A DNA stretch of 50,425 bases from Thermoanaerobaculia bacterium (GTDB taxonomy: Bacteria; Acidobacteriota; Thermoanaerobaculia; UBA5066). Shown piece by piece: positions 1-50,425 of this stretch. Below the pieces are notes generated by a model, which was not told the DNA's origin, ran no database searches, and worked only from the letters and a program-made list of their open reading frames with translations. The position numbers and the translations under genes are program-made. How positions within the stretch are numbered: position 1 is the stretch's first letter; every line of letters starts with the position of its first letter. The stretch lies in contig JAJVIN010000056.1 of the NCBI GenBank assembly GCA_022071945.1, positions 1 to 50,425 of the forward strand, written 5' to 3'.

Positions 1-75
1 GATTCCCTGGCCGTCCTGTCGACCCGCCTCAGGCGCCTTCGGCGGATGATGCTGATCAGAACCCTCTCTACACGG

Positions 76-120
76 GTGGATCACTTCTCACGAGCACACG
101 TGGATCACTTCTGGCGAGCG
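76..120. repeat. IS21-like element end with two direct repeats
   Basis: Two copies of a unit beginning GTGGATCACTTCT and ending CGAGC start at 76 and 100, a 24-bp period. Repeated TGGATCACTTCT-type units near the tip are typical of IS21-family elements, whose IstA transposase binds multiple terminal repeats. About ten bases further right the sequence becomes the interior of a TonB receptor gene, so this looks like the edge of an insertion sequence that cut into that gene. No istA or istB coding sequence is visible in bases 1-75. The family call rests on the repeats only. Confidence 0.5.
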
Positions 121-130
121 TTGAAGCACG

Positions 131-2515
131 ACCGCGATCCAGCTCGGAGGGCAAGGAAAGAAAATCCCCCTTGAGTTCATTCAGGACGTGGAGATCCGGT
201 CCGGAGGCTACGAGGCGGAGTACGGAAAGGCCCTGGGCGGAAACATCAACGTTCTGACGAAGAGTGGCGGGCCTGGTTTTCGAGGAGGCGTCTTCGGGTA
301 CTACGCGTCGGACTCGCTCGGGGCCGCCGACGAGCACGAAGCCGACCGGAAGGTCATCAACAGCCCGACGCTCGAAGTCCCGGTTCAGTCCGACGCGGGA
401 TTCAACCTCGGAGGGCCGCTATTACGAGATCGAATCTGGTTCTTCGGGGCCTACGATCGGTTGTCGAAGGTTCAGGACTACAGGGCGATCGACCATGTGA
501 CGTTCTCGGAGACCGGGGCTCGCCAGAACTTTTACGAGGACCGGACCGACCGCACCCTCGCGAACCTCTTCGCGCTCAACTTCTCCTGGATGCCAGCATC
601 GTCCCAGTCCGTGAGTCTCTCGATCTTCGGAGACCCTTCGAGCGGGACGACGCGTTCGGACGCCAACCCTGGCCCTGCCTACGCGACCACGACCGAGAAG
701 ATCACCGGAGGTACGGACGTCTCTGCGCGGTGGACCGGGTTCTTTGGAGCCTTCATCGCCGAGGTTCAGTACGGTTATCACGAGGAGGACGGCCGGGAGG
801 TTAGCGAGTTCCAGAACCGTCCCGTCTTCTTTGACATCCGCAACGGCGTCTTTCAGCTCATCGAGGGGTCGGGCGCCTGGACGACGAATGAACATTGGAG
901 GCTGGTCGACGCCACCTACCGCCGGAACTCTATCCAGCTGAGCGGCAGTGTCAACTTGGGCGCTCACGAACTCAAGGCCGGCGCCCTCCACGAGCTTCAG
1001 AACCCGAACCGAACGGCCCGAATCAGTGGCGGCGAGGTGGTATTCAACTACTACCTCCGCGACGGGAGCTACGACGGCTCGGTACATGAGTACTTTGCTT
1101 CGGCACCTCTGAATTGCACCAAGCTGACAACGGGTCAGACCGGGAACTTCGGCTACGTGAATCCCGTCGAGTGTCTGGCCTGGCAGAAGACCGATGCAGT
1201 CCGGTCGGATGCGCGATCGAGAAACCTCTCGGTGTTCGTTCAGGACTCGTGGAGGCCCTTCTCGAATCTGACGCTGAAGGCGGGATTGAGATACGACCAG
1301 CAGGAGATCTACGCCTCCGGCGGGGCGCAGGGTCTGACGCTGAAGGACCAGTGGTCACCCAGGCTGTCCATCGCATGGGACCCGGCCGGGAACGGACGCG
1401 TGAAGGCATTTGGCAGCTACGGACGCTACTACCAGGCTTTCCCCATCTACGTGCAAGGCCGCTTCTACTCAGGAGAGTCCGTTGCCTACGTCGTCAACGA
1501 CTCCCGGGGGGTCGACCCTGTCGGTACCTGGGAGGCAGGCCTCGAGAGCCCCGTGTACGTGCCTGGCGATCTGAAGGGCATGTTTCAGGACGAAATCACC
1601 CTCGGCGTCGAGGTCGAGGCCATGAAGAGCCTGGCGGTGGGATTGCGCGGCGTCTACCGCTCACTTGGCCGGGCCCTTGAAGACCGGTGCGATCGTGACG
1701 ACCCCATCGTCGGGAGCGCGTTCCCGCCTGACGGCTACGGCAAGTGTGCTTTCGTGAACCCTGGATACGGCGCGCTGGGTCAGTATCGCGACCCGGCGAA
1801 CCCGGACTGCTTCGAGGACTTTCCGGTCAACACAATCCCCGCCCCGTGCGAAAGCGTCCGGGCGAGCCGAATCTACAGGGGCCTCGAACTGACTGTCCAG
1901 TACCGGCCCGCGAAGGACCTGTATGCGATGGCGAGCTATGTCTACTCGAAGCTCGAGGGGAATTATGATGGGTTGATCTTTCACGGAGGGGCAGGGGGGC
2001 AACAAGTGGAGCCTGGCCTCGGCGGGGCCTTTGACTACACCGCTGGCCTCCCCAACAACTTCGGAAGACTCCCTGGTGACAGGACGCACCAGGTGAAACT
2101 CTCGGGTTCCTACACGCTGCCTTTCGGCCTAACGGCAGGCGTCATGGGCCAGTTCTGGACGGGTGAGCCGCTTTCCATCTACGGGTGGAGCAGCGTGTTC
2201 TATTCCGGCCAGGTCAAGGCGGATAGGTTCCTGGAACCCAGGGGTTCCTCCGGCGAGATGCCCTCCACCTACAGCATCGACCTTCACCTCCACTATGACT
2301 GGAGGATCGGATCCGTCACGGTCACGCCCGCTGTCGACATCTTCAACCTTACTAACGTACAGCCGGCACTCAGCCGCTGGACGATGTACAACACTCCGGC
2401 CACGATTTCGAACGACAAGCCGCCCTACACGAACCCGACGAACCCGCGCTTCGGCCGGGACGTCACCTGGCAGCGGCCACGGCTGATCCAGCTGGGACTG
2501 AAAGCGGCCTTCTGA
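131..2515 (+). pseudogene. Oar-like TonB-dependent receptor, 5'-truncated
   Basis: The frame is open from about 131 to the TGA at 2513-2515 and matches the paralogues at 3072 and 6286 throughout, starting at the residues TAIQ(L/R)GGQGK. The signal peptide, the carboxypeptidase-regulatory-like domain and the first part of the plug (roughly 190 residues in the neighbours) are absent; their place is taken by the IS21-like end. What remains is the rest of the plug (RSGGYEAEYGKALGGNINV) and the 22-strand-type outer-membrane barrel ending in an aromatic residue (KAAF), as expected for insertion by BAM. The GTG at 188 is the first possible start but lies inside the plug, so it is unlikely to give an exported protein. 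The gene may continue beyond the insertion sequence outside the window. The stop overlaps the ATG of the next gene. Confidence 0.8.
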
Positions 2516-3072
2516 TGCGAGGGCATCGCTGGCGCGCCGGGAGCGAGGTCGCCGCGCGGGCGCGGGAGCTGAGGCGGTCAGAGACCGACGCTGAGGAGGT
2601 CCTGTGGGCGAGCCTGCGGGACCGAAAGCTCGGAGGGATGAAGTTCAGGCGGCAGCACCCCTTCGATATGTTCATCCTGGATTTCTTCTGTCCCGAGAAG
2701 GGGCTCTGTGTTGAAGTGGACGGCAGTATTCACGGCGAGAAGGACCAGAAGGCCCGTGATGCCGAAAGGGATGCGGTCCTCCGGGCACGAGGCGTGAAGG
2801 TCCTTCGTTTTCGGAACGAGGAAGTCGAAGCCGATCTTCCCTCCGTGCTGGAGGCGATCACTCGAGAGGCCGGGGTGGGCCCTCATCCCCCGGCCCCTTC
2901 TCCCGCGAGTGCGGGAGAAGGGGAGCCCGTCTCCCCCCGTGGGGAGGCCCCTCCCGTCCCCGGGGAACCCTCTCCCGCACTGGCGGGAGAGGGTCGCGCG
3001 AAGCGCGGGGTGAGGGCCCTCCGGGGCCATGGCGGTTCCGCCCTTGACCCCAAGGAACCTGGGAGACGCTGA
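2515..3072 (+). CDS. DUF559 endonuclease-domain protein
   Basis: This 185-residue protein has a DUF559 domain at about residues 8-120, a Vsr-like PD-(D/E)XK fold. Visible landmarks are RARELRRSETDAEEVLW, the LGGMKFRRQHP segment, an EVDGSIHG motif with the likely acidic metal ligands, and a closing FRNEEVE. It is probably a small DNA nuclease of unknown role. Its ATG overlaps the TGA of the receptor fragment (ATGA), which suggests translational coupling. From about residue 122 the protein is low-complexity Pro/Gly/Glu sequence encoded by two palindromic repeats, so the functional protein probably ends near residue 120 and the frame simply reads through. Its stop abuts the next receptor's ATG. 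A decayed copy lies after the second receptor. Confidence 0.75.
   Translation: MRGHRWRAGSEVAARARELRRSETDAEEVLWASLRDRKLGGMKFRRQHPFDMFILDFFCPEKGLCVEVDGSIHGEKDQKARDAERDAVLRARGVKVLRFRNEEVEADLPSVLEAITREAGVGPHPPAPSPASAGEGEPVSPRGEAPPVPGEPSPALAGEGRAKRGVRALRGHGGSALDPKEPGRR
2894..2993. repeat. Two palindromic REP-like hairpins inside the DUF559 3' end
   Basis: The first hairpin pairs 2894-2906 with 2911-2923 (13-bp perfect stem, 4-base loop). The second pairs 2968-2978 with 2983-2993 (11-bp stem, core CCCTCTCCCGC). The same CCCTCTCCC(C)G-type sequence recurs near 6165-6180 and in the cassette at 10861-11122, so it is a dispersed repeat of this genome. Here it is translated as the C-terminal tail of the DUF559 protein. 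Confidence 0.75.
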
Positions 3073-6032
3073 TGAGAAACATCTCCTTCCGGCCGTTTCT
3101 CGCGCTCCTTTTGTCCTGGGTGCCCTCCGTCTCCATTGCCCAGACGACCGGTGAGCTGGCGGGCCGAGTTCAGGATTCGAGCGGGCTTCCGATTCCCGGG
3201 GCTCTCGTGGAGGTCCGTTCGCCGGCCTTGATCCGACTTCGCCAGACGGCCTCGGACAAGGAAGGGCGGTACCGGTTCCAGCTCCTACCCCCCGGCGTGT
3301 ACGAGATCATGGCCCGCCAGACCGGATTCAACGACACCGTCGAGAAGGATGTCCGGATCCCCCTGGGCGAGACGATCACGGTCCCGATGACTCTGACCGT
3401 CACGGCGACGGCCAGCGTCGAGGTGGATACGACCCCGCCCTTACTCGACGTGGAGAACGCCAAGGCCGGGATCACGGTGAACCAGAAGGCTCTCCAGAAT
3501 CTCCCACTTGGGCGCAACTACGCCTCGGCGGCAGCGCTGGTTCCGGGGACGGGACGTGACGTCCTCGGTCCGACCTTCTATGGCGCATCGAGTTTGGAAA
3601 ACTCTTACCAGATCGACGGCGTCAACACCACGGCGATCCAGCGGGGAGGCCAGGGAAAGACAATCCCGCTCGATTTCATCCAGGATCTGGAGATCAGGTC
3701 GGGAGGGTACGAGGCGGAGTACGGCAAGGCACTCGGCGGGAACATCAACGTCCTCACGAAGGGCGGCGCAACCGCGTTCTACGGGAACGTCTTCGGCTAC
3801 TACGCTTCCGATTCTCTCGGAGCGGCAGACAAGCACGCAGCCGATCGACCTGCAGTCAACGCTCCGGAACTCGAAGTCCCCATTCAGTCTGACGCGGGAT
3901 TCACCCTCGGTGGGCCGATCCTTCGAGACCACATCTGGTTCTTCGGAGCTTTTAGCCGGGCCGACACTGTTCAGGACTACACCGCCGTCGATCACGTCAC
4001 ATTCTCGGAGACCGGCGAGCCCTCGAAGTTCTACGAGGACCGAACAGACCGCACCCGGGCGAACCTCTTCGCCCTGAACCTCTCCTGGATGCCAAGTTCC
4101 TCGCAGTCCTTGAGCCTCTCTGTCTTCGGGGACCCCTCCAGCGAGAACTCGAGAACCGCGGATAACAAATGTTGCGGGACCGGCCCCGCTTCGGCAACTG
4201 TTACAGAGAAACGGACCGGCGGAACGAACGTCTCGGGTCGCTTGATCTGGTTTTGGTCGTCCTTCCTGGCCGAGCTTCAGTATGGCTACCATGAGCAGGC
4301 TTACCGCGAATCGAACGACGCCTCCGGAAGTCCTGTCATGGTTGAGATCCGAAGCGGCGTTTGGCAGGCGTTGCCGGGATCCGGTCCTCTTCCGCAGAGC
4401 GACATGCCCTTTCGGCTCGTCGACGCGACGTACCGCCGGAACTCCGTGCAGGCGAGCGGAACATGGAGTCTTGGTGCACACCAGCTGAAGGCGGCCTTCT
4501 CGTATGAGTTGGAGAATCCCGACCGGACGGCCCGGATCAGTGGCGGCGAGGCCATCGTGAATTTCTACCTTCGCGACGGCACCTACGACGGGACGGAGCA
4601 CAATTACTTAGCCGCCCTGCCCCTCAACTGCATCAAGCTCACGGGAGGCCAGAGAGGGAATTTCGGATACGTGGATCCGGACAACTGTCTGGCGTGGCAG
4701 AAGACCGAAAGCGTACGATCGGACCTCCGTTCGAGAAGCGTCACCGCGTTCATACAGGACACGTGGCGACCGGTGTCGAACCTCACCGTGAACGCGGGCC
4801 TCAGGTACGAAGAGCAGAGGCTCACGCAGTACGACGGGAGTGTGGCGCTCACGCTCAAGGACCAGTGGTCCCCGCGAGTCTCCGTGTCGTGGTCCCCTGG
4901 TTCGAGCGGGCGCAGCAAGGTCTTTGGCAGCTACGGCCGCTACTACCAGGCACTTCCCGAGTGGGTCCAAACGAATTTCCTGGCAGGTGAGATCTTGGCG
5001 GTTGTGGTGAACGAGTCCCTGGGGGTGGACCCGATCGGTACGTGGGGCGCGGGACTCTACGAGCCATCGTACGTGCCGGAGCAACTCGATGGAATGTATC
5101 AGGACGAGTTCACCCTCGGCATCGAGATCCAGCCCCGGGGGGGATGGGTCGTTGGTTTGCGCGGGGTCTATCGAGGTCTCGGCCGCGCCATTGACGACCG
5201 GTGCGATGGGCGGGATTCGGGTCAGGGGATAGCGGGCTACTTCCCCGAGAACGGCACGGCCGACTGCACGCTGATGAACCCCGGGTATGGGGATATGGGA
5301 CAGCTTCGCGACCCTGAGAACCCGAACTGTTTCGAGGACTTCCCGGCGAACACGAAACCTGCGCCCTGCGAGAGCGTCCGGGCAAGTCGTATCTATCGGG
5401 GCCTCGAGTTGACCGTTCGGCACCAGCCCACCAAGGATTTCTACCTTCTCGCGAGCTATGTCTATTCAAGGCTGAGCGGGAACTACGACGGGCTCGTTTT
5501 CCACAGATATGTGGGAGACCAGCAGACCGACCCCGGGACAAGCCAGGCGTTTGACTACGGCCTCATGCTCCCCAGGAACTACGGAAGGCTTCCGAGTGAC
5601 AGGACACACCAGGTGAAGATGTCCGGATACTATACCTTCCCGTTCGGTCTGACGGCCGGCGCCGTCGGGCAGTTCTGGTCGGGCCAGCCCCTATCGACTT
5701 ACGGTTTTGCCAAGGTGCCCCACCAGCCTTGGTACGGCTGGGCGTTCCTGGAACCGCGTGGCTCGTCAAGCGAGATGCCATCGACCTACAACATCGACTT
5801 GCATCTCCACTACGACTGGCGGATCGGGAACGTCACCGTCACGCCGGCCCTGGACGTGTTCAATCTCACGAACGTTCAGCGCGCCCTGGACAGATACCAA
5901 ACCTACAACACACCTGCGACGAACTCGAACAAAGAGCCCCCCTTCACGAATCCGACGAATGCGCGTTTTGGCAAGGACACGACCTGGCAGACACCCCGGC
6001 TCATCCGTCTGGGGCTGAAGGTGGCGTTTTGA
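3072..6032 (+). CDS. Oar-like TonB-dependent receptor, copy 2 (intact)
   Basis: This 986-residue outer-membrane receptor probably imports a large ligand using TonB/ExbB/ExbD energy. Residues 1-23 form a signal peptide ending at an Ala-Gln (SIAQ) cleavage region. Residues 25-115 are a carboxypeptidase-regulatory-like Ig-fold domain (TGELAGRVQDSSG, GRYRFQLLPPGVYE). A plug follows (NLPLGRNYAS, SLENSYQIDG, EAEYGKALGGNINVLTKGG), then a long barrel ending KVAF. A GGGAGACGC motif lies just upstream of the ATG, as in copy 3. Copies 1-3 share the same domain order and diverge mainly in extracellular-loop-like segments, suggesting tandem duplication followed by ligand diversification. No SusD partner is visible, so this is Oar-type rather than SusC-type. 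The ligand is unknown. Confidence 0.88.
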   Translation: MRNISFRPFLALLLSWVPSVSIAQTTGELAGRVQDSSGLPIPGALVEVRSPALIRLRQTASDKEGRYRFQLLPPGVYEIMARQTGFNDTVEKDVRIPLGETITVPMTLTVTATASVEVDTTPPLLDVENAKAGITVNQKALQNLPLGRNYASAAALVPGTGRDVLGPTFYGASSLENSYQIDGVNTTAIQRGGQGKTIPLDFIQDLEIRSGGYEAEYGKALGGNINVLTKGGATAFYGNVFGYYASDSLGAADKHAADRPAVNAPELEVPIQSDAGFTLGGPILRDHIWFFGAFSRADTVQDYTAVDHVTFSETGEPSKFYEDRTDRTRANLFALNLSWMPSSSQSLSLSVFGDPSSENSRTADNKCCGTGPASATVTEKRTGGTNVSGRLIWFWSSFLAELQYGYHEQAYRESNDASGSPVMVEIRSGVWQALPGSGPLPQSDMPFRLVDATYRRNSVQASGTWSLGAHQLKAAFSYELENPDRTARISGGEAIVNFYLRDGTYDGTEHNYLAALPLNCIKLTGGQRGNFGYVDPDNCLAWQKTESVRSDLRSRSVTAFIQDTWRPVSNLTVNAGLRYEEQRLTQYDGSVALTLKDQWSPRVSVSWSPGSSGRSKVFGSYGRYYQALPEWVQTNFLAGEILAVVVNESLGVDPIGTWGAGLYEPSYVPEQLDGMYQDEFTLGIEIQPRGGWVVGLRGVYRGLGRAIDDRCDGRDSGQGIAGYFPENGTADCTLMNPGYGDMGQLRDPENPNCFEDFPANTKPAPCESVRASRIYRGLELTVRHQPTKDFYLLASYVYSRLSGNYDGLVFHRYVGDQQTDPGTSQAFDYGLMLPRNYGRLPSDRTHQVKMSGYYTFPFGLTAGAVGQFWSGQPLSTYGFAKVPHQPWYGWAFLEPRGSSSEMPSTYNIDLHLHYDWRIGNVTVTPALDVFNLTNVQRALDRYQTYNTPATNSNKEPPFTNPTNARFGKDTTWQTPRLIRLGLKVAF

Positions 6033-6166
6033 CGGGACGGCGTCGCTGGCGCGCCGGGAGCGATGTCGCCGCTCGTGCGCGGGAACGGAGGCATTCCTCC
6101 ACAGGCCTGGAGGAGACACCGTGGGAGGGCCTTCGGAACCGACAGCTCGGAGCGATGAGGTTCACG
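6032..6166 (+). pseudogene. DUF559 endonuclease remnant
   Basis: Immediately after the receptor stop the sequence repeats the start of the DUF559 gene at 2515 (RRWRAGSDVAARARERR against HRWRAGSEVAARARELR). It continues to GAMRF, equivalent to GGMKF. The start codon at 6032 is ACG where the intact copy has ATG. Homology stops after the MRF codons and jumps to a CGGGAGAGGGTCGCGCG repeat like the one at the intact gene's 3' end. The central and catalytic parts are therefore deleted and the copy cannot be functional. It shows that the receptor and nuclease were duplicated as one unit. Confidence 0.75.
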
Positions 6167-6285
6167 GGAGAGGGTCGCGCGCGGCGCTGGGTGGGGGCCC
6201 CCCTGGACCATTCCGCCTCACCCTTCCACCGCCCGGCGGACCGTGTTCCCCACCCGTGCCATCCAGAGAGACATGGGAGACGCAC

Positions 6286-9255
6286 ATGACGAAGACCACG
6301 TTTCGGCCGCTTCTCGCGCTCCTTCTCAGCTGGGTGCCGTCGGTGGCCTTTGCCCAGACGACGGGCGAACTGACGGGACGTGTCATCGATTCGACGAACG
6401 TCCCGATCGCGGGCGCCCTGGTCGAGGTCAAGTCGCCCGCGTTGATGCGTCCGCGTCAGACGGGAACGGACAAGGAGGGGCGCTACCGGTTCCAACTCCT
6501 CCCGCCCGGGACCTACGAGGTGATGGCGCGGATGACGGGCTTTGTCGACGCGATCCGGACGGACATCCGGATCCCTCTCGGCGAGACGATCACGGTCCCG
6601 ATGACTCTGACCGTCACGGCGACGGCCAGCGTCGAGGTGGATACGACCCCGCCCTTGCTCGACGTGGAGAACGCCAAGGCCGGAATCACGGTGAACCAGA
6701 AGGTCCTCCAGAACCTCCCGCTCGGGCGGAATTACGCCTCCGCGGCAGCCCTCGTCCCAGCGACGGGCACCGATGCCCTCGGCCCAACCTTCTATGGCGC
6801 GTCGAGCCTCGAGAACTCCTACCAGATCGATGGCCTCAATACCACCGCCGTAAAGAGAGGGGGGCAAGGAAAGAGCGTGCCCTTGGAGTTCGCGCAGGAG
6901 GTCGAGATTCGCTCCGGCGGCTATGAGGCCGAGTACGGGAAGGCCCTCGGCGGGAACATCAACCTGCTCACGAAGTCCGGCGGACCCCAATTCACCGGTA
7001 ATATGTTTGGGTACTTCACGAATGAGTCGATGAGTGCCGCGGATCAGCACGAGGCCGACCGGCTGGCGGTCAGGGCTCCTGCTGTCGAGCTTCCCCGTCA
7101 GTACGATGTCGGATTGAGCCTCGGAGGCCCCCTCTTTCGCGACCGGATCTGGTTCTTTGGAGCGTACGACAAGGCGAGGACGGACCAGGATTACCGTGCC
7201 GTTGATCACTACACGTATTCCTCGACGGGAGTCGCAACGCCGACATATGAGACCCGAACCGACAGCGCCTCCGAGAACCTGTTCGCCCTGAACTTCTCCT
7301 GGATGCCCGACACGGCGCACAACGTGAGCGTGTCGGTTTTCGGCGATCCCTCGACAGAGCAGGCCCGCGGTTGGGATCCCGCGGTACTCCCGTCTGGCCG
7401 CGCTGGGCCTGCCTCTGCGACGGTCACGGAGAAGAAGACCGGGGGAACGGACCTTTCGGCTCGCTGGATGGGCTTCCTGGGAAAGTCCATTGTCGAAGTG
7501 CAGTACGGCTACCACAGTGAGAACGACAAGGAGTGGGGCGACTACGTGGACCGTCCCGTCGTCGAGGAGTCTCGTTCCGGACTCGTCCAGTTCACGCCGA
7601 ACTCCGGCCCCTGGACGCGTGGCGGTTATTATGGGGAACTCATCGACGAGACATTTCGACGGAATGCATGGCTGGGGACCTGGGCTTTTCCCTTGGCAGG
7701 TCACGATCTGAAGCTCGGTGCGGCGTACGAACTCGAAAACCCGAACCGGACGGCCGGGTGGAGCGGGGGCGAGTGGATTCGGAACTACTACCGAACCGAC
7801 GGCTCATACGACTACAGCAGGCATGTTTACAACGCAAAGACTCCACTCAACTGCACCAAGCTGACGAGCGGTGAGACGGGGAACTTCGGCTACATCGACC
7901 ATCTGCAGTGCATGGCCTGGGAGAAGGCGGAGGCAGTGAGGTCTGACGTGAGAACGAAGACCTTCTCGGGATTCATCCAGGATTCCTGGCGCCCGCTGAC
8001 CAATCTGACAGTGAAAGCGGGCGTGAGATATGACCGTCAGGAACTCATGGCCACCGATGGCGCCGTTGCCGCGAGGTTCGATGACCAGTGGTCTCCCAGG
8101 CTCTCCGTGGCGTGGGATCCTGCCGGGAATGGACGCACCAAGGTCGCGGCTTCATACGGACGTTACTACCAGGCGTTCCCTCAGTTCGCCCAAATTAGTC
8201 ATCTCTCCGGGGAGTTCACTGTTACAGCCTGGAACGAATCACCGGGCGTGGATCCCGTCGCCTCATTCGACTATGCATACCTCTTGAAACCCATCTACAT
8301 GGCTGATGATCTCAAGGGGTCGTTCCAGGATGAGATCGCCGTTGGGGGCGAACTTCAGGCGGGGCGTAGCCTGTCCATCGGGATACGGGGCCTCTACAGA
8401 GGCCTGGGTCGCGCCTGGGAAGACAGGTGTGACCTCTTGGACCCGGGCCAGGGGCTTGCAGGTCTCACGCCACCCGGCTATCACGACAACTGCGCCATGG
8501 TGAATCCGGGCGAGGGCGAACTCGGTCAGTTACGCGATCCCGCCAACCCGGATTGCTTCGAGGATTTCCCCGCGAATACGAAGCCGAAGCCCTGTGAAAG
8601 CGTGAGGGCGAGACGCTACTACAGGGGAGTCGAGCTTTCCGTTCACTATCGCCCGACGGAAGAAGCCTGGGCACAAGCGAGCTATGTCTATTCGAGGCTT
8701 ACGGGGAATTTCGAAGGGCTCGTTGTCCACGGCGCTTCAGGCGGCCAGCAGACCGATCCCGGCAATAGCACCACCTTCGATCTCCCCGCCTCGCTCACTG
8801 ATAACTTCGGCAGGCTCCCGAATGACCGCACACATCAGGTGAAGGTCTCGGGGTCTTACACGCTTCCACTCGGTCTTACCGCGGGCGTGATCGCGCAGTA
8901 TTGGTCCGGCGTGCCCCTGTCCGTCTATGGCGCCAAGCCCGATTTCTATTTCCTCTGGACGGCGGGTTTCCTCGCGCCGCGAGGCTCCCAGGGCGAGATG
9001 CCCTCGACCTACAACATCGACCTCCATCTTCACTACACCACGACCATCGGCAACGTCACCGTTACCCCGGCGCTCGACATCTTCAATCTGACGAACGTTC
9101 AGCGGGCCCTGACGCGCTTCCAGGCGTACAACACCGTGGCGACCAACGCGAACAACCAGCCTCCCTTCACGAATCCGACGCATCCGGATTTCGGGAAAGA
9201 CGTTTCCTGGCAGAGACCACGCCTGATCCGGCTCGGACTGAAGGCGGCGTTCTAG
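6286..9255 (+). CDS. Oar-like TonB-dependent receptor, copy 3 (intact)
   Basis: This receptor has 989 residues when started at the ATG at 6286, which follows GGGAGA at good spacing and begins a signal peptide (MTKTTFRPLLALLLSW ... FAQ). The open frame extends upstream to 6121 only through the decayed DUF559 and repeat sequence. Domain order matches copy 2: regulatory-like Ig-fold domain at about 25-115, plug at about 115-240 with EAEYGKALGGNIN, then a barrel ending KAAF. A short near-identical block (CSVEVDTTPPLLDVENAKAG region) between copies 2 and 3 suggests recent duplication or gene conversion. The next gene, a Ser/Thr kinase, starts 19 bases after the stop and may be cotranscribed. Confidence 0.88.
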   Translation: MTKTTFRPLLALLLSWVPSVAFAQTTGELTGRVIDSTNVPIAGALVEVKSPALMRPRQTGTDKEGRYRFQLLPPGTYEVMARMTGFVDAIRTDIRIPLGETITVPMTLTVTATASVEVDTTPPLLDVENAKAGITVNQKVLQNLPLGRNYASAAALVPATGTDALGPTFYGASSLENSYQIDGLNTTAVKRGGQGKSVPLEFAQEVEIRSGGYEAEYGKALGGNINLLTKSGGPQFTGNMFGYFTNESMSAADQHEADRLAVRAPAVELPRQYDVGLSLGGPLFRDRIWFFGAYDKARTDQDYRAVDHYTYSSTGVATPTYETRTDSASENLFALNFSWMPDTAHNVSVSVFGDPSTEQARGWDPAVLPSGRAGPASATVTEKKTGGTDLSARWMGFLGKSIVEVQYGYHSENDKEWGDYVDRPVVEESRSGLVQFTPNSGPWTRGGYYGELIDETFRRNAWLGTWAFPLAGHDLKLGAAYELENPNRTAGWSGGEWIRNYYRTDGSYDYSRHVYNAKTPLNCTKLTSGETGNFGYIDHLQCMAWEKAEAVRSDVRTKTFSGFIQDSWRPLTNLTVKAGVRYDRQELMATDGAVAARFDDQWSPRLSVAWDPAGNGRTKVAASYGRYYQAFPQFAQISHLSGEFTVTAWNESPGVDPVASFDYAYLLKPIYMADDLKGSFQDEIAVGGELQAGRSLSIGIRGLYRGLGRAWEDRCDLLDPGQGLAGLTPPGYHDNCAMVNPGEGELGQLRDPANPDCFEDFPANTKPKPCESVRARRYYRGVELSVHYRPTEEAWAQASYVYSRLTGNFEGLVVHGASGGQQTDPGNSTTFDLPASLTDNFGRLPNDRTHQVKVSGSYTLPLGLTAGVIAQYWSGVPLSVYGAKPDFYFLWTAGFLAPRGSQGEMPSTYNIDLHLHYTTTIGNVTVTPALDIFNLTNVQRALTRFQAYNTVATNANNQPPFTNPTHPDFGKDVSWQRPRLIRLGLKAAF

Positions 9256-9274
9256 TAGGCTGGAAGACGGCACG

Positions 9275-10795
9275 ATGCAGCTGACACCAGGCTCCAGCTT
9301 CGGCAGGTACCTCATCCTCGAGCGCATCGGCGTCGGGGGAATGGCCGAGGTCTGGAAAGCCGAGGAACAACCCTCCGGACGGAAGGTCGCCGTCAAGGTC
9401 ATGCTCGACGCAATGGCGGACGATGCCAAGTTCGTCGAGCGCTTTCTGCGGGAGGCACGGGTCCTTTCCCGCTTGACCCACCCGCACATCATTCCCATCC
9501 ATGACTGCGGCGAGACGGGCGGCGATGCCTACCTCGTCACGCCGCTCCTTCTCGGCGGCACTCTCGCGGACAGGCTTCGGGCCGGGGCGGCCGGGCCGAG
9601 CGCGATGAGCTGGCTGCGGCAGCTCGGCTCGGCCCTCGACTTCGCCCACCGGGCCGGTGTCATCCACCGCGACATCAAGCCGGGTAACGTCCTCTTCGAT
9701 TCATCCGGACACCTCTATCTGTCCGATTTCGGCCTCGCCAAGGCCGCCTCGAGCCGGGAGCTGACGACCACGGGCGCCGCTATGGGGACCCCGCTCTACA
9801 TGTCTCCGGAACAGGTCCGGGGTTTGGAACTCGACAACCGGACGGACGTCTATGGACTCGGCATCATCGCCTACCAGCTCGTGGCGGGACAGCGGCCGTT
9901 CGCCGGCGATTCCGTCGCCACGGTTCTTCACAAGACCCTCAACGTCATGCCCGCGCCGCCGAGTTCCGTCTGTCCCGGACTTCCTCGCGGTGTCGACATG
10001 GTCATCTTCCGGGCGATTGCCAAGGACCGGCGAAGGCGGTACGAGAGCTGCGAAAGGTTCGTCACGGAACTCGAGCAGGCCATCGCGGGGACTCCGCCCA
10101 GCGATCCCGCCGGGATCAGCCTCTCGGAGGATGAGCGCGCCGTTCTCGGGATGAGCGGGACGCAGCCGATCTCGCTGCAGGAAACTCTCACGGCCGGCCG
10201 GATTCCGGGGGCCCCCTCGATCAGCGTCCCGAAGTTTTCCGCCGCCAAGGAGACAGGAGGTTCGAAGGTCTGGATCTTCGTCGGGGCGCTCGTCCTCGCC
10301 ATCGCGGGCGGGACGTTCGCGGCCTTCCGCGGCAGCCTCCTCCCTTCCGCCAGGCCGGCGCCCACTCCTGTTCCCGTCCGGGCCCCGGATTCCCAGCCAC
10401 CGCTTGCCCGCCTCATGGCCGCCAAGCGGGATATCCGACTCTTCTCCGATTCCCTTCGCGAGTACGCGATCGAGCACGGCCGGTATCCCGGCGGCATATG
10501 GGGGGAAGCCTACCGGGCGATCCTGCCCAGCCTCGGACTCGACCCGCCCTCGATCAAGGACCCCTGGGGACAGGGCTACCGCTACGTCACCTCGCAGGAT
10601 GGGAAGTGCTTCGTCCTTCTCAGTCCTGGACAGGACGGCGTCTATCAAACCAAGGACACAGTCGTGACACGGCTCCTCTCCTCCGGCTGCAAGATCACCA
10701 AGGGGATCATCCAGGGCGATGACCTGACGACCGACATCGTCGTCTGCAACGGGAACTTCCTCACGATGGATGAGCTGCCCGCCGGCTCGAAGTGA
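9275..10795 (+). CDS. Membrane Ser/Thr protein kinase with GspG-like C-terminal domain
   Basis: This 506-residue protein has a Hanks-type kinase domain at about 12-275. The glycine loop is GVGGMAEV, the ATP-binding lysine is in AVKV (residue 41), the catalytic loop is HRDIKPGNV near 131-138, and DFGLAKA and GTPLYMSPEQ follow. The kinase should therefore be active. A linker leads to one transmembrane helix at about 332-351 (VWIFVGALVLAIAGGTF). The outer part, about 380-485, resembles the C-terminal domain of type II secretion pseudopilin GspG (YAIEHGRYPGG, KDPWGQGYRYV, LLSPGQDGVY). The likely topology is cytoplasmic kinase, single helix, periplasmic sensor-like domain. The ligand or signal is unknown. 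It follows the third TonB receptor closely. Confidence 0.87.
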   Translation: MQLTPGSSFGRYLILERIGVGGMAEVWKAEEQPSGRKVAVKVMLDAMADDAKFVERFLREARVLSRLTHPHIIPIHDCGETGGDAYLVTPLLLGGTLADRLRAGAAGPSAMSWLRQLGSALDFAHRAGVIHRDIKPGNVLFDSSGHLYLSDFGLAKAASSRELTTTGAAMGTPLYMSPEQVRGLELDNRTDVYGLGIIAYQLVAGQRPFAGDSVATVLHKTLNVMPAPPSSVCPGLPRGVDMVIFRAIAKDRRRRYESCERFVTELEQAIAGTPPSDPAGISLSEDERAVLGMSGTQPISLQETLTAGRIPGAPSISVPKFSAAKETGGSKVWIFVGALVLAIAGGTFAAFRGSLLPSARPAPTPVPVRAPDSQPPLARLMAAKRDIRLFSDSLREYAIEHGRYPGGIWGEAYRAILPSLGLDPPSIKDPWGQGYRYVTSQDGKCFVLLSPGQDGVYQTKDTVVTRLLSSGCKITKGIIQGDDLTTDIVVCNGNFLTMDELPAGSK

Positions 10796-10860
10796 GTCCG
10801 CACTCTGGGCGGCACTCCTTCCGATGGCCGGACGGCCGCCGGCGAAGGGAGGCGGATGGG

Positions 10861-11122
10861 CCCCTCACCCGCCTGCCGGCACCCTCTCCCCGCTCACGCG
10901 GGGCGAGGGGAAGAAAGGGGCCGCGTCTGGCCCTCTGCTCCCGGGGTGGTGTGGGGATGATGAGAAGCCAAGACGATCCGTCCCGCACCCAGCCGAGAGC
11001 CCGGCGTCCAACACGTTCGCGTCTCATGAAGGGATGGAATCACTTCACGTGGCGCGAAGGCTGCAATTCCTTGCCCTCGCCCCGCGGCAGCGGGGAGAGG
11101 GTGCCGGCAGGCGGGTGAGGGG
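10861..11122. repeat. Inverted-repeat cassette of dispersed palindromic element
   Basis: The 31 bases at 10861-10891 (starting CCCCTCACCCGCCTGCCGGC) are the exact reverse complement of 11092-11122, and near-identity extends about 20 bases further inwards on both sides (GCGGGGCGAGGG). The roughly 170 bases between the arms hold no convincing gene. The stretch lies between the converging kinase (+) and azoreductase-like gene (-). It could be a transcription terminator region, two opposed copies of a REP-like repeat, or a MITE-like unit. A plus-strand open frame crossing it is a shadow. Confidence 0.7.
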
Positions 11123-11138
11123 CCGACCCCTTCGGCGC

Positions 11139-11789
11139 TCACGCGCCGCCGGATCGGACTTCCTGCCTCGGAACCGCCTCGAACCACTCTCGCGCTATCT
11201 TCCGGCATTCGCCCTCAGCGGCTCTGAGCCGTTCCTCGGCCCGCTCCGGCGAGGTGGCCAGTCCGTCCACCCGAACCGTCCGGATTTCACGGAACCCCAT
11301 GAACTCGAAACAGTGCCTCACCAGAGGCAAGGCGTGGTCCCAGTCCGTGAGTGGACCGTCGTAGGGCCGGGCCGCCGTCATCAGGATCGCGGCTCTCTTC
11401 CCTTCGAGAAGTCCCCGGTAGACCCCGTTCTTCGCGGTCCAGGTCTTCCCTTTCTGCATCACCGCATCGAACCAGCCCTTCACGGCCGCGGGGAGCGAGA
11501 AGTTGTACATGGGAGTCGCCAGGACGACGGTGTCCGCCATCTGGAGTTGTTCCGTGAACCGGTCTGCCTCCCTGAGGAGGGCACTGTCCTCTGGCGAAAG
11601 GTCGGCCCCCGCGTAGTTCCTCTCCATGTAAGCCCGGACGATCGCCGTGTCGAGGACTCTCGGAGGATCCGCCGCGAGGTCGACCGTCTCCTCGGGAGTC
11701 GGCGGAACGGCCTCCAGAAAGGCGTCGAGGAGCCGCAGGGTCCGCGATCGCGGGCCCCGCGGAAGGTACTTCAGTACGAGCAGACTCAC
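11139..11789 (-). CDS. FMN-dependent NAD(P)H azoreductase-like flavoprotein
   Basis: This 216-residue flavodoxin-like protein belongs to the AzoR/NAD(P)H-quinone reductase family, soluble enzymes that pass two electrons from NAD(P)H through FMN to quinones or azo compounds. Visible motifs are the N-terminal phosphate-binding strand and loop (LVLKYLPRGPRSRT), the FMN-contacting PMYNFSLPAAVKGWFDAV segment, and a central GLLEGKRAAILMTA strand. The length is slightly above the usual 200. The GTG start is two bases after the pirin stop, so the two genes form one operon. Pirin and azoreductase pairs divergent from a LysR regulator usually belong to electrophile or quinone stress responses; that role is inference here. 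Confidence 0.8.
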   Translation of the reverse strand: MSLLVLKYLPRGPRSRTLRLLDAFLEAVPPTPEETVDLAADPPRVLDTAIVRAYMERNYAGADLSPEDSALLREADRFTEQLQMADTVVLATPMYNFSLPAAVKGWFDAVMQKGKTWTAKNGVYRGLLEGKRAAILMTAARPYDGPLTDWDHALPLVRHCFEFMGFREIRTVRVDGLATSPERAEERLRAAEGECRKIAREWFEAVPRQEVRSGGA

Positions 11790-11791
11790 CT

Positions 11792-12523
11792 TCAGGCCAG
11801 ATCGAAGAGGAGCGCCTCGAACTCGCTGGCCGCCGCGATCTCGAGGGTGCCGGCTCCCTCGACGCTCGCGCCGTCGCCCTCCTGGAGCCTCACTCCATCG
11901 ATCGCCGTTTCTCCCTTGATCACTTGCAGCCAGGCCCCCCGGCCCGTCCGCAACTCATGAGAGACCGCCTGCCCGGCCCTCAACCTCAGCCGGTAGATGT
12001 CCGCATCCTGGTGGATCAGCGCCGAGCCGTCCCGGCCGTCACTGGAGATGACGAGGACCTTCGCGTCTCCCTCCTTCGCCGGGTCCGGGTGCCACTCGGT
12101 GTAGCCGGGCACAAGGCCATGCCGCTTCGGCTTGATCCAGATCTGCAAGAACTGCAACTCGTTCTCCCTGGACGGGTTGAACTCGCTGTGGAGAACACCT
12201 TGCCCCGCGCTCATCAGCTGGATCTGGCCGGGGGTGAGAACCCTTCCGTTCCCCATACTGTCCCGGTGCTGCAACTCTCCTTTCAGCACGTAGCTGAAGA
12301 TCTCCATGTCGCGGTGGCCATGAGTTCCGAAGCCCTCACCGGGCTCCACGAGGTCCTGGTTGATGACCCGGAGCGTCCGGAACCCCATGAACCTCGGGTC
12401 GTGATAGTCGGCGAACGAGAACGTGTGGCGGCTCTTCAGCCAGCCCAGGTCCGCCAGGCCGCGCTCCTCTGATTTGCGTACGGTGACTTTCCTGGTCTCG
12501 ACGGTTGTCTCGGCGGTTGCCAT
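11792..12523 (-). CDS. Pirin-family bicupin protein
   Basis: This 243-residue protein starts at the ATG at 12523, preceded by GGGAGG; the open frame runs 19 codons further upstream without a better site. The N-terminal cupin carries the pirin metal-site pattern: HTFSFADYHDP, then GFGTHGHRDMEIFSYV (His pair and Glu), and GVLHSEFNPS. The C-terminal half is the second, metal-free cupin. YhhW-type members have quercetin 2,3-dioxygenase activity in vitro; the cellular role is often redox or stress related. It is the first gene of an operon with the azoreductase-like gene and is divergent from lysR. Confidence 0.87.
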   Translation of the reverse strand: MATAETTVETRKVTVRKSEERGLADLGWLKSRHTFSFADYHDPRFMGFRTLRVINQDLVEPGEGFGTHGHRDMEIFSYVLKGELQHRDSMGNGRVLTPGQIQLMSAGQGVLHSEFNPSRENELQFLQIWIKPKRHGLVPGYTEWHPDPAKEGDAKVLVISSDGRDGSALIHQDADIYRLRLRAGQAVSHELRTGRGAWLQVIKGETAIDGVRLQEGDGASVEGAGTLEIAAASEFEALLFDLA

Positions 12524-12618
12524 GTGGCCTCCCTTCCTCTTTCCAGAAGGAATATAGGTTGACATGACAAATATTTCCAATACATGTTTAAGATAGCTTT
12601 GATACTCTGGGCGTATTG
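12524..12618. promoter_or_regulatory. Divergent promoter region, pirin operon / lysR
   Basis: This AT-richer 95-bp spacer separates the two start codons. On the minus strand TTGGAA (12580-12575) and TATATT (12556-12551) are 18 bases apart, a plausible sigma70-type promoter for the pirin operon. On the plus strand TTGACA (12559-12564) is followed after 16 bases by TACATG, a weaker candidate for lysR. TTGACATGACAA (12559-12570) is a near-palindrome overlapping both promoters and is a candidate LysR-type operator. Confidence 0.5.
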
Positions 12619-13542
12619 ATGGTCGAGCTGCGCCATCTCCGTTACTTCATCGCCGTGGCCGAGGAACTCCACTTCGGCAGGGCGGCGCGGCGCCTCAACA
12701 TGGCTCAACCGCCTTTGAGCCATCAGATCCAGGCCTTGGAGCGGGAGCTGAAGGCCGCGCTCTTCCTGCGAACGAAGCGGTCCGTGGCACTGACGGAGGC
12801 CGGACGGGTCCTGCTCGAGGAAGCGCGCGTCATCCTGCGGCGGGTGGCGGAGGCGGAGCGGCTGGTCCAGGAGGCCGCGAGCGGGACGATCGGGGTCCTC
12901 AGAGCCGGGTTCGTCCTCTCCGCGTCGTACTCGCTCTTGCCGTTTGCCATCCGGGATTTCCGGTCCCGCTACCCGGGAGTCGAGCTGACGCTCAGAGAGG
13001 TCAGCCCTTCGGAGCAGGTCCGCAGGCTCACGAGCGGCGAAATCGATGTGGGGATCCTGCGGCTCCCGATCGATTGCCCGGGCCTGGAGTCGGTGCCGGT
13101 TTTCGATGAGGCACTTGTTGCCGCGCTTCCCTCCGGGCATCCGCTCGCTGAAAAGGGCTCTCTTCCCTTGCAGGCCCTGGCCCGGGAGTCCTTCATCCTG
13201 TTCCCGCGCCGGCACGGCCCGGGCCTCTTTGATGTGATTCAGGAAGCCTGCCGCGAAGCGGGATTCAGCCCGAGGGTGGTGGAGGAACCGGGCGAGATGT
13301 CGTCGATTCTGGCGTTCGTGGCCGGAGGTCTCGGGGTCTCCCTTGTTCCGGAGTCGCTCGCCGGGCATCTGGCGGACAGGATCACCTACAGGATGCTCGA
13401 GGCGAGCCGGACGTGCACGCAACTCGCGGCCGTCTTCTCACCCCAGCGTGCCTCGCCCACCGTCAGGAACTTCTGCCAGTCCCTCCAGGCGGCGGGCAGG
13501 GAGTGCCGCGAGCGGGTCGACAGTCTCCTCGGGCCACCTTAG
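12619..13542 (+). CDS. LysR-family transcriptional regulator
   Basis: This 307-residue regulator starts at the ATG at 12619 (MVELRHLRYFIAVAEE). Residues 1-60 form the winged helix-turn-helix (HFGRAARRLNMAQPPLSHQI), followed by the linker helix and a type 2 periplasmic-binding-like effector domain at about 90-290. The protein is CynR/BenM-like in outline. It is divergent from the pirin-azoreductase operon, the classical arrangement for a LysR regulator and its target, so it probably controls those genes and itself. The effector is unknown. Confidence 0.88.
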   Translation: MVELRHLRYFIAVAEELHFGRAARRLNMAQPPLSHQIQALERELKAALFLRTKRSVALTEAGRVLLEEARVILRRVAEAERLVQEAASGTIGVLRAGFVLSASYSLLPFAIRDFRSRYPGVELTLREVSPSEQVRRLTSGEIDVGILRLPIDCPGLESVPVFDEALVAALPSGHPLAEKGSLPLQALARESFILFPRRHGPGLFDVIQEACREAGFSPRVVEEPGEMSSILAFVAGGLGVSLVPESLAGHLADRITYRMLEASRTCTQLAAVFSPQRASPTVRNFCQSLQAAGRECRERVDSLLGPP

Positions 13543-13627
13543 ACGCGGCTGTTGAACCGCTCCTCCTCCACTATGATCCCTGCTCTCACCGCCGAGGTGG
13601 TGAGGCACCCCAATACCTGGAGTCCCG

Positions 13628-15784
13628 ATGAGAATTGCCGCCGCCCTTCTGGCCGTCGCCCTTCCCGCGATGGCCGCCCCTCCCGCCACCCCGCCTCCCA
13701 CCGAAGCGCGTCCCGTCACAGACACGCTGCACGGTCAGAGCATCGTCGACCCGTACCGCTGGCTCGAAGGCGACGAGAAGGGCGCGCTCACCCCCGAGGT
13801 GAACGCCTGGACGGACGCCCAGCTCGCCTACACCCGGCAGGTGCTCGACTCCCTTCCCGGCCGCAAGGCCGTCGAGGCGCGTTTACGCGAGCTCATGGAA
13901 GTGGGCGCGGTGACGGCCCCCGAGATGAGGGGAAACCGGTACTTCTACCGGAGGCGCGAGGGGAGCGAGAACCAGGCGAGCGTCTACGTTCGTGAGGGCC
14001 ACGCCGGCACACCGCGCCTGCTCTTGAACCCGAACACGCTGGATGCCAAGGGGCTCGTCACCATCGCTTGGATCGAGCCCGATCCCGCCGGGAAGCTCCT
14101 CTCCTTCGGCATGTACCGGGCGGGCGACGAGAATGCGACGGCCTACATCCTGGACGTCGATTCGGGCCGCTGGCTGGCCGACGAGGTCCCGGGAAAGGTC
14201 TACTCCCTCAACTGGCTCCCCGATTCGTCCGGCTTTTTCTACCGCAACCTCGAGAGCACGAAGGATCCCTACTCCGGCCAGGTCAAGTTCCACAGGCTGG
14301 GGTCTCACGTCCGGCACGACGTCCTCCTCTTCCGCCAGTACAAGAAGGAGGAGAACGCCAAGCTCGCCACGACCTACGGACCCTACTTCTACGCGAGCGA
14401 GGACGGGCGCTGGGGATTCCTCACCTACTCGACGGGCACGTCCACGAACGATCTCTGGGCCGTCGACCTCGATCGCTGGAAGCGCACGGGAGAGTTCGTC
14501 AAGACAGACGTGATCATAGGTTCCGAGAGCAGCTCGCAGGGACCCGTTCTCGGCGACACGCTCTTCATGCTGACGACGGACGGGGCCAAGAACGGGCGCG
14601 TTCTGGCCGTCGACCTCAATTCCCCGGCCCGCGCCAGCTGGAAGACGCTCATTCCGGAAAGAAAAGACGTCAACATCGAGAGCGTCTCGCTCGCCCGGGG
14701 CATCCTGGTGGTCAACGCCCTGAAGGACGCGTCCTCGCGCATCGAACTCTACTCGGTCGACGGAAGACCCCTCGGCGAGCTTCCGCTTCCGGGAATCGGG
14801 ACGGCTTCCATCTCCACGAACCAGGACCGGACCGAGGCTTTTGTCACATACACATCCTTCAACGAGCCCACGGGCATCTACCGGGTCGACCTCGCGACGA
14901 AGAAGCTCGAGCTCTGGGAGCGTCCGAAGGTCCCCGTCGATCCGTCCATTGCCGAGGTCAAGCAGGTCTTTGTTCCCTCCAAGGACGGCACGAAGGTCCC
15001 GGTCTTCCTCGTTCACCGGAAGGGACTGAAGCTCGACGGCAACAACCCCACCGTCATCTGGGGCTACGGGGGCTTCAACGTCAGTGAGACCCCGAGGTTC
15101 TCGGCCACGCTCTTCCCCTGGTTCGAGGCCGGGGGTGTTTACGCGGTCGCCTGCCTGCGCGGCGGCGGCGAGTACGGCGACGCCTGGCACGAGGCCGGGA
15201 TGCTGGAAAAGAAGCAGAACGTCTTCGACGACTTCATCGCGACGGCCGAGTGGCTCGTGAAGAACAAGTACACGAAGCCCGAACGGCTCGCGATCTCCGG
15301 CGGCTCCAACGGCGGTCTCCTGACCGGAGCGGTCATGGTCCAGCGTCCGGAACTCTTCTCCGCCGTCATCTCCGCGGTGCCCCTTCTCGACATGCTCCGG
15401 TACCAGTCGTTCCTGATGGCCCGCTACTGGGTTCCCGAGTACGGCTCAGCCGAGAACGCCGATCAGTTCAAGTTCATCCGGGCCTATTCCCCCTACCACA
15501 ACGTCAAGAAGGGAACGAAGTACCCCGCCGTCCTCCTGACGGCCGGAGAGAACGACTCGCGTGTCCACCCGCTGCACGCCCGAAAGATGGCGGCCCTTCT
15601 GCAGGCCTCCTCGGCTTCGGACCCGAAGGAGAAGCCCGTGCTCCTCTGGGTCGACCGCGAAGCGGGCCACGGACAGGGCAAGCCCCTCGATCTGCGGGTG
15701 CGGGACGCGGCCGACCAGCGGATGTTCCTGATGTGGCAGCTCGGGATGCTCCCGAAGGACACGGAGAAGCCGGCGAAGAAGTAG
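13628..15784 (+). CDS. Secreted prolyl oligopeptidase (peptidase S9A)
   Basis: This 718-residue serine peptidase cleaves short peptides after proline. Residues 1-17 look like a signal peptide ([18 protein letters not shown]), so it probably acts in the periplasm. The N-terminal seven-bladed propeller spans about 70-430; the alpha/beta hydrolase domain uses the extreme N-terminus ([10 protein letters not shown]) and about 430-715. The catalytic Ser lies in SGGSNGGLL (about residue 558), the Asp in GENDSRVHP (about 643) and the His in REAGHGQG (about 680). All are present and the length is normal. GGAG precedes the ATG. It is a single-gene unit with a hairpin terminator after the stop. Confidence 0.92.
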
Positions 15785-15810
15785 TCCGATCGGACACCGG
15801 TTTCCGGACT

Positions 15811-15840
15811 GCCCCCGGGGAGATTCCGTGCCCCGGGGGC
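15811..15840. terminator. Bidirectional hairpin terminator
   Basis: GCCCCCGGGG (15811-15820) and CCCCGGGGGC (15831-15840) form a perfect 10-bp stem with a 10-base loop. It sits between two convergent genes whose stops are at 15784 and 15845. A perfect 12-base palindrome, GTCCGATCGGAC, lies at 15784-15795. There is no U-run, so termination would be through a strong stem, or with Rho. Confidence 0.7.
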
Positions 15841-15844
15841 GGCC

Positions 15845-16243
15845 TCAGCCCCTCGTGGCCGAGGCGAACTGCAGTGTGTCGACGAAGTGTCTGAAGCCCG
15901 TGACCTTGCCGTCGCCGCCAAAGGTCCAGAGGTGCATCTCGAGATCCCGGATCCTCTTCCCGTTGGCCTTGTACTCGAGTTCCAGGCGGACGGGAACGGC
16001 GACCATCCCGTCTCCCTCCAGGAAGGCAAAGGGCTCGAACTTCAGGAACTCGAAATCCGACAGCGTGAGGAAGAAGCCCACCACCGCCTCCTTGCCCCGG
16101 CGCGGCTCGTACCACTTCAGGATCTCGCCGTGCCAGTCGTGCTCCCACTCCACGTCGTCGGAGAGGTGAGCGAGGATTCCGGGGATATCTCCTCGCCCGA
16201 AACACTCGTACATGGTCTTGATCGTGTCGATGTTGGCCGACAT
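15845..16243 (-). CDS. SnoaL-like / NTF2-fold protein
   Basis: This 132-residue cone-shaped NTF2-like protein starts at an ATG preceded by GGAGGAGG. The opening helix pattern (IDTIKTMYECFGRGDIPGIL), then LSDDVEWEHDW, GKEAVVGFF and a C-terminal beta-strand with HFVDT, are typical of SnoaL/ketosteroid-isomerase-like proteins. The family includes enzymes and simple binding proteins, so no reaction can be assigned. It is convergent with the prolyl oligopeptidase gene and 97 bases downstream of the methyltransferase stop on the same strand. Confidence 0.8.
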   Translation of the reverse strand: MSANIDTIKTMYECFGRGDIPGILAHLSDDVEWEHDWHGEILKWYEPRRGKEAVVGFFLTLSDFEFLKFEPFAFLEGDGMVAVPVRLELEYKANGKRIRDLEMHLWTFGGDGKVTGFRHFVDTLQFASATRG

Positions 16244-16339
16244 GAATCCTCCTCCCGCCGGGGCGCACGCCCGTCTCTCACGGATCGTCTGCCCGGAGCG
16301 TCTCTCTCTGAACTGGATCTTGAAACCCGAGATGATACG

Positions 16340-17125
16340 TCAAGACCGGCGGGCGGCCGGGTCAGGAGAGGAAGCTGCCGTCTCGCTCGATCCTCGCAGG
16401 TCAGGGGACCAGGCCGGGCGCGCGATGGCGATCGCCGAGCTTCCGAACGGAGTTCCCAGGCGGGATGTGAGGGCGTACTCGGCCCGGCAGACGAATGTCA
16501 GCAGCCTGTTGACCCATCGGGCCGGAACATGGGCGCGGGTCGCCGGATTCGGCCGCCACCGCTCCAGCCAGTGGACGAAGAGCTTGACGACGGCCGTCCA
16601 GACGAAGACGTACTCCACGTCGACGACAGAGAACCCCGCCGACAAAAGCCGCTCTCTGAGGACCCTCTTCGAGTAGCGGCGGTAGTGCTGGTTGAGACGG
16701 TCGTGGTGCGTCCAGAGCTGCATGAAGGCGGGAACCGTGATGAGGACGAAGCCGGCAGGGCTCAGGAGCTGGCGCGCCCGCTCCAGAAGGGGAACCTCGT
16801 TCTCGATGTGTTCGATGACGTCGAGAAACAGAATCACGTCGTACGAGTGAGCCGGCCGGAACTCCTCGAGCGTGCCGCGGAAGATCCGGCTGTCCGGCGA
16901 ATCCGTCTCGAACACGGCGTCATCCGGTTCGATCCCCTCGACGGTTCCGAACTGTTCGAGCTTGGGGAAAAAGAGCCCATCCCCGCAGCCGACGTCGAGG
17001 ATCCTGAGCCCCGTCGCGCCGCCCAGAAGGCGCTTCAGGATAGAGAGAAGGATGCCCTCGCGTGCCCGCCACCACCAGTGGCGCTCGTACAGTTCGCGAT
17101 ACTGTCCGGCATAGAGGGGCTCCAT
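16340..17125 (-). CDS. Class I SAM-dependent methyltransferase
   Basis: This 261-residue protein has a Rossmann-fold methyltransferase domain at about 35-190. Motif I is ILDVGCGDG (about residue 43), the acidic residue after strand 2 is in GIEPDD, and DVILFLDVIEHIE is the post-II/III region. The sequence resembles methyltransferases found in O-antigen and cell-surface glycan clusters. Its ATG overlaps the stop of the glycosyltransferase (ATGA at 17128-17125), so the two are translationally coupled. It is the last gene of the operon running from 20032. The substrate is unknown; a sugar or polyprenyl-linked glycan is inferred from context. Confidence 0.85.
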   Translation of the reverse strand: MEPLYAGQYRELYERHWWWRAREGILLSILKRLLGGATGLRILDVGCGDGLFFPKLEQFGTVEGIEPDDAVFETDSPDSRIFRGTLEEFRPAHSYDVILFLDVIEHIENEVPLLERARQLLSPAGFVLITVPAFMQLWTHHDRLNQHYRRYSKRVLRERLLSAGFSVVDVEYVFVWTAVVKLFVHWLERWRPNPATRAHVPARWVNRLLTFVCRAEYALTSRLGTPFGSSAIAIARPAWSPDLRGSSETAASSPDPAARRS

Positions 17126-18060
17126 CAGTCGTTCTTGATGATCCGGTCGATGACGTAGGGCGGGCGGCCCTTCCCCTGCTCGTAAATGCGGCCGATGTAT
17201 TCCCCGACAACTCCGAAGAAGAAGAGCTGGACTCCAGACAGGAAGACCATGGTGACGAGAAGGCCGGAGAAGCCGACGGGAACCGTCGAGGTCAGGAGCC
17301 GGAAGCCGATGGCGTAGAGGCCGTAGGCGGAAGCGGCCAGGATCGCCAGGAACCCGAGGAGAGCGGCGGCGCGCAAGGGAATGACGGAGAACGAAAAGAG
17401 TCCGTCGGCCGCCAGGGCGAGCAGTTTCGCGTAGGTGTATTTCCTTTCGCCCGCATAGCGCGCGGACCGCTCGATGGGGATCCCCTTTTGCCGGAATCCC
17501 GCCCAGGACCGCAGACCCCTGAGGTAGCGGTGCTGCTCTGGAAGGGAGCTGATCGTCCTGGCCACGCGCGCCGAGAGGAGGGAGAAGTCGCCTGCATCGA
17601 GCGGGACATCGAGGGACGAGAGGCGGGCGAACACCCGGTAGTAGAGGGCATAGGCGATGCGGAGCGCGAGGCCCTCCTTGCGCTTGACGCGGATGGCATA
17701 GACGACGTCGTTGCCTTCCTCGAAGTGGCGAAGGAACTCCGGGATCACCTCGGGCGGGTCTTGAAGGTCGGCATCCATCAGGACGACGGCGTCGCCGCGG
17801 GCGTGGTCGAGCCCCGCTTCCAGCGCCGCCTGGTGCCCGAAGTTTCGGGAGAACCGGATCACCGTGACCGAGGGATCGGCGGCAGCGAGCTCGGAGAGGA
17901 TTTCGAAGCTCCGGTCGCGGCTCCCGTCGTCCACGAAGAGAAAGTGGAACTCGTACCTCGAAGAGCTCTCCGCCACGGCCTTCAACCGCCGGATGAGCTC
18001 CGGGAGCACCTCTTCCTCGTTGAAGACGGGCATTGCCACGGTGATCCGCTTGCGTTCCAT
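17125..18060 (-). CDS. GtrB/DPM-like family 2 glycosyltransferase
   Basis: This 311-residue protein starts at the ATG at 18060, preceded by GAGG; the frame extends nine codons more. The GT-A domain begins ITVAMPVFNEEEVLPEL, with the nucleotide/metal motifs VDDGSRDRS and LMDADLQDPPE and the acceptor-site region GDFSLLSARV. Two C-terminal transmembrane helices follow (about 230-255 and 265-290). This is the GtrB/polyisoprenyl-phosphate glycosyltransferase layout, which loads a sugar onto undecaprenyl phosphate at the cytoplasmic face. It is four bases after the stop of the membrane protein and overlaps the methyltransferase, so all three probably act on one surface glycan. Confidence 0.87.
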   Translation of the reverse strand: MERKRITVAMPVFNEEEVLPELIRRLKAVAESSSRYEFHFLFVDDGSRDRSFEILSELAAADPSVTVIRFSRNFGHQAALEAGLDHARGDAVVLMDADLQDPPEVIPEFLRHFEEGNDVVYAIRVKRKEGLALRIAYALYYRVFARLSSLDVPLDAGDFSLLSARVARTISSLPEQHRYLRGLRSWAGFRQKGIPIERSARYAGERKYTYAKLLALAADGLFSFSVIPLRAAALLGFLAILAASAYGLYAIGFRLLTSTVPVGFSGLLVTMVFLSGVQLFFFGVVGEYIGRIYEQGKGRPPYVIDRIIKND

Positions 18061-18064
18061 GGCG

Positions 18065-20032
18065 CTACCTCGAATCGGTGGCTCCACCGATCAGAAACGC
18101 GGGCGAGTAGAAGGCTCCATGATCGCAATCGTGACCGTTTCCGGCCTCGTCGACGAGGAGCGTCAGCTGCTTTTCTCCGTGTAAGGGAACGCGAATGTAG
18201 AGCGGCTTGGAAGTCCGGCCCGCCACGGAGCCGTCTCTCAGGACGGCCCCGCCGCAGGTGAAGAGCCCACTCGCAAAGAGCTCCCGGTTTCCCTCGCCCA
18301 GGATCCGAAAGCGCAGGGAGGCCTTCTGGCACCGCTGGCCACTCTCGGCGATGGAGACGATGCTCTCGAAGGCCACCGCGCCCGCGGGGACCTCCAGAGT
18401 GAACTGCGTGCGGGCGTGGGCCAGAATCGCGTGCTCGAAGCGGTAGGGGCCGAAAGTCGCCTCCTCGCCCGACTTGGCCAGGAATTGAGGGGCCGAGAAG
18501 GAGTGTGAGAGCTTCAGAGGATCCAGCGTGTCGGCGTAGACCCTGGCGCCCTCCCAGGCGGGGATCTCGGGCATCACGCGAAAAGCCCCCATGAGACGGC
18601 CCTGCCAGTCGCGGGGTACGTCGACGTCGGGCGCCGCGTAGAAGGCATGCCAGGTGAGCGTGCTGGAGACCGTTGTGAAGATCGAGCCGAGCGAAAGGAC
18701 GCCCCACAGCGCGGCTCGAGGCACGGAAAACCTCATGCCCTCCGCCACGAGGTAGATGAGGGGGAGCGCGAGCCAGGGGACGATCTCGGCCGAATACCGG
18801 TGTGAGGCCGACCAGAACGAGAGGATCAGGACCACCTGCGAGAGAAGCGACAGGCTCATCAAGAGGGCCGGCCAGTTGCGCCTGCGAAACAGGATCGGAG
18901 TGCCCAGCGCCGCGCCCAGGACGAGCCACGGGGACACGAGGCTGAGCGAGACCGTTTGCTCGATCCAGCTGTGGTTGAAGAAGGGTTTCCTGTGGTAGTC
19001 CGCCGTCGCCATCTGGAAGTAGGGCGGGTCCGGCAGGAAGTAGGCGGTTCGAAAGCCGAGGTAGTTCTGGAAGAGAACCGGAATCCGCTTGAAGTTGAGG
19101 ACGCCCTCCATGGTCTCGTCCGGGTTCAAGTAGCAGTACTTGTAGTCCATGAAGGTCTTGATGGACCCGAAGCGGTCGTAGTTGTACCAGGCCTGATAGG
19201 CGAGCATGACGACCGCCGGCAAGAGGGGCAGGATCAGGAAGCGGACGGCGCGCCAGCCGTGGTTGGCGCGCCAGCCGTGGTTGGCGCGCACGAGGGTCTG
19301 GCGCGAGAAGGGGGCCTGTCGCAGGAGGTGTGTCGCCGCCAGGATGGCCAGGATGCCGTAGACGGGGACTCCGAACGTGACGCGCGACAGGAGGCTGATT
19401 CCGGCCGCCGTCGAGGTGATGAGGAGAGCCCGGCCCGGGGGCAGCCAGCTTCGAAGGTAGGCGATGGCACCGTAGAGGGCCCACGTCGAGGCCGCCAGGG
19501 CCCACGTGATCGCCTCGTGGTAGATCCGGCCGGTCGAGACGAGGTAGAGGAGCGGGCTGCCCAGACCCCAGCCCAGGAAAAGGAGAACAAAGAGAACGTC
19601 GCGCGCGGCCCGGGAGAGATTCCGGTTGTCTTCCAGGGCCCGGTGGATCGTGAGGGCGAAGCCAGCAAGACAGAGGAGAGAAGCCAGGAGCGAGCCGACG
19701 CGCCCCCACTTTCCCCACGCATCCTTCCAGATGAGATTCAGCGGAATCCGGACGATGGCGGGGAAGGGGCCCCAGTACATGTACTTCTTGCCGTTGATGT
19801 CGAGCCCTTCCCAGTTGACCGTATCCGGGTCAAGGCTGGCATCGAATCTCAAGAGGTGATCGCCGAGGGAGTCGTACGCGCTGCTGCGAAGCTCCGGGCC
19901 GATCAGCTGCCAGGTTCCGTACGAGACGAGATAGACGTGAACGATCCCGATCACGGCGAGCGCCGAGACAAAGAGAATCAAACGGCGATACGGCCGGGGT
20001 TCGGCGGGGACGGGAGGGCTCGTAGCGGTCAC
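18065..20032 (-). CDS. Polytopic membrane glycosyltransferase-like protein
   Basis: A large membrane protein, 655 residues from the GTG at 20032. The frame runs on to 20167, but that would overlap the divergent reductase gene and no Shine-Dalgarno is clear, so the start is uncertain. Eight or more hydrophobic helices are seen (LILFVSALAVIGIVHVYLV, then VGSLLASLLCLAGFAL, FLILPLLPAVVMLAY and others), with a large loop after the first helix. This resembles PMT/ArnT-like GT-C enzymes that use lipid-linked sugars. The last roughly 170 residues are a soluble beta-rich region reminiscent of NPCBM-type domains. An 18-bp tandem duplication (19247-19282) inserts a repeated ANHGWR in a loop. It is first in the operon with the GtrB-like and methyltransferase genes. 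Confidence 0.7.
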   Translation of the reverse strand: MTATSPPVPAEPRPYRRLILFVSALAVIGIVHVYLVSYGTWQLIGPELRSSAYDSLGDHLLRFDASLDPDTVNWEGLDINGKKYMYWGPFPAIVRIPLNLIWKDAWGKWGRVGSLLASLLCLAGFALTIHRALEDNRNLSRAARDVLFVLLFLGWGLGSPLLYLVSTGRIYHEAITWALAASTWALYGAIAYLRSWLPPGRALLITSTAAGISLLSRVTFGVPVYGILAILAATHLLRQAPFSRQTLVRANHGWRANHGWRAVRFLILPLLPAVVMLAYQAWYNYDRFGSIKTFMDYKYCYLNPDETMEGVLNFKRIPVLFQNYLGFRTAYFLPDPPYFQMATADYHRKPFFNHSWIEQTVSLSLVSPWLVLGAALGTPILFRRRNWPALLMSLSLLSQVVLILSFWSASHRYSAEIVPWLALPLIYLVAEGMRFSVPRAALWGVLSLGSIFTTVSSTLTWHAFYAAPDVDVPRDWQGRLMGAFRVMPEIPAWEGARVYADTLDPLKLSHSFSAPQFLAKSGEEATFGPYRFEHAILAHARTQFTLEVPAGAVAFESIVSIAESGQRCQKASLRFRILGEGNRELFASGLFTCGGAVLRDGSVAGRTSKPLYIRVPLHGEKQLTLLVDEAGNGHDCDHGAFYSPAFLIGGATDSR

Positions 20033-20151
20033 GGGGCGCGCCGGATCATCGCATGACGGGCGCACCCTTTCATCCCGTTTGCACCCCGGGTCATACTCCG
20101 CGGCCCGGGGACTCCCCTTGGGAAGGGAACCGGCGGATGGAGGACTCTGGG

Positions 20152-20706
20152 ATGGCGATTCGTGCATCCGTTTTCATCGCGGCGAGCCTGGATGGGTACA
20201 TCGCCCGCACCGACGGAGGAATCGACTGGCTGGGCTCTGGTGACGGGGCCGAGGACTACGGCTACAGCGAGTTCTTCGACCTCGTCGACGTTCTCGTCGT
20301 GGGGCGGAACTCCTACGAGAAAGTGTTGTCGTTTCCGGAATGGCCCTACGGCGAGAAGAAGGTCGTGGTCCTGACGTCGCGGCCGCTGTCCGTCCCGGCG
20401 GGAAGGGAGGGAATCATCTCGTCATCCGCCGAGGCTCCGGAGATCCTGCTGAACCGTCTTGGGGCCGAGGGGGTGAAGCGGGTGTACGTCGACGGCGGTG
20501 TCACGATTCAGCGCTTCCTGTCGGCCGGCGCGATCGACGACCTCACCATCACATGGATCCCCGTCTTGCTCGGCACGGGGATTCCCCTGTTCGGTCCGAC
20601 CGGGCGCGACATCTTTCTGAGACACGTCCGGACGAGGGCATTCCCAAACGGCTACGTCCAGAGTACCTACGAGGTCGAGAGTCCGGTGCCCGTGACCCAG
20701 TCCTGA
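20152..20706 (+). CDS. Dihydrofolate reductase/RibD-C family reductase
   Basis: This 184-residue protein starts at the ATG at 20152 after GGAGG; another in-frame ATG lies at 20137. The sequence follows the RibD C-terminal/DHFR-like fold: VFIAASLDGYIARTDGGIDW at the N-terminus, VLVVGRNSYE, KVVVLTSRPL, VKRVYVDGGVTIQRFL (the NADPH-binding Gly-Gly region) and WIPVLLGTGIPLF. Such proteins are NADPH-dependent reductases, often of unknown substrate; true FolA activity is unlikely because the family differs from FolA. It is divergent from the glycosylation operon and appears monocistronic. Confidence 0.87.
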   Translation: MAIRASVFIAASLDGYIARTDGGIDWLGSGDGAEDYGYSEFFDLVDVLVVGRNSYEKVLSFPEWPYGEKKVVVLTSRPLSVPAGREGIISSSAEAPEILLNRLGAEGVKRVYVDGGVTIQRFLSAGAIDDLTITWIPVLLGTGIPLFGPTGRDIFLRHVRTRAFPNGYVQSTYEVESPVPVTQS

Positions 20707-20969
20707 TCGTCCGTTTCCTCCCTGGCCGGTTCGCGGTTCCTGCCCCCTCTGCGTCTCGGTCTGCCCGGCGGATCCGGAAGCGGCACCTCTGGGTAGCCGG
20801 AGATGTCATGGACCGCGGTGAGGGTCGGACGGAGGGTCAGACGGAGCCGCAGTTTCTTCGCGGCCTCCTGGAAGGTAAGCCCTTCCGGTGTCCTTCGAAC
20901 ACATGGCTCCAGTCCCTCGAGGAGGGTCCTTCAGCGCGCCTAGACGATCGGTCGGCCCATACTGTCGGC

Positions 20970-21116
20970 GTGCGGCTCGGTGACCTCCTGATCGTCGGGT
21001 GGGGAACGGGGACGGATTGCGGCGTCATGGCCTACAAGAACAAGGGCGGCATCCTCGAGGGACCATGGGCCTTGAAAGGAACCTCGAAAACGGGCAACGA
21101 GAAACTGGTCAAGTAG
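20970..21116 (+). pseudogene. C-terminal fragment of a small beta-rich protein
   Basis: A 48-codon stretch in one frame from a GTG to the TAG at 21114-21116 has typical host codon use. It reads like the C-terminus of a small conserved secreted beta-rich protein (LLIVGWGTGTDCGVMAYK, then GILEGPWALKG). The pattern GWG..CGV.Y....G.L.G.W is familiar from uncharacterised bacterial proteins of 150 or more residues, so the rest seems lost. The preceding 20707-20969 holds no gene I recognise. The call rests on resemblance only. Confidence 0.35.
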
Positions 21117-21236
21117 CCGAGCCCTGACAGTCGCGACTCGGACGCCGGGGTTCCTTGAGCAGGGTCCCGACGAGGACAGGGCAATCGGTGCGAGCTAAGC
21201 CCTACAGCTATCCCTGACCGGTGCGGGGTCGTATCC

Positions 21237-23717
21237 TTGCTCCCCGTGTCCAGCTTGCTGGGCCAGCGCGTCGGTCACTATCGGGTCCTCGAAGTCCTCG
21301 GAAAAGGGGGGATGGGCGAGGTCTACGCCGCCCTCGACGAGAAACTCGGACGGAAGGTCGCGCTCAAGAGCATGCGGGCAGACCGGCGCCCGGAGGAAGC
21401 AACGAGGCTCCGCTTTCTTCGAGAGGCCCGCGTCCTCTCCCAGCTCGCCCACCCGGGAATCTGCCAGATCTTCGACCACATCGAAGAGGAGGGGACCGAA
21501 CTCCTTGTCCTGGAGTTGATCGAAGGGCGCCGTCTCTCCGAGGCGATCACGGTCGGGATGACCTTCTCGGAGAAGCTCGCTGTCGCCGAACAGATCGTCG
21601 CGGCGCTCGCGGCGGCGCACGAGAAGGGCATCATCCATCGTGATCTCAAGCCCGACAACGTGATGATCACGGGCAGGGGCCAAGTCAAGGTCCTCGACTT
21701 CGGCCTCTCATGCCTTCTCGGGGACGAGCGGCTCCCTGCCCCGTTATCAAGCCCTGAGCAGAAGTCCGTCGCGACCGACTCCGGTGGGCCGGGAGCACAG
21801 GACACGTGGCCGATGCTCCCGGCCGGCCCGACGGTCCGGGTCCCGATCGCTTCGACAGACCCTTCGTCGAGACCGTCGGACAAGATCACGACCCTGGGAA
21901 TGGTCGTGGGGACGCTCGGCTACATGAGCCCCGAACAGGCACGCGGGGAAGACGTCTCGACGGCTTCGGACCTCTTCTCGCTCGGGCTTCTCCTGCAGGA
22001 ACTCTTCACGGAGGTGCCACCCTACGAAGCGACCCTGGACGTGAAGGAGATGCTCGCTCTCGCGGCGGCCGGGCGGCCTCGCCGGATGGAGGGGATCGAC
22101 GGCGATCTCGCGGTGCTCATCCGGCGCCTCCAGTCCCTGGCCCCGGCATCCCGCCCGTCGGCAGTGGACACCGCCGAGAGGCTCGCCTGGATCCGTCTGA
22201 AGCCCCAGCGCCGGAGAAAGAAGCTCGCCGCCGTCGCGGCCGTGGCGATGCTGGCCCTCTTCGGCGTGGCGATGGCCCTGCTCGCGGTCCGGGCGACGAG
22301 GGCGGAGCGGGCCGCGCAAAAGGACGCGGAGACCTCGAAGAGGGTCACCGAGTTCCTCGTCGGACTGTTCCGGGTTTCCGACCCCGGGGAATCTCGTGGC
22401 AACGAGATCAAAGCTCGCGAACTCCTGGACAAGGGCGCTGAGAAGATCCAGACGGAACTGAAGCTCCAGCCAGCGGTCCAGGCCCAGCTGATGGACACGA
22501 TGGGAGTCGTCTACTGGAAGCTCGGCCTCTACTCGGAGGCACAGCGGCTGCTCGAGACGGCCCTGGCGATTCGTGAAAAGGCCCCTGACGCTGGAATCCC
22601 CGCCGTTGCGGCGAGTCTGACCAACCTCGGGACGCTCTACTACGACCAGGGGCAGTACGCGAAGGCGAGGCCCTTGATCTCCAGGGGTCTCACGCTCTTC
22701 GAGAAGTCTCCGGGTCCGGAAAGCCCCGAGGCCGCCAGAGCCCTCAACAGCCTGGCGAATGTCAGCTGGCGGGAGGGGAGCGTAACCGAGGCCGAACTCC
22801 TCTACGCCAGGAGCCTGGCCATCCGGGAGAAGGTCCTGGCGCCCGGTCACCCCGACATCGCCGAGAGTCTCAACAACCTCGGGATGGTGTGCGTCCAACG
22901 GGGTCAGTTCGACCGGGCCGAGCCGCTCTTCCGGCGGAGCCTGGAAATCTGGGAGAAGGCTCAGGGGCAGGACCACCCGGACGTCGCCGACAGCCTGAAC
23001 AACCTCGGCAGTGTGTGCTGGCAGCAGGGGCGGTACGCTGAGGCCGAGCCTCTCTTTCGGAGGAGCCTCTCGATCCGCGAAAAAGTCCTGGGAGCGCGCC
23101 ACCCGGGGGTTGCCGCGGTCCTGACGAACCTCGCGGGCCTCTGCAGCGACCAGGGACGCTACGCCGAGGCTGAGCCGCTGGTCCGCCAGAGCCTCGAGAT
23201 CTGGATCGCGGCCGTCGGGCCGGACCATCCGGACGTTGCGCAGTCCCTCAACACGCTGGCGACCCTCGCCTGGTGGCAGGGCCGAGTCAAGGAGGCCGAG
23301 CCGCTCTTCCGGCGGAGTCTCGAGATCCGCGAGAAGGCTCTGGGACCCGGTCATCCGTTGACGGCAAGCAGCCTCAGCAATCTCGGGAACCTCTGCTACC
23401 ACGACGGGAGATTCCCCGAGGGAGAACAGCTCGTGCTGCGCAGCCTGGCCATCCGCGAGAAGACCCTGGGCTCGGGACACGTCGACACCGCGGAGAGCCT
23501 CTTCAGTCTTGGTTGCCTGGAGGCGCTACGCGGCCGGCGGCCGGAAGCACTCGACTACCTGCGCCGCGCGCTGCCCGGGGGCGCTGTTGCACCCTGGATG
23601 CGCGGGATCGCCGAGGACAGCGACCTCGCCTCCCTCCGTGGCGATCCGGAGTTCGGGCGGATCGTTGATGAGGTCAAGAAGCGAGCGCAGCGAGCGGGGA
23701 AGAAGGGACCCGGTTGA
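21237..23717 (+). CDS. Ser/Thr protein kinase with TPR repeats
   Basis: A protein of about 826 residues. The start is a TTG at 21237 or a GTG at 21246, with no clear Shine-Dalgarno. The kinase domain spans about 12-320 (GKGGMGEVYAA, VALKSM, HRDLKPDNVM, DFGLS). An insertion of roughly 70 residues sits between DFG and GTLGYMSPEQ, unusual because this region is the activation loop. One transmembrane helix follows at about 330-352, then at least eight 42-residue TPR units (pattern SLNNLG...G....AEPLFRRSLEI.EK..G..HPDVA). This kinase-TM-TPR layout is common in Acidobacteria and Myxobacteria signalling; the TPR part would lie outside the cytoplasm. The next gene is a beta-propeller membrane protein. 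Confidence 0.87.
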   Translation: MLPVSSLLGQRVGHYRVLEVLGKGGMGEVYAALDEKLGRKVALKSMRADRRPEEATRLRFLREARVLSQLAHPGICQIFDHIEEEGTELLVLELIEGRRLSEAITVGMTFSEKLAVAEQIVAALAAAHEKGIIHRDLKPDNVMITGRGQVKVLDFGLSCLLGDERLPAPLSSPEQKSVATDSGGPGAQDTWPMLPAGPTVRVPIASTDPSSRPSDKITTLGMVVGTLGYMSPEQARGEDVSTASDLFSLGLLLQELFTEVPPYEATLDVKEMLALAAAGRPRRMEGIDGDLAVLIRRLQSLAPASRPSAVDTAERLAWIRLKPQRRRKKLAAVAAVAMLALFGVAMALLAVRATRAERAAQKDAETSKRVTEFLVGLFRVSDPGESRGNEIKARELLDKGAEKIQTELKLQPAVQAQLMDTMGVVYWKLGLYSEAQRLLETALAIREKAPDAGIPAVAASLTNLGTLYYDQGQYAKARPLISRGLTLFEKSPGPESPEAARALNSLANVSWREGSVTEAELLYARSLAIREKVLAPGHPDIAESLNNLGMVCVQRGQFDRAEPLFRRSLEIWEKAQGQDHPDVADSLNNLGSVCWQQGRYAEAEPLFRRSLSIREKVLGARHPGVAAVLTNLAGLCSDQGRYAEAEPLVRQSLEIWIAAVGPDHPDVAQSLNTLATLAWWQGRVKEAEPLFRRSLEIREKALGPGHPLTASSLSNLGNLCYHDGRFPEGEQLVLRSLAIREKTLGSGHVDTAESLFSLGCLEALRGRRPEALDYLRRALPGGAVAPWMRGIAEDSDLASLRGDPEFGRIVDEVKKRAQRAGKKGPG

Positions 23718-23920
23718 GGAGTTCGCCGGGTTGGGAGCACGGGACCATTCGTTCGGGGCGGATCTCCACCGCGATCTGGCGCGCGCGGGGTGCTGCGCGA
23801 CGGCCGCACGAGAAGCCCTGGGAGAGCGTTGTCCAGGCGAGAAAGCGCACTCTGACCCTTCCGGATCGGGGCCGGGCAGATCCCGCCCCGGCGCGGTAGC
23901 ATCGGCCGAGAACTCGCTCC

Positions 23921-25174
23921 ATGTTGATCGTCTACGAGTTGCCCAGCGGGAATCCCTGCTTGAAGACCGAGGCCCAAGGCCAGATAGAGGTGGCGATCTC
24001 CCGTGATGGTTCTCGTGTCGCTTTTCGCGAGGGCGGGGTCCTGCGAGCGCTCGAGAGGGCAACGGGAGCCGTCGTTTCAGAGCCGAAGTCTCGTACGACC
24101 GGTCCGCTCGCCCTTTCGGCCGATGGTCGGCGCGTGGCCTCTTTGACCGATTCCCGGGACTCGCGAGGCGAGTTGATCAGCGTGTGGGATCTGGATGAGG
24201 CGGGCCGTTGCGTCGAGTTGCCAACCCCCGGAGCCGTCAGCGGCCTCGCGCTTTCGCCGGATGGTTCCCGTCTCGCCGTTCAGGCCCGCGACGGCGGCAC
24301 CGAGGTGTTCCGGATTGCCGATGGCGTGCGGGAATCGAGCTTTCCCTCCGAAAGCGGGAAGGGCCTCTTCTTCTCTCCGGACGGTGCCTTCCTCGCGATC
24401 CTCTCCTCGGAAAAGGCACGGATCGTTTCCCTGGCCACGGGAGACATCTCCGAGTTCGAGGCTGTCCAGACTCTTGCCTTCCACCCGGACGGCCGATCCC
24501 TTCTCCTGGGTCGTGAAGGAAGGGTGGACGTGGTGAACGAACGACGAGAACTGGTTCGGTCCTTTCCCGTGCCAGGCAAGGGAAGCTGTGCCCTGGGCGC
24601 CTTCGTCGGAGACGGTGCGCGAATGGTCGTCTCCGGGTACTGGAAGCGGCCCCGGATCATCGACGGCTCGTCGGGCGATACGGTCCTCGAGATCCCGTTC
24701 CAGGTCGGACTCGGGATGGCGATGGCGCTCTCCGCGGATGGCCGGTTCCTGGTGGCGGCGGGCGACGACAGTTGGTTCGGTTCCGCGGCCGACTTCTGGG
24801 CCCAGTACTTCGTCTCTCCGTTTCCGCCCGCGGGCGGGTTCTCCCCCTACCGTTTTCCGGGCGTGACGGTGCACCTCCCGGTGCTCGGCCTTCTGACACA
24901 GCTCGGTTGGATCGTGTGTGGGAATGCCAGACCCCTCGTGGCGGGATGGGCCGTCGCCGGGCTCTACCTCGGCAGGGACCTCGCCATTGCCGGGCATTAC
25001 AACCTTCTCGTGACGATCGTGGTCTGGGCCCTGGCAGTCCTAGCCTGGCTGTTCGGAGGAATGGACTGGCTGGCCCGATGGCTGACACCGGCACCCTCCC
25101 TCTGGATCGCCGGTCTCGCGACGGCAGCTGTGCTTGGGGGCCTCGTTCTCCAGGCCCGGCGCTCGGTCCAGTGA
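23921..25174 (+). CDS. Beta-propeller protein with C-terminal membrane helices
   Basis: A 417-residue protein whose first 300 residues are WD40/TolB-like blades with repeated hydrophobic-L-SPDGSRLA-type strands (ALSADGRRVASL, ALSPDGSRLAV, FFSPDGAFLAIL, ALSADGRFLVAA). The last about 100 residues contain three or four hydrophobic helices (PLVAGWAVAGLYLG, LVTIVVWALAVLAWLF, IAGLATAAVLGGLVL). The start is uncertain: the ATG at 23921 has no clear Shine-Dalgarno and the first blade looks incomplete, so the N-terminus may be missing. The 203 bases before it hold no recognisable gene. No enzyme activity is suggested. It may partner with the upstream TPR kinase, but only proximity supports this. Confidence 0.65.
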   Translation: MLIVYELPSGNPCLKTEAQGQIEVAISRDGSRVAFREGGVLRALERATGAVVSEPKSRTTGPLALSADGRRVASLTDSRDSRGELISVWDLDEAGRCVELPTPGAVSGLALSPDGSRLAVQARDGGTEVFRIADGVRESSFPSESGKGLFFSPDGAFLAILSSEKARIVSLATGDISEFEAVQTLAFHPDGRSLLLGREGRVDVVNERRELVRSFPVPGKGSCALGAFVGDGARMVVSGYWKRPRIIDGSSGDTVLEIPFQVGLGMAMALSADGRFLVAAGDDSWFGSAADFWAQYFVSPFPPAGGFSPYRFPGVTVHLPVLGLLTQLGWIVCGNARPLVAGWAVAGLYLGRDLAIAGHYNLLVTIVVWALAVLAWLFGGMDWLARWLTPAPSLWIAGLATAAVLGGLVLQARRSVQ

Positions 25175-25246
25175 GCTGGCCCGCCGGTGACAGGGCGCCT
25201 GCCAGCGCGTCGGCGGTCGGGAGCCGCCGTCCCGCCGCCTGAACTG

Positions 25247-27397
25247 CTACGGCAACTGGCCGTGAACCTGCCAGAGCGTTCGACGCGCTTCCTCGGGAGC
25301 CCTCGTCAGAAGCTCTCTCAGGAGAGGAACGGGGACGTCCGGGTTTCCTGCCAGAGCCCGGTCGACGTCGTTCTCTTTCGCGGAGAGGAGCAGCCGCCGG
25401 AGTTCATCCGCCTCGGGACCGGGCCGCCCCATCCATGCCGCGCACGCGACATCGTCGAGCGCGCTCGCGTGGTCGAGGATCGTCCGCGTGTGGCGGAGCA
25501 AGGCCTGAAGGGGAGTGGCCGAGTTCATCCGGGCCGCTGACGCGAGGTACTTCTCGTCCGAGTCGAGGAGCTGGGCAAGGATGGGGCCGGGGTCGCTCTT
25601 TCCGTCGCTGGCCTTCTTCTTCCACTTCTTGAACTCGGGCTCGAAGGTCAGCGCCAGATCGAGGGTCTCGGCACGGTCCAGGAGGACGTCGAGCGGCATG
25701 TTTCGGTGTGGCTCCAGGCGCCAGCTTCTCGGGAACACGCGGTGAAGGACCCGCAGAGCGGACGCAGGCAGGCGCGGGTGGCGAAGCAGGGCCTGTACGG
25801 CCGTGCTCTGCTCGACGTAAGCGGGATCCAGGAGATTCCAGGCGCTCGAAGGCGCCGCGGCCAGTCGTTCGGCCTCCGCCAGAAGGGCAGCTTCCGGCGC
25901 GGCCAGGTTCTCCAGGGCGAAGTGGCGGACTGTCGAGTCCGGGTCCCGGGCCAGGGTGGCGAGGATCCCGGAATCGCGGGAGGCCGAAGCGAGGGCCGTG
26001 CGCACGAGAGCGGAATCGTCCTTCACGAATCGGGGCCCGTTCTCCGCCAGAAACGGCAGGAGGCCCGCGTCCTGCTGAGCTGTCCGGAGCGCGGCCTCGC
26101 GAACGGCCCGGCGGGTATCCAGGAGGCCCTGCCGGAAGTCGGTCCGGCTGGCGGGCTTCGTCTCCACCTCGGATTCGTGCTGAACCGCCCAGGCGGCCAG
26201 CATTTCGTCCTTGGCGCCCCGCAACTCGGCGACCCAGGCGGCGGTCACCGGCAGGTAGCGCAAGGCCCGGGCCCGGACTGGACGTTCTGGGTCGGCGATC
26301 AGTTTCCGCCGTTGAGCGTCGGTGAGGTCCGGATGTGACGCGGTGGCCCTCCTGACGAGAGGTGCTTTGTCCCCCACGAGGGAAGGAAGGTGCGAAGCCG
26401 CGTGCTGGCTAGCGGCCAGTTGACGCCGGACGTCCTCATCGGGATCGCGCGCGAGAGCCGCCGCCGCGGCGGCAGGCAAGAGCGCGCTGTGGACGACGGC
26501 CGCGCGAACTCTGGCGTCTGCGTCCTTCGCCAGGAGCGAGACCGCCTTCGGGGAAGCCGCCGGGTGCCCGGCCGCGGCGACACGCATCCTCACGTCCTTG
26601 CTCGCGGCGTTTTCGTCGACCGTCGAGGAGGGAGCGGAGGGATCGACCCTCCAGGCGTGGATCGGGTTGATGGCATTGCGGCCAGGCCCACGGAAGACCG
26701 ACCGGCCGGACCGGATCGCCTCCTCGAAGACCTCGAAATCGGCGGGAGCGGGCTTGGCCTTCGCGAGGGCGCGGGCGGTCTTCGCACTCGCCTTCTTCCC
26801 GTCGTCGTCGATCCAGAAGGTCTTGCCGCCCTCTTCCTGCCGCCGGTGGGGAGTGCCGGACTCGTCTTCCCACCGCAAGAACTCGTCGAGGAAGACCTCT
26901 CGGGCGTCCAGAGGGGTCTCGGTTCCTTCCGAATCCCACTCGTAGCCGGTCTTTCGCTCGTCCGGGATGATCCGGGACCTGTCGTAGAGCAGGAACGCCC
27001 GCGCCTCGAGTTCCTTCCCCCACACCTCGAAGGCATAGTCGTTGTAGTAGCCGAAGGCCAGACCCTCGCAGCGAAGCGACCCCAGCACGACGAGGAGGTA
27101 CTGGCTCAAGAGGTCGCGGCAGAGGAGATCGCCGGTCACGACGAGCAAGGCGTCACCGCCTGTATCGAGGAGCGGGCCGCGTACCGTCAGGTCGCCGTCA
27201 ACGACGAGGTTGAGCGTGCTCTCGAACCCTCCGTCCACGACGAGGTCGCCTCGGTGGAGATACCACGTCCCCTCGAAGGAGTCGGCCAGCTGGGAGACGT
27301 GCCCCTGACCTCGCGGAAACCGATCGAGGATGGTCTTGCGTTGATCGGCGGGGAGGGGAACGAGGCGTGCGGCGAGGTCGAGAGTCGTCTTCATTGT
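25247..27397 (-). CDS. LRV/HEAT-like repeat protein with N-terminal beta-helix-like domain
   Basis: A protein of 716 residues from the ATG at 27397 (MKTTLDLAARLVPLP). The frame extends to 27604 with a hydrophobic stretch (VPAFFLLAAAFALLPG), but codon use there is poorer, so the shorter start is preferred. Residues about 45-145 have short strand repeats (GDLVVDGGF, LVVDGDLTVRGPL, LVVTGDLLCRDLL, VLGSLRCEGL) like polymer-forming/bactofilin-type beta-helices. The middle (about 270-500) has alpha-helical LRV/HEAT-like repeats (DADARVRAAVVHS, DPDEDVRRQLAAS, DPERPVRARALRY). No catalytic motif is visible. It probably acts as a scaffold. Its stop converges with the beta-propeller gene. Confidence 0.7.
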   Translation of the reverse strand, partial: TMKTTLDLAARLVPLPADQRKTILDRFPRGQGHVSQLADSFEGTWYLHRGDLVVDGGFESTLNLVVDGDLTVRGPLLDTGGDALLVVTGDLLCRDLLSQYLLVVLGSLRCEGLAFGYYNDYAFEVWGKELEARAFLLYDRSRIIPDERKTGYEWDSEGTETPLDAREVFLDEFLRWEDESGTPHRRQEEGGKTFWIDDDGKKASAKTARALAKAKPAPADFEVFEEAIRSGRSVFRGPGRNAINPIHAWRVDPSAPSSTVDENAASKDVRMRVAAAGHPAASPKAVSLLAKDADARVRAAVVHSALLPAAAAAALARDPDEDVRRQLAASQHAASHLPSLVGDKAPLVRRATASHPDLTDAQRRKLIADPERPVRARALRYLPVTAAWVAELRGAKDEMLAAWAVQHESEVETKPASRTDFRQGLLDTRRAVREAALRTAQQDAGLLPFLAENGPRFVKDDSALVRTALASASRDSGILATLARDPDSTVRHFALENLAAPEAALLAEAERLAAAPSSAWNLLDPAYVEQSTAVQALLRHPRLPASALRVLHRVFPRSWRLEPHRNMPLDVLLDRAETLDLALTFEPEFKKWKKKASDGKSDPGPILAQLLDSDEKYLASAARMNSATPLQALLRHTRTILDHASALDDVACAAWMGRPGPEADELRRLLLSAKENDVDRALAGNPDVPVPLLRELLTRAPEEARRTLWQVHGQLP

Positions 27398-27860
27398 GCG
27401 TTGATTGCTCCGGGGAGAAGGCTGTCCCACTCCTGGCGAGCGTCCGGGAAGAAGGGCAAAGGCCGCAGCCAGAAGGAAGAAAGCGGGAACTCCCAGCCGC
27501 CACGCTCCGATTCTGGAGGGCGTTCTTTGCTGGTGGGGCGTGCCGGAGTCGTGCGTCATCGGGCGAGCGGCCGCATTCGAACGCGGAGTAGCGACTCCGA
27601 TCAAGCGAGATCGTCACCTTCCGTGGCGAAGATCACTGTTTGCGGGACAGGAAGTCGAAGCGGGGCGAAGAAGGCCAGGCGGAAGCGTCGCGGATCCGGG
27701 GCAAAACAGTCAACGGTGCGCGGTCTTGCCGGCCTTTTCTCTCAGTGTGTCGAGAGGGACGACGTCCGAGCCCTCGACTGCGGCACAGGCGGAACCCATG
27801 GGGGAGGGCGCTCGCAGTGGGGCCGGGCGGTACGGCGTCCTCCTCCCCCTCGCGGTCCCG
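27398..27860. other. Intergenic region without a recognised gene
   Basis: This 463-base stretch lies between the start of the LRV/HEAT-like gene and the stop of the next minus-strand gene. Overlapping open frames exist on both strands, but none has a Shine-Dalgarno, good codon use or a family motif. An upstream extension of the LRV/HEAT-like protein would use 27398-27604. Confidence 0.4.
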
Positions 27861-28271
27861 TCAGTCGTGCAAGTAGCGATAGGACGGCTTGCCGTTCTTG
27901 TCCCAGGTCCAGACGAGGAACTTGACGAAGAGATCCAGCTGGTCCATCGGGTTGTAAGGATTCATCCCGGGGTAGAGATCGTCGTAGCAGTAGAAGAGGG
28001 CTTTCCCCGTCGCCCAGAGGCCGAGCTTTCCAGCCGCCTTGGCGATCGTTCCGGAGAGGCCTATGAAGTCCGTGGCGATCTCGATCGGGTTGAGCTTGTC
28101 CTTGATCTTGTCGACCAGCCAGTCCTTGATCTTCACCCCGAGGCATTTCCCGAGGGCATCGATCACGGACTGCCGTGCGGCCGGCCATCTGCGGGAAAGG
28201 TACTCGTCGATCTCGCGCAGTTGCTGCTTTCGCAAGAGCTGTGCGTCGGGTCCAACATCTGGAGTGGACAT
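27861..28271 (-). CDS. Hypothetical protein, 136 aa
   Basis: I do not recognise this protein. Its ATG at 28271 is preceded by GGAGG at good spacing and codon use is typical, so it is probably real. The N-terminal half is helical and charged (QLLRKQQLREIDEYLSRR). A central amphipathic segment follows (GVKIKDWLVDKIKDKLNP), then a mildly hydrophobic stretch (GLSGTIAKAAGKLGLWATG) and an aromatic C-terminus (KFLVWTWDKNGKPSYRYLHD). There is no signal peptide. It appears monocistronic, with the Lnt-like gene divergent some 500 bases away. Confidence 0.6.
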   Translation of the reverse strand: MSTPDVGPDAQLLRKQQLREIDEYLSRRWPAARQSVIDALGKCLGVKIKDWLVDKIKDKLNPIEIATDFIGLSGTIAKAAGKLGLWATGKALFYCYDDLYPGMNPYNPMDQLDLFVKFLVWTWDKNGKPSYRYLHD

Positions 28272-28785
28272 GCACGACCTCCGCGCCCGGCCCCCGCTTG
28301 TGGGGAGCGGGGACAGTCACCAACAATCTTCCCACAATCGTGGGGAGGCGGTCGCTTGCCACGTCAGCCAGGTCGAAGGCACCGGGAGACTCTGGCCCGT
28401 CAGGACAGGGTCGACCCGCGTTCCGACTCACTCACCAGGCTCCGGATTCCTGTGTCTGGGGCGGACCGCTGCATCGAGGCGGCCACGGACATCGTTCCCA
28501 TCTGGGACACCGTGAGATTCCTTTTCATTGTCTCCCCGGAATGGACCGGTGGACGATGCCGATGTGCGGCCGCTCGTAACAGCCCGGACCGGCTGTGCCG
28601 CGGACTGCGAGGCCCTCTCCGACCTCGCCCGCGGCAAGCTGGATCCCGACGCTGCCTCGAGCCGCTGGACGGGTAGGCGGGCGAGAGGAGCCGTTGCGCG
28701 AGTTCACCTCGCGCCCTCGCTCACATTGGCGCCAGGTGTCAAAACGCCGTCGCGAAGGGTCAAGCCGGATGGTTCTCGGGGCGCC
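28272..28785. other. Intergenic region with inverted repeats
   Basis: This 514-base region separates two divergent genes. CCCCGCT (28292-28298) pairs with AGCGGGG (28306-28312), and a second imperfect hairpin (CTTCCCAC / GTGGGGAG) lies at about 28328-28347. The Lnt-like open frame runs back to 28528, but the extra sequence has no membrane helix or family similarity. No promoter was convincing. Confidence 0.4.
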
Positions 28786-30264
28786 ATGTTTGATGGCATG
28801 AAGACTTTCCTCGAAAAAAGAGCCTGGGTCCTGCTGATTGTCGGCGCCGCCCTCATTGCGCTCGCTCACGTTCGCTTCAGCATCGGCGCTCTCGCCTGGT
28901 TCGCGCCGGTCCCCTTTCTTCACTACCTGAGATTGCGGAGCGGCTGGAGAGGCAATGTCGCGTTTCTCGCCGCCACGCTGGCCGGCTGGACGCTCGCCTT
29001 CCTCAAGATCACGACGGCCCCGATTCCCGCCGGCCTCGCCTTCGGGTTCTCGATTCCCCTCGCCTTCTTTCTGGGAGCGCCGTACCTCGGATGGGCCTGG
29101 GCTCGGCGCCGGCTGCGCCCCGAGCTGGCCGTTCTCTTCTTTCCGGCCCTCATGGTGACCTCGGAGTGGGTCCAGCACACCTTCACCCCGTTTGCCTCGT
29201 GGGGCGCCGCCGCCTACACGCAGCTCGACAATCTGCCCCTGCTCCAGCTCGCGTCGATCGCCGGGCTGGCGGGACCGGGCTTCGTCGTCTACGGCCTGGC
29301 GTCCGCTCTCGAGGAAGTCCTGGCTTCGGGGTTCCACCGCTCGCGGCGGATTGCCCTGACCGCCATCGCCGTGGTCGTCGCGGCGCACGCTTTCGGCGGC
29401 TTCAGACTCGCCATCGCGGGAGATCGAGCGGAGCCAACGGTGCTGGTGGCGGCGGTGAGGACCGACTCCACCATCAGCGGTCTCCCTCTCCCCAGCCGCG
29501 AGCAATCAGCCGCCTGGGATGAAGCCCTGTTTGCCCGGACGGAGCGCGCGGCGGCGAGTGGAGCGAGGTTGGCGGTGTGGCCCGAGGCGGCAACTCTCGT
29601 GAGGCCCGAGGACGAACCGGCGTGGATCGAAAGGGCGCGCACCAGGGCCAGGCGGGCGGGAGTCGATGTCGTGGTCGCCTATGTCGTGCCGCTCTCCCTC
29701 GAGCCGCTCCGTTACGCGAACCGCTACCGGATGATCCGCTCGGACGGTACGGTCGACCACACCTACCACAAGCACCATCCCGTGCCGGGCGAACCTTGCG
29801 AGCCGGGCACCGAACCCGTGCCGGTTTCCTTGACGAGTTACGGGAGGGTGTCGGGTGCGATCTGCTACGACTACGACTTCCCTCGAATCGGGCTGGGCCA
29901 TTCGCGCAGTGGCATCGACCTCGTGGCCCTGCCCTCTTCCGACTGGCGGGGGATCGATCCCATTCACACGCAGATGGCGTCGGTGCGCGCGATCGAAGGA
30001 GGTCATTCCGTGTTGCGCTCCACGCGCTGGGGGCTCTCCGCCGGAATCGATCACCATGGCCGTATCCGGGCATGGTCGAGCCACTTTGACGAGGGAGACG
30101 GTCTCCTCTTCGCCCGTCTCCCGCAGCGTGGCGTCTCGACGGTTTACGGCAGGCTAGGCGACTGGCTGGTTCTGGTGTCGTCCCTCTTCACCCTCCTGGC
30201 GGTCGTCTTCCCGCGGCCCGGACGGGAGGAGAGGCGGGAAGCCGTGACCGCCGCGGTGGCCTGA
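28786..30264 (+). CDS. Apolipoprotein N-acyltransferase-like membrane protein
   Basis: A protein of 492 residues from the ATG at 28786 (another ATG at 28798), close to E. coli Lnt (512). The N-terminal half has about six transmembrane helices (WVLLIVGAALIALAHV onward), followed by a nitrilase-type domain at about 215-445 and a final helix. The carbon-nitrogen hydrolase triad is present: Glu in VWPEAATL (about 266), Lys in TYHKHHPVPG (about 329) and Cys in GAICYDYDFP (about 360). Lnt adds the third acyl chain to lipoproteins. The loop sequences differ from classical Lnt, so an Lnt paralogue with another acyl acceptor is possible. The AraC-type gene follows 58 bases downstream. Confidence 0.82.
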   Translation: MFDGMKTFLEKRAWVLLIVGAALIALAHVRFSIGALAWFAPVPFLHYLRLRSGWRGNVAFLAATLAGWTLAFLKITTAPIPAGLAFGFSIPLAFFLGAPYLGWAWARRRLRPELAVLFFPALMVTSEWVQHTFTPFASWGAAAYTQLDNLPLLQLASIAGLAGPGFVVYGLASALEEVLASGFHRSRRIALTAIAVVVAAHAFGGFRLAIAGDRAEPTVLVAAVRTDSTISGLPLPSREQSAAWDEALFARTERAAASGARLAVWPEAATLVRPEDEPAWIERARTRARRAGVDVVVAYVVPLSLEPLRYANRYRMIRSDGTVDHTYHKHHPVPGEPCEPGTEPVPVSLTSYGRVSGAICYDYDFPRIGLGHSRSGIDLVALPSSDWRGIDPIHTQMASVRAIEGGHSVLRSTRWGLSAGIDHHGRIRAWSSHFDEGDGLLFARLPQRGVSTVYGRLGDWLVLVSSLFTLLAVVFPRPGREERREAVTAAVA

Positions 30265-30322
30265 AGATCCATCGGGGAGGCCCACTGGCGTCACGTCCTG
30301 GCGCCTGCTAGAAAAGGAGGAA

Positions 30323-31348
30323 ATGCAGGCGGTCGTCCTTTCGGTAGCGAGCCGGGCGGTTCTCGAGGCTTGTGAGCAGCTCGGGATGGACATCGATGGT
30401 GTCCTCCAGAGGGCGGGCGTCGATCGGGCCACGGTCTACGACCCGGACGCCCGCCTGACTCCGGCTCAGGCGGACGGCATCTGGCGGGAGGCCATGGGGC
30501 GTTCCCCGGATCCGGACCTCGCCCTCCGGTCCGCCGAGGCGGTTCCGTTCGGCGCTTATGCCGTCCTCGACTACCTCGTCGCGGCCAGCCCGACTCTCGG
30601 AGAGGGGCTCCGCCGCGTCTCGACCTACTTCAGGCTGGTCGACCCCCGGGGCGAGATCCGGATTTCGGAGACCGGGGAGCGGCCGAAACTGGTCTTCGGC
30701 ACGCCGCAGGCGGGGGGCAAGATTCCCCCGCCCGCGCAGCAGTACACGTGGGCGATCCTCGTGCTGAGAGGCCGGCACGTCACCCGAAAAGCGTGGGCGC
30801 CGGCGAGGGTCGCCTTCACCTTCCCGGAGCCTCCCCAGATCGGCGAGTACCTCAGGATCTTCGGTGTGAAACCCGAGTTCGGAGCAGCGGAGGCGGAGAT
30901 CGAGTTCGCACGGGAAACGTGGAGTCTTCCTGCCGGCGGTTCCGAGCCCCGCCTGCTCTCCATCCTGGAATCGCATGCCCGCCTCCTGATCGAGAAGCTC
31001 CCGGTTGCCGATGAGCTGGTCGCGGGCGTGGAGAAAGCGATCACGAGCGAACTTAGTGGCGGCGATCCCTCGATCACGCGGATCGGACGGAAGCTCGCGA
31101 TGAGTCCTCGCACGCTGCAGCGCCGGCTGGCGGAGGCGGGGACGAACTACGGCGCCGTACTGGATGGCGTTCGTCTCGAGTGGGCCAAGATGTACCTGGC
31201 CCAGCCCGGGGTCGCGCTGTGCGAGGTGAGCTGGCTCCTGGGGTTTTCCGAGCAGAGCGCCTTCAACCGCTCCTTCAAGCGGTGGACGGGGCTCTCCCCG
31301 GGCCGATACCGCCAGCAGCTGGGTGGGGTGGCGGCTGCCCGAAGCTAG
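30323..31348 (+). CDS. AraC-family transcriptional regulator (OruR-like)
   Basis: A 341-residue regulator; AGGAGGAA directly precedes the ATG. Residues about 20-205 match the arabinose-binding-like N-terminal domain of OruR/ArgR-type AraC proteins (GVDRATVYDPDARLTPAQ, PFGAYAVLDYLVAASPTLGEGL). The C-terminal double helix-turn-helix spans about 235-335 (IGRKLAMSPRTLQRRLAEAG, then EVSWLLGFSEQSAFNRSFKRWTG shortened here to its core). This architecture normally activates a metabolic or defence gene in response to a small molecule. Possible targets are the Lnt-like gene upstream or the SRPBCC gene downstream; neither is proven. Confidence 0.88.
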   Translation: MQAVVLSVASRAVLEACEQLGMDIDGVLQRAGVDRATVYDPDARLTPAQADGIWREAMGRSPDPDLALRSAEAVPFGAYAVLDYLVAASPTLGEGLRRVSTYFRLVDPRGEIRISETGERPKLVFGTPQAGGKIPPPAQQYTWAILVLRGRHVTRKAWAPARVAFTFPEPPQIGEYLRIFGVKPEFGAAEAEIEFARETWSLPAGGSEPRLLSILESHARLLIEKLPVADELVAGVEKAITSELSGGDPSITRIGRKLAMSPRTLQRRLAEAGTNYGAVLDGVRLEWAKMYLAQPGVALCEVSWLLGFSEQSAFNRSFKRWTGLSPGRYRQQLGGVAAARS

Positions 31349-31658
31349 ACGGAGAGAGATCGGGCCCCTCGTGGCTCCTGCCCGGGCTGGTGCGACGGCA
31401 AGAGGCACCTCACGCCGCGACCATCGGCAGGAGTGTGGGGTCACGAGTGCCTTGTCTTACGCGAAGATCCCCCGGGATGCTTTCCCTGGATGAGATTCGG
31501 TTTCAGAATCTCGGGGTCTGCCGCGGGGATGACGGTCCAGCGGGTGGTTGGTGGAGTGGAGTCTCGTCCCGACTCGACTCCAGCGCGGCGGCCGCGACGT
31601 CCGCCATTTCGGGGGTAGGGACAGGGGAATCCCAACAAGAGAAGACGAGGAGGTCGAA
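31349..31658. other. Intergenic region, nothing recognised
   Basis: This 310-base spacer lies between the AraC gene and the SRPBCC gene. Open frames cross it on both strands but lack ribosome binding sites and family motifs. AGGAGG at its right end serves the downstream gene. Confidence 0.4.
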
Positions 31659-32105
31659 ATGCCGACAGGCACCGTCCGTTTCCACCGCGTACTCCGGGCA
31701 AAACCCGAGAAGATCTACCGGGCCTTTCTGGACCCCGACGCACTGGCGAAGTGGCTCCCCCCGAACGGATTCTCGGGCCGGGTTCACCACCTCGATGCGA
31801 GCGTGGGTGGTTCCTACAAGATGTCCTTCACGAACCTCTCCAACGGGCACCGCCACTCGTTCGGCGGCGTCTACGTCGAACTGGTGCCGTTTGAACGAAT
31901 CCGAAATACCGACTCGTTCGACGACCCGAACCTGCCCGGTGAGATGGTGACGACCGTCTCCTTGAAGCAGGTGTCCTGCGGAACGGAACTCGAGATCGTC
32001 CAGGAGGGGATCCCCGAGGTCATCCCGCCCGAGGCGTGCACCCTCGGCTGGCAGGAATCCCTCACGCTGCTGGCCCTGCTCGTGGAGGCCGAGGTTCCGG
32101 AGTGA
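31659..32105 (+). CDS. AHSA1/SRPBCC-domain protein
   Basis: A 148-residue single-domain protein; GAGGAGG precedes the ATG at 31659. The START/AHSA1-like fold is read from FHRVLRAKPEKIYRAFLDPDAL, KWLPPNGFSG, DASVGGSYKMSFTN, ELVPFERIRNTDSF and the C-terminal helix GWQESLTLLALLVEAE. Such proteins bind hydrophobic ligands and are often encoded next to regulators. Here the AraC-type regulator lies upstream on the same strand. No catalytic function can be assigned. Confidence 0.87.
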   Translation: MPTGTVRFHRVLRAKPEKIYRAFLDPDALAKWLPPNGFSGRVHHLDASVGGSYKMSFTNLSNGHRHSFGGVYVELVPFERIRNTDSFDDPNLPGEMVTTVSLKQVSCGTELEIVQEGIPEVIPPEACTLGWQESLTLLALLVEAEVPE

Positions 32106-32275
32106 CCTCGCGCGCGATCGAATAACGGCCGGGTCGCAGCCTGGAAGGTCCTCCATGGCACACGCCTCGGGAGACCACCTTCATCGCTACGAGCCTATTG
32201 CACTGAACAGGACGGGCTCCAGGCAGTGTGCCGGTGCGGCGCGGTCCTGGCGGCTGGCCCGAGCCCGGATCTCCG

Positions 32276-32923
32276 TCAAAACCGGTATCCGAGACCCAGA
32301 AGGCCCTGGAGTGCGATGTTCGTGGTCCGCGCCCTCCCGTTCGCGACCGGAACGCTGACCCAGACCACGGTCAGCTGGCCCTCGACCGCTGCGTAGAGTC
32401 CACCGAGGAGGAACCACTGCATTCCGGCGCCGCCCATGAGAACGGGTCCAGTGAGGTGGTACCCCTCGAAGAGGCCCCCGGTTCCTCCCTCGAACTGCCC
32501 GCGGACGATCGACTCCGAATGGGCCAGGGCGGCGCCAGCGCCAACCCTCAGGTCCACCAAGCCCACCGGAAAGACCCGGTTGACCGTGACGAGATTCAGT
32601 CCGTGCGAGATCTCGAAACGCTGCAGCTCAGGAGTGGGGTTTGACAGGTAGATCTTGTGATGAAGGAACTGCAGCTCCCAGACGGGCCGCTTGTGGGCGA
32701 GACCGAGCCGGATCGCGTAGTACGGTGATTCCTCGAAAGCCCGGGTCTCCCAGGCGGGAGACACCTCGATGTCGGGTTGGCCGTCCTGCTGGACTGTCAG
32801 CGGTGTCTTGAAGCTGTACGAGGACCCGCCGAAAAGCTCCACCGAAAGCCTGAGGGACTCCGCGTTCAGGGGGCCCGAAAGCACGGCTGCCATGAGTGCG
32901 GCGAACGTGATGCAACATCTCAT
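32276..32923 (-). CDS. Probable outer-membrane beta-barrel protein
   Basis: A 215-residue protein from the ATG at 32923, preceded by GGAGG. Residues 1-21 are a signal peptide (MRCCITFAALMAAVLSGPLNA). The mature part alternates hydrophobic and polar residues as beta-strands (LRLSVELFGGSSYSF, YYAIRLGLAHKRPVWELQF, VDLRVGAGAALAHS) and ends in Tyr-Arg-Phe, a typical C-terminal barrel signature. The size fits an eight-strand barrel. The function is unknown. It is divergent from the HEAT-repeat gene. Confidence 0.7.
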   Translation of the reverse strand: MRCCITFAALMAAVLSGPLNAESLRLSVELFGGSSYSFKTPLTVQQDGQPDIEVSPAWETRAFEESPYYAIRLGLAHKRPVWELQFLHHKIYLSNPTPELQRFEISHGLNLVTVNRVFPVGLVDLRVGAGAALAHSESIVRGQFEGGTGGLFEGYHLTGPVLMGGAGMQWFLLGGLYAAVEGQLTVVWVSVPVANGRARTTNIALQGLLGLGYRF

Positions 32924-33105
32924 GCTCCACCTCCGGATCGAACAGCGGCACAAAGGGGTACGTCCATCGTGCACCGCCGGATGGCGTGCGCGACGGGAAG
33001 TGGCGGCGGATCGGTGCCGCTCCGGTTGCTGGATATCAGGCGGTAGATCGTCGTGGAAGGCGGGGGAACAGTCCTGCTTGTTAGGCCCGTCACGACCCTC
33101 ACGGG

Positions 33106-34660
33106 TCCTGCCGGAGATCGGGCCGAAGAACGAGAGACAGAAGTTCCGGGTGCGAAAATGACAGACAAGGAGAAGCGGCGATGGACATGGCAGTGGCGGA
33201 AGCCATCAAGGCTCTTTCCTGTGAGGATCCGCGCGCGAGGCAAGGCGCCGCCAACAGGCTTGGCCGAGTGCTCACGGAGAGTTCCATCGACGGGACTCCG
33301 GCCGTCCCCGCGCTGGCGCAGGCTGTCAGCGACCCTGACACCGGCCTGGCTGGTGCCGCGGCGAACACCCTTCGGATCATCGCCCAGTACCGTCGCGGAA
33401 ACATTGGAGAGGCTGTTGCGGCCCTTGCGCGCGCGGTTCCGTCGGCAGATCAGGAACTCAGAAAGAACGCGGCAGAGGCCCTCATCGAGGCCGCGGAGAA
33501 CGGCCCGGGAATCGCGCCGGCAGTGCCAGCTCTCGAGGCCGCGCTGACGCACAAGATGAAGCACGTGCGGATGCTGGCGACCTCCGCCCTCGCCGCGCAC
33601 TTGGTCGACCGGAAGGACCTCCCACGTCTCGAGCACCTCGTCACCGCCCACCCGCGAGCAGATGTCCGGGAAAGGGCGGCAGGCTACCTGCGGCGCGGCG
33701 CCGAGTGGAAGGACATCTCGTTTGCTGTGCCACTCCTCTGCCGTGTTCTGAAAGCGGGAGAGGCATCCGCCCGGAGGAGAACCGCGCAGGTCCTTGAGGC
33801 CTATCTCTCGGGGCCGAAGGGGGTCGCGATCCCGCTCGCCACGAGAAGGGACTGCGCCCGGGCGATCCTCGAATGCTTGACGACCCTCGAGGGCGAGCAG
33901 ACGCCCGAGATTCGCGAACTCCGCGAGAGGGCCTCCCTTGCGCTGCGTGGAGCCGTCTCACCCGATGAACTCGAGGCCGCCATTGCGGCCCTCCGCGAGG
34001 AGGACGTGCCGGCGCGGGGGGAAGCGGCCTACACGCTCCAACTCGCGTCGAACGCGGGGATCGACATCGAAGCGGCCGTGCCCTATCTGCAGGCCCTCCT
34101 GGACGGAGGCGAGGAGGAGCGGCCCGCCGTCGTGTTCGCGCTCGTGAAGCACCTCCTGAACCGTCGCGCCTACGCGCTGGTCGGCAAGCTCCTCGCGCAC
34201 CGGGAACCCGAAGTCCGAGCGGAGGCGCTGACGCGGATCGACCTCGAGGCGATCGAAAGCACCACGAACCTCACGCCGCTTGTCGGCCCGGTGAGCGGAC
34301 TGCTCAAGGACGAGATCGCTGAGGTCCGAGAGCGCGCCGCCGGAGTCCTCCGGTCCTTCGCCATGTTCGGAAGCGCGGCAGACAAGACCGACCTCTCCGC
34401 TGCCGCCGCGGGCCTTCAGGCGGCACGCGACGGCGGCGATGAGAGCGTCGCCAAGACCGCGGGGCAGGCTCTTCGGATCGGCGCTGGATTCGGGAAGCTC
34501 CCGCCGGACCGGAAGACACCGGCCGGCAGCCCTCCTCCCGACCGGTGCATGCACGGCTCGCCACGCGATCCCGAGACCGGCCAGTACCTCTGCGGATGGT
34601 GTTGAACACGAGGCGGAAGGGTGCTGCAGCCTGAGCCCCCGGGCCTTCATCGCGAACGGA
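33106..34660. repeat. Direct duplication, left copy
   Basis: This segment is repeated at about 38570-40127. It contains a whole HEAT-repeat gene plus about 75 bases upstream (TGCCGGAG..CGGG.CGAAGAAC... to AAGGAGAAGCGGCGATG) and about 55 bases downstream (GAGGCGGAAGG...CTTCATCGCGAA). Differences between copies are scattered point changes, with no indel in the coding part (both 474 codons). Confidence 0.85.
33181..34605 (+). CDS. HEAT-repeat protein, copy A
   Basis: A 474-residue all-helical protein built of HEAT/PBS-lyase-like repeats (DPRARQGAANRLGRVL, DPDTGLAGAAANTLRII, ADQELRKNAAEALIEAA, HKMKHVRMLATSALAAH, HREPEVRAEALTRID). The last roughly 20 residues form a small Cys/His group (CMHGSPRDPETGQYLCGWC) that could bind zinc. 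There is no signal peptide or membrane helix, so it is probably a cytoplasmic scaffold. AAGGAG precedes the ATG. A nearly identical copy of the same length lies at 38646. The two flank three minus-strand genes. Confidence 0.85.
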   Translation: MDMAVAEAIKALSCEDPRARQGAANRLGRVLTESSIDGTPAVPALAQAVSDPDTGLAGAAANTLRIIAQYRRGNIGEAVAALARAVPSADQELRKNAAEALIEAAENGPGIAPAVPALEAALTHKMKHVRMLATSALAAHLVDRKDLPRLEHLVTAHPRADVRERAAGYLRRGAEWKDISFAVPLLCRVLKAGEASARRRTAQVLEAYLSGPKGVAIPLATRRDCARAILECLTTLEGEQTPEIRELRERASLALRGAVSPDELEAAIAALREEDVPARGEAAYTLQLASNAGIDIEAAVPYLQALLDGGEEERPAVVFALVKHLLNRRAYALVGKLLAHREPEVRAEALTRIDLEAIESTTNLTPLVGPVSGLLKDEIAEVRERAAGVLRSFAMFGSAADKTDLSAAAAGLQAARDGGDESVAKTAGQALRIGAGFGKLPPDRKTPAGSPPPDRCMHGSPRDPETGQYLCGWC

Positions 34661-34749
34661 CCGGGGGATTTCAGGGGTGCGGCCACGATGCATCCGTACG
34701 GATTGAAGATCCGGCTCGGGCCGGCGTTCTCCGCTTTCTCGCTCGAACC

Positions 34750-36438
34750 CTACTCCTTGGCCACTTCGTCGACGAGGATCCCGACAGGGAAGCTGTAGGT
34801 GTCACTTCCCAGGTACCAGGCCGCTCCCTTCACGACGACTCCGTCCTTGTATTGGTCCTTCTTCTTCGAGAGCTTCTCCCACTCCCTGGCGGCCGCCGAG
34901 CCCCGCTGGAAGTAGCCGTAGACGTAGTCGCGCGTCGGCTCGACCACTCCCGGCGCGAGGAGCTTGTAGACATCGTAGCTGTCTCTGGGAGCTTCCTTGA
35001 GGATGTAGCTCGTGTCCTTCGAACCCAACGAGACCTTGACCGCAACCGGCTTGCCTGCGAGCGCTTTCACGCCCGTTGCCCCCTTCTTGAAGCTGTCGAA
35101 AGCCACGGAGGCGTAATCCCGGGCTGCTCCGCCAGCTCCGGGCGCCGTGCCGGCGGCGGCCCCGCCCGTCTCACTGCGGTACGAAGTGAAGGGGCCAGCC
35201 ACCTGTACGCCGCGCCCCGGGACTTTCGAGACGAGCCCTGGGACGACGGCTGCGAGCGGGTACGCCATCCCGTAGTTCTTCCTCGGCGAGCCCGGCTCGG
35301 CCTGGAGCGGCAGTCCGACACTTCTCCGCCACTCGTTCATCATCGTCATGTTGAGCTTGCCGGGCGTTGACGCGACGAAGTTGGAGAACTTCTCGAAGAA
35401 GCCCTTGTCGGGGGCCATCCTCGGATCCTCGTCCGTGTTTCCCGAAGCCTCGGCAAGGACGTAGGGCTCGGGGTCCTTGTTGAGCTGCCGCAAGGCCTCC
35501 GGTTTCCAGGCGAGGAGATTCTGTTTGTTCGCGTCCATGTACTTGTAGTAGCCGCCCTGGCACTGGAAGAAGAGGTTGTTCTTGAGGACCGTCTCGTCGT
35601 TCCCGAACGTGTTGCTGACTCCGTAGCCCGCCTCGTCCCCTTCGGTCTGGTTGAAGGCGAAGACGTTCCCCTCGAGGATCGTCTTCCCCTGCCTTCCGAC
35701 GAAGACCGACATCGCGCCGCCCTTGGACGGGTAGAACCAGCCAAAGACCACGGAGCAGTTGCGGATCGTGACGACAGAGCCCGGCTGCGCCGAGCGGGTC
35801 GCGATCCCGTTGTAGAAGGTGTTCACGACGAAGGTGTTCGTGACCTCGTTCGCCTTCCCTTGCCAGGCGACGTAGATGCCGTCGCCGAGCGGGTTGATGA
35901 TGATGCAGTTTCGGATCTTCACGTCGGGACTCGACGCCTCGAACGCCATTCCCTTGTACGACTTCGTGATGTTGATGTCGCCTCCAGGCTCCTTGTAGGC
36001 GTTCCTGCTTTCGCCGTTGAGGACGAAGCCGTCGACGATGAGACCCGTGTGATCGCCCCCCTTGCCCGCGATGATCCCCTCGGGAAGCCCGGTCCAGTCT
36101 CCGCGGAAGTCCTTCGCCCGCTCGAGAACCGTCAGGTTCTTGAACGGGTTCCTGTCGCTGAAGTCGGCCGTGTAGCCGCCCACGAGCGTGAGGCCGGGAG
36201 TCTTCACGACGAAGTGCCCGGATCCCCCCTTGCCGTTGTAGGTGCCCGCCGCCACGTGGATGACGTCCCCGCGGAGGGCCTTCTCGAGGGGCCGCCACGG
36301 GTCCCCGAACGGCTGCTCCCGCGTGCCGTCGCCATCGGCACCGGACCTCACGTACCAGTCCCTCGCGTCAGCCGGAAGCGAAAAGAGGCTCGCCGTGGCT
36401 GCCGCCAGGGCGAGCATGGTCAATCTTGTCCGCAACAT
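34750..36438 (-). CDS. Secreted right-handed beta-helix protein
   Basis: A 562-residue protein from the ATG at 36438, preceded by GGAGG. A signal peptide (MLRTRLTMLALAAATASLF ... ADA) is followed by the typical opening of pectate-lyase-like/choice-of-anchor beta-helix proteins (DWYVRSGADGDGTREQPFG, DVIHVAAGTYNG, VGGYTADFSDRNP). PbH1 coils run to about residue 330 (VKIRNCIIINPLGDGIYV, VTIRNCSVVFGWFYPSKGG, ILEGNVFAFNQTEG). The C-terminal third is less regular. No lyase catalytic set is evident, so it may be a surface carbohydrate-binding or structural protein. It is a single gene between the two HEAT copies. Confidence 0.8.
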   Translation of the reverse strand: MLRTRLTMLALAAATASLFSLPADARDWYVRSGADGDGTREQPFGDPWRPLEKALRGDVIHVAAGTYNGKGGSGHFVVKTPGLTLVGGYTADFSDRNPFKNLTVLERAKDFRGDWTGLPEGIIAGKGGDHTGLIVDGFVLNGESRNAYKEPGGDINITKSYKGMAFEASSPDVKIRNCIIINPLGDGIYVAWQGKANEVTNTFVVNTFYNGIATRSAQPGSVVTIRNCSVVFGWFYPSKGGAMSVFVGRQGKTILEGNVFAFNQTEGDEAGYGVSNTFGNDETVLKNNLFFQCQGGYYKYMDANKQNLLAWKPEALRQLNKDPEPYVLAEASGNTDEDPRMAPDKGFFEKFSNFVASTPGKLNMTMMNEWRRSVGLPLQAEPGSPRKNYGMAYPLAAVVPGLVSKVPGRGVQVAGPFTSYRSETGGAAAGTAPGAGGAARDYASVAFDSFKKGATGVKALAGKPVAVKVSLGSKDTSYILKEAPRDSYDVYKLLAPGVVEPTRDYVYGYFQRGSAAAREWEKLSKKKDQYKDGVVVKGAAWYLGSDTYSFPVGILVDEVAKE

Positions 36439-36681
36439 GCACACCTCCGCGTTCTTGGCTGTCCTTGAGTCTTGGTGACAACCTGGGCTCCGGTGCGCGG
36501 GATGTCAAGGGGCCCGACGAGAATCAGGACTTCACGGCCGGCGGCTTTGGGGAGTGGAGATCGAGCGCCTACGTATGCCGAACCCGGTGAAGCAAAACCC
36601 TACGGTGAGGGTGGCGAAGAGGATAGAGAGAAGGTGGCGCGTTGACGGGGGCGCCCCTCTTGAGAAACGGGGGGCTCTTGC

Positions 36682-37803
36682 TCAAGCGGGCGACAGCGCC
36701 CTGCGGAGCGCCGCCTCCCAGCCGGTACCGTGGACGACCCTGGCAACGGTCGCTGCCCGCAGACGCCGCAGCGGCTCGAGCCGTCGCAGGGCGAGGCGGT
36801 ACGGACGGGAGGCAGGCCCCGCCAGCTCCGCCTCGCTCAGCGCGAGCGGGCCCCGTCGGAAGTGGAGTGCTTGCAGGTCGCGTCCAAGCGCCTCTCCCCG
36901 CCCCCGGAAGACGTACGTGGCGGCGCTGGGACCGGAGAGGACCTCGAGGACGGTGAGGTCCCCGATGCTGGCTATGAGGAAAGCAGCCATGTTGTGGGGG
37001 AGCGGGACCGCCGCGGCGAGGCCATCCGTGTCGGGGTCGAGGAGTTCGACGAGCCCCAGCCCAACCTGCTCGCGACCGGCGAGCTCGACGAGGAGGCGGG
37101 CGCCTTCGATTCGCTCGGATGCCGTGAACCGCTCGAGGAGCCCGCCGAAGCCGGCAAGCTCGGTCGCCGGAACGGCGAGGCCATCGGCGAAGGAAGACGT
37201 GCCCGACGCCTTCGAGAAACGCCTCTTCTGGTCCTCCCATGCCTTCGAGAGGGCCCGCGCGAACGCCTCGGTCTGACGAGCGAGCTGCCCGAAGACGAAG
37301 CTCTGTCCCGCGGTATCTATCCGAACCTCCCAGGCCGCCTCGTCAAACGTGATCTCGTCGAAGGATCCGAACGGCAGCTGGAAGGGGTCGGCGGCGTCCG
37401 GGACGACGGCGAGGTGCGTCGCGTAGATGAGGAGCCGCGCCGGCACCGGGCCGCCGGGTTCCCGGAGCGTCCCCGAGAAACGGACCGGTGCTGATAAGCC
37501 GTGCGCCAGCATTCCGGCGAGACGGGCCCCGTCGCGGGCGGCGGCGAGGGCCGCCGCGAAAGTCTGGTGGCGCCGGCCCAGGTGGAAGAGCCGGAGCGTC
37601 CCCTCGGGATACAGGCCGAGCGCCAAGACTCTGTCTTCATCGACGAGGAGGTCGGCGTCCAGGAATTCGACCGAGACCGGCCCGACGGAGATGCCTTCGT
37701 CCGTGATCCGCGCCTCGGCCTCCCCCTCCGCCGGAACTCCGGACATTCCGTCCGTCTCGAACCGGCAGCGGGCCCTCCTCGTCTCGCTGGCGTCCGCGTT
37801 CAC
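36682..37803 (-). CDS. Hypothetical protein, 373 aa, coupled to zinc-ribbon gene
   Basis: I do not recognise a family. The GTG at 37803 overlaps the stop of the zinc-ribbon gene (GTGA), so the two are translationally coupled. The N-terminal half is beta-rich with strands like ARITDEGISVGPVSVEFLDADLL and LPFGSFDEITFDEAAWEVRI (here cited as two segments), suggesting PH-like or similar small beta domains. The C-terminal part is mixed alpha/beta (GLVELLDPDTDGLAAAVPL, then FLIASIGDLTVLEVL). There is no signal peptide. Its operon partner carries four Cys-pair modules, so the pair may form a cytoplasmic complex. Confidence 0.65.
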   Translation of the reverse strand: MNADASETRRARCRFETDGMSGVPAEGEAEARITDEGISVGPVSVEFLDADLLVDEDRVLALGLYPEGTLRLFHLGRRHQTFAAALAAARDGARLAGMLAHGLSAPVRFSGTLREPGGPVPARLLIYATHLAVVPDAADPFQLPFGSFDEITFDEAAWEVRIDTAGQSFVFGQLARQTEAFARALSKAWEDQKRRFSKASGTSSFADGLAVPATELAGFGGLLERFTASERIEGARLLVELAGREQVGLGLVELLDPDTDGLAAAVPLPHNMAAFLIASIGDLTVLEVLSGPSAATYVFRGRGEALGRDLQALHFRRGPLALSEAELAGPASRPYRLALRRLEPLRRLRAATVARVVHGTGWEAALRRALSPA

Positions 37804-38432
37804 GAGTACTTGGCGCCGCACTCCGGGCAGAACTTGGGACTTCCTTCAGCCTCGGTCCCGCAGCGCCCGCACTTGCGCTTCGCGGCGAGTGAGGCTCCGC
37901 AGTCGGGGCAGAACTTGCCCCCCTGCGTCTTCGCCCCGCAGGACGGACAGACCGCGCCGCTGACTGTTGCCACGTCGCGCTGCTCGAGCCAATTGACGCT
38001 CCGGGCCTTCTCGTGGACTTGGTCTTTCGCGGCCTCGGCCTGGGCTGCGGCCATCTCTTCGTCGAGGTCCGGCGCGCACCACTCGCACAGGCCCGCCTTT
38101 GTGTTGAAGCAGACCGGCCTGCAGACCCACTTGCCGCACCGCGTGCACTGGACGAACTTCGGCTTGATCTCGGCGACGGCTTCGCCCAGGGCGGCGTCGT
38201 GGGCCTTGCCGCCCACGGCTCGCTGGACCTCGTAGGCAGAGCTCGCCGCGCGGCCGAAAAGGCCCCCGAAGATGTTCCCTGCCACCTGCGCGGCCGACGC
38301 TGCGATGCCGAGCGCCGAGGAGCTGAACGATGACATGTAGCCGTTCCCGCACTTCTCGCAGTAGAACTTGAACTGATACCCCTTGTCGGTCGAGAGGTCT
38401 TCGTAGTTTCCGGTGAATTCGATCGTCGGCAC
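37800..38432 (-). CDS. Multi-zinc-ribbon protein
   Basis: A 210-residue protein from the GTG at 38432, preceded by GGAG at 8 bases; a much longer upstream frame is antisense to the HEAT gene and is rejected. A Cys-pair motif near the N-terminus (YCEKCGNGY) is followed by a small Gly/Ala-rich, mildly hydrophobic stretch (LGIAASAAQVAGNIFGGLFG). Then comes CTRCGKWVC with CEWC, and two tandem C-terminal zinc ribbons (CPSCGAKTQGGKFCPDCG and CGRCG...FCPECG). The ribbons are of the double-zinc-ribbon type often fused to or partnered with regulatory proteins. It is first in the operon with the 373-residue unknown protein. Confidence 0.75.
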   Translation of the reverse strand: MPTIEFTGNYEDLSTDKGYQFKFYCEKCGNGYMSSFSSSALGIAASAAQVAGNIFGGLFGRAASSAYEVQRAVGGKAHDAALGEAVAEIKPKFVQCTRCGKWVCRPVCFNTKAGLCEWCAPDLDEEMAAAQAEAAKDQVHEKARSVNWLEQRDVATVSGAVCPSCGAKTQGGKFCPDCGASLAAKRKCGRCGTEAEGSPKFCPECGAKYS

Positions 38433-38569
38433 GTCTTGATCTCCAGCGGGGATTATCGCTAAGAAGGCGTCGGGTTCCTCGGGTGATGGGAGTTCTTGAG
38501 CCCTTCCCCGGCGGGCAGCCCGGTCCCGGTCTTCTCGTGATCGGAATCCGAACGGCACTGGTGCGGGTG

Positions 38570-40127
38570 GCCCTGCCGGAGTTCGGGACGAAGAACCGGA
38601 AACAGAACTCCCAGGTGCGAAAATGAGAAACAAGGAGAAGCGGCGATGGAAAGGGCAGTTGCGGAAGCCATCAAGGTGCTCTCCTGTGAGGATCCGCGCG
38701 AGAGGCAAGGCGCCGCCAACAGGCTCGGCAGAGTGCTCGCGGAGAGTTCCATCGACGGGACTCCGGCCGTCCCCGCGCTGGCGCAGGCTGTCAGCGACCC
38801 TGACACCGGCCTGGCTGGTGCTGCGGCGAACACCCTTCGGATCATCGCCCAGTACCGTCGCGGCGACATTGGAGAGGCGGTTGCGGCCCTTGCGCGCGCG
38901 GTTCCGTCGGCAGATCAGGAGCTCAGAAAGAACGCGGCCGAGGCACTCGTCGAGGCAGCGGAGAACGGTCCGGGGATCGCGCGGGCAGTGCCAGTTCTCG
39001 AGGCCGCGCTGACGCACAAGATGAAGCACGTGCGGATGCTGGCGACCTCCGCCCTCGCCGCGCACTTGGTCGACCGGAAGGACCTCGCACGTCTCGAGCA
39101 ACTCGTCACCGCCCACCCGCGTGCAGACGTCCGGGAAAGGGCGGCGGGCTACCTGCGGCGAGGGGCCGAGTGGAAGGACATCTCGTTTGCCGTGCCACTC
39201 TTGTGTCGCGTCCTGAAAGCAGGCGAGGCATCCGCCCGGAGGAGAGCCGCTCAGGTCCTTCACGCCTACCTCTCCGGGCCGAAGGGGGTCGCGATCCCGC
39301 CCACCACGAGAAGGGACTGCGCCCGGGCGATCCTCGAGTGCTTGACGACCCTCGAGGGCGAGGAGATGCCAGAGATTCGCGAACTCCGCGAGAGGGCCGT
39401 CCTGGCGGTGCGCGGAGCCGTCTCACCCGATGAGCTCGAGGCCGTCATTGCCGCCCTCCGCGGGGAAGACGGGGAGGCGCGGCAGGAGGCGGCCTACACG
39501 CTCCAACTCGCGTCGAATGCGGGGAGCGACATCGAAGCGGCCGTGCCCTATCTGCAGGCCCTCCTGGACGGAGGCGAGAAGGAGCGGCACGCCGTCGTGT
39601 TCGCGCTCGTGAAGCACCTCCTGAACCGTCGCGCCTACGTGCAGGTGGGGAGAGTCCTCGCGCACCGCGAACCCGGAGTTCGAGAGGAGGCGCTGACCCG
39701 GATCGACCTCGAGGCGATCGACAGCACCACGAACCTCACGCCGCTCGTCGGCCCGGTGAGCGGGCTGCTCAAGGATGAGAACGCCGAGGTCCGTGAACGT
39801 GCCGCCGGAGTCCTCCGGTCCTTCGCCATGTTCGGAAGCGCGACGGACGAGACCGACCTCTCCGCTGCCGCGGCGGGCCTTCGGGCGGCACGCGACGGCG
39901 GCGATGAGAGCGTCGCCGAGACCGCTGGTCAGGCTCTGCAGATCGGCGCCGGACTCGGGAAGCTTCCGCCGAACCGGAAGCCACCGGCCGGCAGCCCTCC
40001 GGCCGACCGGTGCATGCACGGCTCGCCGCGGGATCCCGAGACGGGCCAGTACCTCTGCGGATGGTGTTGAGCGGGAGGCGGAAGGTGCTGCACGCAGCCT
40101 GGTTCCGCAGGTCTTCATCGCGAAGGG
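38570..40127. repeat. Direct duplication, right copy
   Basis: This is the second copy of the segment at about 33106-34660, in the same orientation. Its right edge falls in a minus-strand reading frame fragment (about 40140-40336), and its left edge lies about 140 bases from the zinc-ribbon start codon. The copies could recombine and loop out the 4 kb between them. Confidence 0.85.
38646..40070 (+). CDS. HEAT-repeat protein, copy B
   Basis: A 474-residue paralogue of the protein at 33181, with the same start (AAGGAGAAGCGGCG before the ATG), the same repeat register and the same C-terminal CMHGSPRDPETGQYLCGWC group. Substitutions are mostly conservative (Ala/Gly, Asp/Glu) and both copies appear intact, which suggests recent duplication with both still under selection. 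It is probably a cytoplasmic scaffold. The zinc-ribbon gene is divergent to its left; mobile-element remnants begin to its right. Confidence 0.85.
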   Translation: MERAVAEAIKVLSCEDPRERQGAANRLGRVLAESSIDGTPAVPALAQAVSDPDTGLAGAAANTLRIIAQYRRGDIGEAVAALARAVPSADQELRKNAAEALVEAAENGPGIARAVPVLEAALTHKMKHVRMLATSALAAHLVDRKDLARLEQLVTAHPRADVRERAAGYLRRGAEWKDISFAVPLLCRVLKAGEASARRRAAQVLHAYLSGPKGVAIPPTTRRDCARAILECLTTLEGEEMPEIRELRERAVLAVRGAVSPDELEAVIAALRGEDGEARQEAAYTLQLASNAGSDIEAAVPYLQALLDGGEKERHAVVFALVKHLLNRRAYVQVGRVLAHREPGVREEALTRIDLEAIDSTTNLTPLVGPVSGLLKDENAEVRERAAGVLRSFAMFGSATDETDLSAAAAGLRAARDGGDESVAETAGQALQIGAGLGKLPPNRKPPAGSPPADRCMHGSPRDPETGQYLCGWC

Positions 40128-40139
40128 GTTGAGGTCCTC

Positions 40140-40336
40140 CCGTCTATTGAAGACCACCGCGCTATACGCGAGCGTCTCCGCAGCGGCCCCGGCGAGATCC
40201 GGGATCCGGCTGTGCAACGAGGCCCGGAGGTCGGAAAGGACAGGCTCGATGGGAACCCGTCTCCGGACCTGTTCGACCAGGGCATTACAGCCGAAGGCGC
40301 TCTCCCGGGGATGATCGGCAACCGCTTTCTCCTGCA
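40140..40336 (-). pseudogene. Possible orphan N-terminal gene fragment
   Basis: From a TTG at 40337 the minus strand has about 65 codons with host-like high GC at third positions (LVEQVRRRVPIEPVLSDLRA, then SRIPDLAGAAAETLAYSAVV). The frame then runs into the duplicated HEAT flank, where it is only a shadow. It could be the 5' part of a gene whose 3' end was replaced by the duplication. I recognise no family. The rest of 40071-40637 shows nothing else I can call. Confidence 0.3.
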
Positions 40337-40637
40337 ATAAGAGAATCAGAGGCGGGCCGACGAAGAGAAGAGATCCGAGAAGCCCCTCTTTAGGAAAGAG
40401 AGGACTGCACCCGGCTGGCGTCGGGCTCTTGGGGTAAGAAACGAAAGGCCTTCTGGGGAGAATGAGCTGGGGTCTCCTGGCGAGCTATGACTGAGTTCCC
40501 ACTGGTGTTTGCCGTACCCGAAAAAGAGGAAAGTCCTGGGGATAGCGGTTCAGGTATTGGTGAGGTCTGTCGCGGACCATCCCGTTTGAGAGAGTTTCTG
40601 GCTGTCCGCTCCCAGGGCCAGGAGACCCCGAGGAGGT

Positions 40638-41460
40638 ATGATGGTCACCCGCAACCTTCCGACGAAACCGGGAATCCAGGGTGACCTTCTGGCCCTGTTC
40701 CGGGGAGCCATTGGCTTGGTCCTGGAAGTCCTTCTCGAGCAGCAGGTCCGAGAGATGGTCGGAGCCCGACGATATGAGCGTGTGGGCAGCAGGAAGGACC
40801 ATCTGGACGGCACCTACATTAGACGTGAGCTGACGTCGATGGGGCTGATCGAGATGCAGGTGCCCTCGACGCGAAAACAAGGCTCACCCTTGGAGACGAT
40901 CGGGCGCTACGAACGACGGACCGCAGAGGCCGACGGGATGACCAAGGTGGCGTACGTGAAGGGCGTGTCGACGAGGGACGTGCGGCAGGTCACTGAAGCC
41001 TCGATGGGCGAGGGAGTGGGGTGATCGAGGGTCGGCCGCGTAACGGGACGCCTCGCCCAAAGCTCGGAGGACCTGCCGACAGCGCGGATCACGGACCCGA
41101 TTTCGCATCTGTACCTCGACGAGACGTTCATCAAGGCGCGCTGGGCGAGATCGGTGGAGGAGGTCTCCGTCCTGGTGGCCTAAGGCGTCAACAACGATGG
41201 CAACCGGCGTCTTCTGGCTGTCACGCGCGGCTCGCAGGAGAACGAGACGAGTTGGACGGAGCCTCTCGAGGGCCTCGTAGTCCGTGGGCTGATGGGAGTG
41301 TGCCTCGTGATCACCGATGCGCACGCAGGGCTCGCCAAAACCGTCCGCCGGCAGCTTCCGGAGGTGACGCATCAGCGCGGCACGGTTCACCTCACACGCA
41401 ACGTGCTGGACAAGACACCCTGGCAGTTACGGGCCTGCGTTGCTGAAGAACTCCGCAGGG
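40638..41460 (+). pseudogene. IS256/Mutator-family transposase, degenerate
   Basis: The reading frame begins at an ATG after AGGAGG and reads as a Mutator-type transposase (LLEQQVREMVGARRYER, RNLPTKPG, MTKVAYVKGVSTRDV). In-frame stops occur at 41022 (TGA) and 41181 (TAA), and the same frame continues with the DDE core (LYLDETFIKARW, LLAVTRGSQENETSW, VCLVITDAHAGLAKTV). Similarity ends near 41455 (LRACVAEEL), so the C-terminal part with the last catalytic Glu is missing. Because all parts share one frame, the decay is by nonsense changes and 3' truncation, not frameshift. No terminal inverted repeats were identified. It sits directly upstream of the lanthipeptide operon. Confidence 0.8.
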
Positions 41461-41655
41461 CCACCCCGTCCCCTTCACCCGTGCGGCCGCAACCCGTTTC
41501 AATCACCCAGCACCGAGAACAGGTCCCTCTCCGCCGCCCTTTCCATTTCTACACGCAGATCGGAACTTGACCCGGTATTCCCGGGGATGATCTCTATCGG
41601 GAGGCACCCGAGGATCTCTCTGGGGAACTGATCGAGACGAAGCGGAAGATGAGAC

Positions 41656-41684
41656 TTGACTTCGAAAACCCTGCAGATCATAAT
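41656..41684 (+). promoter_or_regulatory. Sigma70-like promoter of the lanthipeptide operon
   Basis: TTGACT (41656-41661) and CATAAT (41679-41684) are separated by exactly 17 bases; each box matches five of six consensus positions. A transcript would start near 41691, giving about 150 bases of leader before the precursor gene at 41842. The match stands out against the GC-rich background. No operator was recognised. Confidence 0.6.
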
Positions 41685-41841
41685 TTTCCACCCTAGCCCG
41701 ACAAGGAAAAGGACATCTTGGGCCCCGGCTTGCCCTCCAGACCCAATATGTCTGCTGACGAGTCTTGCTCGGCCTGTTGATCTGGAACGCGCAACCCCGA
41801 GAACCCTCTGACGCTGGGAAAACGAAGAAGGAGACAAAACA

Positions 41842-42012
41842 GTGACGGAACCGAAAGAAGAAAAGGCCCCCGAGGAAGTCCTGCGTGTCAAGAAGGAGAC
41901 CATCAAGGACCTGCCAGTTCAACCGGAAAAGGACCGGGATGTGGTAGGGGGTGGTGGGGGTAGCCCATCCAGACCCCGGACCGGTACGGACTACACATGT
42001 CCGGTCTGCTGA
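41842..42012 (+). CDS. lanA: Class I lanthipeptide precursor peptide
   Basis: A 56-residue peptide starting at GTG 41842, with AAGGAG eight bases upstream. The leader (about 1-40) is acidic/Lys-rich and contains LRVKKETIKDL, the L-x-(L/V)-KKETI-x-x-L pattern of class I lanthipeptide leaders bound by LanB. It ends in VVGGGGG, a double-glycine-type cleavage region. The C-terminal core is SPSRPRTGTDYTCPVC: five Ser/Thr for dehydration, two Cys (residues 53 and 56) for rings, and two Arg (44 and 46) that the downstream arginase could turn into ornithine. Rings Thr49-Cys53 and Thr52-Cys56 are sterically reasonable guesses. LanC, LanB and arginase genes follow on the same strand. This small gene is easily missed by gene callers. 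Confidence 0.88.
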   Translation: MTEPKEEKAPEEVLRVKKETIKDLPVQPEKDRDVVGGGGGSPSRPRTGTDYTCPVC

Positions 42013-42015
42013 ACC

Positions 42016-42081
42016 GAAGCCTGTAAGGCTTCAGACAAACAGAGTCGCGGCGGCCTTCTCCAACGGACTGAGACCGCCGCG
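42016..42081 (+). terminator. Hairpins after precursor gene, possible attenuator
   Basis: Four bases after the stop, GAAGCC (42016-42021) pairs with GGCTTC (42027-42032). A second stem pairs CGCGGCGG (42046-42053) with CCGCCGCG (42074-42081), followed by a short pyrimidine run (TTCTTCTC). Between a RiPP precursor and its enzyme genes such structures commonly stabilise the precursor mRNA or allow partial read-through, giving more precursor than enzyme. Confidence 0.5.
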
Positions 42082-42167
42082 TTCTTCTCGACGTCGGGTT
42101 TCCTTGTTCCCTCGGGCGGCCGAAGATCACGCTTGTTTGCAGACCGCCAGATGTTCATGAGGTGACC

Positions 42168-43442
42168 ATGTGGACGGCCTTGCTCGTCGGATCCCTAGCC
42201 GAGAGAGCCTTGAATAGTGCTGTTGAAATCGCAAGAACTCTGAGCAAGCTGCAGCCCTACGAACTCAGGGCTCCCCTGGACGCCAACCCGGATCCATCAC
42301 TCGCAACCGGAGCCAGTGGCGTGGCCTCTTGCCTTGAGTACCTGGCTGAGTCCGGGGTCTTTCCCGACGGTCGCGCGAAGGCCCGGGAGTTCTTCGGGTT
42401 TGCTGCCGATGTCATGTCCTCAGAGCGTCTCAATCCCTCACTGCTGGATGGCTTCACTGGCATCGGGTGGGTTGCCAGGCGACTCGTTCGAGGTCTGCAC
42501 GAATTCCATGAGACGGATGTTCTGACCGATGTCGACTCCGAGCTCCTCGCAGTCCTCGTCCGCTCTCCCTGGAAAATGGACTATGACCTGGTCAGCGGTC
42601 TCGCAGGACTCGGACTTTACGCCCTGGGTCGCTTACCGCGTACCGCCGCCAGAAAAGCTCTGTCGAGGATCGTGGACCATCTGGCCGGAATTTCGGAGGT
42701 TTCAGGCCCGGGAATCACATGGCACACTCGCCCGGAATTGCTGACTGATCTCCAGAGAGCGGTCTTTCCGGAAGGCCACTACAATCTTGGCCTTGCTCAC
42801 GGTGTCCCGGGCGTTATCGGGTTGCTCGGACAAATCTGTTCTTCGGGCACTGGCGAGTGCGAGGAGAAAGCCCGCAGACTTCTCTCTGGAGCCGTGGCCT
42901 GGATGCTCGGGAACAAGCAGGAAGGGTCTGCGCGATTCCGGCATTGCGCGGGTCCTGGGGTCTTGAGGCGTGAAATCAGATCCGCATGGTGCTACGGAGA
43001 CCCGGGCATCGCGGCAGCGCTGCTCGTTGCAGCCCGGGGTGCCAAGGAGAAGGCCTGGGAGCAAGAAGCCATCGAATTGGCGCGTCACGCCGCGGCCCGG
43101 CCATTCGAGGAAGCCGGTGTGATCGATCCGGGACTCTGCCACGGCGCGGCTGGACTCGCCCATATTTTCAACCGTTTCTACCAGGAGACCGGCGACCCGA
43201 CCTTCGGCCGGGCGGCAACGTTCTGGTTCGAGAAGACTCTCGATATGCGCCGGCCCGGGATGGGGCTAGCAGGGTACAGCTCGGCTGTGAAACTCTACGG
43301 CGAACTCAGTTACCTGAAAGATCCGAGTTTCTTGACCGGCGCGGCGGGCATCGCCATGGCGCTCACTGCGGCCGCCACCGAGGCAGAACCGAATTGGGAC
43401 CAAGTCCTGCTGCTCTCGCCTGTGCGGAGATCGCAACAGTGA
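42168..43442 (+). CDS. lanC: LanC-type lanthipeptide cyclase
   Basis: A 424-residue protein from the ATG at 42168, preceded by GAGGTG; a GTG at 42162 is the alternative. LanC enzymes are zinc-dependent alpha-toroids that add Cys thiols to dehydrated Ser/Thr to form (methyl)lanthionine. The family repeats are visible: GLAHGVPGVIGLLG (about residue 207), WCYGDPGIAAALL (about 274, first zinc Cys) and LCHGAAGLAHIF (about 323, second zinc Cys and His). All three zinc ligands are present and the length is normal. The TGA overlaps the GTG start of lanB. It lies 155 bases after the precursor stop. Confidence 0.92.
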   Translation: MWTALLVGSLAERALNSAVEIARTLSKLQPYELRAPLDANPDPSLATGASGVASCLEYLAESGVFPDGRAKAREFFGFAADVMSSERLNPSLLDGFTGIGWVARRLVRGLHEFHETDVLTDVDSELLAVLVRSPWKMDYDLVSGLAGLGLYALGRLPRTAARKALSRIVDHLAGISEVSGPGITWHTRPELLTDLQRAVFPEGHYNLGLAHGVPGVIGLLGQICSSGTGECEEKARRLLSGAVAWMLGNKQEGSARFRHCAGPGVLRREIRSAWCYGDPGIAAALLVAARGAKEKAWEQEAIELARHAAARPFEEAGVIDPGLCHGAAGLAHIFNRFYQETGDPTFGRAATFWFEKTLDMRRPGMGLAGYSSAVKLYGELSYLKDPSFLTGAAGIAMALTAAATEAEPNWDQVLLLSPVRRSQQ

Positions 43443-46400
43443 CTTCGAAGGAACGTGTCCCGTCGCGGCCTCACTTCTTTGTGTTGCGAACACCATTGTT
43501 GTCATTCGACGAGTTTCTGACCTGGAGTGAGGGGTCAGCAGCGGCCGTCCAGGAAGGAAGCCGCGAACGGCTGGAATTAGCTCTCGACGAAGATCGCAAG
43601 TCCCAAAGGAAACGTCTTCAGGAACTGATTACGCGGCCCGAACTCCGGGAGGCGCTCTTCTTGGCCTCGCCGGATCTCGAGAGCGCTCTGGAGCACTGGT
43701 TGCGAGACCCGGACAGCGAGAAGGGCGAGCGAGCCGAGCGAGCAGCGGTCAAGTACTTTTCTCGAATGTCTGGCCGCGCGACGCCGTTCGGGCTGTTTGC
43801 GGGCGGCTGCACGGGACTCCTTGGAGAGAAGACCCGGCTGGTGCTGGCCCCGCGTGAGACCTCGAAGCGCCATTCCCGCCTTGATATGGACTACCTCTTC
43901 GTCCTATCGGAGGCGATAAATGGGGACCACGCGCTCAGAAGCAGCCTGGGATTTCGCCTCAACTCTACCCTGTACCGGGCTGGCGAACGCTATCGATACG
44001 TTGAATCGCGGGTTCACAAGCATGAACGGACTTACCACCTCGTCGCCGTCGAGGCGACTCCGCACCTTCAGAAGATCCTGGAGAGAGCAGAACGCGGGGC
44101 TCGCCTGGAAGACCTGGCGGCCTCCCTGGTGGACGAGAACATCACCGCTCAGGAGGCCAGATCCTACGTCAACGAGCTAGCCGATTCTCAGATCCTGATA
44201 CCCGACACAGGGATGGTGATCACGGGCCGGGAGCCTGCCAGTCTCATGGCAGAAAGGCTGGGTCAGTTCGCGGAAACGAGAGTAATCGGAAGCCGCCTCC
44301 AGGACGTAAACCACCAGTTGGATGTCATTGATGCTGGCGGACTCGGCGCCGCCCCTGGCCGCTACAGAGAGCTGGTAGCTCTGCTAAGGGACCTTCCGGC
44401 CAAGCCCGAGTTGGCACGACTCTTTCAGGTCGACCTCATGAAGACCGGAGTCAACGTCTCACTAGGAAAGGCGGTTGCCGAAGAAGTAAGGCGGGGGATC
44501 GAAGTTCTTCACAGACTCTCGACACCACGGAACTCCCCATTGCCTGCCTTCAGAGAGGCTTTTACTGAACGGTACGAAGAGCGTGAGATTCCGCTCGTCG
44601 AGGCGCTCGACGAGGAAAGAGGAATTGGCTTCCCCGCTTTTCAAGACGAGGACGCAGCCCAGGCACCCCTCTTGGTGGGGATCCGGTTTCCCAAGGCCCA
44701 TGATGACAGCGTGAGCTGGGGTCCCCGTGAAGCTCTCCTGTTGAGGAAAGTCGGTCAGGCGCTGGCGCGGGACGAAGACGAGATGTTGCTCGATGATGCA
44801 GCCCTCGAGATCCTGACTAACAGGGAGCGACTCCCCCTGCCCAGCGTTTTCGGAGCACTCGTCCGACTGGTGGCATCCTCTGACGAGGAGCTGGACCGGG
44901 GAAACTTCCGCATTCACCTGGAATCAGCCGGCGGACCATCAGGAGCGACGTTCCTGGGGCGATTCTGTCATGGAGACCAGGACCTCTGCCGGCTCGTAGA
45001 AGAGCATCTGAAAGCGGAAAAGGCACTCGAGCCGGACGCCCTCCTCGCCGAGGTGGTTCACCTTCCCGACGGTCGAACGGGGAATGTCATTTCGAGACCG
45101 CTCTTCCACGACTATGAGATCCCGTTTCTGGGCTCATCTGGAGCTCCACTGGAACGGCAGATTCCAGTGTCAGATCTTCTGATCTCGGTTCGCGGTGGAG
45201 AGATCCAGCTGCGCTCAAAGCGGCACGGCCAGCGAATCCTCCCACGGCTCACGACAGCCCACAACTACGCACGCTACGGTCTCAGTCTCTACAGATTCCT
45301 TTGCGCACTGCAGGCCCAGACCACGACGGCAGGGCTGGCGTGGCGCTGGGGACCACTCTCGTCTCTTCCGTTCCTCCCCCGAGTCCGGTACGGGCGGACG
45401 GTTCTTGCTCCGGCGCAGTGGAACGTCGAAACGAGTGAACTGAAGGAACTTGGAAAACGCCTAGACGGCCGCGGGTTTGACGCACTCAGGCGGTGGCGCC
45501 GCGAACACCGCATCCCCCGTTTCGTGATGTTTGGGACCACGCATGAAATCCCGGTCGATTTCGATTCGGTCCTCTCGGCAGAGGCTTTCCTCAGCCTCGT
45601 GCGGAACGGGGAACCGGTCGAACTCCGAGAGATGCTCCCCGGCCCCGAGGAACTCTGTGCGCGGGGCCCGGAAGGCCGCTACGTCCATGAACTGTTGATC
45701 CCGTTCGTGGGGCAGTCCTCGGCGGCAAGCCGCCCTCTCCAGCCTTCCCCTGAGAGAGCGAGGCGGACCTTCTTGCCCGGTTCGGAGTGGCTTTACGCAA
45801 AGTTCTATGGCGGGAACGTCACGCTCGATCAGGCCCTAGTGAAAACGATCGGCCCTTTTGCGGCTTCGGTCGTGGCGTCAGGGACTGCGGACTCATGGTT
45901 CTTTGTGAGGTACGCCGATCCAAGACCACACCTTCAGATTCGTTTTCGCGGCGATTCGGCCCGGCTTCGCGAGAGCATCCTCCCGGATTTGAACCGGATG
46001 GCCGAGGGTCTTGCCTCTCGAGGTCAGATTTGGAGGATGCAGATCGACACCTACGAGCGCGAGATCGAGAGGTACGGAGGAGTCGAAGGCGTCGAAATCG
46101 CCGAGCGGTTCTTTCACTTCGACAGCGAGACAGTCCTGACGATTCTGAAGATGTTGGAACATGGAGAGGCCGGTCACAACGAGCGCTGGCACATGGCCCT
46201 GCTCGGGACAGATGCCCTTCTCGAGGACTTTGGTCTGTCTTTCGAGGAGAAACGTAAGTTCTCCGCTCAGGCGCAACAGGCTCTTGGTGCCGGAAAGGAC
46301 GAAGATCCCGACTTCAGGCGGACGCTAGGGGATCGATACCGCAAGGACGGTCGTGGGCTTCTCCCCTTGCTCGAAAGGAAGGGGCTGGAAGAAAGTTCCC

Positions 46401-46645
46401 TCTGGCCAGGCCTGCAAGTCCTGTCCCAGCGCTCGCGCCGCACCGCTCCTCTGGTGGAGGAGTTGCGATCTCTCGAAGCCACGGCCCGACTCGACAGGCC
46501 GGTCCGTGCCGCCGCAGCAAGCTACGTCCACGTGTTCCTCAACAGGGTCTTCCTCACGGCTCACAGGAAGCAGGAACTGGTGGTCTACGATTTCTTGAAC
46601 CGCCTGTACGATGCCATGGCCAGCCGCGGCCTCGCGTCGCGCTGA
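43439..46645 (+). CDS. lanB: Full-length LanB lanthipeptide dehydratase
   Basis: A 1068-residue protein from the GTG at 43439, which overlaps the lanC stop (GTGA); the open frame further upstream is a shadow of lanC. LanB uses glutamyl-tRNA to glutamylate Ser/Thr of the precursor and then eliminates glutamate to give Dha/Dhb. The glutamylation domain spans about 1-700, opening PHFFVLRTPLLSFDEF and containing the diagnostic SGRATPFGLFAGG near 110-122. The SpaB_C-type elimination domain spans about 775-1060, opening SEWLYAKFYGG and including FFVRYADPRPHLQIRFRG. As both halves are in one chain this is a classical class I enzyme, not a split thiopeptide type. The core's five Ser/Thr are the likely targets. 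Confidence 0.92.
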   Translation: MTSKERVPSRPHFFVLRTPLLSFDEFLTWSEGSAAAVQEGSRERLELALDEDRKSQRKRLQELITRPELREALFLASPDLESALEHWLRDPDSEKGERAERAAVKYFSRMSGRATPFGLFAGGCTGLLGEKTRLVLAPRETSKRHSRLDMDYLFVLSEAINGDHALRSSLGFRLNSTLYRAGERYRYVESRVHKHERTYHLVAVEATPHLQKILERAERGARLEDLAASLVDENITAQEARSYVNELADSQILIPDTGMVITGREPASLMAERLGQFAETRVIGSRLQDVNHQLDVIDAGGLGAAPGRYRELVALLRDLPAKPELARLFQVDLMKTGVNVSLGKAVAEEVRRGIEVLHRLSTPRNSPLPAFREAFTERYEEREIPLVEALDEERGIGFPAFQDEDAAQAPLLVGIRFPKAHDDSVSWGPREALLLRKVGQALARDEDEMLLDDAALEILTNRERLPLPSVFGALVRLVASSDEELDRGNFRIHLESAGGPSGATFLGRFCHGDQDLCRLVEEHLKAEKALEPDALLAEVVHLPDGRTGNVISRPLFHDYEIPFLGSSGAPLERQIPVSDLLISVRGGEIQLRSKRHGQRILPRLTTAHNYARYGLSLYRFLCALQAQTTTAGLAWRWGPLSSLPFLPRVRYGRTVLAPAQWNVETSELKELGKRLDGRGFDALRRWRREHRIPRFVMFGTTHEIPVDFDSVLSAEAFLSLVRNGEPVELREMLPGPEELCARGPEGRYVHELLIPFVGQSSAASRPLQPSPERARRTFLPGSEWLYAKFYGGNVTLDQALVKTIGPFAASVVASGTADSWFFVRYADPRPHLQIRFRGDSARLRESILPDLNRMAEGLASRGQIWRMQIDTYEREIERYGGVEGVEIAERFFHFDSETVLTILKMLEHGEAGHNERWHMALLGTDALLEDFGLSFEEKRKFSAQAQQALGAGKDEDPDFRRTLGDRYRKDGRGLLPLLERKGLEESSLWPGLQVLSQRSRRTAPLVEELRSLEATARLDRPVRAAAASYVHVFLNRVFLTAHRKQELVVYDFLNRLYDAMASRGLASR

Positions 46646-46667
46646 GCCCTCCACCAGGAACGATGGA

Positions 46668-47972
46668 ATGCAGGATCGAGAGAAGCAATATGTCGTCTGC
46701 CCGGATCTTCTGATCGAGCTGGTTGGCGGATCCAAGAACGAGGTTCGGATCAGGAACAAGGTCTTTCGGACCTGGATCGAGGCTCCAGCAGCCCTCCTGA
46801 TACTGCTTGATTTCCTCCGGCAGCCGCACACCATGGAAGAGATCTCTGCGCAGTCACTGATCGACGAGGATGTCATGGGAATGCTGCTCGCGAGATGGAT
46901 CGTGCTACCGGCCGAGAAAAGAGAACTTCTGGGACCCGGGATCGTGTGCAAAGCCAAAGACAGCATCGGCGTTTCATGCAGTTTTGACGATCTTGTAAAA
47001 CTCGGCTCACGGACGAGCTTCGTCGTATTCGGTGTGCCGGTTGACTTGCTGGGCTCGCCAGGAGCGCACGCAGGACCTGCACAGACTCGGCTCTATTCGC
47101 TCCTCCGGGGAATGGAAGGCGTCTGTGAAGGCGAGGGAGAGACGAGGGTCCTCCCACAGGACGTCGAGATTCTCGACGTCGACAGGAGAAAGAGCTTCAG
47201 TTTTCGGGACCAGGACAGGTACGCGATTCTCGACGCGGGTGACATTGCCTACGTGCGAGGAGAGTCGATAGCCAACGTCGGCGAGCGCATTGAACGGCTA
47301 GTGGCTGCCGTGCTTGCACGTCAGATGACGCCGGTCATGATTGGCGGCGACCACTCCATGACGTGGTTTTCTCTCAAGGTCCTCCTTGATACGTACCCAA
47401 AGATGGGCGTGCTCCACTTCGACGCCCATCACGACCTCTACTTTTCGCCGTCGGATCTGCTGCCACTCCGCAATAGCAATCCATTCGCGCATGCCCGCAA
47501 GAGCACGTCCCTGGCTTGCTTGCGACAGTTTGGTCTGCGCACGGTCGAATATTACAGGAAGAAGACAGCCAGCAAGACCCTCGACCCGCGAATCTCCTAT
47601 TGGTCTGCACGGGAACTGCAGCGTATGTCCCCGGAGGAAGCCCTTGTTGGCCTCGACCGGGACATCCCCTATTATCTCAGTTTCGACATCGACTGTGTGT
47701 GCCCTGAAGAGGCACCCGAAACAGGCAGTCCTGTCTGCGGCGGTCTCTCGTACTATCAGGTGTTCGAACTCATGGACGCCATCATCGGCAAGTTCGACAT
47801 TGTCGGTGCCGATTTCGTTGAAGTGGCTTCGCCGAAGACGGGGCCGGCAAATAGGGCCGCAATGATCACTGCACGGTTGCTCGACATGTTGTTGCTGAGT
47901 CGGATCCTCTCAAGCGAGCTCGATAGTTATCTCTTCGAGAAGAGGGAGTGGCAGCCAGGCGAGTTGCCATAG
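46668..47972 (+). CDS. Putative peptide arginase with N-terminal RRE-like domain
   Basis: A 434-residue protein from the ATG at 46668, preceded by AGGA, 22 bases after lanB. Residues about 110-430 form an arginase/agmatinase ureohydrolase domain with the manganese ligands in GGDHSMTW (about 225), FDAHHDLY (about 251) and SFDIDCVCPEEAP (about 337); GSPVCGGLSY follows. The usual DP after the second Asp pair is CP. Residues 1-95 are an extra domain whose pattern (LLILLDFLRQPHTMEEIS, then DVMGMLLARWIVLPAE) resembles PqqD/RRE winged helices that hold RiPP leaders. Peptide arginases such as OspR (landornamide pathway) convert Arg in a precursor to ornithine. Here the core has two Arg. Free arginine or agmatine as substrate cannot be excluded. 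Confidence 0.82.
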   Translation: MQDREKQYVVCPDLLIELVGGSKNEVRIRNKVFRTWIEAPAALLILLDFLRQPHTMEEISAQSLIDEDVMGMLLARWIVLPAEKRELLGPGIVCKAKDSIGVSCSFDDLVKLGSRTSFVVFGVPVDLLGSPGAHAGPAQTRLYSLLRGMEGVCEGEGETRVLPQDVEILDVDRRKSFSFRDQDRYAILDAGDIAYVRGESIANVGERIERLVAAVLARQMTPVMIGGDHSMTWFSLKVLLDTYPKMGVLHFDAHHDLYFSPSDLLPLRNSNPFAHARKSTSLACLRQFGLRTVEYYRKKTASKTLDPRISYWSARELQRMSPEEALVGLDRDIPYYLSFDIDCVCPEEAPETGSPVCGGLSYYQVFELMDAIIGKFDIVGADFVEVASPKTGPANRAAMITARLLDMLLLSRILSSELDSYLFEKREWQPGELP

Positions 47973-48021
47973 CAACTGAGCCCCAAAAGATCAGTTAGTG
48001 CCCTTACCCTCGTTCGTTGTC

Positions 48022-48240
48022 TTATTGCGACGGAATGGTACGAAAAGGCGTCAGAACGATGCATGTCTGTCTGTCGCTCTCGAACTGTGGTTGCTCGGAC
48101 AAGGCACCGAACTCGGCCACTCGTCTAGCTCCACAGGAAGGACAGAGTCCACGCCCCTTGGACGAGAACGCCGAATGGTACTTGCCGTTGCGGTGGGGAC
48201 AGCGGATGCGAGCAAAGCCTCGCTCGAAGATGCCGCCGGC
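48022..48240 (-). pseudogene. IS91-type transposase zinc-binding domain fragment
   Basis: The minus strand reads GIFERGFARIRCPHRNG, then AFSSKGRGLCPSCGARRVAE, and a TAA at 48024-48022. This is the N-terminal zinc-binding domain of IS91/ISCR-type transposases (usual pattern GFARVRC..C...FSCKGRGFCPSC..RRM). The second Cys of the first pair is replaced by His-Arg, and the sequence degenerates after ARRVAE, so only a dead fragment remains. It lies between the arginase gene and the glgP remnant, partly overlapping the latter's stop region. Confidence 0.65.
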
Positions 48241-48243
48241 GAC

Positions 48244-48697
48244 TCACCTCACCGGTGCGAGCTTCACCGGACGGACGTGCGAGGCCTCCCGTACGTAGTC
48301 CCTTATGGAGCGATCCGAGCTGAACCGGCCCATCCGCGCCACGTTCAGGATCGAGGCGCTCGTCCAGCCGACAACGTCGCTCCAGGCCCGGGAGGCCCGC
48401 CCCTGGCACTCGACGCAGTCCCGGAAGTCCGCCAGGACGAGGAAGGGGTCCTCCTCCACGAGCCGGCGCACGAAGGGAGCGAAGAGATCCGGCTCGCCGG
48501 GCGCGAAGTGTCCCGATGCGATCAAGGGAAGGACATCCGAAATCTCGCGGTCTGCCGCAAGGACCTGGCGCGGGTCGTAGCCCCGCCGGAACTGATCCTC
48601 AACCTCGGGGGCGGTCAGCCCGAAGAGGAAGAAGTTCTCCTCGCCGACCGCCTCACGGATCTCGACATTCGCCCCGTCCAGCGTGCCGATCGTGAGC
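48244..48697 (-). pseudogene. glgP: Glycogen phosphorylase, 3' fragment
   Basis: The minus strand encodes the C-terminal roughly 150 residues of glycogen/maltodextrin phosphorylase: LTIGTLDGANVEIREAVGEE (20 residues), NFFLFGLTAPEVE, FAPFVRRLVEEDPFLVLADF, and SILNVARMGRFSSDRSIRDY just before the stop. Full enzymes have about 800 residues; here similarity starts abruptly at the TIGTLDGANVE segment next to the IS481-type element, so the gene was cut by that insertion and lacks its catalytic N-terminal part. The PLP-lysine region lies upstream of this point and is absent. This is a host housekeeping gene remnant, not part of the RiPP operon. Confidence 0.85.
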
Positions 48698-48743
48698 GTG
48701 AAGTATCTGCATAAGTATTGACCCGGCCCAAGGAGGAAGACCC

Positions 48744-49652
48744 ATGATAGGAATTCCTTGCCGGTACCTTCTTCGAGTCAAGCAGCGCATGCGAGTTGTG
48801 TCCTATGCGAAGGAGAACGGGATACGGCCTGCGGCCCGGCACTTCGCGCTCTCCCGCCAAACGGTGCGGAAGTGGCTCAGGAGCTACCAGGCCAGAGGGG
48901 CGGAGGGGTTGATCCCTCTCTATGCGGAGCGTCGCGAGGCCCGACTCCAGCCCGCGGTGATCGAGCTCCTCCGCCAGGCGCGAATCGAGCTCCGCATGGG
49001 AGCTGGGCGCACGAGGATCTGGCTCCAGAGAATCCACGGCATTCACCTCCCCGTGGCAACGAGTCAGCGGACGTTCACCAAACTCGGCGTCCCGAGGCTT
49101 CCCTCGCGAAGGCCACGCAAGCGGCGGCCCCGCCAGATGAGCCTTTTCGAGAAGGACCAACCGGGCGACTCGGTCCAGGTTGATACGAAGCGCGTTCGCA
49201 TCGGTCGCCGCCTCGCTTTCCAGTTCACCGCGATCGACGATTGCTCCCGATATCGAGTCCTGCGCGCTTACCCGCGGTTGTATGGGGGAGCGAGCCGTCG
49301 TTTCCTTCACATCCTCCGCCAGGAGTTCCCATGCCGGATACGCCGCATTCAGGTGGACAACGGCACGGAGTTCCCGCTGGACTTCGACCTGGATGCCAGG
49401 GCTGCCGGCATCGAGGTGACGCGGATCCGCCCCCGGTGCCCGATGCAGGACGGCAAGGTGGAGCGAAGTCATCGCGTTGATGACGAGGAGTCCTGGCTGC
49501 GGGAAAGGCCTCAGAGCTTCCCAGACGCTGGGGCCGGCTTGGCGTTTTGGGAGTAGCGCTACAACAACGAGCGCTTCTCTCTCGCCCTTGGCGGCCTGAC
49601 GCCAGTCGAGAAACTGCGGCTCAAACCGGGCGAACCGCCAGGGCAGCGATAA
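48744..49652 (+). pseudogene. IS481-family transposase with in-frame amber codon
   Basis: An ATG preceded by AAGGAGG begins a transposase with an N-terminal helix-turn-helix (RPAARHFALSRQTVRKWLRS) and an rve/DDE integrase core: Asp in QVDTKRVRIG, Asp in QVDNGTEFP and Glu in GKVERSHR. The frame stops at TAG 49554-49556 right after AGLAFWE, but the same frame continues with RYNNERFSLALGGLTPVEKL to a TAA at 49650-49652. IS481 members normally read W-x-x-YN-x-x-RPH-x-ALGG-x-TP here, so the TAG probably replaced a sense codon. The element interrupts glgP at its left. Exact terminal repeats were not identified. Confidence 0.82.
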
Positions 49653-50186
49653 GACTCATGATGAACCGCGCGGAGGATAGGGCAACGCGGGGACGCGACC
49701 CGAGCGCCGAAGCGGTGGCCGAGACCGAGTGACGGGGCGGCGGCAAACCGCCGCTCCTTCCTCGCCATGATCTTCACTCGGGATCGGCACGAAAGCGACA
49801 AATCCCAGGGGGTCTGGGGGACAGAGTCCCCCTCGATGCTCCACAGTGGCGCGCAACAGTCCCCCCTCCCTGCTCTCCTCGTGCCACCTATTGTGCTCGT
49901 TAGTGTCGAACCACTATGGACAACGGCCGCCCACCGACACATACGTTGTTCTGGGACCGGGACATCTTCAAACGAGACCTTACACTGCACTTTCCCTCTC
50001 GCGTCTGACTCGCCAGGTCCCGATCGGTTGCCATCAACAACAGGAAAGGGCTACCTGTTCAGCGCCATCGGTCGATGTCGTCCGACACGACCGGTCCGAG
50101 CGAGCGGAGCCAGGTCGCGACAGGACCGAAAGGGTCGCTCATGAGCAATGCCAGAAGCCGTCGGGCCAGCCGGGCTGGCCGTTCTG
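49653..50186. other. Non-coding region with strong hairpins
   Basis: No gene is recognised. GCGGCGG (49737-49743) pairs with CCGCCGC (49748-49754) around a CAAA loop. GGGGGAC (49817-49823) pairs with GTCCCCC (49827-49833) around AGA, giving a very tight 7-bp hairpin. Open frames on both strands lack ribosome binding sites and motifs. It may hold the right end of the IS481-type element and insertion-sequence debris. Confidence 0.5.
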
Positions 50187-50188
50187 CG

Positions 50189-50296
50189 CGTTTCGGAGGA
50201 ACGTGAACACGCGTTTCGGAAGAACGTGAACGGCTGTTTCGGGATCGTGAACACCAATTTCGGGAACGTGAACACCTGTTTCGGAAGGGTGTGAAC
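50189..50296. repeat. Five tandem 21-23-bp repeats, IS21-like end
   Basis: TTTCGG recurs at 50191, 50214, 50237, 50258 and 50279, each followed by CGTGAAC (GTGTGAAC in the last) and a four-base variable piece. The spacings are 23, 23, 21 and 21 bases. Imperfect units of this length in tandem resemble the multiple transposase-binding repeats at IS21-family ends and may mark a second insertion sequence continuing beyond the window. There are no spacers of CRISPR type. The family call is tentative. Confidence 0.6.
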
Positions 50297-50425
50297 GGCG
50301 GGCTTGACCGCTCGTCAGAAATGACCCGGGTCTGCTTGGGAGGAATGGTCCAGGGGTGACCGGGCTGAGCTGAGCCCGCGGGTGGGTCACGCTCGGCGGA
50401 TGGGGTGGTCGAGCGAACCAGAGCG

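What the first reader, a model, noticed from the sequence alone, without database searches (positions are those of the whole stretch)
41842..42012. Unlisted 56-codon precursor gene with a two-Cys, two-Arg core
The GTG-started frame has a strong Shine-Dalgarno, a KKETIKDL-type leader motif, VVGG, and a core SPSRPRTGTDYTCPVC ending at the last codon. With two Cys and five Ser/Thr, at most two rings can form, leaving possible Dha/Dhb. The T-x-x-x-C spacings (49-53, 52-56) suggest interlocked rings at the C-terminus and a linear Pro/Arg N-terminal tail that stays open to the arginase.
Basis: partly seen in the sequence, partly recalled or inferred. Interest (0 to 1): 0.85.

Follow-up and report, generated by a model that had tools for sequence, protein, structure and literature searches.

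The report
Lanthipeptide precursor paired with RRE-arginase
A short unannotated gene encodes the raw peptide for a class I lanthipeptide (a ring-containing natural product), in one operon with the two ring-forming enzymes and an unusual arginase with a leader-binding-like domain, which probably turns an arginine of the peptide into ornithine.

Summary
In detail: 41842-42012 is a GTG-started 56-aa frame with a good Shine-Dalgarno, KKETIKDL, VVGG(GGG) and a core ending in CPVC. It heads an operon: precursor, LanC, LanB, fused arginase. Three tests show it is a real precursor. (1) A leader profile built from 17 precursors of other LanB loci, without this one, ranks it first of 1044 window frames. 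(2) A second, broken copy of its C-terminal half lies just upstream, ends at the same CxxC-stop and shares PSRP....D.[ST]C..C (p about 5e-6). (3) Relatives carry leader-matched precursors at the same place. The arginase is PF00491, not the OspR type (PF12640), and has an extra N-terminal domain whose weak model matches mostly RiPP recognition elements. The only other such fusion found, in Paraliomyxa (Myxococcota), again sits directly behind a class I precursor and LanC. Best reading: an RRE-guided arginase makes ornithine in a LanB/LanC-modified peptide. The interlocked-ring prediction is not supported: Thr49 is not kept in the second copy, while Arg44, Ser/Thr52, Cys53 and Cys56 are. The core has no counterpart in other genomes. 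Nothing has been tested biochemically. New variant of a known kind.

The parts
41842..42012 (+). Precursor peptide gene, 56 aa, GTG start; leader about residues 1-37 (KKETIKDL 17-24, VVGG 34-37), core within residues 38-56 (GGGSPSRPRTGTDYTCPVC)
   Evidence: homologous precursors
41828..41833 (+). Shine-Dalgarno AAGGAG, 8 nt before the GTG start
41697..41780 (+). Broken second precursor copy: PDKEKDILGPGLPSRPNMSADESCSAC*, preceded in frame by TAG (41694-41696); no recognisable leader
42016..42085 (+). Two hairpins between precursor and lanC (42016-42032; GC-rich 42041-42085), possible attenuator or processing site
   Evidence: -32.4 kcal/mol, z -2.5, 2 of 200 shuffles as stable; not called by the terminator scan
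42162..43442 (+). LanC-like cyclase (PF05147); zinc-ligand motifs WCYG and LCHG present
43439..46645 (+). LanB dehydratase (PF04738 + PF14028), GTG start overlapping the lanC stop by 4 bp
46668..47972 (+). Arginase-superfamily protein (PF00491) with an N-terminal RRE-like domain (about 46683-46925); arginase domain about 47019-47891; six metal ligands H229, D252, H254, D256, D340, D342 present
40485..41570 (+). Broken Mutator-family transposase remnant just upstream of the cluster
48744..49556 (+). rve-type transposase downstream of the cluster

Best explanation
The frame is the precursor of a class I lanthipeptide. LanB dehydrates some of the five core Ser/Thr, and LanC closes at most two thioether rings on Cys53 and Cys56. 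The arginase, steered by an N-terminal RRE-like domain that reads the leader, hydrolyses the guanidine of a core Arg, most likely Arg44 in PSRP, to give ornithine and urea. A GG-type protease then removes the leader near VVGG; none is encoded in the cluster. Shown by sequence: precursor frame, operon, enzyme families, intact metal ligands, conserved PSRP and CxxC in a second copy, recurrence of precursor + LanC + fused arginase in another phylum. Inferred: RRE function, Arg-to-ornithine chemistry on this peptide, ring formation, cleavage site.
For: Leader profile from other loci ranks the frame 1st of 1044. Leader-matched precursors directly upstream of LanC in homologous loci of many phyla, e.g. 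L066, L069, L073, L074, L103, L106, L113; six of seven scanned pass NCBIfam's cut-off for lant_leader_L1a, class I lanthipeptide. Nearest LanB relatives, L103 and L106, have leaders ending VVGGGG like the window's VVGGGGG. Second copy upstream. Tight operon. LanB, LanC and arginase domains complete. In L139 (Paraliomyxa miuraensis) a protein 37% identical over its whole length, extra domain included, follows precursor P0005 (22.7 bits against cut-off 22) and LanC, with LanB nearby and Arg in the core. The N-terminal domain model has order bbb-aaa, and 10 of its 11 best structural matches are RRE-bearing RiPP proteins (McbBCD, CteB, ThcOx, TbiB1, LynD/TruD heterocyclases; Z 3.9-4.9). None of 13 same-family genomes has a PF00491-like match, so this is not the lineage's housekeeping agmatinase.
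Against: No curated model matches the precursor itself and its leader lacks the usual spacing before GG, so leader similarity alone is weak (E 0.094). Its core matches no other genome seen. Only one other fused-arginase cluster was found. Both AlphaFold models have low confidence (pLDDT 53 and 52), and Foldseek gave the N-terminal domain no significant match. Half of 24 cores from loci without arginase also contain Arg. No protease or exporter lies in the cluster, transposase remnants flank it and the second copy is broken, so the cluster could be decaying. No expression or product data.
Confidence: 0.68

Rival explanations
1. The frame is a genuine class I lanthipeptide precursor, but the arginase acts on something else: free agmatine/arginine or another guanidine metabolite, and is only a neighbour.
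For: By sequence the catalytic domain is closest to agmatinases; arginase is absent from nearly all homologous LanB loci; Arg in cores does not track the arginase.
Against: N-terminal RRE-like domain; the same fusion recurs directly behind a class I precursor and LanC in another phylum; 22 bp from LanB in one operon; no PF00491-like match in same-family genomes.
Confidence: 0.17
2. The precursor and arginase are real partners, but the thioether pattern differs from the reader's: one ring only (S/T52 to Cys56), another donor for Cys53 (Ser43, Thr47 or none), or a Cys53-Cys56 disulfide.
For: In the second copy position 49 is Ala and 47 is Met, while position 48 is Ser and 52 is Ser; CxxC is kept.
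Against: The second copy is broken, so its core may have drifted; LanB and LanC are both complete.
Confidence: 0.5
3. The frame is a chance open frame, and the true precursor is elsewhere in the genome.
For: Short, GTG start, no curated family match.
Against: Top leader match in the window at the expected place; coding-type divergence from a second copy; same gene order in relatives.
Confidence: 0.05
4. The cluster is a decaying remnant that makes no product.
For: Transposase remnants on both sides, broken second precursor, no local protease or exporter, although homologous loci carry C39-type ABC exporters.
Against: All four main genes are open over full length with catalytic residues present; one C39 exporter exists elsewhere in the genome.
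Confidence: 0.15

Closest known systems
Class I lanthipeptides with NCBIfam leader L1a (NF038153)
   Same: LanB + LanC pair, K-L-x-L-x-K-E-T type leader, GG motif, Cys/Ser/Thr core
   Different: The window peptide gives no match to NF038153; it has an RRE-arginase partner and only two Cys; no local exporter or protease
OspR-type peptide arginases (PF12640; landornamide, PMC10028609, PMC12703449)
   Same: Proposed Arg-to-ornithine step on a RiPP core; loss of the histidine proton shuttle (Ile73 in OspR; Asn269 here by the alignment)
   Different: Different Pfam family; described precursor types are NHLP, N11P, SCIFF, SCCRRSCN and DD(I/V)LF, not LanB/LanC class I; no RRE mentioned in PMC12703449
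KgrD, enteropeptin arginase (PF00491; as described in PMC12703449)
   Same: PF00491 arginase acting on a RiPP core Arg
   Different: Acts in a sactipeptide (thiomorpholine) pathway; sequence not compared here, so kinship within PF00491 and presence of an RRE are untested
RRE domains fused to RiPP enzymes (McbB, CteB, ThcOx, LynD/TruD)
   Same: Best structural matches of the N-terminal domain
   Different: Here fused to a ureohydrolase; low-confidence model, no sequence match to a curated RRE family

Membership tests
Class I lanthipeptide cluster | LanB with both elimination and glutamylation domains | tested here: met
   PF04738 E 2e-163 and PF14028 E 2e-62
Class I lanthipeptide cluster | Separate LanC cyclase | tested here: met
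   PF05147 E 3e-41, zinc motifs WCYG and LCHG
Class I lanthipeptide cluster | Adjacent precursor with leader and Ser/Thr + Cys core | tested here: met
Class I lanthipeptide cluster | (Methyl)lanthionine in the product | not testable with these tools
   needs mass spectrometry
NCBIfam NF038153 lant_leader_L1a | Score over the curated cut-off of 22 bits | tested here: not met
   No hit for P0001 at E up to 10, while six of seven neighbour precursors scanned passed the cut-off; leader profile match is only E 0.094
[quoted passage not shown]
   Only PF00491 found; motifs here are GGDH, FDAHHD, FDIDC
PF00491 ureohydrolase | Family match and six Mn ligands | tested here: met
   E 2.6e-46; H229, D252, H254, D256, D340, D342
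RiPP recognition element | Winged-helix bbb-aaa fold like PqqD | tested here: inconclusive
   Right order of elements and RRE-dominated match list, Z 3.9-4.9, but pLDDT 52 and Foldseek E 0.75 or worse
RiPP recognition element | Binds the leader peptide | not testable with these tools
   needs a binding assay
Peptide arginase by activity | Arg to ornithine on the precursor | not testable with these tools
   needs co-expression and mass spectrometry

The most novel reading that the evidence does not exclude
A previously undescribed family of RiPP maturases: a PF00491 ureohydrolase fused to its own RRE that makes ornithine in class I (LanB/LanC) lanthipeptides, found so far in one acidobacterial and one myxobacterial cluster; the latter also carries a second copy that has lost metal ligands, possibly a non-catalytic partner.
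Probability: 0.6. Interest if true: 0.72.

Novelty: new variant of a known kind. Interest (0 to 1): 0.62.

Why it matters
Known peptide arginases are mostly PF12640 enzymes without a described leader-binding domain, and how they recognise substrates is stated to be unclear (PMC12703449). An arginase that carries its own RRE would give a leader-guided, transplantable way to put ornithine into ribosomal peptides, and would join Arg-to-ornithine editing to class I lanthipeptides, for which no case was found in the papers searched. The short core with two Arg and two Cys makes the prediction easy to test by mass.

Tried and rejected
First genome-contig scan with the fused arginase (six exact 8-mer patterns) found nothing. 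Pfam and NCBIfam found no model for the precursor or for the window's and the first Paraliomyxa N-terminal domains. Plasmid search for the arginase gave no place covering 80% of the query, only ordinary ureohydrolase-type matches in the rows listed. BLASTP of the two arginase-linked precursors: no alignment. Fused arginase sought in sampled genomes: 396 of the home phylum (P0003), 379 of the Myxococcota, 246 each of two further phyla, 29 of the Paraliomyxa order and 19 of the home order; only the two known genomes rang with the whole fusion (in large samples only 4-7 candidates per genome were scored). DNA-level alignment of the two precursor copies is not significant; the signal is at protein level. 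Arg content of cores does not separate clusters with and without arginase. Rfam: nothing in the window. Terminator scan: number not above shuffles. LanB tree is only the quick one, many forks open. Foldseek for the N-terminal domain: no significant match.

Full report
OBSERVATION. The frame 41842-42012 is as described: 56 codons, GTG start, AAGGAG 8 nt upstream, KKETIKDL at residues 17-24, VVGGGGG from 34, and a C-terminus SPSRPRTGTDYTCPVC. Residues T49-C53 and T52-C56 are both spaced T-x-x-x-C.

SURROUNDINGS. It is the first gene of a compact operon: precursor; LanC (PF05147, 42162-43442); LanB (PF04738 + PF14028, 43439-46645, start overlapping the LanC stop); and a 434-aa protein (46668-47972) with a C-terminal PF00491 arginase domain. 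Between precursor and LanC are two hairpins (z -2.5), a possible attenuator. Transposase remnants lie on both sides. There is no exporter or protease in the cluster, whereas homologous loci carry ABC exporters with a C39-like start; the genome has one C39 exporter on another contig.

IS THE PRECURSOR REAL? Three lines. First, LanB relatives found in the home phylum and in named genomes have short genes directly upstream of LanC with the leader K-L-x-L-x-K-E-T-[ILV]-x-x-L ... V-x-G-G, e.g. L073 MKAKSKLAPKLSLHRETIKRLTVEDLRAVRGG and L103 MGRTLTLAKETLRVLDDEDLALVVGGGG. Of seven such precursors scanned (Paraliomyxa included), six pass NCBIfam's cut-off for the class I lanthipeptide leader L1a and one (L100) does not match. 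A profile of 17 of these leaders, built without the window, ranks our frame first of 1044 window frames (E 0.094, next 1.2). Second, a broken copy of the C-terminal half lies just upstream at 41697-41780: PDKEKDILGPGLPSRPNMSADESCSAC* against PEKDRDVVGGGGGSPSRPRTGTDYTCPVC*. Its score (68) exceeds all 3000 Markov shuffles (best 56; Gumbel p 4.6e-6, and 5.8e-6 with Gly masked), many changes are conservative, and codon positions differ 11, 7, 17 times, which points to divergence as coding sequence. An in-frame TAG precedes it and no leader is recognisable. Third, gene order matches relatives.

WHAT THE COPY SAYS ABOUT THE CORE. Kept: P42 S43 R44 P45, D50, S/T52, C53, C56 and the stop. Not kept: R46 (Asn), T47 (Met), G48 (Ser), T49 (Ala). 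Hence Arg44 is the better candidate substrate, the T/S52-C56 spacing is conserved, and the T49-C53 ring is not. From memory, nisin's intertwined rings D and E (TATCHC) are a formal analogue; this was not tested.

THE ARGINASE. It is not a PF12640 peptide arginase but PF00491, nearest to agmatinases. All six metal ligands are present. By the alignment the agmatinase His in DHGTMF is Asn269 here; OspR likewise lacks the proton-shuttle His (PMC10028609). About 110 extra N-terminal residues have no Pfam match. Modelled alone (pLDDT 52) they give strand-strand-strand-helix-helix-helix; of 1000 chains realigned, 10 of the 11 best are RiPP proteins known to carry recognition elements: McbBCD, CteB, ThcOx, TbiB1 with leader, and LynD/TruD-type heterocyclases (Z 3.9-4.9, rmsd 2.6-4.2). 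That these proteins contain RREs is established knowledge, not a result of the tool. Z under 8 is weak by the tool's own note, the model is poor, and Foldseek alone was not significant, so this is a strong lead and not proof.

RECURRENCE. Among the 80 LanB loci, one, L139 (Paraliomyxa miuraensis SMH-27-4), has relatives of the fusion that include the extra domain (37% and 33% identity). There the order is precursor (MDQNKKKKLTLDTQTVRRLTKDELNNVRGG-LAIEDADVDAACSYSRTCADSKGGTARRCRN), LanC, fused arginase on one strand, with JmjC/cupin proteins and LanB nearby. A second fused arginase in that locus has lost ligands (D252G, H254Q, D342T) and may be a non-catalytic partner. The two LanBs are not close (quick tree), so the association crosses lineages. 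Searches of sampled genomes found no third case, so the family looks rare. None of 13 same-family genomes has any PF00491-like match, which argues against a housekeeping role.

MECHANISM. Most likely: LanB and LanC read the KETIKDL leader and install up to two (methyl)lanthionines near the C-terminus; the arginase uses its RRE-like domain on the same leader and hydrolyses Arg44, perhaps Arg46, to ornithine; a GG-type protease frees the core. Sequence shows the parts; the reactions are inferred.

KNOWN OR NEW. Class I lanthipeptides with L1a leaders are known; peptide arginases are known (PF12640 with NHLP, N11P, SCIFF, SCCRRSCN and DD(I/V)LF precursors; KgrD of PF00491 in enteropeptins; PMC12703449). 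A PF00491 arginase with an RRE-like domain in a LanB/LanC cluster was not found in the papers held. Hence a new variant of a known kind. The precursor does not pass the L1a model itself and is not filed there; it works like an L1a precursor.

Noticed in passing
window 33181-34605 and 38646-40070: Two near-identical HEAT-repeat proteins both end in CMHGSPRDPETGQYLCGWC, a C-terminal Cys motif faintly like the finding's SPSRPRTGTDYTCPVC; probably coincidence or a zinc knuckle.
   Followed up: partly
L139 19986-21242 (+): Second RRE-arginase-like protein in the Paraliomyxa cluster with metal ligands lost (HFGAQADVY, FDATAL), a likely pseudoenzyme.
   Followed up: partly
L139 7293-8576, 14658-15908, 15898-17019: Three JmjC/cupin-type proteins in the same lanthipeptide locus, possibly hydroxylases of the peptide.
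   Followed up: no
L183 (G000:C1:278000-296000): The genome's only C39-peptidase ABC exporter sits with a second ABC protein, a membrane-fusion-like protein, an outer-membrane efflux protein, a C25 (gingipain-family) peptidase, a B12-binding radical SAM protein and a DUF7005 protein.
   Followed up: partly
L161 6506-8573 (+): Chitinophaga locus with an array of about eight class I precursor-like genes in tandem.
   Followed up: no
L100 4147-4662 (+): Two precursor-like genes with the KLVLxxETL motif but no GG, Arg-containing, ending in CTC; the contig ends inside LanB, so a downstream arginase cannot be excluded.
   Followed up: no
window 188-9255: Three tandem paralogous TonB-receptor-like genes, with a short endonuclease-like frame between two of them.
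   Followed up: no
window 50187-50285: Tandem repeat of about 21 bp, 4.5 copies, near the end of the window.
   Followed up: no
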